From positions 104,925,812-104,989,811 of the forward strand of contig CM034546.1 of NCBI GenBank assembly GCA_020055645.1: DNA of 64,000 bases. Direction: 5' to 3'. The notes under the pieces were generated by a model. That model was not told where the DNA came from. It searched no databases and saw only the letters and a program-made list of their open reading frames with translations. How positions within the stretch are numbered: the stretch's first letter is position 1; each line of letters starts with the position of its first letter. Shown in pieces: positions 1 through 64,000 of this stretch. This DNA is from Tomocerus qinae. Its lineage: Eukaryota; Arthropoda; Collembola; Entomobryomorpha; Tomoceridae. The translations under genes and the position numbers were made by a program.

Positions 1-1741
<1,741 letters not shown>

Positions 1742-2275
1742 CTAAATCTATAGATAGTAATGTCGTAAACACACTGCATTGCAGTGCTTAAAGTAATGCA
1801 AATTATAAACGCAGTGTTATTAAGTCACTTCGCTTATTCGCTAAACAAAACTTCGCTATTCGGTTAAAACAAATTGAGTTAGGTATTTATGTAAATTATT
1901 TCTTGTGACTTGTCGTAAAATGTTTACTCGCAATATGTATATAATTCAAATTGCCATTTTAGAAATTTTTAATTGCGGTAACTTGTTCAGTTAACTCTTA
2001 TTGCATGATATGTATGTAAAGTGATACTTAAGAAACTGATACTGACATAAAGTAAGGCATCATGATGGTGGCAATTATTATTGGTGAATTTCTCACTGGA
2101 ACATATCACAATTTATTATTACCATTACCATAATACCACATAATACTTAGCTTTAAAGCAAAACCAAAGTATAAACTTATTTTAAAATACTTATTTTTAG
2201 TTGTTAGTTAGTGTTAATTAGTTTTTAAATTAATTTATAGTTATATTTTACAAAAAATCTGTCTGCTGCTGCTGA

Positions 2276-2281
2276 AATAAA
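2276..2281 (+). promoter_or_regulatory. Candidate polyadenylation signal of the FAS gene
   Basis: AATAAA lies 535 bp after the FAS stop codon, followed by A-rich and T-rich sequence. It is the most plausible cleavage signal of that gene. The stretch 1742-2575 otherwise shows no open frame or repeat and is probably 3' UTR plus spacer. Confidence 0.45.
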
Positions 2282-2575
2282 AGAAGGAAATGAGAAAAAT
2301 AACAAACAAGATGTTTTATTGCCCTTTCATTATTTCCCAGTCCATTCTTAGATTCCTAATTAATTTCCTCAGTCAGGAACAATGAGAATCTGGCCATACA
2401 CTCATACACCATTTAATGAGCTATTAATATTAATATTCACACAGAGGTTCTAAGAAATGAATGTTATTTAAAACTGCTACTACTATTAATTTATTACGTT
2501 AGTACACAATACGGCAACACACCCTGTGTATATGTTAATTACTTACAGGTACAAAACTACACAATATGGGAGAAC

Positions 2576-3539
2576 CAGTGGCGGCTCTAGGATTTGCGAG
2601 GCCCTGGGCAAAATGTTCTCGCGAGGCCCCATAATAATAATTCACAATTATGCAAATTATTATATTAATTCAAATCCACGAATCTTTTCCGTTTTTAAAT
2701 GAATTTGGCATAATATGAATAATTAGCGTGAACATTTTTTATGGTTTTTTAATGTTATTGAAAACAAAACAAACAGAAGTGTACAGAAGTGAGTTACGGG
2801 AGGGACTATATTAAGTGATACTTATATCTCAAGTACATATATTCGCGCTCGGCGCGAAAAACTTTGTCAATTTTTGACAAAAATTAGTCAAAACTGGCCT
2901 AAAAATGGTAAATAATCAATTTTTTTGCTATTTTGAGAAAAAATATCTTGTTTCTTCGATTTTGGGGTGGGGCTTCAACCCATAAGGGTTTCCACCTCAA
3001 TACGTCCTTTATTCAAAATAAGACCCTAAAACTCTGTTAAAGACTATGTACGTGCTACTATGTAAGACTATGTATTTGGCATTTTAGAATTTGAATATTT
3101 TATTCATTTTTTTTTTAAATTTCTTTATTTCTTTTAAAATTAAAAAAAACTATTAGTGGAAACATAATTAATAATTATCTACATCTACTGCAATTACGTA
3201 GTTTTGGTAACGCAAAATGCTACAAATTTGTGGATTGAAATACATGTAGTAATTCTATAATAATTCTGAGAGATGCTGCTTTCGTGTCAACAGTATGTTT
3301 TTACTAGATTGCGCGATGTCTACTTTCGGTATACTTTTCTACCTTGAATTCTAAAAATGGTTCTGTAATAAAGCTATAACAAAACGTACATCTTCAACCA
3401 AAATGCAAAACCAGTATTTCTGAAGTGAAATCAACATAGACAAGTTGAAATTCTTTCTTTGTCAAAGCACTGCGCGAGGCCCCTAAAGCGCGAAGCCCTG
3501 GGCAACTGCCCAGTCTGCCCATTGGGAAAGCCGCCTCTG
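2576..3539. mobile_element. Non-autonomous hAT-type transposon, 964 bp
   Basis: The ends are inverted: CAGTGGCGG on the left and CCGCCTCTG on the right. Directly outside lies an exact 8-bp duplication, GGGAGAAC, at 2568-2575 and 3540-3547. An 8-bp target duplication and CAGTG ends are hallmarks of the hAT superfamily. The subterminal regions on both sides carry GC-rich 'gaggcccc' and 'ccctgggca' blocks; the interior is AT-rich with no transposase frame. It sits between the FAS gene and the next gene without breaking either. Confidence 0.8.
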
Positions 3540-3627
3540 GGGAGAACTTGCATATTTGTTTCCATTGTGCAGGAGTAGTTGACACTTTTGACACTTGACA
3601 GTAGTAATGTTAATTTAACATAATATT

Positions 3628-5769
3628 ATGAATTCATACTTCAAGAAACAAGTTGCTTTAGTAGTTATTTTAGCATTTCCCATTGTCGGAACTTTACCAA
3701 GTCTGTCTGATTTTCAATTGACATCTCATTTGAAAAAAGGAGCACAAGAAAAAATTGATAAAGATATTCACCTAATAGAATCCGCTGTTGCGTTGTTAAT
3801 TAGACCGCAATTTGGAGGAATACCTATTGTTGTACAGAAATTAAATGAAGGTAAAGGAACAAGCGAGTATTATTTTCCTGGGGAAGAGTCGAAATCTCAA
3901 GTTGTGATTGCTTCCCAAACAAATGACGAAGGAAAGGATATTATTATCTTTCCCATGGGAGAAAACGAATTCGGACACAGAACAGAAAACTCTTATGTCG
4001 TCCTCAGAAAAAGCAAAGACGACAGACACTTCAACACGTACTTTTTGAATATCGCTTACTTACGGTAAGTAATTACGGAGGTATAAGCTTTCCAGAATCA
4101 TTTGTACACGCTTATAAATATTATGTGATTATTTCACTATATTTGCAGAAAATCTGGGGAACAGACAATGATAGAATGGTCGACAGTTGAAATAGACCAA
4201 TTTAGAAAAAGTCCTCTGGAAATGGAACTTTGTAGAAAAGAACAATGCGAATTTCCTGAATGGATCTTGGGAACTTGCCAAATTGTTGAACATTCGTGTG
4301 ACTTTAAAAATGTGATTGGGCAAACTCCAAGGTTAATGAATGTAGCAACCCCAATGCCAATAAAGCAGTATCCAACTGCCAAAGCAATCATAAATGTACT
4401 GGAAGATGAAATGCGGAGAACGAAATCATTTGTAATGCAATAAATAAATAATTAACACACCAAAGTGTGGTTGTACAATTTTTAATTTTCCTCTGGACAT
4501 TGATATTTTCATATTTTCTTCCAGGAGTTGGACAGCAGCACAGTTGCAGTACCAGTGATTCAAAAGAGAAATGCAAGAAGTACGATTGATATCTCACATG
4601 GAGAAGATTCTAAATCTATTGATGGAAACGAGGCTCTGAGAGTCCCTTCCTCTTTGGATCTTTTAATGCGTCCGAAGAAATACAAAGATACGGATGACGA
4701 CAGTAGTTTTAGGAACTCCATTCTCAAAACTAGGGAAGTTGACAACGATCATTTGGAAAATGCAGCTTTAATGTGTATACAATGTCAAACTACATTTGAT
4801 TTCTTTTGGGATCTGGAAGAGCAATCTTTAGATTTCAGCCACCAAATTGGCAAACGGATCGAAATGGAAGTATTCTCAGGGCAGGATTCTTCAATATCAG
4901 TTTTCCACGTCTTACATGAACATCCAAATATCCCTTTCGTTGGCTTTGGAAATTGTAACTATTCATTAGACGATTTAACTAGGCCGAGATCTAATGAAAT
5001 AGATGATATTGCTGAATTTTATTTGGGAACATTGAAAAAGGATTGTGATCATATTGCTCAGAGCGATTTTAGAGGATGGCTCACTTCTAAGCTCAAGTTT
5101 TTACGTATTGAGACTGATTTGACTTTGGGTTTGGTGACAACCAGTCAACTTTTGTAAGTCCTACACCATTGCCTCATTAATTCTTGCTATCCTATCATGT
5201 TATATCTATCTATGATACAGTATCATTTAAAAATGTAACTATTTTTTAGGAAATCCGAAATGTTTTCTCCAGAAGAGTTCGGGATGGTTATTTCAGTTAT
5301 CTTATTTGAGACTTATACAAATATTTACCACGAAGAACGCTCGTTGATTGCATCTGACAACATGTACACTTCGGTATGGGCACATAACCCTCTCGGGTTG
5401 AAGATTTCTGAAATATGTAGATTTTTAACAAGATTGTTTCTTCATTTAATTACCTACGTTCATCAAGTTCTTGATAATCATTTAGTTAAATCTTTAAGAA
5501 CAATTATACGATACCTGAAAGACAAATTTTTATCTTTGCTGGTTGAGAAACGAAAATTGGCGACCCTACTTAGTCACGATTTCAGTCCTAATAGTTATAA
5601 GGAATTAATTTCTAACGATCTAAACCAAATCATGGCTCTTAAAGAATTTGCACTTTATGGATTGGGTCCTGTGTATAAAAGTGGAACTGCTCCGGAAGTC
5701 GCATTTGAAAGCTTTTACAAACTCAACAAAAAAAGAATAGATTTTCTCGTCAAAGCGTATGATACTTAG
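3628..5769 (+). CDS. Secreted protein of unknown family, four exons
   Basis: Exons 3628-4064, 4149-4431, 4525-5153 and 5250-5769 join in phase at GT-AG junctions (introns 84, 93 and 96 bp) into a 622-residue protein. The start is the first in-frame Met and opens a typical signal peptide: basic NSYFKKQ, then a hydrophobic core to about residue 22. No other membrane segment is clear, so secretion is likely. Exon 2 holds a cysteine cluster (Cys174, 179, 189, 196) ending in a Met/Pro-rich segment. Residues 198-270 are low in hydrophobics and may be a flexible or processed linker. The last exon is helix-rich and basic. I recognise no domain. The exon 2 donor at 4432 (GTAATG) is the weakest junction: unspliced, the frame would stop at 4443 and give a 240-residue form. 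Secretion is inferred; the function is unknown. Confidence 0.72.
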
Positions 5770-6176
5770 TCAGTATAGCTTGCTTCTGGCTTATACGTAG
5801 TGCTATCAATTCTGTTACTAATATTTTTGACAATTATTGTGATAAATCATGTTTAAAAGGATTTGACATTTATTGATTCGTGAAGCAAAAGTGATGTAAC
5901 AAAATCAGGATTAAACAAATATTCTTAAGCAAATTAATTATCTTAATAGGTTATCTTCAATATATTATATTATAGCATAATAGTAGATCCATAGGAGATC
6001 CAAACAATGTAATGATAAAATTAGTATAATATGAAGAAAATGTTTAAAAACTATTATAACGATGAAATAGTGATAAAGATTGAGAAGACTTCATAAGTAA
6101 AGCAAAGAAGTTACCATTCCAAATTAAATTAATCCATTAATCCGAACAAAACGATTTTAACGGCAAACGTGACAAC

Positions 6177-7562
6177 TTAAGCTGCAGTGTCGATTGTATT
6201 ATCCAATGGATTCGGGCGACCATTACCATTGCGGCTAGATTGATACGAAGGATGGTTAGGGTTCAACTGATTTGCATGATTATTTTTATCAGCGAGTGTG
6301 CCAGTTCCTTGATAGCCTTCATTATAAAAAAAATCGTACATTAACTTTTACGAGTAAAACCCATTCACACTTACTTTTCATGGATATACTTTTATAATAA
6401 TATAATTTGGGATTAAAACTACCTGCAGGACGGCCAGGGCCACTTGGAGCATGATTTGGATTCAATTGGTTTGCTCTATTGTCCCTTGCCAATTTGTTTA
6501 GGTCCACGACTATGTTAATTCCATTAAAAGTGTATGTACGAAACAATTCCAAATTAATGTTTTAAAATGGCATAGGAAAAGCAATACCAAAAAAGATTCA
6601 TTTTCCGATCAATTTTCACAAAAAAATTAATTGATTCAATCGAATTTTTCTTACCACTTTTAGGTGGAATTATATCAGCCACGCTTCCAGTTCCTGTCCC
6701 TCCTCCTACTTTAGGTTTCCCTTTAGTTATAACATCTGGTATGACATCCGATATCTTGGGTTTCAGCAGAGAGTTTCCTGCTGCTCTTGAAGCTCCAATT
6801 CCAGAAGAGCTTCCAGCAGCTAGTCCAGTCACTCCGTCAAATACGGGAACTGTCAAAATGATTTCGGACTTTTACATGTTGATTTAATACATAAATTCAA
6901 ATGTAAATTATGAACCCCTTTTACCCATTGCAGCATCAAAGCCTTGTCCAATAGTTTTTATCTCGCCATTTGCAATCTGATCTCCTAGCTTATAGTAACC
7001 ATACGCATACGGTCTGGCTGTAGCGGGTCCGTGAATAAGAATTTCGCTGGCAGTTATTACACTGTCCATTCCTGCTCCACCAGCCACACCTCCAGCCACA
7101 GCTCTATATAGGATTCAAGACTTGATGCAATATTATTGCAGGTAGACAAATAGCATGAATTAATGGATAGCTTTAAAAAATTTACCCAACGGGTCCACCG
7201 ACAAAAAAGCCACCAACCCCACCAGCTACGACTCCAGTAGAACGGCTGGCAGCTTTCATTGCCTCTTCCCCTCGTTTATTCTGTCCCAATGCAAAATGCA
7301 CAGTTCCTTTGACATGACCTGCCACTGGAATGGAGTCAATCACCCTGTCCATGTCTTGAGCAAATTTTTCTTGAAGATCCTTCGCTTCCCCCATTTTCCC
7401 GTCGATTGCGTACCCCATTGATGCGATTTGGGATACTACCGGAAATGTATTTCTGTAGGCAAAATTCTCTTGAGTTTCTAAAGCTCCTTTAGAATCCCCT
7501 CCGATGTATTGAACAAGGGATTTTCCCTGCGAAACCACTGGAATGCTGTCTGTATTACCCAT
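6177..7562 (-). CDS. Gly/Ala-rich protein of unknown function, tandem paralogue A
   Basis: Exons on the minus strand: 7562-7186, 7103-6925, 6849-6655, 6509-6423 and 6316-6177. All junctions are GT-AG, with phases 2,1,1,1, giving 325 residues. Exon 1 (residues 1-125) holds the conserved core: SIPVVSQ near the start, PVVSQIASMGYAIDG, and GHVKGTVHFALGQ. Next come Gly-rich segments GGVGGFFVGGPVG and AVAGGVAGGAGMD, plausibly hairpin or membrane-interacting but too short and polar to call membrane spans. Exons 4 and 5 each carry a related NQLNPNH motif followed by a Gly/Pro/Arg-rich stretch, looking like a duplicated exon. There is no signal peptide. The exon 5 acceptor is uncertain: 6316 or 6307 both keep frame. 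Its neighbour at 8384-9641 is a paralogue sharing exons 1-3. I do not recognise a named family. Confidence 0.75.
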
Positions 7563-8383
7563 CCTTTTCGTTCTTCAGTACTTTATGAAATAGAGATGTA
7601 GTTTCTCGGCAGTGCTCAGCTTGACTCACTATTATTATCTGGTAACCAAAATAGATTAATAAAAATATAAAGTCCTCCAACTTGATTTAGATGTGGTGTA
7701 GAGGACATACGTTTTACGAACCCAATTTAGATTTGAGATAGGATGTTGATATGAAAATAAACGTACTTGTCTCAATGTAGATTTAGATTTACACTTACAT
7801 ACAAGGCAGATGTTGTACTTATGGAAAGTTTCTCTTAAACTATTTTAGCCTAAAGCTAGTATTCATATAATTTGTTCTGTATATTATGGTTATTATATGA
7901 ATGATGTAGACTAGTTTTCATCTATAGTCATCACATGACTGTAAAACTTTCTACACTCATGGAGTCCAGAGGTTGACTTTTGGACTTGGTAGATTGATTC
8001 GTAATTGAAATAATTGAGTAAACGTTGGCTATGTGAATTTTATCTTTATAATTTTTTACACTATATAAATGTGATATTATTGCATTGATATATCTTCCTT
8101 GAAACTACTTTATATGTATATGCTAATCAAACAAAAATATATCCTTAAACAAATTACTTATCTTTATGGATTTTCTTCAATTTTATGTTTTTAGGTATAC
8201 ATAACGTGCATAATCATTTGGTCCCTGCATGCATAGCAGGTCCACGGAATATTGCGATAACATTATAGAATGACGAAAATATTTAACAACGATGAACAAG
8301 GCGAAAGTAGATCAAGCATAGCAAAGAATTTACATTCCAAAACAAATAATATACATCAAAACAGAACATGACAGCCTATACGC

Positions 8384-9641
8384 TTATGGCTTAGGGGCGA
8401 TAGTGGTTTCCATCAGATTTGGGTAGTTATTCTCTTTTCGGCTGGAGTTACATGGAGGAAGACGGCCATCATTCTTTGTTAGAATTGGGTTGGCAGATAT
8501 AGTGTCCAATCCAGCCACAACTGCTACACCTCCAGCAGCGGCGCTCAAAGGTGCCGAATTTACCAAAGGTCCTGTACATACAAAACATCAATTTAGTAGT
8601 CTGGTGGGCCCTTTTCCCCTTTTAAAAATTTATTTGGTTACTATCAAGGAGTTTAAACCGACTATCATGGTACTGATGCCAATACCAAGCGGGAGCAGAG
8701 ACTAACAGTTAAAGGTCTTTGATTTCAACTAGGAAAGATGACATAATCAGTCATGAGTCCATTACCTATCTGTCCTGCAGGTTTCTTGCTTTTGGTTATA
8801 ATATCTAGAATGGTACTAGATGCCTTAATGATTGTGGGCTTCACTAAAGAATTTTGAGCAATTCCTGCTGCCTTTGAAGGATCAATAATCCCAGAGGTAG
8901 CAGCTCCAGCGGCTAGTCCAGTTACTCCGTCCAATACGGGAACTATTAAAGAGATTTCGGACTCACATTTTCACTCGACAAATCCATATATGTAAAAGCT
9001 CTATGAATTAAATACCCATTGCAGCATCAAAGCCTTTTCCAACACTGTTTATTTTGCCATTTGCTATGTCATTTCCCAATTTATAGTAACCATAAGGTTT
9101 GGCGTTATCTGGTCCATGGATGAGAACTTCACTACCAGTTACTATGCTGTCCATTGCAGCCCCAGCTGAAACTCCTCCAGCCACGGCTCTAAATATCATC
9201 CAAGATTTACAAATTATTATTATAAATGGAGAAAGAGGTAAAAATGAGTTAAACTAAGTCTTACCCAGCTGGTCCTCCTACCAGCATCCCACCAGCTCCT
9301 CCCGCAATGACCGCAGTAGTACGACTGGCATCTTTCATCGACTTATCCCCTTGCTCATTTTGACCCAATGCATAATGCACAGTTCCTTTGACATGACCTG
9401 CCAGAGGAATAGAGTCAATCGCTCGATTCAAATCTTGTGCAAACTTTTCTTGAAGATTCTTTGCTTCCCACAATTTCCCGTCAATTGCATATCCCAATGA
9501 TGCGATTTGGGAAACTACTGGAAATGTATTTCTGTAGGCAAAATTCTCTTGAGTGTCTAAAGCTCCTTTAGCATCTCCTCCGATGACCTGAACAAGAGAT
9601 TTTACCTGTGAAACTACTGGAATGCTGTCGATGTTGTCCAT
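8384..9641 (-). CDS. Gly/Ala-rich protein of unknown function, tandem paralogue B
   Basis: Exons on the minus strand: 9641-9265, 9188-9016, 8942-8766 and 8571-8384, giving 304 residues. Exon 1 is exactly as long (377 nt) and in the same phase as in paralogue A, and splice phases 2,1,1 match. Shared motifs are SIPVVSQ, NFAYRNTFPVVSQIAS, AGHVKGTVHYALGQ, GFDAAMG and LDGVTGLAAGA. The last exon differs: it repeats an Ala/Gly-rich segment (SAAAGGVAVVAGLD) resembling exon 2, then ends in a polar tail, whereas A ends with two NQLNPNH modules. The start Met is fixed by alignment with A. Both genes appear intact, which points to a retained duplication. Function unknown. Confidence 0.75.
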
Positions 9642-10050
9642 TATATTTACGTTTTAGTATCGTACACTTCGAAATTCTGATGGTATTAGTATGTGCGTCT
9701 GTAGTGCTCAGTCTGGCTAACAATATTGACAAATAAAATTGCTAAATCGCCAATTTGGTTTATATTATATGCTAGGTTTTAGGAAAGTTATAGCTTATAT
9801 TTATGGTGTCCATGTTCGTTCATGTCTAGTCAAGTGTGATGGAATTCAATAGTTAGGTCATTGGGGCGATAAGATGAAATGAAAGTAAAAGTTTGTATGT
9901 GTATTTACGTTTTCCATTGTGACATTTATTATAATATTCTTCTGTATTCATCAGCATCACGCAATCACGCATCAAACTTTTCTATACTTGGGAGTTCAAC
10001 GTTTGGACTTTGGACTTTGCAGATTGATTCATTAATCTTTTCTGCTCATT

Positions 10051-10807
10051 CGGGTCAAAATACATGCCATACATAATAGGTGTTAAATAATACTTTATTT
10101 AATGACTATTGCAGTTAAAAAACATGCAACAACGGGACCAAGATAGTAATTGGAACTAATAATTGGCAAAATATTGGAGTGAAGTGAAGAGACATGTCAG
10201 GGAATCAAATGCAATAATGGCTATAGGTATAGAAAATAAAATAAGTAGTGGAAAATTGAAAATGCATTAGTTTCACTGTTTTTGTAAAGAGACTGACTAA
10301 TGAACTAAAGTTGTAAGTATAGATCGCGTGACTTGACTTTTTATCAGAAGCAAGTAAGAACAGAACTTCACAGAATTCTATTTCGGGTGTAGAATAATAA
10401 TATTGAAGACAGTCTTGTTTTGTAAATTGCTGCATGAATTTTAATGCAGCTAATATGCATGCATTCAATCAATTTTCGCATTATGATATGACAGCCAATG
10501 ATATGTGCCGTTTATTTACATTTACGTATTTTGAAATTGAAACTTTACGTATGGTAAACAAAACGGATGGTCAAAACAACCGTCACACCTTGCGTGGTTC
10601 AATCAATTTGATTCAAAATTGTTGTTTTCCAGGTACCTGCTACTTATTTATGGACGTGAAATTTATATGCATATTGTCTACCGTTTCTATAATATGTGAA
10701 AGTATTCATTGCGTTATTGTGTCTATGGTTCTACATTTCTTTCTATCATTGAAATGAATTTTTAATAATAAATGTGCTGGTGCTGAATTTTCTTATCTAG
10801 GTACATA
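10051..10807. other. Intergenic, no supported gene
   Basis: AT-rich spacer. A 107-codon open frame at 10434-10757 has no recognisable motif, no splice-supported partners and the composition of a chance frame, so I do not call it. Confidence 0.5.
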
Positions 10808-11722
10808 CACCGTGAGCCAGAACTATGTACACAAAGTCTAGGCCTTATAGCTCCTAAACGGAGGCTGCTACGGAAATGAGGCGACCACCATTGGAAAGAG
10901 GAATAACCTGAAAATGAAATGGGCTATAAGAATATTTTTATTGAGCTGCATTTTACAATTTAAAAATCAAAAAGTCGAAGGCCAAAATTCAATGTTAAAT
11001 TTTCCAAATAAACATAAAATTCCTTTTAATTAATTAAATCTGTTCGTCGGTTTTCGATGATTGCTTGCAACGATTTTCAAACGATTTGCAAGAGGAGTTC
11101 ATTAAAAAATTTTTGGGAAGAAAGAAGGGAGTGAAGGATTTCCCTTGAAAAACGTCTTGAAGATTTCAGCTCGTTAAAACTACGCATTTAAAGACGAGAC
11201 AAAGATGTTTTCAAGGAAAATTCTTTGGAATTTCCTTGAAATTCGAAAACGAAATCATTTCCTTGTCAGTCTTAAAGGAATTTAAACGTTACTTTGAGGT
11301 GACACTCGCTGTTGATTCTTTAAGTTGGTCTCTTTCGCTCCCAAAGGTCAATTAATGGTGTTTAACTCATGAGAAGGTTAAACATTTAAGTAAAATGGCC
11401 ACTAAACTTCAAGAAGACAGTCGCAAAACAGTTTTAATGAATTCGTCTTGCAATTCGGCTTGCAAATCGTGTGGAAGGTGTTGCAAAAAATCAACGAAAG
11501 ACGACGAACAAATTTAATAGTTAAAGGGAATTTAACACTGAATTTTGGCCTTCGACTTCTTCATTTTTAATTTGCAAAACGCAGTTCAATAAAATTATTC
11601 GTATAGCCCATTTTAATTTTAGGTTATCCCTCTTTCCAATGGTGGTCGTCTCATTTCCGTAGCAGCCTCCGTTCAGGAGCTATAAGGCCTAGACTTTGTG
11701 TACATAGTTCTGGCTCACCATG
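10808..11722. mobile_element. Long-inverted-repeat (foldback) element with TA target, copy 1
   Basis: Two long arms face each other. The left arm begins CACCGTGAGCCAGAAC after a TA at 10806-10807; the right arm ends GTTCTGGCTCACCATG before a TA at 11723-11724. The arms (roughly 200-240 bp) share 'ctaggccttatagctcct', 'ggctgctacggaaatgag' and 'ccattggaaagagg' in inverse complement. The TA flanks suggest the IS630-Tc1-mariner group. There is no transposase frame. A related copy is at 24877-25615. Confidence 0.75.
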
Positions 11723-13396
11723 TATATTATTTATTATTAAATTTTACGACTGCGGAAAGCTTTTGGTCGTTGCATATGAATTTAAAATGGCTTAAAATAA
11801 AACTACGTTCGACTTTTGCATGCTAAATTGAGATTTTACTTTGAAAAAGAACCTACATGAGTGTTCGAAATTGTATATTAATTTGTATCTATGGAAAATA
11901 GCCAGGGTTTCCCCCGGGGGAGTTTCCCCTATATTTCCCAGTAAAATTAGAATTCAGAATGTTATAAATATTGTTCAAACGGATGTAAAAAAGTAGCGGA
12001 GGTTAAGTCATAAGAACGCAAACATCTTTAGATGTAACATCCCTAGTCCTTTAGATACATGATCTAAAAGTGTACTTTCAATCAAATCAGGCTCTAGCTC
12101 ACGATTTTCAAAAATGTTACTATGACAGTGACAGCTCCTGTTACTTCAAGTCGTTCAAGTGACGAGCTCCTGTTTTACTCTTTGTCTGCAGCCAGGTTTA
12201 ACGTAACTTAGAAAAACTGTGTGGACCCTGGCAGTTGACAGTACGAGAGTAGCCTGTTTTGCTTTCTGTCTGCCGGCAAAGGACTAAAGCTAAAATTAAT
12301 AAAGTATGCAGCCGCCCTATTCTATGGTTAGGTTATATTGTGATAAACTAAATTAGGTTTGTGGGGTATCCAGTTTGAATGTTGAACCTCACTGGGAAAG
12401 GAAACCTGGTCGATACAGGGTTACATTTACAATCTACATCTATTTTGATCTTCTAATCCTCCCTAGACAAAAGACAAGGCATAGGGAGGACGTCTGATTT
12501 TGCTGATTTTCAAACTAAACAGTGCTTTTGACCACCAGATTTGAAATAGTTTGGATGCTTATCTGATTAAGATCAATCTCAATACTATTCTTATAATACT
12601 ATTCTTAGTAAGCATTGCTTACTGAAAAATGGACAGACAGACAGATTGTTAACTCCCACAAAGTAGTCTTTATCCCAACTTATCCCCTATTCTTTTAATT
12701 TCGAAACACTGAAATTTTACAAAATGGCCATGGTGACAGGCTATTTAATCATAATATTAATTCGAACACTAATATAGGTTCCTTTTCAAAGTAAAATGAC
12801 AATTATAGATTCCAAACTGTGAAACTGAATTTGTAAAATGAATTCATTATTCAAATGGTATATTTCATCTTCTTTTCCAGATAGGTATACCAAAAGTAAA
12901 CCTTGGAGGAAAATGAAAAAAATGGTATGGACATTGTTTTTATAAATGATACCGATGATGATATTTCCCTGATGTCGATGTCATGTTGGGTTAGGGTTAG
13001 GTTACACCTTTTCTAAACTCTGTGGTGAAACGAACGCAAGAAATAACCGCAAAATGCCAAGGCCAAATGCAATCAAATCAATGAAGTGTTCGTCATGGGC
13101 CAATTGTTCGACATTATAAAATTTAAATGCATAGTGTTACTATGGGAGATGTAATAGGTAGAGGGAAATTGTTTGTTTTAATTTTCTCGGAATTCTGAAG
13201 TATCATGATTGATGAATCCGAATTCCAGAATTCGTCATCCTGTTAAAGAAGTGTGAAAATCACTAACAGCCGGAAAACTGAAAACAAATTGATCCGAAAA
13301 AGTGTGTTGGAAGAATTAATTTTTTATAGCCGCATATGAAAATCTGAGTGTTAATTAATTAGTGTTAAATGGTATTGATTGAAGAATCCTAGAAAC
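11723..13396. other. Intergenic region upstream of the UBE2O-like gene
   Basis: No open frame with coding character. Small local features: a C/G palindrome (CCCCCGGGGG) near 11912, a short GACA run near 12635, and a local direct repeat of 'actattctta' around 12585. The core promoter of the downstream gene should lie in the last few hundred bases, but I see no clear TATA element. Confidence 0.4.
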
Positions 13397-16300
13397 ATGT
13401 CAGTTGAGGTGCCAAATCAAATTAAAAGTCGCACTGAAAGTTTGCAAACAGAAATTACCATTGAAGATGTTCGGTCAGATAACCAGCCTGGTACCCAGAC
13501 AGAGAAGCCAAAGAGATTGTACACTGGAGATATCATAGTACGGGTAGGTAAAGACTTTGCAGATGGAAATCCTATCTACGGAACCGTTCTCGCTGGACCT
13601 GCTGACTCCGAAATAAACCGTTCACCTGATGGGGGAAGTTCTTCTCAGGTTTTGGTACATTGGGACTCTTCAAATAAAGTAGACATGACCCAAGTGACTG
13701 AGGTAAATACCCACAGTTAAATAATTATTTCCTATATTGGGATTCATGAATTATAAGGTATATTTCACGAACCATCTGCATACATCTGTATCATCATGAG
13801 CAGCAATTTATCTTAAAACCTTTAGGTAGCGTTGGTGGACCGGATGTTGATGAGAGGTCAAAGAGTTAAGAATGAGGATGGTGTATGTGGGACAGTTACA
13901 GTATACATGAACAAGGCTACCGTTAATATCGTCGGCACAAGTCATATCGTTGAAAATGTTATGACAGATCGCTTGGGGCCCGTTTCTGTAATAATCTCGA
14001 ATTACTCTTTGTTTTCACTTAAAATCTTTAACCAAATTTACTGATATTATATAATTTGTATTATTTGATGGCCAGACATACGTAAGGGGCCAGGAAGTTA
14101 TCTATCGCGAATGGGTCGGAGTGATTACCAATATTAAGCGAAATGTTTGGTTCCAGTTGGATGGAGTACGGAAATGTATTTGTATGGAAACTTATGAATG
14201 TAAGTTAAAACGTAAAGTTGTAATATTGTAATGTAATTGGGTAATGGGGATGTGATGTTACTTCACTTTTGTTCATCGTAGAAAGTAATGAGGTAGCTTT
14301 TTGTTTGAAAGCAAAATGTTTGGTGTCGGCAGTTTATTATTATTTTGTCTGACAGTTTTCATAATAGAATCTATCAGAAGATCTAGTGCATTATATGTTA
14401 CTAATTTGTATATTATTATATGTTCAAGCGGACAGATTTATGAAAAATGATCCATATTGGGGCATAGGAGTCTCTTGTCCTGGTGTTCGCACTCATTTTA
14501 GCCCGAGTATGCTGAAAAAAGCTAAATGGACTGGATCATCCATGCGATTCTTTTGGAAGTGGATTCCATTTCTTCCTTACTTGTATTCGTTTTTCCCAGC
14601 AAAAACTACAAGAACAGAAGTATTGTCATTTTGAAGTATTTCGGGTTAATCATTAAAGTAATTTTTCGGATCTGTACTATTAACCGTGTATTTATCTGTC
14701 CAGGTTACTCAGCTAACTATCAAATGGTTATGCATTGTTCCTTACAAGAAGAATACAGAGATAGAACCTCCTCCAGAAATACTTACACAAAACGAGATGC
14801 GTTTCCTCGAGTTAGTTGGAGTACCCAGCACTGAAACAATTGGTTTCAACAGTGTTCGCACGTATCGATTAAAACCACAAGACTCAGTTACAAGTCACAC
14901 TCTGTGGTTATCTAAGTTTCGCACTAACTACATGAAAATGGATGATAAAAATCCAAAAGAAATTCGAAGTCCAGTCAATCCTCCTCTTTCAATTCTGGTA
15001 AATTTTCTCTATAATCCAAAGGTGATTTGGGTTTAGTGAATGAGTTAAGTATTTAGAGTATTCTTATAAGGAAATTAATCATTGATCACTTTTTTCTGTT
15101 TGCAGTCTTCAGTTGAAGGATATGATCTGCCTGTTAAAGTTCTGCTGCGACAAAATGAAGTTGAAATCGAATGGGATGTAAGAATGTGATTGAAAATAGT
15201 TTTTAATCCAATATAATTTTTTGCTTCACGAAATAATTTTTTGATTTAGAATGGAACAAAGCAAATCATGTTATCAATTGACGTTCCATATCTTCAAAAA
15301 ATTCCTGATTATCCCTCAGGAGTTGTGGTTGCACCCATTCACAAAACGAATTTTGACTCTGAGATTTATGGCATTGTTCAAAATAGCGAGAAATTCTGTA
15401 ATGATTATTACTTACATAGTAATTCTGTCTTTTAGTTTTCTGACATTTATAATCTCAAGATTCATTTATCACGCAGATGCCGACAAAAACAAAATTGTTC
15501 CAGTCCGCTGGATCCACATTGATGGTGAAAGCATAAGGGATTTGGGAATCCATGATGAATCAGTCTATGATATCAAACTCCATTCTCGTTATTGTCTCTA
15601 CGTCCGAGGCACAATTGTCTTTGCAAAGAATCCACTAAAAGAACGCTTCCGAGCTGGTACTGTTACTGATATTGATGTCAAGTCAGGGAAAATGATCGTT
15701 CTCAACCCATCTGATAATAGCATACACTACATGCTACCACATTCCATTATCCCAATGTCCAAGAGGTGTTACTGGAATTTCTTTTCGCGGAAATGGATTG
15801 AAGGTACACTCAGGTGATAATTATGATTTTTTTCAACCCAAATTAATACATCTTTTCAATATCCACATCCAGATGATTTAATTCCTCCTTCTCATCAACT
15901 GGAAATGGAATTTGATCCTGAAAAGAATATCACTGATGCGACCAACGACACACTTCTAAAATCTCTGTACAGTGATAACAATAATTTGTTGTCCCGAGAA
16001 GAAAATAGCATTTGGGATGAATCTGCTTTTAAGATGTTGGACGAAGCTCCTGAGAATCATCGCTTTTATCCTTTTAATTCCGATATTTACACCAATGCAT
16101 TTGCAACGATTTTCTCCGCAGAACGGAAAGTGTTGAGCGATAATGTACCACAGGGGATTTGGATTCGAATGTATCAAGATAGAATGGTAATAAATACATA
16201 ATGCCTTAATTAATGAAAAATTTAAACTCTACTTCCAAATTTTCAGGATTTGCTATCAGTGCTGATGTTGGGACCTACAAAGACTCCGGTATGTCAGTTG

Positions 16301-19300
16301 TTTCTCCCTGCTAAAAATTACTGTTGAACCTGTTAAATCAGGTTGTTATTACAATTTTACTCATTTTACTGACAGTATGAGGATGCCCTTCTTCTCTTTG
16401 ATATGCAACTACCGAAAGATTTTCCAAATAGTCCTCCACGGACCAAGTTTATCTCCTACGTTTCCCGTGATATCAATCCTGTTCTCTCTAGTGATGGAAA
16501 CTTTTGTGTGAGTAGTATTAAGTGGGAACCTCCAGCTTACGAAAAGAATGTTTCCAATGTTTTGGTATTTGTTGGCAAAATACAAGGTATAATTACTTCA
16601 ATGAGATTTTTATTTCCATTATCGAAGCATGCATTTCATATTTTATCTCCTCATTGTAGCCATGATCTTCAGGACCCAAACCTATGGGGACCTTTTTAAA
16701 AATTCCGACATAGTAATTGGATCAACTTTTCGCGACTCTGTCGAATATAATGAGGGTGTGATTATCAATATGCTCGATTCTGGTTTCAATATGATTCACA
16801 AGCCATGGGCACCTTGGTCCTCCCTCATTCGTAACCATTTTGTATCTACCTTACCAGAGTAATTGTTTATATCATCTTTACCATAATTTTATTTAGATAT
16901 TCGATAGTTAAACATGTTTTCTGTATTCAATTGCAGTCGAGTAAAAATGGCGAAATCCTTATTAGCAGCAGCGGAATCTGTTTCGGGTTATTTTTAATTT
17001 CAAATTCTTATATCTCTAATCAACATAATTTGATTTTCCTAATGGGCATTTTCATACAGAGCCGGAACCCGAGGAAAGCAGTTTCCCAATTTCACCAATG
17101 TCTCAAGGATTTAAGAAGGCATTACTACCGCGGTTGGAAAAGATGGAGAAACTATTAGTGTCACTTACCGAGACTCCTGAAATATCTGTAGATTCAGAAA
17201 AGCCTTCTACCTCAATAACCGAAGAGCTGACCTCAATTAAAGAAGAGATCAATGTGACTCCAAGCGCCACTTTGATCAACGGTAAAAGTCAGGAGAAAGT
17301 CACTTCTAAGGCTTCTAGAGACACAATGAAGAATTTCTTGGAGAATTCAACAGATATCGTGGACCAATGTGAAGAAGTTAAACCCTTACCCTTGGTCTTA
17401 TCCAACGACATTTACAGCGAAAAATTTAAATTGGACTTTGATTACATGGCAACAAGAAAAGACAAGCCTGTTTCTAAATGGTGGGGTGGTCACATAAATT
17501 TAGAACATCTAGGCCAGTGTTGCATGGGAGTTCTTCCATATAACATTCTAAACAACGATGACTTGTATGACTCTATTAAAACTTTGCACGACCCCTTAAA
17601 AATTGAGCTACAAACTATAGAACATCGAATGGGGCTATACAGAAACAATTCACCAGATTGGTCCCCCGTGCCTCTATGTCCAATCACAAATTTAATGCAG
17701 TTAGAGTGTAATTTACCATTAGGAACTAACGAGAGAGTAGTGTGGAGCCGGTTTTGCACTTATATGGACGAAAGAGGAATTGACTTGGTAAGTAAAAGGA
17801 ATGTATGCGCATATAGGATAATACAGCTCCAGATGATTGATATTAATTGGGTGAGACTATATTACATTGGAGAAAGAAGTACATTTTAGGAATCCCTTAG
17901 GAGTAGGATATGAATCTGTACCCTTTTTTATGAAGGTCAAGCATAACATGAGTACATGTAAGGAAAGGAAGGCACTACTAAAGAGTTTCATGTTCACGAT
18001 TCCTTGTTTACAATTCAAATATTTGCTAATTCAAACGTGTTATATCCCTATTTATTTAGGTAATTCCCGAATAGGATAGTGAGATAAGTAGCGATATCTT
18101 GACGAACTAGTAAAATCCAAGTGTTGTACACTTAACCCAATCACGAGCTTTTTAAAGATATGAGATGCACTCAAGGCTGAAAAATGTTGAAGAGTGAGAC
18201 AAATTCATACCAAATTTAGGCAGGAGGATTTATTCATGGATTGCATGGCATTTTTCATTCTTTCAGCCATGCTGTGCAATAAATACTTTTATTTACATCC
18301 CGACATGCAAATACATGCCTAAGAATACAAAGAAGTTACATCAAATAGACAGGATGATGAGTGTGTCAATAGATTTCGTGTACCATCCCAAAAACTAACC
18401 ACGGAGCTATTCTTTTTTTACTCTGTCTACACACAACATCAAACTTGCGTTTGAAAATTGAAATCTGCTATAAATTTATGTCATATTAATAATAACAATA
18501 ACACTACAAAAGATCTTCTTAAATGCATTTGTATATTAATCCTTTCTACAATAATGCTATAGAGGAATTTCAATGTAAACTGTAGAGATTTTATGATACG
18601 ATAGACACTCTACCTCAATTCCTACTTGCTTATTCACATTTTGATGTATGATTCCCACAGAGTGATTTAATTACCAACGATTAGTCTCTATGACTTTAGA
18701 CACAGATAATACTTGTGCATAATAAAGAGGATTTAAGCTCAACTTGAGTTTCGTTAATGAGCTTAAGTTTAGCACGTTGCGTAAACGTAATTGCGAGCTG
18801 AATAGTTAGGTAGTTATGCCTGCCTATCCATTTATTCATTGTATTGCATGCTTTTAACAAGGTGACGTAAATGGGAGGTGGTAACTCACCTAATGAACTT
18901 ACTTAATTAAAGCTAGCCTACTCCTCAGCATTTTGGAGGTCTACGAAATGAAATTATACCAAGACTCGTGTTAATACTTTCATGAGCCAACGAGATTTAC
19001 TAACGATACATAAAAATTGCAATTGCCATTGGATATTCTTAAAGGAAATACAAAAGGGTGGGAACTGTAGTATGTAATACAGTATGTATATAATATATCC
19101 TAATTTTATGCAAATGTTTTGATTTTAGAGGTCAACCCTCGTATACAAATGTCAAAAACGAGGCTGCGATTGGACGTTGACTACTAATGATTCTTCTTTC
19201 TACTTGGAAGGATCAACGATCAATGACATTATAAAAAACTTCGGGATTTTAAGCCTGACGTGTGATAGATGCAAATTAAAGCAAACCATACCTCCAACGG

Positions 19301-19801
19301 ATATTGTGCTCGCCCGATATTTGCTCATTTTTCAATCAGGGACAACTAATTATGGAAAAAATTTTATGATTGACAGAAAACAACAAATTTTGAACCACCA
19401 ATATGTTCTCATTGGTAAGACTTAGCGAATTAATTCGCTTTCAAAATTACCTCCAACTGAGGTAGTCGGATTTTTGAGAGCGAGTAACGTAGGCTGAGGC
19501 CGAGAATTCTACTTAATGCTATACATATAATAATAACAGTATATATAGCAATACAATGTTAAAAGAGTGGTGAGTACACCTGCTCTTTGAAGTTAAATAT
19601 TTCAGAAAGTAAAGGGAATATTTTAATTTTTTAGGATTTGGTACTACCAAAAAATCCCCAGCCCATGCGTACACTCACATAATAACAGGAGACTTTATTC
19701 ACTCGATATCGGATGAAAAATCATTCGAAACAAGTCTACCTGCCAATGAGGAAGATTTATGCATAAGATCCCTTCATTATGTCATATTCAAACGTGCGTA
19801 A
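13397..19801 (+). CDS. UBE2O-like: UBE2O-like E2/E3 ubiquitin enzyme fused to a USP-like protease domain (16 exons)
   Basis: Exons: 13397-13702, 13826-13987, 14076-14199, 14429-14619, 14704-14997, 15106-15177, 15250-15397, 15477-15803, 15873-16186, 16247-16288, 16376-16586, 16660-16858, 16937-16986, 17060-17787, 19129-19414, 19635-19801. Every junction keeps frame, giving 1206 residues. The N-terminal half aligns with the SH3-like conserved regions of UBE2O (GTVTVYMNKATVNIVGT, VYDIKLHSRYCLYVRG). The UBC domain spans ~625-790: QDRMDLLSVLMLGP, YEDALLLFDMQLP and catalytic Cys704 in NFCVSS. SQGFKK (828-833) matches the conserved C-terminal helix of UBE2O. The same exon then runs into a USP-like fold: Cys box LGQCC (Cys968), zinc pairs Cys1064/1069 and Cys1101/1104, His box AHAYTH (His1162) and Asp1178. 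UBE2O ubiquitinates basic and misfolded proteins; the protease part is inferred. A donor-like GTGCGT at 19794 leaves the 3' end slightly open. Confidence 0.75.
17788..19128 (+). other. Long intron (1341 bp) inside the USP-like domain
   Basis: It begins GTAAGT after a phase 0 codon and ends TTTTAG before a phase 0 codon. It is about ten times longer than the gene's other introns and contains no coherent frame or recognisable element. It is the least certain join of the gene model, although the domain reads through it continuously: protease palm before, zinc-binding CX4C after. Confidence 0.55.
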
Positions 19802-20305
19802 ACTCCTCAACACAACGTGCGTATACTGAACGGTATCTTGAACCTTATCACTTCTCGCTTTAATCCGATGATACAATGTTAGACTAATAATATTACCAGG
19901 TCATTTTAATGTCTACAAGTGCTACGTATTTTCAAATAAATATTTCGTTTTGTGCACAGGCATTTTGTGTATATGTATTTTTGTTTCCGACAGTTTTTGG
20001 TACTCTAAATACTTTAGGGCTGATTTAGGAAATATTCGCATTAAGCTCATCAGATAGCCAATAGAAATCTACGTTTAAATATTTCCAAGCAAAACGAGAA
20101 CCAAGTGGAGAACCACGGTCCAGTTAATCTGTGTCTCATCAATCAGGTTATTTACACTCAAGCAAGTTTATACATTTTCTCCAGACAATGTAAATTCTTT
20201 TACAAATGCAAAATTGCATGCATATAGTTACAAAATGTGTGTAATTTTAACTTAAGTACTAACTAGAAGATTAGCTATTCTATTATTGTTATATGTAGAA
20301 TTTAG

Positions 20306-20509
20306 AATCTAAAAAATTGGATCGCACCTGAATTTTGCACGGATCGTGAATCCGAAATAGTAAGTGATGTTTTTATTCCGCTGCGGCTTCGACACACTCA
20401 ATCGCACGTTCAACATTTGGCCGAGGGCCAGATGGAAGCATTTAAACAAAGTCCCTGCGAAAATTACGATTCCTTATCCTACATGTACTTGGGTTGGATA
20501 CTATTATAG
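20306..20509 (+). pseudogene. Coding-like segment, unassigned exon or gene remnant
   Basis: After a splice-acceptor-like TTTAG, 67 codons stay open to a TAG at 20507-20509. The translation looks protein-like (NWIAPEFCTD, FIPLRLRHTQSHV, MEAFKQSPCENYD) and local GC content rises, unlike the surrounding spacer. It has no start Met and no obvious partner exon; the GTAAGT inside it at 20359 could also be a donor. The stretch 19802-20305 before it also has a few short coding-like fragments but nothing I can join. Family unknown. Confidence 0.35.
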
Positions 20510-20970
20510 TAAACCAATGCCGTTTGAATTCAAGTGGAAAACTGCTCGGAAATTCGCCAATTGCAAAGAAATTATTACTTGTTTTACGTGTGTGTGTGTG
20601 TGTGTAGCGAGAAAACCGCTGTTACATCACAGTCTATAAGACGGAACGAGGAAAGGCATTTATTATTTAGTTATAGTCATTCAGCCATTGGTATAAACTC
20701 CGTATATAATTATATTGGATCATTGATAATCAAACACCAAGGAAGATAAAGTAGCTGAGTATACATTCAACATTGACTTTTGTACAGAATTGTTTACTTT
20801 ACCATCAGTTTTCAACGAGTAAGAATCTGGTCCCCGTTCGGTCTGTTTTTCTGTCGAAGAGCTCACATGCAAAAATCCTTCAATTTATTTTATTCACATC
20901 CATACAGAATCAAACAACTTAGCACTAAAACGCTTCAAGAACTTTGTAAACAATTGGTCCCACAGAGTAA

Positions 20971-21243
20971 GCCATTTCACTCACATTACAGTATATAGGC
21001 ACTGAAAACTGGTTTCAAATAGTAAATGATAATGTTTCAAGATCTTTTCCTAAATTAATAGTTAAAACATGTAATTCGACTTCCTATAAAAGATCAGTGC
21101 AGCATGAGGCAATATTGACTTTGAACAAACTACCAAGGAAATGGGCCTATAAAGAACTATCATTAGGTAATCTGATGGATCTTGTCAAAAATGAAATTAT
21201 ATTGCAAAGGGATATGGATATGTTATATTACTGGAACTACTGA
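20971..21243 (+). pseudogene. Coding-like terminal segment, unassigned
   Basis: Open for 90 codons to a TGA at 21241-21243, with a good pyrimidine-rich acceptor at 20991 (exon start 20992, phase 0). The translation is protein-like: YIGTENWFQIVNDNV, then a Lys/Leu-rich helical end with HEAILTLNKLPRKWAY. Upstream at 20908-20966 another acceptor-led segment reads TKTLQELCKQLVPQ, faintly like the start of a SOCS box, but in a different frame and too close for a normal intron. AATAAA at 21364-21369 fits as a poly(A) signal. Either the 3' end of a small gene with exons I have missed, or a decaying gene. Confidence 0.4.
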
Positions 21244-21382
21244 TTGTTTATCTCAAATTGTATTAGGATAGTGACCATAGAGGAGGAGCAGCCGCAGTAA
21301 TATGTTAGCTGAGTTTTGATTGTGAATTGATTTTGCAATTGAATATGTCGTTTTTGTCACTCTAATAAAACTAAGTTTGAAT

Positions 21383-23912
21383 CAATCCTCCGACGATCGA
21401 GTTGAGCAATGGCTCATTCGAAAGAGGGTTGACAGGGATACAAAGTCTCTGAACGGAAATCCCACTTTCCGGACCGGAAAAGAGTTTCCCCCCGCCCCCT
21501 CCTCAAAAACTACATGGTTTCAGAGGGAATCTTGGATGGTTGACAAACGGGTTGGCGGATTTGGCTGGAAATGGTGCCAAAAAGACGGACGCAACCGTAG
21601 GGAAGTGGTCGAATCAAAAAAAAAATCCTGGAACCCATTGGGTTCCAGGAATTGCGGAAGAGTGGGGATTTCTCGGTTTTTCACCGGTGAAAACACCATA
21701 ACTCTGCCAATCCTCCGACGATCGAGTTGAGCAATGACTCATTCGAAAGAGGGTTGACAGAGGAACAAAATCCCTGAACGGAAATCCCACTTTCCGGACC
21801 GGAAATGAATTTGCCCCCCCCCCTCCTCAAAAACTCCATTGTTTCAGATTGAATCTTTGATGGTTAAAGAACGGGTTGGCGGATTTGGCTGGAAATGGTG
21901 CCAAAATGACGGACACAACCGTAGGGAAGTGGTCGAATCAAAAAAAATCCTGGAACCCATTGGGTTCCAGGAATTGCGGAAGAGTGGGGATTTCTCGGTT
22001 TTTCACCGGTGAGAAAGCCATAACTTTATCAATCCTTAGACGATCGAGTTGAGCAATGGCTCATTCGAAAGAGGATTGAATGGCGGTCAATGTCTCTGAC
22101 CGGAAATCCCACTTTCCGGACCAAAAATGAGTTTCCCCCCGCTCCCTCCTCAAAAACTCCATGGTTTCAGAGGGAATCTTGGATGGTTGAAGAACGGGTT
22201 GGCGGATTTGGCTGGAAATGGTGTCAAAATGATGGACGCAACCGTAGGGAGGTGGTCGAATCAAAAAATATCCTGGAACCCATTGGGTTCCAGGAATTGC
22301 GGAAGAAAGGGGATTTCTCGGTTTTTCACCTGTGACAACGCCGTAACTCTGTCAATCCTCCGACGATCGAGTTGAGCAATAGCTAATTCGAAAATGGGTT
22401 AACAGAGGAACAAACTCCTTAAACGGAAATTCCACTTTCCCGACAGAAAATGAATTTCCCCCCTCCCCCTCCTCAAAAACTCCATGGTTTCAGTGGGAAT
22501 CTTGGATAATGAGAGAACGGGTTGGCGGATTTGGCTGGAAATGGTGCCAAAATGATGGACGCAACCGTAGGGAGGTGGTAGAATCAAAAAATATCCTGGA
22601 ACCCATTGGGTTCCAGGAATTGCGGAAGAAAGGGGATTTCTCGGTTTTTCACCTGTGACAACGCCGTAACTCTGTCAATCCTCCGACGATTGAGTTGAGC
22701 AATGACTCATTCGAAAGAGGGTTCAGAGAGGAACAAAATCCCTGAACGGAAATTCCACTTTCCGGACCGGAAATGAATTTGCCCCCCCCCCTCCTCAAAA
22801 AGTCCATGGTTTCAGAGGAAATCTTGGATGGTTGAAGAACGGGTTGGCGGATTTGGCTGGAAATGGTGTCAAAATGACGGACGCAACCGTAGGGAGGTGG
22901 TCGAATCAAAAAATATCCTGGAACCCATTGGGTTCCAGGAATTGCGGAAGAAAGGGGATTTCTCGGTTTTTCACCTGTGATAACGCCGTAACTCTGTCAA
23001 TCCTTCGATGATCGATTTGAGCAATGACTCATTCAAAAGAGGGTTGACAGAGGAACAAAATCCCTGAACGGAAATTCCACTTTCCGGACCGGAAATGAAT
23101 TTGCCCCCCCCCCTCCTCAAAAACTCCATGGTTTCAGAGGAAATCTTGGAGGGTTGAAGAACGGGTTGGCGGATTTGGCTGGAAATGGTGCCAAAATGAC
23201 GGACACAACCGTAGGGAAGTGGTCGAATCAAAAAAAAATCCTGGAACCCATTGGGTTCCAGGAATTGCGGAAGAGTGGGGATTTCTCGGTTTTTCACCTG
23301 TGACAACGCCGTAACTCTGTCAATCCTCCGACGATCGATTTGAGCAATGACTCATTCGAAAGAGAGTTCAGAGAGGAACAAAATCCCTGAACGGAAATTC
23401 CACTTTCCGGACCGGAAAAGAGTTTCCCCCCGCCCCCTCCTCAAAAACTACATGGTTTCAGAGGGAATCTTGGATGGTTGACAAACGGGTTGGCGGATTT
23501 GGCTGGAAATGATGCCAAAATGACGGACACAACCGTAGGGAAGTGGTCGAATCAAAAAAAAAAATCCTGGAACCCATTGGGTTCCAGGAATTGCGGAAGA
23601 GTGGGGATTTCTCGGTTTTTCATCGGTGACAACGCCGTAACTCTGTCAATCCTCCGACTATCGAGTTGAGCAATGGCTCATTCGAAAATGGGTTGACAGA
23701 GGAACAAAGTGCTTAAACGGAAATTCCACTTTCCCGACCGAAAATGAATTTCCCCCCTCCCCCTCCTCAAAAACTCCATGGTTTCAGTGGGAATCTTGGA
23801 TAGTGAGAGAACGGGTTGGCGGATTTGGCTGGAAATGGTGCCAAAATGACGGACGCAACCGTAGGGAGGTGGTCGGATCAAAAAAATCCTTTGGGTTCCA
23901 GGAATTGCGGAA
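21383..23912. repeat. Satellite array, about 320-327 bp unit, about 7.8 copies
   Basis: Units begin with 'caatcctccgacgatcgag' at about 21383, 21709, 22030, 22354, 22677, 22998, 23320 and 23648. Each unit holds the same ordered blocks: 'actttccggaccgga', a C-rich run (CCCCCCCCC), 'aaaaactccatggtttcag', 'gggttggcggatttggctgg', a perfect hairpin with 12-bp arms (TCCTGGAACCCA / TGGGTTCCAGGA, 1-nt loop), and 'tttctcggtttttcacc'. Units differ by scattered substitutions. Open frames inside are by-products of periodicity. The array stops abruptly after the hairpin at about 23912. Confidence 0.93.
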
Positions 23913-24876
23913 CTTTGAACAGCCTCCAACTGGATCAAATTGTTTAAAAAAGAAAACCGTCTTTTTTGACAGCATCATTCTGTACATGCCAGAACACTGC
24001 AGACACTGTAAAACACTTTATACAAAGCGAAAATAGCTTTCGGATTCAGCCCACCCCTTTGTTCTTCCAAGTTTTCTAAAATAAATACAATTTCTTCAAT
24101 AATTATTTGCGATAGCTGCGTTTACTCAACGATTTTGCGAGATTCTACAAGATAAATAGTGAAAATCCATTGAACTACAATTTTAACTGAGGTTTACTCT
24201 TTATTATTCAGTTGGAAATCTTCGTTTGTTACCGCCAATTTATTCATAAGCGACGAAGCCGTTATTTTACGCGTTTTAAGAAAACTTAAAAGTGCTTCAA
24301 AGAATCCATCCTAAAATTAAAATCCATCCAAATTTCAAATGGTAATGTAGATAAAGATTTTATAGTAGACAGTATTTATAATTCTACTGTGAATCGAATC
24401 AATATACTCTTCAGGGAACGTATGTACCCGGCTGGCTAAATTACACATGGAGTGAAGAAAATCCAATTTTGTAACGAATCGTCTGCTTTCGTATCATTAG
24501 AAGTATAATAATTTTCTGCCTTACAATTAAATAAAGCTATTTTCCACCTACTGACTTCCCACTGCTAATAGCCAAACTTGAAGTATCGTTTGGGAGATAA
24601 AACTCTAATATACTAATAGGAAGAAGAATTCTCTTGCAAATGTTTTATGTACCTCTACATGAAAATTGCCTTACAGTCCGAAAGAAAGTTATATTATAAA
24701 ACTTTGATAATTAACTCCATTCTGAGCACCTGTGCCAACATCACATCCGTCGAGTCTGATATTAACTTACATTTTGTTCCGAATAAATGAAGTAACTCTT
24801 TGTATCTTCAAATTGTAAAATCTTCCTGCTCAATGGGAAAATTAGTCCAAATTTCCAAAGTTAACTAAATCTTATA
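23913..24876. other. Intergenic, nothing recognised
   Basis: AT-rich sequence without open frames of coding character, tandem repeats or clear inverted repeats. Confidence 0.5.
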
Positions 24877-25615
24877 CAGGGCAACCCAGATGTATCCTTA
24901 CGTGGTCTACGCTCTCTAGCTCCTGAACGGAGACTGCTACGGAAATGAGGTGGCCACCATTGGAAAGAGGGCAAAATTTCCAATCGAACTGAGTATAATA
25001 ACTATTTTATCGGTTCCGTTTGATTGAATTACAGGCGATTCAAAAAAAGAGTAAATCACACAATCGTTACTAACAGTCGAATTCTACATCGCTACTCAGA
25101 CTTCAATCGGAACTTCACTTACTCTTCAAGTCCCAAGTCGTATTCAGGATTCACTTGAGTAATGACTTGAAGTCAAGTTCTAAGGTACCTCCAGACCTAC
25201 CTTGGCACTTGACTTGAGCTTGACAAATTTTTGAAACTCCCGCTCAAATTTCAATACAAAATAATTTTGAAGTCTAACTTCGTCAAGTGGGCTTCATGAA
25301 TACCACCCCTACTTGGACTTCAACTTGACTTGAATCAACCCTTACTAAAGTTAGACTTGAAGTGAAGTCTGAGTAGCGATGTAGAATTTGACTGTAAGAG
25401 CCTAAGTTTTACATTGGATAAATTGAAGCAAATTTTGGAAATTTTTGTTACGCTTCGAATTAGGCCTAACCCGGAACAGATAAAATAGCTATTATACTCA
25501 GTTCGATTGGAAATTTTGTCCTCTTTCCAATGGTGGCCACCTCATTTCCGTAGCAGCCTTCATTCAGGAGCTAGAGAGCGTAGACCACGTAAGCATATAC
25601 TTCTGGATTGGGGTG
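24877..25615. mobile_element. Long-inverted-repeat (foldback) element with TA target, copy 2
   Basis: Flanked by TA at 24875-24876 and 25616-25617. The left end reads CAGGGCAACCCAGA and the right end, in inverse complement, CACCCCAATCCAGA. The arms share 'cgtggtctacgctctctag', 'ctgctacggaaatgaggtgg' and 'ccattggaaagagg' and continue inward to a further inverted pair ('ctacatcgctactcagactt' against its complement near 25365), so almost the whole 739 bp can fold back. The subterminal block is clearly related to the element at 10808-11722. No coding capacity. Tc1/mariner-like by TA target only. Confidence 0.75.
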
Positions 25616-26176
25616 TACATATAAATCCTATCTACCATGCAACTATAATCTTCCTTCGCCTTCAGCACTAAATACGTCTACTAATAACTATTTTATACTA
25701 CATGGTTCTGTATTTCTGTAGTACATTATCCAAGTTATAAAACTATACACAAAAACAACCAAAGCACTCCGACCAAATTGCCTAAAATTGAAAATTTTTA
25801 CTAAAAATTTAAAATATTTAACTCCGAACCGAGGTCCAACGCTTTCATTGTCTTCGTAAATAGTCCTCTTACTCTTGAAACGTAAGGGGATAATACAATA
25901 ATTAAGAGTACCATACTAATATTGTATTCTTGTACTACCCGTAACTCACGTCACTCTTAACGAGTTTGTCAAATAAAGCATAAAATAGAATTTTATGACA
26001 CTCTTCCGTCCACAGCAAGTGAAAAATAGTCTTGTAGTGCATTTTAAAGTAGGAAAGTTTGCCATCCGGTTATTATAGCTCTAAATTCCGAATGAAGGTC
26101 AAGTTTAAAACGACAAGGTGAAACACTCAATTATGGCCATTAGATAAAAGTTAAGATACACAAAGCCAATCATGTA
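25616..26176. other. Intergenic, nothing recognised
   Basis: AT-rich spacer between two transposon remnants. No frame, repeat or RNA gene that I can support. Confidence 0.45.
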
Positions 26177-26374
26177 CAGTATGTATTGAAAGTGGGTATA
26201 CATAGGAGTTTATGGGTATACATAGAATTTTAGTATCCATAGCATTTTCATTGTTAGTATACAGTACACAAGTTCAATTTGCAATTTTTACCAGCCAATT
26301 ATTATTTCATTGTTCGTCTCTCTTTCCTTCTTTTCGCAATAAACAATGTGTTGCTTCAATCTGAAGAACTCAAT

Positions 26375-26494
26375 ATGGATAAACTGTCAATAAAAGAGCG
26401 AATTAAAATTGTAAAGATGCGGGCAACAATGTCGTTACGAAAGGTGGCTGAGGAATTCACTATCCTGGAAAGACAGTTAGCATCAAAACAGTAG
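26375..26494 (+). pseudogene. Mariner-type transposase N-terminus (left copy), truncated
   Basis: Forty residues starting MDKLSIKERIKIVKM and continuing LRKVAEEFT, the first helix-turn-helix of mariner-like transposases that binds the inverted repeat. It stops at TAG 26492-26494. The same sequence occurs inverted at about 27320-27439. Confidence 0.7.
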
Positions 26495-26768
26495 CAGTTA
26501 CCACAGATCATAATGATCATGATCACTTGACCTTGATCATCATCAACCCGCGGCACATCCCTATGGGGAAATTAAAAAATGAAAAGTGGGTGGGAAAAGC
26601 TCGCCAATGACGTCATTGGCGAAGGCTTATTTACATAGAGATCCCCAAGTGGGGGGAATTAGGGATCGGCTGTAGTCATGTAAATTTTCCACACATTTTC
26701 AATTGTTCCGAACCCCCAATAAATCGAATAATACACCATTCCTTCTCAGTATATTATATTCTATTTTC

Positions 26769-27148
26769 CTTGGATCATCATGGTCACTTGATCATGATCA
26801 TCATGGTCACTTGATCATGATCACCATGGTCACTTGATCATGATCATCATGGTCACTTGATCATGATCATCATGGTCACTTGATCATGATCATCATGGTC
26901 ACTTGATCATGATCATCATGGTCATTTGATCATGATCATCATGGTCACTTGATCATGATCATCATGGTCATTTGATCATGATCATCATGGTCACTTGATC
27001 ATGATCATCATGGTCACTTGATCATGATCATCATGGTCACTTGATCATGATCATCATGGTCACTTGATCATGATCATCATGGTCATTTGATCATGATCAT
27101 CATGGTCATTTGATCATGATCATCAAAGGTCACTTGATCATGATCAAG
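26769..27148. repeat. 23-bp minisatellite (GATC-rich), about 16 copies
   Basis: The unit is GGTCACTTGATCATGATCAT plus CAT, repeated with a C/T variant (GGTCA[C/T]TTGAT). Each unit contains the 12-bp palindrome TGATCATGATCA. A single diverged unit at 26500-26540, before the C/G-rich insert, suggests the array was once larger or was split. It lies inside the mariner-type element. Confidence 0.93.
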
Positions 27149-27265
27149 TTTCATCTAACCAATTCCTAACTTGTATGGCATAATGTGGGGGAGCACTGTC
27201 TTGCTGAAACCAAATGTTGTAAGGATCCACTCCCTTAGCATCCAATTCAGAAATCAAAAAATTGT
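27149..27265 (-). pseudogene. Mariner transposase catalytic fragment
   Basis: The minus strand reads PYNIWFQQDSAPPHYA followed by VRNWLD. This is the conserved block around the second catalytic Asp of mariner/IS630 transposases (QQDxAPxH). It is open for about 39 codons and runs into the GATC-rich minisatellite on one side. Only this part of the DDE/D core survives. Confidence 0.8.
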
Positions 27266-27319
27266 CGTCCTACTTTTGGTAAGTTTTTGACGGAACTAGT
27301 CCTATCAAACTGAGCTAAT

Positions 27320-27439
27320 CAAATGTTCTGATGCTAACTGTCTTTCCAGGATAGTGAATTTCTCAGCGACCTTTCGTAACGACATTGTTGTCCGCATCTT
27401 TACAATTTCAATTCGCTCACTTATTGACAGTTTATCCAT
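27320..27439 (-). pseudogene. Mariner-type transposase N-terminus (right, inverted copy)
   Basis: Inverse complement of the left transposase head: start codon complement at 27437-27439, then the same MDKLS reading. Present because the right arm of the element is a copy of its 5' end. Followed by unrelated sequence rather than by the rest of the gene. Confidence 0.65.
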
Positions 27440-28210
27440 ATTGAGTTCTTCAGATTGAAACAACGCATTATTTATTGCGAAAAGAAGGAAAGAGAGAAGA
27501 ACAATGAAAGCTTAGATGATGATATGAAAGATATTGAGCTTTTGTACTATGAACTAACAATGAAAGTGCTATGGATACTAAAGTTCTATGTATACCCATA
27601 AACTCCTATGTATACCCACTTTCAATACATACTGTACATGTGTATAAAGTGCCAATTAAAGTTGTTTTTGCTACACATTATGGAGTAGTGAGGCAGAGCT
27701 CAAACAACAGAAAGTATGTAGTAGCTCAAAGGATCTCGTTCTATCGTAACACACTAACTGTAATGAATTCCCTGTTTAACATAATTTATCACTCATTTTA
27801 TTGATTTCAACGTGGAATGACGTGGTTGTAAAAATGTAGTACCTGGTTTAAATGTGAAAATTCCTGAATCCATTGTTACATATGTAATTTGTACCACCTT
27901 CGTTAATGTACTACTAATTTATCTGTGAATAATTTTTTTGATCTGTGTTCTAACTCGATTTTTACCCGTGATGATTGTCGCTTGAAGTGTTACACAAAAG
28001 ATTTGAAAATAAGATATTTAAAACTAAAAATAATATTAATGAACAATGAAAAACCCTGCGAACATTATTGTGTACTAGTTGAATCCTAGCACATAAAGTG
28101 TGCTAGAAAATGTTGAAATCAGTAAATTTCTAGCGACTGCGCATTGGCCGGAATTTCATAGACCCACCGTTGATTGGACTTAGTACTGATAGTCTAAGTC
28201 TAGTCCTTGC

Positions 28211-28312
28211 TCATTAATTACAAAATATTACCCTTACTCATTAATTACAAAATATTACCCTTACTCATTAATTACAAAATATTACCCTTACTCATTGATT
28301 ACAAAATATTAC
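28211..28312. repeat. 27-bp tandem repeat, about 4 copies
   Basis: Units read TCATTAATTACAAAATATTA followed by CCCTTAC at 28211, 28238, 28265 and 28292; the last is slightly diverged. The surrounding 27635-28590 holds no gene I can support. Confidence 0.9.
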
Positions 28313-28590
28313 GGACAAATATACAAACCTTAATACAAGAATAGTGAAAGAATTACATGTCCCACTTTATGTTTAAAAGATTATGTTTATGTAGAGTAAT
28401 AAAGATTGTTCGTTTTGCTCGCAAACATAATTATAATCACCTTAAGGCTGGCTCTACGGGTTTTCACCTTTTACTAAATACTGCTAACTCTCGCGCCGTA
28501 GAGCAACATAAAACATGAAATCCCATAATTCCAAGTTAGAGTCAGTAGTGTATCGTATACTCTAACTGTTTTGTACCCTGTCACAGATTC

Positions 28591-28776
28591 CAAGCACGTA
28601 TCCAGGAATTTGACCAAGGGGGGGCAGACAAAAATATATTGGCAAATTTATCTAATATTCGCGCGAAGCGCGAAAATTTTTTGGATTTTTACCTTTTTTG
28701 ACAAAAAAATCGTCTTTTTTTTGGGACCTCAGGGGGGGCCCGGGCCCCCCCGGCCCCCCCTCTGGATACGTGCTTG
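28591..28776. mobile_element. Short inverted-repeat element (186 bp), copy 1
   Basis: The 15-bp terminal inverted repeats are perfect: CAAGCACGTATCCAG and CTGGATACGTGCTTG. The interior has a palindromic 'cgcgcgaagcgcg' and a G/C-rich end (GGGGGGGCCCGGGCCCCCCC). AGATTC lies directly on the left and, one base away, on the right, a possible target duplication. Two further copies are at 30528-30712 and 48341-48515. No coding capacity. Confidence 0.85.
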
Positions 28777-29570
28777 AAGATTCTACAGATGTGTTAGTTT
28801 GAGAAGTTGAAATTAATATTTAATTGTGATACAAATAATTAGTATATCAAAGGTCAAAAATATTATTTGGTAAAGAAACGACATACATAATTGGGCTGGG
28901 CTGCAACCGCAATCACAAATCAGTCGCAAAACTTTTCATTTCAGGTTTTCTTATTTGCGGTTGGTAATAGAGTGACATCCTACTCAATGATATCAATCTC
29001 CTCATATAATATCGGAAAATCGTGATTTGACCTTTTGGGGTCACTTTTGGAGATTTTGTAAAGATACCAAAAAGAAAGAGGAGAAAAATATCTAGTGAAC
29101 CTAGAGCTTACTTTTCTCAATTACGCCATTAGTAACGACTACAGATCTAATGAATCCGTCTCATAGGCTCTTTTGCATGTATTAACTTTGGCAGAAAATG
29201 GCTCAACTTTTTATTTTCAAAAATCAAAAAATACTATTTTATTTGCTTTAAAAAAATTATAAGGACTAGGTTCACTAGATAATAAGTCGAAGAATCTTCA
29301 CTTTCAAATTTGGGTTCGTACGCCCTGTGGTAATGGAGGTAGGAGGATTTTGTGAAACGTAATGGAAATTCGTAGAACCAACCTTAACGTCAACAAAGTA
29401 GCCAAAGAATTCACGGAGCAATGAAATCTAAGCCGTTACGTACGTACAAATTGCATACAATTGTTGAGTGAAATTGCTTTTATGCATAGCAAAGCCAGAT
29501 GTCATGCTTCCATTCCTTTTCACTTTTACTATTCTCCGATTAATTCTTGGCATGCTTGAAACGACCTAAT
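28777..29570. other. Intergenic, nothing recognised
   Basis: AT-rich spacer with no coherent open frame, inverted repeat or tandem repeat. Confidence 0.45.
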
Positions 29571-29994
29571 ATTATTATAAATTGGAGTATTATTATAAAT
29601 TGGAGTATTATTATAAATTGGAGTATTATTATAAATTGGAGTATTATTATAAATTGGAGTATTATTATAAATTGGAGTATTATTATAAATTGGAGTATTA
29701 TTATAAATTGGAGTATTATTATAAATTGGAGTATTATTATAAATTGGAGTATTATTATAAATTGGAGTATTATTATAAATTGGAGTATTATTATAAATTG
29801 GAGTATTATTATAAATTGGAGTATTATTATAAATTGGAGTATTATTATAAATTGGAGTATTATTATAAATTGGAGTATTATTATAAATTGGAGTATTATT
29901 ATAAATTGGAGTATTATTATAAATTGGAGTATTATTATAAATTGGAGTATTATTATAAATTGGAGTATTATTATAAATTGGAGTATTATTATAA
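29571..29994. repeat. 18-bp minisatellite, 23 perfect copies plus a partial one
   Basis: The unit ATTGGAGTATTATTATAA repeats without a single change from 29581 to 29994 (23 x 18 bp). Because 18 is a multiple of three, two frames are open throughout, but the repetitive translation (IINWSI or YYYKLE) is an artefact. The same unit occurs about 1.8 times at 39769-39800. Perfect identity suggests very recent expansion, or an assembly-sensitive region. Confidence 0.96.
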
Positions 29995-30039
29995 ACTAGC
30001 CGGTCACAGGGCTCAGGCCCTGTTATAAATAAAGCTAGT
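29995..30039 (+). mobile_element. Hairpin-plus-CTAG end, possible Helitron-like 3' terminus
   Basis: Right after the 18-bp array come CTAGCCGGT, then a hairpin (CAGGGC-TCAG-GCCCTG at 30007-30022), 12 nt, and CTAG followed by T (30035-30039). Helitrons end in a short hairpin 10-15 nt before CTRR and insert before T, which fits. A similar module follows the 40-bp array at 41753-41800. I see no convincing 5' TC end or Rep/helicase gene, so this is tentative. Confidence 0.4.
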
Positions 30040-30527
30040 GTTTATTCCGGGGTAATATTCTAAGATGGATAGTATGTATTTCAGAAGCTTATTTCCGTCA
30101 CCCACCTGGTGCGTGAGGGGAAGCAGTTTATTTGCTTGGTCGGATAAAACAGAATAACACTTGGCAGCGTAGACGTAAGTTGTAGGTAAACATCCCATCC
30201 AATGCAAAAGATGGAACATCCAAACCCATCCATCCCATCATCACCAAACACCCAAGAAAAGATCAACATCTTATCCAGCCCACCACCAATTCAAATAAAG
30301 TAATCCAACTAATATAGCCCATCCCCAGTTTTCAAATAAAGTACCATTACAGCCATCACCAACACATCCCTTTCAGCCAATTCATACACCTGGATGGGGA
30401 TGTTGGGTATAATGGATGGGATGCTTACATCTAAAGGTGGGCAGTATGCACAATGATGAGTCAGATTAACATAGACGTAACATTATACCCCAAGTCAAAA
30501 ATGTGACCATAATGGGTGACCAGAGTG
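30040..30527. other. Unassigned sequence downstream of the minisatellite
   Basis: Contains C/A-rich stretches with recurrent 'cccatcc' and 'catccc' words near 30190-30410, a loose simple-sequence bias. No gene supported. Confidence 0.4.
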
Positions 30528-30712
30528 CAAGCACGTATCCAGGAATTTGACCAAGGGGGGGCACACAAAAACATATTGGCAAATTTTTCTAATATTCGCG
30601 CGAAGCGCGAAAATTTTTTGGATTTTTAACCTTTTTTACAAAAAAATCGTCTTTTTTTGGGACCTTAGCGGGGGCCCGGGCCCCCCCGGCCCCCCCTCTG
30701 GATACGTGCTTG
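30528..30712. mobile_element. Short inverted-repeat element (185 bp), copy 2
   Basis: Same orientation and nearly the same sequence as 28591-28776, with the same 15-bp terminal repeats. AGAGT occurs on both flanks (30522-30526 and from 30713), supporting a 5-bp target duplication. It abuts the left arm of the next inverted repeat at 30721. Confidence 0.85.
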
Positions 30713-31469
30713 AGAGTAAGTATTGTCGACACCAGATCACTTCTTCTGTACAGATAGGTATTGGTGCTATCCTTTATGTACTATTTTAGTTTCCATAGGG
30801 TTAGATTTGTCGCCCGTCCGGTGTGTGTTAAATTGGGTTTTAACCTGTGACAGCTATGTCACGCCTTACTGCCCTGTACGAAAGTCATTTTGGATATGAT
30901 CGCTAGGCTGTTTCCAGTTTCGGGGCAGGAATGTGAAAAACAACATAAATTGGGTAATATGGTTATTTTCAGTCTGCACTCTGTACATGTTCAAAAAAAT
31001 TGCTTTTTTATTAACCTTAATTGTAATTATCAATTATTGAAACGTAACTCCTTACAAATTATTGATAAAAACATAAAGCAAACATGATGGATAATTGTTG
31101 TTAGAAGAAATCAGTGAAACATTTACATTTTACGTATTTAAATGAGAATACAGAATATAGCACTGCACTTTGAAATAATTGTGGAGATCATTGTTGCGTC
31201 TCATTGGATGTTGTTGCCAGTAAGTCCAGGAAATAAATACCAAAGACAGGGAACGAAAGCGGTGAGAAGGCCGAGTTAAATCGCAATAAGATACCAGATA
31301 TTTAGGATTGATCCACATGTTACGTAATCAAAAAATTTAGCGGTTTTTAGAACCACCTTTTTCCTCTGACATCTACTGTCAACATTTGCCGGACTCCCCT
31401 ATGGTATGTCATCATAATAAGTTCGAATCAAAAATTCAATTCGAATGCCTAAAATTTTATTTATTAAGG

Positions 31470-32572
31470 AGGCTCACCACGGAAGCCTTCATAGCAACCG
31501 GGCCTATCTAAATGCATGTTAAAAAATGTTTTACTTCTGGCTTAATTACTCCCGAAGGATAAGACCGATTTTTTTGGGACTTACATTTTTGGAATCATGG
31601 ACTATCGAGGAATGGATCAGGGCGGATGGATTTTTGATGCGTTGCTTTAAATGCTTTAAAAAATCAAAGTCCAAAAAAAGTGAATCAGTTTCAGTTTTTA
31701 TACAATGTTGATTTTCTTTGCACCATTTAAAACTATTTAAATCTATCCGCCCTCGTGTAATTCTCGATAGTCCAGAATTCCAAAAATGTAAGTCCTATAA
31801 AAATCGGCCTTATCCTTCGGGAGGAATAAAGCTTGATGTAAAGCATTTTTTAACACGTATTTCGATAGGCCCTTGCGGTTGCTATGCAGGGACGACATTC
31901 TGAACCCCTTAGCAAGGGGAAATCGCAAGCAAATATTGAGTTACCACAGGAGTTGCTATTGTCCATATTCTCATCATTGTCGTAGATTTAACTTTGCTAT
32001 CGTTGTCGTAGGAATAGGGAAATTCCATAGCGCTGCTACAAAACACGATTCTCATCCCATAATTTTGCCACAGCATAGCAAATATCTGTCGCAAAGTTAG
32101 CGCAAACTGAGAGCTACCGCAACTTTGCGATCACATTGTTGAAGGCACTTGGAGATTGGAGACACTTGTGATCCCTATGGTTACTTTGACAATATCAATT
32201 GCAATTTGATAATCTCCGGTCTCGGACTCCGTAGTACGACTGTCAAGTGCCATGCATATTGAAGTGCAAGACATTAGGCAACTGTAATTTCCATGACTAC
32301 AGTCACTCGTAAAGTAGTACCTCAATCAATGCCTAACACCCTTCCCACACTACTCCATACCTTGGAGTTGGAACATCCATGCCGATAAGTACCGTTACCT
32401 AGGACAACTTATCAAAAACTGCTACAACGTCGCAAACTTGCTAGGACGCTGCTAACTGACATGAGAATATGGATTTATTTTGACATCGCAAGTAGACATA
32501 GCAACTCTTGCGATATCGCAAATTTACCACAAAAGTTCAGAATACCGTCCCGTGGTGAGCTTTCTTAAAGCA
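31470..32572. mobile_element. Composite foldback / Harbinger-type MITE
   Basis: Outer imperfect inverted repeats: 'ggctcaccacgg' near 31474 and 'ccgtggtgagc' near 32556. Inside lie a foldback at about 31497-31875 (arms starting 'gggcctatc' and ending 'gataggccc') and, at 31892-32552, sequence ending GGGACGACATTCTGAAC / GTTCAGAATACCGTCCC. These ends match the termini of the complete Harbinger at 32829-35908, and the first ~240 bp of both are nearly identical. It is therefore a non-autonomous relative that the neighbouring transposase could mobilise. No target duplication was found. Confidence 0.65.
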
Positions 32573-33141
32573 AAATTTTATTCATTACTTACCTGCTTCA
32601 TGTTTATCGTAAGTAGACAAGAAACAGCATTTACGGTCATATTCAAAATCCAAAATATCTTACAGATATATGCAGCCAATCTATATCAAGTAAATTAAAT
32701 CTTATTAAAACCTGAAACATTGTCTAGCCCATTTCCATTACCTAAAGTGTGACTATTGACTATTTATAATGCACTTTTTCATTAATGTATTATTATCTGT
32801 AAATATTGTCATTGTTCGTCACCCTACCAGGAACGATATTCTGAACCCCATAGCAAGGGGAAATCGCAAGCAAATATTGAGTTACCACAGGAGTTACTAT
32901 TGCCCATATTCTCATCATTGTCGTAGATTTAACTTTGCTATCGTTGTCGTAGGAATAGGGAAATTCCATAGCGCTGCTACAAAACACGATTCTCATCTCC
33001 TGATTTTGCTACAACATAGCAGAAACCTGTCGCAAAGTTAGCACAAACTGAAAGCTACCGCAACTTTGCGATCTAAGCTTTTGAAGTAGGAGAATTCTTG
33101 TATCAGTCCTTCCTACGTTCACTTTGAAAAAAATATCAAAC

Positions 33142-34360
33142 ATGGAGATTTTGTGGGCTGTTGAGGAAGATGCAAGAAGAAGTTTGGCTCGTGCCCGTCT
33201 TTTTCGAAATAGAACGAATGTCTTGGAAATTTATGATGACAAACGTCTCATTACAGATTTCCGATTTCCAAAAAATGAGATCATGCAAATAATTGATATG
33301 TGTCAAAGCTTACAACGAAAAACCCTCAAACCTTCTGCTCTTCCCGTGCATATTCAAGTTTTAACTACGTTAAGGTACTTAGAGATACTTAATTCAAAAA
33401 TCTTAAACAAAAGAATGAATTTTAATTTTAAATGTTCATTTTTATGAAATTATTACGCTATAATTGTTAATTAGATTTCTGGCCCGAGGAACATTTCAAG
33501 ACGATGTAAAAGATATAATTGGCATCTCGCAACCAAGTGTAAGCAGAATAATTGGTGACGTTTGTAGCATAATATGCTCCCGAGCCCACGAATTCATAAA
33601 ATTCCCTTCAGAGGAAGAGCAAAAAATTATCAAAGTAAAATTTTATGAAAAGTATGGCTTTCCAAATGTTATCGGGATAATAGATGGCACGCACATATTT
33701 ATCAAAACGCCCAGTGAAGAGATGGAGACGATGTTTGTATGCAGAAAAGGAGGACATTCCATAAACGTCCAACTAGTATGCGATTTTGACATGATGATAA
33801 CTGATATAGTTGTTAAATGGCCAGGTTCAACTCACGACAGTTTCATGTGGAGCACTTGTGGATTACGGCAGACATTTGTGGAACAAAATCCTAATGGATG
33901 GTTATTGGGTAATTAAAATGAATACTAATTTATGATAAGCTGTTATCCTAAATACAATAAATCTGATACAGGTGACGAAGGATATCCGTGTGAGCCTTGG
34001 CTTCTTACGCCATTTGAGAGGCCACAAAATTCTTCTCAGCAAAAATTCAATAAAGCGTTTGCCAGCAATAGAAGCCAAGTTGAAAGAACCATCGGATTAT
34101 TCAAGTCTGTATTTCGCCGCTTTGATAAAAGTGGAGGAATCATTTTGTACGAACCAAGGAGAGTGTGCCAATTTATTGTTGCTGCGGCTGTTCTTCACAA
34201 TATTCGCCGTACTCTTAAATTACCTGAAGATGAAACTTTTGAAACGCCTGAATTCTTTGACCCGCCTGATAATGCTGCAAATGAAATGTCTGCAAACGAA
34301 ATCACAATGAGAGGTAATTTGGTGAGAGAAGAGGTCTGCCAAAACTTTTTTGGTTTCTAA
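33142..34360 (+). CDS. HARBI1-like PIF/Harbinger DDE transposase
   Basis: Exons 33142-33374, 33475-33908 and 33972-34360 join in phase (2, then 1) into 351 residues. The protein would cut and join the transposon ends. The core motifs are in order: LRFLARGTFQ, QPSVSRII (helix-turn-helix-like), GIIDGTH with catalytic Asp148, WPGSTHDSF with Asp199, LLGDEGYP, PWLLTPF and SQVERTIG with Glu260, followed by the usual AAAVLHNI. All expected catalytic residues are present and no frame is broken, so the gene may be functional. The start is the first Met in the frame; 33124-33141 upstream is also open but lacks an ATG. The convergent partner gene lies about 250 bp downstream on the other strand. Confidence 0.85.
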
Positions 34361-34613
34361 TTCAATTGTTATAAAATTGTTAAATCACACCAAATATATT
34401 GTTGCATGTTTAGCGTTATTTTTGTTTGTATTCTTTATTCGTTGTTTTAATTACTATGATTTATGGTATTATATAACATAACAGTTAACAAACAACTCCA
34501 AGCTCTATAAACTAACAATTATATTGAACTGTAATGTGAGTATTTGTGTGATTGGTGTACGTTGTTATTAAAACCCTTGTAATCCATTTGGTTTGAATTT
34601 CATATGTTATTAA

Positions 34614-35639
34614 CTACAAATACCCTAAGGCGGAATACTTTTTCTTTTTCAAATCCAATAGCTCCATTAGTGAGTTGTCGATTCCTCTAACATGAGTCAA
34701 AATATCATTTTGAGTACAAAGCATATTATTTGAGATTTTCGCACGAGCTGCTTCTTTGGTAGTAATCTTACGCTGTTTGCTTGTCTCCTTTAAAATAGAT
34801 TATACTTAAACATGGCATTATTTATAGTGGTATAATTAAATTAAATAATAATTACAGTATGGGTCTCGGAGCTTTCAATTGGCAATAGGCTAGGTTCTGA
34901 TAGATTTTCTGATGCACTTTCTGGGACCTGTGAAGCAACGGTGTCAACCTGTGGAAAATAAAATAATTGTATACATAATAGTACATAATAATAGTACATT
35001 TGAAGTTATTTATTTTTAGAAAAGAGATTTTCAGTGTACATTAATCGCTTGAAGTATTGGTTCAGCACTACTGTCAAACCCAGAAGAAACTCCTGTTATC
35101 CACGTACTACCGTAAAACTTGACCATTGATAACTCAATTATGGTTAAAGAATGTACTTTTTCTTCGAAAATGGTCAACGGATCGTCGATTTCAGATTCTC
35201 CCCCTCCGGTCTTATTTAAACGAGTGAATTCCGCAAAAGCTTTCTTTTTTACACGACTTTTTAGATCTCTATACTTGTCTTGCATTTGTTTTTCGTCTCT
35301 CCTAATGTTTGAAATTGCATTCACCTGAAATTGTATTTGTTCGAATTATTGTCAATTCTATAATTGTATTTGTAGGTAAAACCTATCACAGAACACATTA
35401 TACGTACTGTAGTATGAAATTTTATTGCTCACCCTATCAGAAATAGATTTCCATGTCTCTTTTTTCCGATCATGATCAATATTCGCCGAAAAGTTACCAA
35501 ATAAAGTTTTATGGTTTTCCAATATTGCCGTTATCAATTCATTTTCCTCTGCGCTAATCCAGTTAGGTCGTCTTGTCTTGCCACCCGTACTTCCTAAGTT
35601 TAATGAACACCTTGGTCCAAGTCTTCTTTTTGATGCCAT
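34614..35639 (-). CDS. Myb/SANT-like DNA-binding protein of the Harbinger element
   Basis: Minus-strand exons 35639-35433, 35324-35040, 34948-34856 and 34787-34614, all phase 0, giving 252 residues. Residues ~20-105 form a Myb/SANT-like trihelix domain of the kind found in NAIF1 and Harbinger accessory proteins: RPNWISAEENELI, TWKSISDRV, KYRDLKSRVKKK and then KTGGG. In known Harbinger elements such proteins bind the transposon ends and bring the transposase into the nucleus. The C-terminal part is acidic/Ser-rich, followed by a helical end with LMELLDLKKKK. Reading through the first donor would give a 93-residue truncated form. Complete and unbroken in the model. Confidence 0.78.
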
Positions 35640-36080
35640 TCTTCTAACTTTCAGTAGATTCGGATTATATCAGAAATATTCGAAAAATCTCATTGCTTAC
35701 GATTTTCATAGTACTTTTTATCTAATTGGTAGCTTTGATATTTTACATGCTCATTGCTAGTTGTGACGTAAGAATCGCAAAGTTGCTATACGACGCTGCT
35801 AACAGTGTAACAGTGGTGAGAATATGGGTATATTTTGAAATCGCAAGTTGACCATAGCAACTCTTGCGATGTCGTAAATCTGCTACAGAGTTCAGAATAT
35901 CGTTCCAGGGTGGTATTATTTCGTACAGGCAGTAAGGCGTGACATAGCTGTCACAGGTTAAAACCCAATTTAACACACACCGGACGGGCGACAAATCTAA
36001 CCCTATGGAAACTAAAATAGTACATAAAGGATAGCACCAATACCTATCTGTACAGAAGAAGTGATCTGGTGTCGACAATA

Positions 36081-36732
36081 CCGATAGTCACAATAAAATT
36101 CCAACACAAAAATATTGGCCCTTGGTCGTAATAAGCTGAAGTTTTAGAAAATTTTGTTTTTTTGATTTGGAATAACTAATTACATATACTACCGTTGTAT
36201 AGTGTCAATGCAACTGCAAGGAAAATGTCAACTTCCATGACATCCATGTCTATGACCAACGAAAATGGAATCATTGGAATCAACCCACCTAAACTTTTTA
36301 AGGGCTACTTATTCTCTTCCTAATCCTATCATCATCACCATTTGTGACGTCATATTAGAAGTCATAATTTTATGATAATAAATTTCTTTAACACAAGTGG
36401 CAGATTGAAAACGTACACATTCACATTTGAAATAAAAAATAGTTTACCATCTCATCCTGCTCTGAATATTTTCTATTTAAGAATGGACTTAGTTTTTCTA
36501 TTTAAGACGTAAGACATTTTTAACCTCCTATAGAGGTTTCCCACAATTGGTGACCGGTCACTAAATTAACATGAATAGGTATTGAAATGACTACAGTACC
36601 TGCCTGTGTTATCCTGGAATTGTGGGAAACGTCTATTAGCTTAAAACCATTTGCGAATTGAAAAAAATATAGTTTTATTATGAATAGCCAAATTTTAAAC
36701 TTTCCTGCGTATAAAATAAGGTCACGGCACGG
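36081..36732. other. Intergenic, nothing recognised
   Basis: AT-rich spacer without coding character between the Harbinger cluster and the small hAT-type element. Confidence 0.45.
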
Positions 36733-36875
36733 CAGGGCCGCAGCGAGGGGGGGGCACCGGGGCACGTGCCCCCCCCCCCGAAATCGAGAAAAATAAAGAA
36801 ATTTTTGTCTAAAGCGAAAATTAGCTAATTTTTTCTTGGTGCCCCTCCCGAAATTTTTTTCTGGCTGCGGCCCTG
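36733..36875. mobile_element. hAT-type MITE, 143 bp
   Basis: Inverted ends CAGGGCCGCAGC and GCTGCGGCCCTG, flanked by an exact 8-bp duplication CGGCACGG at 36725-36732 and 36876-36883. CAGGG ends with an 8-bp target site are typical of hAT MITEs. The interior has G8 and C12 runs, unusual in this AT-rich region. Confidence 0.85.
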
Positions 36876-36883
36876 CGGCACGG

Positions 36884-37237
36884 TGTATTAAATTGAAAGA
36901 AAGAGTATCAACTACCACGTCTCACAACAGTGACTTTCATAATTTTATCACCGCGCAAGCGTGTATGCATAAAACCAAGTTCTATCTGGATGGAATTTAG
37001 CATCTTCAGCAAATAAACCAAATTGTGTTGTTAATACATTTTGAAATAAACCATAGTAACTGGTGTAAAAAAGTAACGGAGCAAGGACAGGAATTTATAC
37101 TGATTAGTATACAATTATTCCCTGTCTGAATATTCAAAAAGGCTAAAGTACTGTACAAACATACAGAGACTGGTAACTGGGCCATAGGGATTATGCATGG
37201 CACTGTCTAAAAATAGAAAGCCAGTAAAATACAATCC
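36884..37237. other. Intergenic, nothing recognised
   Basis: Short AT-rich spacer between two inverted-repeat elements; no feature seen. Confidence 0.4.
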
Positions 37238-38340
37238 CACCCTGGGAGGAGTATAGAGAAAAGTGATATATATTATGCATATAACAAATATCACTGATTG
37301 CAGTCCTAGGGGACTCTAATAACTAGTATCTGACACTTTTTTGTGGAAAAAATTTTTCTGGGGGGCGTAATCCCCATCTGGGGCTATCTCAGTTCCCTTT
37401 GGAGGTAGGGCCTTGAAATTAGCATAGCATCTGTCTTAAAGGTAGTTTAGGTTATCTACTGAGTTTCATCACAAAATTCGCAATACTTTCTGAAATATTG
37501 CATTTTTAAGCCTAAATTTCGGCGTTTTATGACCTCATTTGACCGCCTATAACTTGCAAGATGGGATCGATATAAGACATTTTACATTTTTAAACCATGA
37601 AAGGCATGTATGTGCATCGATTTCAATTGGAACTAGAAAAAGAACAAGCCTACTTTAGGAGATATTGACTCTTAAAGTTTGGGTAGTAAAGGGTACAGAA
37701 ATTGAGGCGAAGCTTCACATGGTGTTGAACTCGAGTTGAAGATGCAGCAGAAAAAGAAATTGACAACGAAAGCATAATGGAGTAGAGTGATCAGCAACTG
37801 ATGTTTTCAAAAGAAATTCCATTATTTCACTCTTTGCGTTGCTAAACTTTGGTCACTTACTACAGCTTCGCCTCAATTTCTGTACCCTTTACTACCCAAA
37901 CTTTAAGAGTCAATATCTCCTAAAGTAGGCTTGTTCTTTTTCTAGTTCCAATTGAAATCGATGCACATACATGCCTTTCATGGTTTAAAAATGTAAAATG
38001 TCTTATATCGATCCCATCTTGCAAGTTATAGGCGGTCAAATGAGGTCATAAAACGCCGAAATTTAGGCTTAAAAATGCAATATTTCAGAAAGTATTGCGA
38101 ATTTTGTGATGAAACTCAGTAGATAACCTAAACTACCTTTAAGACAGATGCTATGCTAATTTCAAGGCCCTACCTCCAAAGGGAACTGAGATAGCCCCAG
38201 ATGGGGATTACGCCCCCCAGAAAAATTTTTTCCACAAAAAAGTGTCAGATACTAGTTATTAGAGTCCCCTAGGACTGCAATCAGTGATATTTGTTATATG
38301 CATAATATATATCACTTTTCTCTATACTCCTCCCAGGGTG
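37238..38340. mobile_element. Near-perfect hairpin: two 474-bp arms around a 155-bp loop
   Basis: 37238-37711 and 37867-38340 are inverse complements of equal length with essentially no difference that I can find by eye. Ends are CACCCTGGGAGGAG / CTCCTCCCAGGGTG; AATCC lies on both flanks, a possible 5-bp target duplication. The loop has no open frame. It is either a recently formed foldback transposon or a hairpin-RNA type locus: if transcribed from either strand it would give a ~474-bp duplex, a classic source of endogenous siRNA. Confidence 0.85.
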
Positions 38341-38354
38341 AATCCCAAGTACAC

Positions 38355-39070
38355 GGTATATGATTTTCGAATCAATCTATTGTCAGTTATCCGTGCACCA
38401 TTAAATGTTACGTGAAAGTTAATGTCTTGATCAAAACTCACACTCATTGACCATTATACAATTCTTCGAAATTCATGCACTGCATATAAACGACGACAGA
38501 ATGGTTTATCTGTATACTGCTGTAGGCCAAGCTGATGTAATGTTTATTGATATCAGTAGACCAAACAGCAATATTCGGAAAGAAAGTATAGTCTTTAATA
38601 TATTAATTGTAATGGTGTAATTAGTATTTACTATCCACCGGTGGTACTCAAACATTATGTACAAATCCTCCAAAACAATCACTGTTTATGATCTTCGAAT
38701 CAATCCATTGCATTGCCGGTTTTCTGTGTACTATTGAATGCCACGTAGAAGTCAATGTCTTGACCAAAACTCCAATTCGTTGACCGTTATACAATTCCTT
38801 CAAAATTCGCCCACTGGATATGAACGTTGACAGAATTCTTTATCACATGTCTGTATATTGCTGTTGGCAATGCGGAAGTAATGCTTATTGATAATAGCAG
38901 ATCCATCTGCAATATTTAGAATAAAAGTATTTATAATAGTCGTCAAAATATCAATGTGATAATGCATTCAGTATTTACTGTCCACGTGTATTCAAACATT
39001 AAGTACAATTCCTTCAATATTCACTCACGTGGTAGGATCCTCAACCCTGTCTCTTTTCGGTTATCTGTAC
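38355..39070. repeat. Diverged tandem repeat, about 330-bp unit, 2+ copies
   Basis: 38355-38680 and 38685-39013 run parallel with many substitutions: both contain 'cgaatcaat.cattg', 'gtcaatgtcttga.caaaact', 'cgttatacaatt', 'ctgtatat.gctgt', 'gtatttact.tccac' and 'caaacatta.gtacaa'. A third, shorter and more diverged copy may follow to about 39070. No coding frame is conserved between units, so it looks like an old satellite rather than duplicated exons. Confidence 0.7.
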
Positions 39071-39768
39071 ATTGTTGCAGGCGGTGTAAAAGTAATTTAA
39101 AAAACAAAAAGTCAAAAGAACCTTTTTCTTTTGACCCGATTCTTCAACATTCTCTCAAATTTCCAAAAAGTTGGTACTACTGATTAACCAACTCCTCAGG
39201 GTGATTTAAAAATAATTCAAAAACCAAAATACCACCAAAATACTACCAAAAAACCAAAAATGACCCAATTCTTCAACACTCACTCAAATTGCCAAAAAGT
39301 TGATGCTACTCAAGAACCAACGTCTCTCCTGAGGAAATCTCCCGCACTTCAATGCAAAGTGCCGACTTGTGACTTGTCTGTGTAATTGAACCCTCTCTAG
39401 AAATCCACAGTGCTGTGCTTGTTTGTTTATATGCCTCACTCCCCACCTAGCTCTGCTGTGCTTGTATGCATTATCTTGACTCCATTCACACATGCATTAC
39501 CCTCGCTCCGTAGTGCAGTGCTTGTTTGTGTGCATTGCATTGCTCCTGAGAATTCCGTTCGCACTAACAGACAGACACACAGACAGACAGACAGACAGAC
39601 ATACAGATTCGACACGTCTATAAAGCAACTCCGTTACTTAATAACGGTACGGTGGCCGAGAAATAACATTCATAATTTCATAACATCCGTACACACAAAC
39701 ATCCGCACACACAAACATCCGCACACACAAACATACAAACATTACAATGACGTTTATATTATAGAGTG
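39071..39768. other. Spacer with short simple repeats
   Basis: 39100-39300 has repeated 'aaaaaccaaaa' and 'caaaaagttg.tactac' words. A (ACAG)n microsatellite lies at about 39567-39606. A 16-bp repeat (ACATCCGCACACACAA, about 3 copies) lies at about 39683-39735. No gene supported. Confidence 0.6.
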
Positions 39769-39800
39769 ATTGGAGTATTATTATAAATTGGAGTATTATT
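39769..39800. repeat. Short second occurrence of the 18-bp minisatellite unit
   Basis: About 1.8 copies of ATTGGAGTATTATTATAA, identical to the array at 29571-29994, directly followed by AGCTCGCCTG, the end of the next element. This links the two loci. Confidence 0.9.
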
Positions 39801-40143
39801 AGCTCGCCTGATAAGGCAGCTTATAGAATCAGTCCGTCCGTGCGTCCGTTTACACGATAACTTTTGAAGACATTGATGGATTTCAACTAAACTTGGCAAA
39901 AACATTGCCTACGGACCTGTGACAAAGCCTATTGAAAATGAACCACATTGGTCCATAGGTTGCTGAACTGCCGCGCGCTCACTTTGTCTTCATTTTGATA
40001 GTCAAAATGAAAATATGGCATTAAAGGGACATCAGAAGTTCAATTGTGCTTCCAACGGATTGTTAGCATGAAAGTACAAAATATTAAATGCCGCTTCGAC
40101 CAAATTTAAGATTTAATAATAGAGTAAATAAAACCGGAAAGTA

Positions 40144-40921
40144 CTGTCGTAACTATTAGTTCTGACAGTGATTCAAATTCTAACTACATTTTTGCCACTC
40201 TCTGATTGGTCCAAATTTTTTGAAATTAGCCAATGAAATTGCAGATTTCATTTACATAAATCTATATGATTTCCAAAATGCATTTTAAGGGGTAGAATTT
40301 AATGAAGCAAATACCGTGAATAGCGAATATTATGCACTCATGATAAAGAAATGAATATTGGGATGAATACTAAATCCTAATCTCATTGCAACCTCATTCG
40401 CATGAACATAGTTGAGTAGTTGGAAGTATTTGTGAACTAAAACTTTGGATTGGAATAAGTCTTATTTATTATACATTATCAAATTATTTGGAATATTCAG
40501 TAAAATAAAACATTTTATGCCTTAAAACGTACTATCTTTCGTATCTCGGTTCTCTATTTACGAAGACTATACCTTCCAAATAATTTCTGACAATGTATAA
40601 CAAATAAAGACTTATTCCAAAGTTTTAATTCACAAATGTTTCCAACAACTCAACAATGTTCATGCGAATGAGGTTGCAATGAGATTCGGATTTAGCATTC
40701 ATCCCAATATTCATTTATTTATCATGAGTGCACAATGTTTGCTATTCACGGTATTTGCTTCATTAAATTCTACCCCTTAAAATGCAATTTGGAAATCATA
40801 TAGATTTATGTAAATGAAATCTGCAATTTCATTGGCTAATTTCAAAAAATTTGGACCAATCAGAGAGGGGCAAAAATGTAGTCAGAATTTGAATCACTGT
40901 CAGAACTAATGGTTACGACAG
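40144..40921. mobile_element. Nested foldback element with TA target, 778 bp
   Basis: Inverted ends CTGTCGTAAC and GTTACGACAG, flanked by TA at 40142-40143 and 40922-40923. Arms of about 350-390 bp fold back on each other and share 'ctgacagtgattcaaattct' and 'gcaaataccgtgaatagc' in inverse complement. The uninterrupted host sequence can be read in the sister copy near 52795 (GGAAAGTAACTATA), which confirms the insertion site and the TA. No coding capacity. Confidence 0.82.
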
Positions 40922-41019
40922 TACCTATTATAGGACGGAAATAAATCTATTTCGCATTTATATGCAAATTGATAGTCAAATTTACATTTTTCGAATTGCT
41001 TTCCATTATGATAGTCAAT

Positions 41020-41755
41020 ATTAACGGATTTTGATTTTATTTTGATTTTGATACTCAATATTAATCTATTTTAATTTTATGTTGATTTTAATAGTCAATA
41101 TTAATCTATTTTGAATTTCTGTTGAATTTCATAGCCAATATTAATTTATTTATTTTGATTTTCTGTTGATTTTAATAGTCAATAAGATCTATTTTGATTT
41201 TCTTATGATTTTAATAGTCAATATTAATCTATTTTGATTTTCTGTTGATTTTAATAGTCAATAAAATCTATTTAGATTTTCTTATGATTTTAATAGTCAA
41301 AATTAATCTATTTTGATTTTATGTTGATTTTAATAGTCAATATTAATCTATTTTAATTTTATATTGATTTTAATAGTCAATATCAATCTATTTTGATTTT
41401 CTGTTGAATTTCATAGTCAATATTAATCTATTTTGATTTTCTGTTGATTTTAATAGTCAATATTAATTTACTTTGATTTTCTGTTGATTTTTAAAGTCAA
41501 CATTAATCTACTTTGATTTTCTGTTGATTTTAACAGTCAATATTAACTTACTTCCATTTTCTGTTGATTTTTATAGTCAACATTAATCTACTTTGATTTT
41601 CTGTTGATTGTTATGGTCAATATTAATCTATTTTGATTTTCTGTTGATTTTAATAGTCAATATTATTCTATTTTGATTTTCTGTTGAATTTCATGGTCAA
41701 TGTTAATCTATTTTGATTTTCTGTTGATTTTGATAGTCAATATTAATCTACTAGC
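41020..41755. repeat. 40-bp minisatellite, about 18 copies
   Basis: The consensus unit is TATTAATCTATTTTGATTTT followed by CTGTTGATTTTAATAGTCAA, with frequent single-base variants. Related 40-bp units occur in both orientations at 52870-53515 inside the sister element. Confidence 0.92.
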
Positions 41756-41879
41756 TGGTTAGCCCGTCCTACGACAGGGCTCTGTTTCTAATAAAGCAAA
41801 TATGACTAATCCCAAACTCAAGGGCCCTGATATTTCATACCACAGTTTCCTATACAACCTCGGCCAATCCGTACCCATT

Positions 41880-42460
41880 CAGTAGTCTCACCTCCCTTCC
41901 CTTTCTTACAAAACATAATTGTTTCATCGACATGAAATCCCCAGCTCCCCACCCCCTCCCGAATAACAACTTTTTCACCGACATGTAACCTCCACATCCC
42001 CGCCCCTTCATTAATAACAATTGTTTCAACGACATGTAGTCTCCATCTCCCCGCCTCCTCCCAAATAACAACTTTTTCACCGCACCGACATGTAACCTCC
42101 ACCTCCCCGACTCTTCATTTATAACAATTGTTTCAACGACATGCAGTCTCCACCTTCCCACCCCCTCCCAAATAACAACGTTTTCACCGACATGCAATCT
42201 CCATCCACCTCCCCGCCCCTACCCAAATAACAATTGTTTCAGCGACATGAAATTTCTACCTCCCCACTCCTTCCCAAATAACAGTTTGTCACCGACATGT
42301 AGTCTCCACCTTCCCGCCCCTCCCAAAAACAACTTTTTCACCGAGATTGTAACCTCCACCTCCCCGCCTCTTCATTAATAACAATTGTTTCAACGACATG
42401 TAGTCTCCACCTCCCCGCCCCTCCCAAATAACAACTTTTTCATCGACATGTAGTCTCCAC
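41880..42460. repeat. Pyrimidine-rich minisatellite, about 50-bp unit, left block
   Basis: Units of about 48-57 bp alternate between two types: 'cccaaataacaactttttc' with 'accgacatgtaacctcc', and 'cattaataacaattgtttc' with 'aacgacatgtagtctcc', each followed by CCACCTCCCCGCCCC. The strand bias is extreme: almost no G on the top strand. Minus-strand open frames here are artefacts of the repeats. The P-like element interrupts a unit at 42460. Confidence 0.92.
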
Positions 42461-42679
42461 CAACGTGAATAGAAATCATGGCAACCCTTTTACCCTTTCC
42501 CCATACAACGTGAAGACAATAGAACATTTTGCCCTCTTTCTGCAGCCAGTTTGAAATCATTAGGACATCATCTAAGGGGAAAACTGGGTGCAGTAAGACT
42601 AGTCTTTGGTACACTGCAAATTCTCCAAGATTGAACTGAGGAAGTTAATTTAACACTGCGAATAATATTATTGAGTAGA

Positions 42680-43108
42680 ATGGCAAGTTGTGTGATCAGT
42701 TTCTGTCTGAACAATCAGCGAAACATCAAATGCAATGGCAAACCGCATGTCACCTTCCACAGGTTCCCTAAAAATGAAGTCATGAAAAGGAAATGGATAT
42801 CTATTTGCAAAATTACAAATAAGGAACCTCGTTACTTGTGTAATGCTAAGGTATGCTCGGAGCATTTTCTTCCAAAGGACTTATGGACGTACTATGAATT
42901 TAACGAAGCAAACCTACTCCAACACAAAAAATTCCGAGTTAGCTTTGAAATAAAAATTAGAATAGATTTAATAGCCATTTCTGCCTTTGTCATTTCAAAA
43001 TTCAAGGTAATCTATTTGAAACTTGAGGCAACGAGATCCCGCTGCCTAAATCCAGCCGAGTTAATTATCCTTAGACCTCCGGAAACAGTATTCTTAATGG
43101 AACCGTAG
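42680..43108 (+). pseudogene. THAP zinc-finger domain, truncated P-type transposase
   Basis: The first Met opens a clear THAP domain: Cys4 and Cys9 (MASCVISFC), conserved Pro30 and Trp39, then Cys59 and His62 in VCSEHF, completing the C2CH zinc site. THAP domains bind the ends of P elements. After residue ~75 the frame stays open to 142 codons, but the sequence no longer resembles a transposase. A splice donor-like AAGGTATGC at 42849 falls within the domain. Truncated by rearrangement; not expected to be active as a transposase. A right-end minus-strand copy starts near 45083. Confidence 0.75.
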
Positions 43109-43382
43109 ATTCCGTGCTTCGTATCTCTTAAATCCGGGACAATATCTGAACGTCCCCTCCCCTAATCAAGGGGGTCGTCTTGAACGAAATTCATGAAATT
43201 GTAAGCTTGGAAGCGTGAGATTCAAATACGAAAGCAAGTAATCAAATTGACTTCCTCACATGCCAAATAAATCCGAATGATCTGACCTGCTGTTTCAAAA
43301 TGGGTATGTCGCTGGCATTTCCTTATATTTTAATTGTCTTTCATCATGGTTAATATTGTCCTAATATTTTAGTGGTTGGTTG

Positions 43383-44568
43383 CAGTGTTCTATTTTAGCC
43401 GGCTGAAAATGATTTTGACCAGCCAGCCGGCTAAAACGGCTGAAATCAGTCAGGGAGTTAGCTCTTTCCCTGGCTCTTTTGTAGCCAGATTTAGCTCCTA
43501 AAAAAGGAGCTGGATCTAGCTCTTATGGCGCTAATATTGGCTTCTGGAGCCAGAACTGGCTCTTTTTACACAAAATTGTAGCTCCTAAGGCGCTGAAAGT
43601 AGCTCTTCTATCAAATTATTTCACCAAAACCTCCAGAGCCAAAAAAGCCAACGACCGATTTCATTCTAACCATCACCATTGGAAAGAGCGTGTCAAAATC
43701 TATCTTTTCACCGATGGACTTTTTGGTTCCTATAATAGAATGCATTCTACAACCAACTCTTTCAGATCACATCTCAGAAAAATTAAACAAAGGAGATTGG
43801 GCCGGACACGAAAGCTGTATCGTGTACGCAGCCGACAGTATAAATATGGTGTAGTACAAAATGCAGAAAACTATGCAATATGACGAATATTTTCTTAACG
43901 CAATTTAAAATAATTATATAAAACTAGAGGCCCAGTACTGTGTGACTCAAGTTACAATTTTCTCACAATATCAATAATAATGATTCGAATCGGTCGAGTA
44001 GTTTTGGAGTAGTTTCAACCTTGCTTTTCGACTTGGGAGGGGGGGGGTGTTGCCTGAGTAAAGGAGGTGGTATATCGAAAATCGGAAAGAATGAAGAATT
44101 ATAACAATCCTCTTTCTCATTAGGTTAACACTGTGGGTAGATAGATGCATGCTTTCTTTGCTAATTTTGTCAAATGTCGGGTAGCTTCACTACCAACCGT
44201 CCAGTTTCGGACGGAAAAGTAGTTTTAGTTTCCTTCGTGGGTTTCAAAAAACAGAGCCAATATTAGAGCTTAAGGAGCTAGAACTAGCTCCTTTTCTGGA
44301 GCCAAATCTGGCTATAAAAGAGCCAGGGAAAGAGCTAACTCCCTGACTGGAAATGGCTAGTGGCCAAAATGGCCAAAAATCATGGTTTTTAAAATTTTCC
44401 GCCAAATCAAGGATGATTTTCTCTGTTCACAGAGCCCCATTTGACTATTATTGGCCATTTCAGCCATTTAGGCCATTTCAGCCACTGGCTAACAAAGAAT
44501 TTTAACCAGCCGGCCGGCCATTTTAGCCAGCCATTTTAACCAACCAGCCGGCTGGTCATCGAACACTG
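43383..44568. mobile_element. Non-autonomous hAT element nested in the P-like element, 1186 bp
   Basis: Ends CAGTGTTCTA and TCGAACACTG, with an exact 8-bp duplication GTTGGTTG at 43375-43382 and 44569-44576. Subterminal inverted segments repeat 'agccggct', 'agagccagggaaagagct' and 'ggagctagaactagctcc'-like words on both sides, giving a complex fold. No transposase frame. Confidence 0.85.
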
Positions 44569-45332
44569 GTTGGTTGTACTTAAAAAATTTTTACTTTGTA
44601 TTTAGGTGGCCACTTTTCATATTTAAAGGAACTGTTGAGTGTTCGGGAAATCAGAATGATTGAATTTAAGCAGCAGGATTTCAATTCCTCCGTTTCCTCA
44701 AATCCCGTTTCCTCCAAGGTGCCACATAACGTATTATCCGTTTCCTCCAAACTTAATAAAATACCTTAACATTCTTTACCCCGTCACTATGTTTGCCTCT
44801 TTGCTGACCTAACCTAATAAAAATGTTACTTGTTATTTATGTTTATTTTTTATTAGATTGGGCCGGAAAATAGGCAAAAATAGTTACGGGAGGCAATAGA
44901 TATAATAATAGGTAATGTGACATTTTGGAGGAAACGGAGGAAATGAGATACCACTGCCTAAATTTAGCCAATGCAATGAGGATATTGATTTTAGTCATAG
45001 TACGTCCATAAGCTTGAAAGTCCTTTGGAAGAAAATGCTCCGAGCATACCTGTTGTTGTTGTTGTCCATATTGTTCAGACAGAAACTGATCACACAACTT
45101 GCCATTCTACTCAATAATATTATTCGCAGTGTTAAATTAACTTCCTCAGTTCAATCTTGGAGAATTTGCAGTGTACCAAAGACTAGTCTTACTGCACCCA
45201 GTTTTCCCCTTAGATGATGTCCTAATGATTTCAAACTGGCTGCAGAAAGAGGGCAAAATGTTCTATTGTCTTCACGTTGTATGGGGAAAGGGTAAAAGGG
45301 TTGCCATGATTTCTATTCACGTTGGTCTCCAC

Positions 45333-46590
45333 CTTCCCGCCCCTCCCAAATAACAACTTTTTCACCGAGATTGTAACCTCCAACTCGCAGCCTCTTCATT
45401 TAACAATTGTTTCAACGACATGCGGTCTCCACCTTCCCACCCCCTCCCAAATAACAACGTTTTCACCGACATGTAACCTCCATCCACCTCCCCGCCTCTA
45501 CCCAAATAACAATTGTTTCACCGATGGACGGGATAGTGTATGATTTCAGAAAGGTTGTAAAGCTTTCCTGTACATTAACTCATAAACTATTTTATTAACA
45601 ATAATACTACAGTGATTTACATAAATCAGTGATATTCAGTAGTTTTAGCAGTAATCAGTAACTGTCTTTGGAGTTCGTCTTACTTTCATCGTAGATCGCA
45701 GAGAACTGACTCAATTAATCATAATTTTGTGCTTAGGTACTAGATTTTAGGAATTAAACAAATATGTTGATACTAGCTATGGGAACATAAATATAAATAC
45801 TAAATATTCGCAGAACCAACCGACATGAAGTTTCTACCTCCCCGCTCCTTCCCAAATAAAAACTTCTCACTGACATGTAGACTCCTCCTCCCCGCCCCAT
45901 CCCAAATAACAATTTTTTCAACGACATGTAGTCTCCACCTTCCCGCCCCTCCCAAATAACAACTTTTTCACCGACATGTAACATCCACCTCCCCGCCTCT
46001 ACCCAAATAACAATTGTTTCACCGACATGAAGTTTCTACCTCCCCGCTCCTTCCCAAATAAAAACTTCTCACTGACATGTAGACTCCTCCTCCCCGCCCC
46101 ATCCCAAATAACAATTTTTTCAACGACATGTAGTCTCCACCTTCCCGCCCCTCCCAAATAACAACTTTTCCACCGAGATTGTAACCTCCAACTCCCCGCC
46201 TCTTCATTAATAACAATTGTTTCAACGACATGTAGTCTCCACCTCCCCGCCCCCTCCCAAATAACAACTTTTTCATCGACATGTAGTCTCCACTTTCCCG
46301 CCCCCTCCCAAATAACAACTTTTTCACCGAGATTGTAACCTCCACCTCCCCGCCTCTTCATTAATAACAATTGTTTCAGCGACATGTAGTCTCTCCACCT
46401 CCCCGCCCCCTCCCAAAAAACAACTTTTTCATCGACATGTAACCTCCTACCACTTTCCCGCCCCCTCCCAAATAACAATTTTGTTTCACCGACATGAAGT
46501 TTCTACCTCCACGCCCCTTTCCAAATAACAACTTCTCACAGACATTTAACCTCTACTTCCAAGCCGCTTCCGAAATAACAATTGTCTTCT
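45333..46590. repeat. Pyrimidine-rich minisatellite, right block
   Basis: Continues the same ~50-bp units in the same orientation as 41880-42460, consistent with one array split by the P-like insertion. 45540-45815 is an unrelated AT-rich interruption; the sequence then returns as a block in which about 200 bp (from 'gacatgaagtttctacctcc') is itself repeated at 45825 and 46026. The G-rich complementary strand gives long artefactual frames. Confidence 0.9.
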
Positions 46591-47039
46591 CCGGAGAAAG
46601 AAGGGCCCTTGGATTTTGATGCCCGTGACAACAAAATATGAAAAGTCATGGGTGTTTACAAAAATTGCGCAGACGAAATATTTGTTACTGCAAGCTCAAA
46701 GTGTTATTACTGATTTCGGTTAATTTTTGTATTACCAATGCAGTTATGGTTCAGATTCAGACGGATATAAAAGTTTCTAGTTAGTAGGTTTGAAAACTAC
46801 AAATAGGTAGAATTAGACAGCAAAATTTAGATCTAACAAAAAATGATCGAAGGATAAGCGAAATAAACTTTGGAGTGGCATATCGACGGCAGGCTAAATA
46901 TTATAGAGGTTAAATACAGGGAGGGTGCTAATTTTCTCACGCTCAAATCTTACCCCCACCGAATGACCTCCTAAGTAGGACCCCCCGCCACCTAGGTCGA
47001 AATGCAGTTAGGTGTTACGCAATTTCGCATTTTGGTCTG
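46591..47039. other. Intergenic, nothing recognised
   Basis: AT-rich, with a C-rich patch at 46950-46995. No gene supported. Confidence 0.4.
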
Positions 47040-47990
47040 AAATTAAAATTTTCTAATATTTAGGAAGAGGGGTCTAAAAATTAAAATTTCGACGTTTTGG
47101 GTATAAATGGTCAAAAAATTAAAATTTCGACGTTTTCCGCATATAATGGTCTAAAAATTAAAATTTCGACGTTTTGCGCATATAATGATCTAAAAATTAA
47201 AATTTCGACTTTCACTGCTCACACTGGTCTGAAAATTAAAATTTCGATTATCACTGCCCATACAGGTCCGAAAATTAAATTTTCGATTTCAACAATCACT
47301 GCGTACTGCGCCTACAGGTCTGAAGATTAAAATTTCAAAGTTTTGTGCATATTGTGGCCCAAAATTTAAATGTTTGAAGTTTTGTTGATCGAAAAAATTT
47401 GTCAGACCACATTGTACACTAAACTTCAAGGTGATTTGATGGTTTCCATAGCTTCTCCTTCAGGGGTAAAGTGACGACGTGCTTCAGAAAGCTGATTTTC
47501 CCAACTATTTTTCCAATAAAAATATGGAAGGAAAGTATTTTGGAAAAAACTGGTTGGCGGAAACCATATTTCTGGAGCACGTCTTCACCTCACCCCTGAG
47601 GGCGAAGCCATGGAAACATTCAAATCATTTTGTTAAACTTCAAAAATTTAAACTTTGGGCCACAATATAATTCGAAATTTTAATTTTCAGACCAGTGTGC
47701 TCAACGAAAGTCGAAATTTTTTTTGTATGTAGTATGTAAAATATTTTAATTTTTAGACCGCAATATGCACTAACACTCGAAGGAATTTTTGGAACCCAGC
47801 ATCAATAAAACTTCGAAATTTTAGATCTCAGTTTACTATGTGCACAAAACTTCGCAAATTTAATTTTCAGACCAGTGCGCATAGAGAATGGCGAAATTTT
47901 AATTTTCAGGCCACGATATGCATAAAATTTCGAAATTTTAATTTTTAGACGATATGAATAGAACTTTGAAATTTTGATTTCGAAAAATTA
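47040..47990. mobile_element. Imperfect foldback with degenerate internal tandem units
   Basis: The left half repeats 'ctaaaaattaaaatttcgac' every 40-50 bp (47045-47340). The right half repeats its complement, 'cgaaattttaatttt.agac' (47665-47970). Near the centre, 'ggtttccatagcttctcc' (47442) pairs with 'ggcgaagccatggaaac' (47602). The whole 0.95 kb can fold back. No coding frame; the 77-residue frame at 47097 is repeat-derived. Ends and target duplication not found. Confidence 0.6.
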
Positions 47991-48340
47991 ATTTCGAATG
48001 ATGTAATTTTTTGGCTTTCCAAGATTTCTTGGAAGTCGTGCCACCCCCCATTAACCCAATATGCTGGTGTCAAGGCCAATGTGGGAACCGATGTTAATCG
48101 AAAAAAAGAGGGTAATCTTAAAGAGAGAAAACAGTAAACCTCATCCTCTCCCCATAAATGTAAAGAAATTTAGAAACCTAATTTGGAATGATTTACTTCA
48201 TCCTACCTAAACTTGCCACATATTTGTAACTATTGATAATGATCAATCAGACATTTGGGTACTTACTGTTTTCTAAATTGCCACTAATTTAGTTTATACA
48301 AGTCTGTTTCATATATGTAATATAATTTCGTGTTAAGTGC
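47991..48340. other. Intergenic, nothing recognised
   Basis: AT-rich spacer without supported features. Confidence 0.4.
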
Positions 48341-48515
48341 CAAGCACGTATCAAGAGGGGGGCCGTGTCCCCTCTATATTTCCAGAAAAAGACGATTTTT
48401 TGTCAAAAAAGATTAATAATGCAGAAAATTTTCACGCTTCGCGCGAATATGTCTTTATTTTACTAACATAATATTTTGTTGGGCCCCCTTGCTCAAATTT
48501 CTGGATATGTGCGTG
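48341..48515. mobile_element. Short inverted-repeat element, copy 3 (inverted, more diverged)
   Basis: The ends 'caagcacgtatc' and 'ggatatgtgcgtg' and the internal 'cacgcttcgcgcgaatat' match the elements at 28591 and 30528 in reverse orientation. TAAGT lies on both flanks, again suggesting a 5-bp target duplication. Confidence 0.75.
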
Positions 48516-48675
48516 CTAAGTATGCATATGTATACTACAAACCTACAGCAAGCCGTAACAGAAGCTCGCCTGAGTAAAGGTTACCATGTACACATTTTGG
48601 TAGACGAATAGTAATCACCCGTTGTAACACAAAACCGAACGTACAGATTTTGATCAAACTTTCAGAATCGAGTGT

Positions 48676-51600
48676 TTATATGTGGGAGTGCAGAGAAGGA
48701 TGAGTCTCTCGTTAGTCGTAGCCTCTCAGTATTATAAAAGGCCAAAGGCAGTGCACACTACCCGAATTTCCATTGTAATTACACCCTACAACCCACATAA
48801 ATTCGATGAATCATTTTGGAAAAAATCATTATGTATGTAAATTAGCCTACAGATTTCAAAATCGAACACTATGCTTGTGCCCCTACAACCGCTATAGCGG
48901 AATGGGGTCATCCACTATATCGGAAACTTTAAACTTTGTAATTAAATTCTATAAAAGCGGATTCAGATGTTATTGAGTATACTGATTCCAAAATTGGACA
49001 ACAATTTCAAATCCCATCAACTGCTATAACGGAATGGGGTCATCCACTATATTAGAAACATTTAACTTTTGTAATTAAATTCTAAAAAAGTGGATTTAAA
49101 TGTAATTGAGTATGCTGATTTCAAAATTGGACACCAATTTCATATCCCATCAACCGCTATAGCGGAATGGGGTCATCCACTATATCGGAAACTTTAAACT
49201 TTGTAATTAAATTCTATAAAAGCGGATTTAGATGTAATTGAGTATGCTGATTTCAAAATTGGACACCAATTTTATATCCCATCAACCGCTATAGCGGAAT
49301 GGGGTCATCCACTATATCGGAAACTTTAAACTTTGTAATTAAATTCTATAAAAGCGGATTTAGATGTAATTGAGAATGCTGATTTCAAAATTGGACAAAA
49401 ATTATATATCCCATCAACCGCTATAGCGGAATGGGGTCATCCACTATATCGGAAACTTTAAACTTTGTAATTAAATTCTATAAAAGCGGATTTAGATGTT
49501 ATTGAGTATGCTGATTTCAAAATTGGACACCAATTTTATATCCCATCAACCGCTATAGCGGAATGGGGTCATCCACTATATCGGAAACTTTAAACTTTGT
49601 AATTAAATTCTATAAAAGCGGATTCAGATGTTATTGAGTATACTGATTCCAAAATTGGACAACAATTTCATATCCCATCAACCGCTATAACGGAATGGGG
49701 TCATCCACTATATCGGAAACATTTAACTTTTGTAATTAAATTCTAAAAATGCGGATTTAAATGTAATTGAGTATGCTGATTTCAAAATTGGACACCAATT
49801 TCATATCCCATCAACCGCTATAGCGGAATGGGGTCATCCACTATATCGGAAACTTTAAACTTTGTAATTAAATTCTATAAAAGCGGATTTAGATGTAATT
49901 GAGTATGCTGATTTCAAAATTGGACAAAAATTATATATCCCATCAACCGCTATAGCGGAATGGGGTCATCCACTATATCGGAAACTTTAAACTTTGTAAT
50001 TAAATTCTATAAAAGCGGATTTAGATGTAATTGAGTATGCCGATTTCAAAATTGGACACCAATTTTATATCCCATCAACCGCTATAGCGGAATGGGGTCA
50101 TCCACTATATCGGAAACTTTAAACTTTGTAATTAAATTCTATAAAAGCGGATTCAGATGTTATTGAGTATACTGATTCCAAAATTGGACAACAATTTCAT
50201 ATCCCATCAACCGCTATAACGGAATGGGGTCATCCACTATATCGGAAACATTTAACTTTTGTAATTAAATTCTAAAAAAGCGGATTTAAATGTAATTGAG
50301 TATGCTGATTTTAAAATTGGACACCAATTTCATATCCCATCAACCGCTATAGCAGAATGGGGTCATCCACTATATCGGAAACTTTAAACTTTGTAATTAA
50401 ATTCTATAAAAGCGGATTTAGATGTAATTGAGTATGCTGATTTCAAAATTGGACACCAACTTCATATCCCATCAACCGCTATAGCGGAATGGGGTCATCC
50501 ACTATATCGGAAACATTTAACTTTTGTAATTAAATTCTATAAAAGCGGATTTAGATGTAATTGAGTATGCTGATTTCAAAATTGGACACCAACTTCATAT
50601 CCCATCAACCGCTACAGCGGAATGGGGTCATCCACTATATCGGAAACATTTAACTTTTGTAATTAAATTCTATAAAAGGGGATTTAGATGTAATTGAGTA
50701 TGCTGATTTCAAAATTGGACACCAATTTTATATCCCATCAACCGCTTTAGCGGAATGGGGTCATCCACTATATCGGAAACTTTAAACTTTGTAATTAAAT
50801 TCTATAAAAGCGGATTTAGATGTAATTGAGTATGCTGATTTCAAAATTGGACACCAATTTCATATCCCATCAACCGCTATAGCGGAATGGGGTCATCCAC
50901 TATATCGGAAACTTTAAACTTTGTAATTAAATTCTATAAAAGCGGATTTAGACGTAATTAAGTATGCTGATTTCAAAATAGCGGTTGATGGGATATAAAA
51001 TTTTTGTCCAATTTTGAAATCAGCATACTCAATTACGTCTAAATCCGCTTTTATAGAATTTAATTACAAAGTTTAAAGTTTCCGATATAGTGGATGACCC
51101 CATTCCGCTATAGCGGTTGATGGGATATAAAATTGGTGTCCAATTTTGAAATCAGCATACTCAATTACATCTAAATCCGCTTTTATAGAATTTAATTACA
51201 AAAGTTAAATGTTTCCGATATAGTGGATGACCCCATTCCGCTATAGCGGTTGATGGGATATGAAGTTGGTGTCCAATTTTGAAATCAGCATACTCAATTA
51301 CATCTAAATCCGCTTTTATAGAATTTAATTACAAAAGTTAAATGTTTCCGATATAGTGGATGACCCCATTCCGCTATAGCGGTTGATGGGATATAAAATT
51401 GGTGTCCAATTTTGAAATCGGCATACTCAATTACATCTAAATCCGCTTTTATAGAATTTAATTACAAAGTTTAAAGTTTCCGATATAGTGGATGACACCA
51501 TTCCGCTATAGCGGTTGATGGGATATGAAATTGGTGTCCAATTTTGAAATCAGCATACTCAATTACGTCTAAATCCGCTTTTATAGAATTTAATTACAAA

Positions 51601-52124
51601 GTTTAAAGTTTCCGATATAGTGGATGACCCCATTCCGCTATAGCGGTTGATGGGATATAAAATTGGTGTCCAATTTTGAAATCAGCATACTCAATTACGT
51701 CTAAATCCGCTTTTATAGAATTTAATTACAAAGTTTAAAGTTTCCGATATAGTGGATGACCCCATTCCGCTATAGCGGTTGATGGGATATAAAATTGGTG
51801 TCCAATTTTGAAATCAGCATACTCAATTACATCTAAATCCGCTTTTATAGAATTTAATTACAAAGTTTAAAGTTTCCGATATAGTGGATGACCCCATTCC
51901 GCTATAGCGGTTGTAGGGGCACAAGCATAGTGTTCGATTTTGAAATCTGTAGGCTAATTTACATACATAATGATTTTTTCCAAAATGATTCATCGAATTT
52001 ATGTGGGTTGTAGGGTGTAATTACAATGGAAATTCGGGTAGTGTGCACTGCCTTTGGCCTTTTATAATACTGAGAGGCTACGACTAACGAGAGACTCATC
52101 CTTCTCTGCACTCCCACATATATG
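48676..52124. mobile_element. 3.4-kb foldback made of 132-bp repeats in opposing arrays
   Basis: Outer arms of about 210 bp (48676-48885 and 51914-52124) are inverse complements, ending 'tatatgtgggagtgcag'. Between them, 132-bp units run rightward for about 16 copies (48886-50979), switch at about 50979/50980, and run in the opposite orientation for about 7 copies to 51913. Each unit contains the perfect 12-bp palindrome CCGCTATAGCGG. Left-array units fall into types (for example 'cggattcagatgttattg' versus 'cggatttaaatgtaattg') that recur every 4-5 units, a higher-order pattern. No coding capacity. Confidence 0.9.
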
Positions 52125-52194
52125 TAGCTACGACATATTAAATATTCAGAGATTGATATTATAAGGATATATCAAAACTGACGTCATCTTTAAC

Positions 52195-52409
52195 TAACAC
52201 AATTATAACGCAACCAAAGCGAAGTTGTATTATTTGAAAAATCAACCGAAAATAAAAATTGATTAATGTTGACTATGAAAATCAACATAAATTCAAACTA
52301 AATTTGGTAGAAGCGGAGTGAAAGATTTTATAGGAAACACAATTGAACTTTTTAATGCCCATTTTTCACTTTGACTATCAAAATGAAGACAAAGTGAGTG
52401 CACGGCAAT
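52195..52409. mobile_element. Inverted fragment of the AGCTCGCCTG-family element
   Basis: Sequence such as 'gaaacacaattgaacttttt' and 'ttgactatcaaaatgaagac' is the inverse complement of the subterminal part of the next element (52640-52760). It is a broken relative placed head to head with it. Confidence 0.65.
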
Positions 52410-53944
52410 TTTTAGCTCGCCTGAAAAAGGCAGCTTATAGAACCACACAGTCTGTCCGTACGTCCGTCCGTACGTCCGTCCGTACGTCCGTCCGTACGTC
52501 CGTCCGTCCGTCCGTCGCCACGATAACTTTCGAACACAAAGGCGGATATTGACCAAACTTGGCAAAAACAATACCTATGGGCTACTAACGATCCCTATTG
52601 ATTTTGGGGCTAATCGGTCTATTGGTTGCCGAGATACCGCGCGCTCACTTTGTCTTCATTTTGATAGTCAACGTGAAAAATGGGCTTTGAAAAGTTCAAT
52701 TGCGTTTCCTATAAATTGTTAGCGGGATAGTATGAAATATTTCACTCCGCTTCTACCAAATTTAAGATTTTATAGTAAAGCAAATAAAACCGGAAAGTAA
52801 CTATAAGAGGACGGAAATAAATCTATTTCGCATTTATATTCAATTTTATAGTCAAACTTGCATTATTCCAATTTCTATTAATTTTCATTATTAATATTGA
52901 CCGATTTTGATTCTCTTTAGATTTTCATAGTCAACATTGTTCAATTTTGATTTTATGTTGATTTTCATAGTCAAAATTATTCAATTTTGAATTTTATGTT
53001 GATTTTTATAGTCAACATTCATCAATTTTGACTTTATGTTGATTTTCATAGTCAACATTGTTCAATTTTGATTTTATGTTGATTTTCATAGTCAAAATTA
53101 TTCAATTTTGAATTTTATGTTGATTTTTATAGTCAACATTCATCAATTTTGATTTTATGTTGATTTTCATTGTCAAAATTATTCAATTTTGAATTTTATG
53201 TTGATTTTTATAGTCAACATTCATCAATTTTGATTTTATGTTGATTTTCATTGTCAAAATTATTCAATTTTGAATCCCTATTGATTTTGGGGCAAATTTT
53301 GCCTTTGGGGCAAATTTTGGGGCAAAAAGGCAAAAAAGGCAACATAAAGTCAAAATTGATGAATGTTGACTATAAAAATCAACATAAAATTCAAAATTGA
53401 ATAATTTTGACTATGAAAATCAACATAAAATCAAAATTGAACAATGTTGACTATGAAAATCTAAAGAGAATCAAAATCGGTCAATATTAATAATGAAAAT
53501 TAATAGAAATTGGAATAATGCAAGTTTGACTATAAAATTGAATATAAATGCGAAATAGATTTATTTCCGTCCTCTTATAGTTACTTTCCGGTTTTATTTG
53601 CTTTACTATAAAATCTTAAATTTGGTCGAAGCGGCATTTAATATTTTGCACTATCCCGCTAACAATCCATTGGAAGCACATTTGAACTTTTAATGTCCAT
53701 TTAATGTCACATTTTCATTTTGACTATCAAAATGAAGACAAAGTGCGCGCGCGTTATCTCAGCAACCTGTGGACCAATGTGGCCCATTTTCAATAGGCTT
53801 TGTCACAGGTCTATAGGCAATGTTTTTGCTAAGTTTAGTTGAAATCCATCAATGTCTTCAAAAGTTATCGTGTAAACGGACGGACGCACGGACGGACGGA
53901 CGGTCTGTGCGATTCTATAAGCTGCCCTATCAGGCGAGCTAAAA
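52410..53944. mobile_element. AGCTCGCCTG-family foldback with internal 40-bp repeats, copy 2
   Basis: Ends TTTTAGCTCGCCTG and CAGGCGAGCTAAAA. Arms of roughly 500-700 bp contain CGTCC microsatellites (52455-52515; 53876-53905 inverted), 'gcgcgctcactttgtcttc', 'aataaaaccggaaagtaact' and 'aggacggaaataaatctatt', in both orientations. Toward the centre, 40-bp units (TTTGATTTTATGTTGATTTT plus CATAGTCAACATT-like ends) run in opposite orientations and meet at a G-rich 'ggggcaaatttt' junction near 53290-53340. No protein frame. Confidence 0.8.
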
Positions 53945-56900
53945 CTATATATCAAACGGTTTAATGTGCTTCTATTTTTTACCACCTACCTAATTCAGAA
54001 AATTCGGGAATGAAAACCTTGTGAAAGTATAAGTTGGTAATTTAAATTTTGATAATGGTGTTGGAAATACAGACATCTTTTTTGTTGTGCCAGGCAATAT
54101 TATGTAATTCACAATTTTAATTACCAATGTTAATTAAATTTGAATTTTTAATTACAAAATATGTTGTTAATAATTGTTAGATTGTTTAATTTCAACTCAG
54201 CATTGGCAACGTGAATTTATGCATATGATGCTTTCGATTCTCTATATTTTTATAGGGAATATAGAAAAAGCGAGAGTCTTTTTGTTGTTGACATAAAAAT
54301 TAAATGAATCTGTATTGACAAATAGTTAGTCAATAATCGTTTTAAGTTGATGTTTATGTCGTAATAGTACGTCTAATCCTTCTTCATTATTAGAGTCAAT
54401 ATTAAATATTATATATCAAACGGTTTACTCTGCTTCTATTTGTTACCACCTAACTAATTCAGAAAATTCGGGAATGAAAACCTTGTGAAAGTATAAGTTG
54501 GTATTTTAGATTTTGATAATAGTGGTGGAAATACTGACATCTTTTTTGTTGTGCCGGGCAATATTATGTCACTCACAATTTTAATTTCCAATGTTGATTA
54601 AATTTGAATTTTTAATTACAAAATATGTTGTTAATAATTGTTAGATTCTTTAATTTCAACTCAGCATTGGCAACGTGAATTTATGCATATGATGCTTTCG
54701 ATTCTCTATATTTTTATAGGGAATATAGAAAAAGCGAGAGTGTTTTTGTTGTTGATATAAAAATTGAATGAATCAGTATTGACATATTATTAGTCAATAA
54801 TCGCTTTAAGTTTATGTTTATGTCGTAATAGTACGTCTAATCCTTCTTCAATATCAGAGTCTATATTAAAAATTATATAAATAATGATTTAATCTGCTTC
54901 TACTTTTTACCACATACCTAATTCAGAAAATTCGGGAATGAAAACCTTGTGAAAGTATAAGTTGGTATTTTAGATTTGATAATAGTGGTGGAAATACTGA
55001 CATCTTTTTTGTTGTGCCAGGCAATATTATGTGACTCACAATTTTAATTACCAATGTTAATTAAATTTGAATTTTTAAATACAAAATATGTTGTTAATAA
55101 TTGTTAGATTCTTTAATTTCAACTCAGCATTGGCAACATAAATTTATTTGTTTGATGTTTTCGATTTTCTAGATTTTTATATAGAAAATAGAAGAAGCGA
55201 GAGTCGTTTTGTTATTGAAATAAAAATTAAATGAATCAGTATTGACATATTATTAGTCACTTCATTATTAGAGTCAATATTAAAAATTATATATATAACG
55301 ATTTAATCTGCTTCTATTTTTTAACACCTACCTAATTCAGAAAATTCGGGAATGAAAACCTTGTGAAAGTATAAGTTGGTATTTTAGATTTTGATAATAG
55401 TGGTGGAAATACTGACATCTTTTTTGTTGTGCCAGGCAATATTATGTGACTCACAATTTTAATTACCAATGTTAATTAAATTTGAATTTTTAATTACAAA
55501 ATATGTTGTTAATAATTGTTAGATTGCTTAATTTCAACTCAGCATTGGCAACGTGAATTTATGCATATGATGCTTTCGATTCTCTATATTTTTTAAGGAA
55601 TATAGAAAAAGCGAGAGTCTTTTTGTTGTTGACATAAAAATTAAATGAATCTGTATTGACAAATAGTTAGTCAATAATCGTTTTAAGTTGATGTTTATGT
55701 CGTAATAGTACGTCTAATCCTTCTTCATTATTAGAGTCAATATTAAAAATTATATATCAAACGGTTTACTCTGGTTCTATTTGTTACCACCTAACTAATT
55801 CAGAAAATTCGGGAATGAAAACCTTGTGAAAGTATAAGTTGGTATTTTAGATTTTGATAATAGTGGTGGAAATACTGACATCTTTTTTGTTGTGCCAGGC
55901 AATATTATGTCACTCACAATTTTAATTTCCAATGTTGATTAAATTTGAATTTTTAATTACAAAATATGTTGTTAATAATTGTTAGATTCTTTAATTTCAA
56001 CTCAGCATTGGCAACGTGAATTTATGCATATGATGCTTTCGATTCTCTATATTTTTATAGGGAATATAGAAAAAGCGAGAGTGTTTTTGTTGTTGATATA
56101 AAAATTGAATGAATCAGTATTGACATATTATTAGTCAATAATCGCTTTAAGTTTATGTTTATGTCGTAATAGTACGTCTAATCCTTCTTCAATATCAGAG
56201 TCTATATTAAAAATTATATAAATAATGATTTAATCTGCTTCTACTTTTTACCACATACCTAATTCAGAAAATTCGGGAATGAAAACCTTGTGAAAGTATA
56301 AGTTGGTATTTTAGATTTGATAATAGTGGTGGAAATACTGACATCTTTTTTGTTGTGCCAGGCAATATTATGTGACTCACAATTTTAATTACCAATGTTA
56401 ATTAAATTTGAATTTTTAATTACAAAATATGTTGTTAATAATTGTTAGATTGCTTAATTTCAACTCAGCATTGGCAACGTGAATTTATATATGATGCTTT
56501 CGATTCTCTATATTTTTTAAGGAATATAGAAAAAGCGAGAGTCTTTTTGTTGTTGACATAAAAATTAAATGAATCTGTATTGACAAATAGTTAGTCAATA
56601 ATCGTTTTAAGTTGATGTTTATGTCGTAATAGTACGTCTAATCCTTCTTCATTATTAGAGTCAATATTAAAAATTATATATCAAACGGTTTACTCTGGTT
56701 CTATTTGTTACCACCTAACTAATTCAGAAAATTCGGGAATGAAAACCTTGTGAAAGTATAAGTTGGTATTTTAGATTTTGATAATAGTGGTGGAAATACT
56801 GACATCTTTTTTGTTGTGCCAGGCAATATTATGTCACTCACAATTTTAATTTCCAATGTTGATTAAATTTGAATTTTTAATTACAAAATATGTTGTTAAT

Positions 56901-59900
56901 AATTGTTAGATTCTTTAATTTCAACTCAGCATTGGCAACGTGAATTTATGCATATGATGCTTTCGATTCTCTATATTTTTATAGGGAATATAGAAAAAGC
57001 GAGAGTGTTTTTGTTGTTGATATAAAAATTGAATGAATCAGTATTGACATATTATTAGTCAATAATCGCTTTAAGTTTATGTTTATGTCGTAATAGTACG
57101 TCTAATCCTTCTTCAATATCAGAGTCTATATTAAAAATTATATAAATAATGATTTAATCTGCTTCTACTTTTTACCACATACCTAATTCAGAAAATTCGG
57201 GAATGAAAACCTTGTGAAAGTATAAGTTGGTATTTTAGATTTTGATAATAGTGGTGGAAATACTGACATCTTTTTTGTTGTGCCAGGCAATATTATGTGA
57301 CTCACAATTTTAATTACCAATGTTAATTAAATTTGAATTTTTAATTACAAAATATGTTGTTAATAATTGTTAGATTCTTTAATTTCAACTCAGCATTGGC
57401 AACATAAATTTATTTGTTTGATGTTATAGATTTTCTAGATTTTTATATAGAATATAGAAAAAGCGAGAGTCTTTTTGTTGTTGACATAAAAATTAAATGA
57501 ATCTGTATTGACATATTATTAGTCAATAATCGCTTTAAGTTGATGTTGATGTCGTAATAGTACGTCTAATCCTTCTTCATTATTAGAGTCAATATTAAAA
57601 ATTATATATCAAACGGTTTAATGTGCTTCTATTTTTTACCACCTACCTAATTCAGAAAATTCGGGAATGAAAACCTTGTGAAAGTATAAGTTGGTATTTT
57701 AGATTTTGATAATAGTGTTGGAAATACAGACATCTTTTTTGTTGTGCCAGGCAATATTATGTCACTCACAATTTTAATTTCCAATGTTGATTAAATTTGA
57801 ATTTTTAATTACAAAATATGTTGTTAATAATTGTTAGATTCTTTAATTTCAACTCAGCATTGGCAACGTGAATTTATGCATATGATGCTTTCGATTCTCT
57901 ATATTTTTATAGGGAATATAGAAAAAGCGAGAGTGTTTTTGTTGTTGATATAAAAATTGAATGAATCAGTATTGACATATTATTAGTCAATAATCGCTTT
58001 AAGTTTATGTTTATGTCGTAATAGTACGTCTAATCCTTCTTCAATATCAGAGTCTATATTAAAAATTATATAAATAATGATTTAATCTGCTTCTACTTTT
58101 TACCACATACCTAATTCAGAAAATTCGGGAATGAAAACCTTGTGAAAGTATAAGTTGGTATTTTAGATTTTGATAATAGTGGTGGAAATACTGACATCTT
58201 TTTTGTTGTGCCAGGCAATATTATGTGACTCACAATTTTAATTACCAATGTTAATTAAATTTGAATTTTTAATTACAAAATATGTTGTTAATAATTGTTA
58301 GATTCTTTAATTTCAACTCAGCATTGGCAACATAAATTTATTTGTTTGATGTTATAGATTTTCTAGATTTTTATATAGAAAATAGAAGAAGCGAGAGTCT
58401 TTTTGTTGTTGAATTAAAAATTAAAAGGAATCAGTATTGACATATTATTAGTCACTTTATTATTAGAGTCAATATTAAAAATTATATATCAAACGATTTA
58501 ATCTGCTTCTATTTTTTAACACCTACCTAATTCAGAAAATTCGGGAATGAAAACCTTGTGAAAGTATAAGTTGGTATTTTAGATTTTGATAATAGTGGTG
58601 GAAATACTGACATCTTTTTTGTTGTGCCAGGCAATATTATGTGACTCACAATTTTAATTACCAATGTTAATTAAATTTGAATTTTTAATTACAAAATATG
58701 TTGTTAATAATTGTTAGATTGCTTAATTTCAACTCAGCATTGGCAACGTGAATTTATGCATATGATGCTTTCGATTCTCTATATTTTTTAAGGAATATAG
58801 AAAAAGCGAGAGTCTTTTTGTTGTTGATATAAAAATTGAATGAATCAGTATTGACATATTATTAGTCAATAATCGCTTTAAGTTTATGTTTATGTCGTAA
58901 TAGTACGTCTAATCCTTCTTCAATATCAGAGTCTATATTAAAAATTATATAAATAATGATTTAATCTGCTTCTACTTTTTACCACATACCTAATTCAGAA
59001 AATTCGGGAATGAAAACCTTGTGAAAGTATAAGTTGGTATTTTAGATTTGATAATAGTGGTGGAAATACTGACATCTTTTTTGTTGTGCCAGGCAATATT
59101 ATGTGACTCACAATTTTAATTACCAATGTTAATTAAATTTGAATTTTTAAATACAAAATATGTTGTTAATAATTGTTAGATTCTTTAATTTCAACTCAGC
59201 ATTGGCAACATAAATTTATTTGTTTGATGTTTTCGATTTTCTAGATTTTTATATAGAAAATAGAAGAAGCGAGAGTCGTTTTGTTATTGAAATAAAAATT
59301 AAATGAATCAGTATTGACATATTATTAGTCACTTCATTATTAGAGTCAATATTAAAAATTATATATATAACGATTTAATCTGCTTCTATTTTTTAACACC
59401 TACCTAATTCAGAAAATTCGGGAATGAAAACCTTGTGAAAGTATAAGTTGGTATTTTAGATTTTGATAATAGTGGTGGAAATACTGACATCTTTTTTGTT
59501 GTGCCAGGCAATATTATGTGACTCACAATTTTAATTACCAATGTTAATTAAATTTGAATTTTTAAATACAAAATATGTTGTTAATAATTGTTAGATTCTT
59601 TAATTTCAACTCAGCATTGGCAACATAAATTTATTTGTTTGATGTTATAGATTTTCTAGATTTTTATATAGAAAATAGAAGAGGCGAGAGTCTTTTTGTT
59701 GTTGCTATAAAAATTAAATGAATCAGTATTGACATATTATTAGTCACTTCATTATTAGAGTCAATATTAAAAATTATATATATAACGATTTAATCTGCTT
59801 CTATTTTTTAACACCTACCTAATTCAGAAAATTCGGGAATGAAAACCTTGTGAAAGTATAAGTTGGTATTTTAGATTTTGATAATAGTGGTGGAAATACT

Positions 59901-62900
59901 GACATCTTTTTTGTTGTGCCAGGCAATATTATGTGACTCACAATTTTAATTACCAATGTTAATTAAATTTGAATTTTTAATTACAAAATATGTTGTTAAT
60001 AATTGTTAGATTGCTTAATTTCAACTCAGCATTGGCAACGTGAATTTATGCATATGATGCTTTCGATTCTCTATATTTTTATATAAAAAATAGAAAAAGC
60101 GAGAGTCTTTTTGTTGTTGACATAAAAATTAAATGAATCTGTATTGACATATTATTAGTCAATAATCGCTTTAAGTTGATGTTGATGTCGTAATAGTACG
60201 TCTAATCCTTCTTCATTATTAGAGTCAATATTAAAAATTATATATCAAACGGTTTAATGTGCTTCTATTTTTTACCACCTACCTAATTCAGAAAATTCGG
60301 GAATGAAAACCTTGTGAAAGTATAAGTTGGTATTTTAGATTTTGATAATAGTGGTGGAAATACTGACATCTTTTTTGTTGTGCCAGGCAATATTATGTCA
60401 CTCACAATTTTAATTTCCAATGTTGATTAAATTTGAATTTTTAATTACAAAATATGTTGTTAATAATTGTTAGATTCTTTAATTTCAACTCAGCATTGGC
60501 AACGTGAATTTATTTGATTGATGTTTTCGATTTTCTAGATTTTTATATAGGGAATATAGAAAAAGCGAGAGTCTTTTTGTTGTTGCTATAAAAATTAAAT
60601 GAATCAGTATTGACATATTATTAGTCAATAATCGCTTTAAGTTGATGTTGATGTCGTAATAGTACGTCTAATCCTTCTTCATTATTAGAGTCAATATTAA
60701 AAATTATATATCAAACGGTTTAATGTGCTTCTATTTTTTACCACCTACCTAATTCAGAAAATTCGGGAATGAAAACCTTGTGAAAGTATAAGTTGGTATT
60801 TTAGATTTTGATAATGGTGTTGGAAATACAGACATCTTTTTTGTTGTGCCAGGCAATATTATGTAATTCACAATTTTAATTACCAATGTTAATTAAATTT
60901 GAATTTTTAATTACAAAATATGTTGTTAATAATTGTTAGATTGTTTAATTTCAACTCAGCATTGGCAACGTGAATTTATGCATATGATGCTTTCGATTCT
61001 CTATATTTTTATAGGGAATATAGAAAAAGCGAGAGTCTTTTTGTTGTTGACATAAAAATTAAATGAATCAGTATTGACATATTATTAGTCAATAATCGCT
61101 TTAAGTTTATGTTTATGTCGTAATAGTACGTCTAATCCTTCTTCAATATCAGAGTCTATATTAAAAATTATATAAATAATGATTTAATCTGCTTCTACTT
61201 TTTACCACATACCTAATTCAGAAAATTCGGGAATGAAAACCTTGTGAAAGTATAAGTTGGTATTTTAGATTTTGATAATAGTGTTGGAAATACAGACATC
61301 TTTTTTGTTGTGCCAGGCAATATTATGTAATTCACAATTTTAATTACCAATGTTAATTAAATTTGAATTTTTAATTACAAAATATGTTGTTAATAATTGT
61401 TAGATTGTTTAATTTCAACTCAGCATTGGCAACGTGAATTTATGCATATGATGCTTTCGATTCTCTATATTTTTATAGGGAATATAGAAAAAGCGAGAGT
61501 CTTTTTGTTGTTGACATAAAAATTAAATGAATCTGTATTGACAAATAGTTAGTCAATAATCGTTTTAAGTTGATGTTTATGTCGTAATAGTACGTCTAAT
61601 CCTTCTTCATTATTAGAGTCAATATTAAAAATTATATATCAAACGGTTTACTCTGCTTCTATTTGTTACCACCTAACTAATTCAGAAAATTCGGGAATGA
61701 AAACCTTGTGAAAGTATAAGTTGGTATTTTAGATTTTGATAATAGTGGTGGAAATACTGACATCTTTTTTGTTGTGCCAGGCAATATTATGTCACTCACA
61801 ATTTTAATTTCCAATGTTGATTAAATTTGAATTTTTAATTACAAAATATGTTGTTAATAATTGTTAGATTCTTTAATTTCAACTCAGCATTGGCAACGTG
61901 AATTTATGCATATGATGCTTTCGATTCTCTATATTTTTATAGGGAATATAGAAAAAGCGAGAGTGTTTTTGTTGTTGATATAAAAATTGAATGAATCAGT
62001 ATTGACATATTATTAGTCAATAATCGCTTTAAGTTTATGTTTATGTCGTAATAGTACGTCTAATCCTTCTTCAATATCAGAGTCTATATTAAAAATTATA
62101 TAAATAATGATTTAATCTGCTTCTACTTTTTACCACATACCTAATTTAGAAAATTCGGGAATGAAAACCTTGTGAAAGTATAAGTTGGTATTTTAGATTT
62201 GATAATAGTGGTGGAAATACTGACATCTTTTTTGTTGTGCCAGGCAATATTATGTGACTCACAATTTTAATTACCAATGTTAATTAAATTTGAATTTTTA
62301 ATTACAAAATATGTTGTTAATAATTGTTAGATTGCTTAATTTCAACTCAGCATTGGCAACGTGAATTTATGCATATGATGCTTTCGATTCTCTATATTTT
62401 TTAAGGAATATAGAAAAAGCGAGAGTCTTTTTGTTGTTGATATAAAAATTGAATGAATCAGTATTGACATATTATTAGTCAATAATCGCTTTAAGTTTAT
62501 GTTTATGTCGTAATAGTACGTCTAATCCTTCTTCAATATCAGAGTCTATATTAAAAATTATATAAATAATGATTTAATCTGCTTCTACTTTTTACCACAT
62601 ACCTAATTCAGAAAATTCGGGAATGAAAACCTTGTGAAAGTATAAGTTGGTATTTTAGATTTGATAATAGTGGTGGAAATACTGACATCTTTTTTGTTGT
62701 GCCAGGCAATATTATGTGACTCACAATTTTAATTACCAATGTTAATTAAATTTGAATTTTTAAATACAAAATATGTTGTTAATAATTGTTAGATTCTTTA
62801 ATTTCAACTCAGCATTGGCAACATAAATTTATTTGTTTGATGTTTTCGATTTTCTAGATTTTTATATAGAAAATAGAAGAAGCGAGAGTCGTTTTGTTAT

Positions 62901-64000
62901 TGAAATAAAAATTAAATGAATCAGTATTGACATATTATTAGTCACTTCATTATTAGAGTCAATATTAAAAATTATATATATAACGATTTAATCTGCTTCT
63001 ATTTTTTAACACCTACCTAATTCAGAAAATTCGGGAATGAAAACCTTGTGAAAGTATAAGTTGGTATTTTAGATTTTGATAATAGTGGTGGAAATACTGA
63101 CATCTTTTTTGTTGTGCCAGGCAATATTATGTGACTCACAATTTTAATTACCAATGTTAATTAAATTTGAATTTTTAATTACAAAATATGTTGTTAATAA
63201 TTGTTAGATTCTTTAATTTCAACTCAGCATTGGCAACATAAATTTATTTGTTTGATGTTATAGATTTTCTAGATTTTTATATAGAAAATAGAAGAAGCGA
63301 GAGTCTTTTTGTTGTTGAATTAAAAATTAAAAGGAATCAGTATTGACATATTATTAGTCACTTTATTATTAGAGTCAATATTAAAAATTATATATCAAAC
63401 GATTTAATCTGCTTCTATTTTTTAACACCTACCTAATTCAGAAAATTCGGGAATGAAAACCTTGTGAAAGTATAAGTTGGTATTTTAGATTTTGATAATA
63501 GTGGTGGAAATACTGACATCTTTTTTGTTGTGCCAGGCAATATTATGTGACTCACAATTTTAATTACCAATGTTAATTAAATTTGAATTTTTAATTACAA
63601 AATATGTTGTTAATAATTGTTAGATTCTTTAATTTCAACTCAGCATTGGCAACATAAATTTATTTGTATGATGCTTTCGATTTTCTAGATTTTTATATAA
63701 AAAATAGAAAAAGCGAGAGTCTTTTTGTTGTTGCTATAAAAATTAAATGAATCAGTATTGACATATTATTAGTCAATAATCGCTTTAAGTTGATGTTGAT
63801 GTCGTAATAGTACGTCTAATCCTTCTTCAATATCAGAGTCCATATTAAAAATTATATAAATAATGATTTAATCTGCTTCTACTTTTTACCACATACCTAA
63901 TTCAGAAAATTCGGGAATGAAAACCTTGTGAAAGTATAAGTTGGTATTTTAGATTTGATAATAGTGGTGGAAATACTGACATCTTTTTTGTTGTGCCAGG
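53945..64000. repeat. Long satellite array, 413-468 bp unit, about 23 copies, continues beyond window
   Basis: The marker GAAAATTCGGGAATGAAAAC recurs about 23 times. Spacing falls into two classes: about 460-468 bp and about 413-422 bp. Short units lack a 49-bp segment holding 'taagttgatgttgatgtcg' and 'aatagtacgtctaatcc'. Units also differ at linked blocks ('tcaaacggttta' versus 'taaataatgattta' versus 'tataacgattta'; 'gtgaatttatgcatatg' versus 'ataaatttatttgtttg'), and combinations repeat in order. For example, the same long/short succession appears near 54.9, 58.95 and 62.55 kb. There is no coding frame. This is tandem satellite heterochromatin; the array is cut by the window end. Confidence 0.96.

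Follow-up and report, generated by a model that had tools for sequence, protein, structure and literature searches.

The predicted gene at 13397..19801 on the plus strand of the window (the whole stretch of Tomocerus qinae DNA analysed here, 64 kb in length, C1:104925812-104989811) is probably a young chimeric gene, in which a UBE2O segment of about 4.3 kb would have been duplicated and joined to unrelated DNA, with a hybrid protein as its product. Residues 1–921 of the model are of the UBE2O-type E2/E3, and residues 923–1206 are non-UBE2O. In the same genome (a 334-Mb assembly), an intact and ordinary UBE2O paralogue is located 95 kb downstream, at C1:105034306-105038678. A sequence-only reading of the locus had proposed the fusion of a UBE2O E2/E3 with a USP-like protease; the in-frame fusion with an extra region is upheld by the present analysis, while the protease identity of that region is not.

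Gene model and UBE2O identity

The 16 exons of the model splice to exactly 1206 codons with a single terminal stop, and the introns are GT-AG with matching phases throughout. The acceptor of exon 4 (14429..14619) is AAG and the donor of exon 13 (16937..16986) is GTTATT, and both are common to the paralogue. The start codon opens exon 1 (13397..13702), which is identical to the paralogue at 293 of 306 positions. Exons 2 (13826..13987), 3 (14076..14199), 5 (14704..14997) and 8 (15477..15803) are delimited by the splice model and the paralogue; exon 6 occupies 15106..15177 and exon 7 15250..15397, the paralogue's exon 7 being 9 bases longer. The UBC match begins at residue 625 in exon 9 (15873..16186), continues through exon 10 (16247..16288; splice model and Pfam) and includes C704 in exon 11 (16376..16586; splice model, Pfam and PDB match). 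Exon 12 (16660..16858) is directly behind the Pfam UBC match (residues 625–726). Exon 14 is composite, with a UBE2O part that includes the SQGFKK helix region (17060..17384) and an orphan tail part that includes LGQCC (17385..17787). The tail is completed by exon 15 (19129..19414) and by exon 16 (19635..19801), which carries the stop codon; all of these exons are on the plus strand. Exon 14 is open from end to end, with SQGFKK at residue 828 and LGQCC supplying C967 and C968. Exon 15 encodes C1064/C1069 (CX4C) and C1101/C1104 (CX2C), and exon 16 encodes H1162 and D1178. The earlier description of an uninterrupted passage from SQGFKK to LGQCC in exon 17060-17787 is thus borne out by the spliced translation, and the two following exons in matching phase, with the CX4C, CX2C, His and Asp residues, as well as the retained UBC cysteine, were likewise found.

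The UBC domain is recognised by Pfam as UQ_con (E value 3.1e-12; 46.7 bits, cut-off 27), and the active-site residue C704 is present. A second region matches tSH3-B_UBE2O (E value 7e-06; 26.2 bits, cut-off 22.4), and SH3-B_UBE2O falls below its Pfam cut-off (14 bits vs 22). Based on a PDB sequence search, the closest solved structure is UBE2O (E value 3.6e-38).

The paralogue and the join

The paralogue, which was first spotted by a UBC scan of the genome, splices on the same exon borders as the window copy to give 936 codons with one stop, and the first exons of both copies are 94–95% identical as protein. DNA similarity between the two covers positions 13065–17384 in three pieces and is found nowhere else in the window. 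Its 5' limit is set by the 332 bp before the start codon (13065..13396, plus strand), a segment which blastn and alignment indicate was copied with the gene, the alignment being weak at its edge. At the other end, similarity stops within the last UBE2O exon, where the final 325 bases are identical (325/325) and no alignment follows. The join is at 17384..17385, that is, the last base common with the paralogue and the first unrelated base. In the paralogue, the shared Pro is followed by SENQEAENITV and a stop, which comes 12 codons past the position equivalent to residue 921, with an AATAAA further on, whereas the window copy reads LPLVLSNDIY and then goes on through the 284-codon tail. The window copy consequently does not reach its C-terminus soon after the conserved helix region, and continues for 285 codons past residue 921. 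While the exon structure of the two copies is the same, the paralogue is without the three-exon tail. What the unaided sequence had suggested, namely the in-frame passage, within one exon, from a UBE2O-type protein to a long additional C-terminal region, can be placed at an exact join by means of the paralogue. A search of the genome with the paralogue protein gave two close copies, the other matches being UBC pieces of at most 54% identity, and no third close UBE2O copy was found.

Over their whole length the copies have a Ks of 0.080, a Ka of 0.028 and a Ka/Ks of 0.35, and the frames are open in both. Ks is 0 in exons 9, 10 and 14, 0.03 in exon 8 and above 0.5 in exons 6 and 12, exon 6 showing high synonymous divergence (0.57). 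Exon 12 is identical to its counterpart at 162 of 199 positions, and its residue differences cluster at 731–754, just behind the UBC core. The introns are 84–96% identical over aligned bases. Exons 8–10 and 14 (15477-16288 and 17060-17384) have a total of 2 synonymous changes and 1 other change relative to the paralogue, and introns 8 and 9 differ from those of the paralogue by 6% and 15%. The near identity of these exons next to the diverged introns 8 and 9 suggests exon-biased gene conversion between the copies. As a whole, the mosaic is suggestive of gene conversion in some parts, with exons 6 and 12 being derived from another source or subject to fast change. A third UBE2O copy that might have supplied the diverged sequence of exons 6 and 12 was considered and dropped, since none was found in the genome.

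Reading frame and origin of the tail

From the join the frame is open for 167 codons, up to a stop at 17887–17889. In a simulation employing a first-order Markov model with background from the 24–52 kb of the window, none of 20000 frames reached 167 codons and 1 of 20000 reached 134. When a codon score trained on the UBE2O portion is compared across the forward frames, it favours the modelled frame in the tail part of exon 14 (0.346 in frame vs 0.249 and 0.119), does not favour it in exon 15 (0.156 vs 0.268 and 0.239), and favours it no more than marginally in exon 16 (0.238 vs 0.221 and 0.030). It is unlikely that two genes are present, in which case the UBE2O copy would be cut short at 17384 and a separate small gene with an overwritten upstream region would start at about M943, the frame being shared by coincidence. 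The abruptness of the join would agree with such an arrangement, as would the position of M943 (ATG at 17446), 20 residues past the shared Pro and just before the LGQCC region. No in-frame stop, however, is present across the join before the tail, and a second promoter would need to sit inside copied UBE2O sequence.

Intron 14 includes two patches on the plus strand, one at 17916..18686 (97% match to C5:20493520-20494283, minus strand) and one at 18687..19079 (95% match to C1:99033863-99034257). These stretches abut head to tail (17916-19079) and constitute a patchwork insertion. Most of intron 15 is occupied by a dispersed repeat roughly 170 bp in length (19423..19592, plus strand), identified by the genome DNA search, which has at least 40 further matching stretches in the genome. 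The downstream flank (19885..20985, plus strand) has a three-piece match, 83–96% identical, to C1:103777491-103779444 (minus strand), from a search in which 40 of 70 candidates were scored. The 1501 bases adjoining this C1:103.78 Mb match contain no relative of the tail (best tblastn E value 0.20). None of the repeats or copied patches found interrupts a tail exon; their places are introns 14 and 15 and the downstream flank. Insertions that respect exon borders argue in favour of real exons, although the codon score does not support exon 15 and supports exon 16 only marginally.

A decaying duplicate, in which a mosaic of copied fragments mimics a gene and exons 15 and 16 have been picked from random open frames, appears improbable. 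The patchwork nature of the locus, where stretches of intron 14 and of the 3' flank match C5:20.49, C1:99.03 and C1:103.78 Mb, would be in keeping with it, together with the weak codon signal in exons 15 and 16; yet the UBE2O part has kept its exons and splice sites intact with Ka/Ks at 0.35, the 167 codons past the join are open, and the tail exons are free of the patches found.

As to the source of the tail in the proposed chimeric gene, a protein search with the tail only gave no relative at an E value of 0.001 among 208 candidates (lengths of about 157–500 aa), and with the tail included in an 802-aa query there was none at an E value of 10 among 926 candidates (about 441–1403 aa). Six pattern matches in viral contigs and ten in bacterial and archaeal genomes were obtained, none of which was confirmed; horizontal transfer from bacteria or viruses was dropped, the tail having been found in neither. 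Within its own genome, the tail protein has three matches, which are its own three exons, and no further copy. No other genomic copy was found for the DNA of the tail part of exon 14 or of exons 15 and 16 either, in a search in which 40 of 137 candidates were scored and faint copies may be missed.

Comparison of the tail with USP and USPL1

The proposal that the tail is a USP/USPL1-like protease found no support in comparison with these families, as the tail is without a PDB match or an above-threshold Pfam match and the USP profile tests were mixed. An HMM check against USP folds had been suggested together with that proposal, and the family profiles PF00443 and PF15499 do not recognise the tail. 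The Pfam scan of the tail gave sub-threshold matches only (e.g., Zn_ribbon_FGT1_1; E value 0.086; 12.9 bits, cut-off 27), and the PDB sequence search gave no match. For USP (C19, PF00443), the tail is unmatched in Pfam, in a local USP profile and in a genome scan that detected 62 USP-family stretches elsewhere and none in the tail. The tail was recognised neither by a global USP profile applied along its full length nor by an ordered-block USP test, in which the His and Asp blocks were not chosen. The best placement of the Cys-box block is at LGQCC, using C967 rather than C968, and 425 of 5000 shuffles were equally good. In loose-gap comparisons the last 150 residues of the tail beat shuffles, an effect that fades with stiffer gaps, and the automatic alignment does not bring H1162 onto the catalytic His column. 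Residues C1064, C1069, C1101 and C1104 align with the USP zinc-finger cysteines. Paired cysteines of this sort are widespread among zinc ribbons. For USPL1 (C98, PF15499), there was no tail match, and an exon-by-exon genome scan, with 0 candidates at first look, gave none at an E value of 10 or better. The AlphaFold2 single-sequence models of the tail have pLDDT values of 29.5 and 32.2, too low to bear on a papain-like fold.

A highly divergent cysteine protease of the USP/USPL1 type, with C967 or C968, H1162 and D1178, is therefore an unlikely identity for the tail, and with it a protein that both attaches and removes ubiquitin or SUMO. The last half of the tail resembles USPL1, a SUMO isopeptidase (PF15499), in the spacing of the zinc cysteines, His and Asp, and the distance from H1162 to D1178 is that of USPL1; the first half, in contrast, is unlike USPL1 and of another length, and there is no profile match. 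The best that can be said on the basis of sequence is that the tail has a zinc-ribbon-like cysteine pattern.

Homologue in Allacma fusca and direction of change

A search of about 5.8 billion sequences, with 3954 candidates, gave one protein match to the whole model, P0001 from Allacma fusca (970 aa), which is 37% identical over residues 72–889; the protein searches require shared 5-residue words and may overlook distant relatives or UBE2Os of other springtails. The C-terminus of the Allacma protein is close to that of the paralogue and, unlike the window copy, the protein is without the tail. The two copies differ at 51 residues; the Allacma residue is present in the paralogue at 15 of these, in the window copy at 7 and in neither at 29. 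That the paralogue has lost the tail is less likely because the Allacma protein is also without it, and on the basis of this one outgroup protein model the tail would have been gained in the window copy. In view of the paralogue, the abrupt end of similarity and the position of the Allacma end, the best reading of the window gene is that of a partial duplicate with a replaced end.

Other features of the window

Two tandem gene copies (SIPVVSQ..), about 77% identical as DNA, are located on the minus strand at 6554-7574 and 8725-9653, and neither of the two ORFs scanned matches Pfam. Over 33464-34357 and 35358-35669, Pfam also identified DDE_Tnp_4 transposase halves with a Myb/SANT-like ORF on the opposite strand, a pairing known from PIF/Harbinger elements, and elsewhere an ORF encoding a THAP domain (42635-43105). 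Tandem arrays are present at 21382-23890 (323-bp unit, 7.8 copies) and at 48886-51913 (132-bp unit), the latter flipping to the reverse strand near 50978. AT-rich satellite-like arrays with 464- and 415-bp units occupy 53941-63775, and GC is 0.26–0.29 over 52–64 kb.

DISCUSSION

In the proposed origin of the chimeric gene, about 4.3 kb would have been duplicated, comprising 332 bp of upstream sequence and the UBE2O exons, but neither the final 12 codons nor the 3' UTR. Inside its last exon, at 17384/17385, the copy is now followed by unrelated DNA. The copied 332 bp upstream might drive a single mRNA that includes both the UBE2O part and the tail. Its product would be a UBE2O-like E2/E3 that retains the SH3-B-type region, the UBC core and C704, with a new zinc-ribbon-like C-terminus. 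Such a protein would be expected to bind UBE2O substrates and may charge ubiquitin on C704, and the altered residues 731–754 behind the UBC core may weaken or shift conjugation. On the most economical view it could be a variant UBE2O with altered targeting, modified from the parental enzyme or in competition with it, and the new C-terminus would most likely change targeting, partners or stability rather than provide ubiquitin removal. That the E2/E3 is combined in one chain with a very divergent USPL1-like isopeptidase, writing and erasing ubiquitin or SUMO on its substrates or on itself, is very unlikely. If the tail were an active isopeptidase, opposite activities would be present in one chain.

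Compared with UBE2O, an E3-independent E2 (structures 9wd0 and 9mc4), the window copy has the tSH3-B and UBC domains and the active Cys in common, and differs by the extra 284-codon tail and, judged against the paralogue, by the altered stretch behind the UBC core. No UBE2O-USP fusion or like UBE2O chimera is reported in the titles and abstract openings among the literature matches listed. A conserved ubiquitin enzyme seems to have acquired a new C-terminus here in one step. The join is known to the base and the unfused relative lies 95 kb away, so that what becomes of such a chimera can be tested directly. Chimeric genes formed via partial duplication are a known class. The window gene, whose transcription and function are predictions from genomic sequence, shares with the young members of that class a breakpoint within an exon, an intact parent nearby and a recruited 3' sequence.
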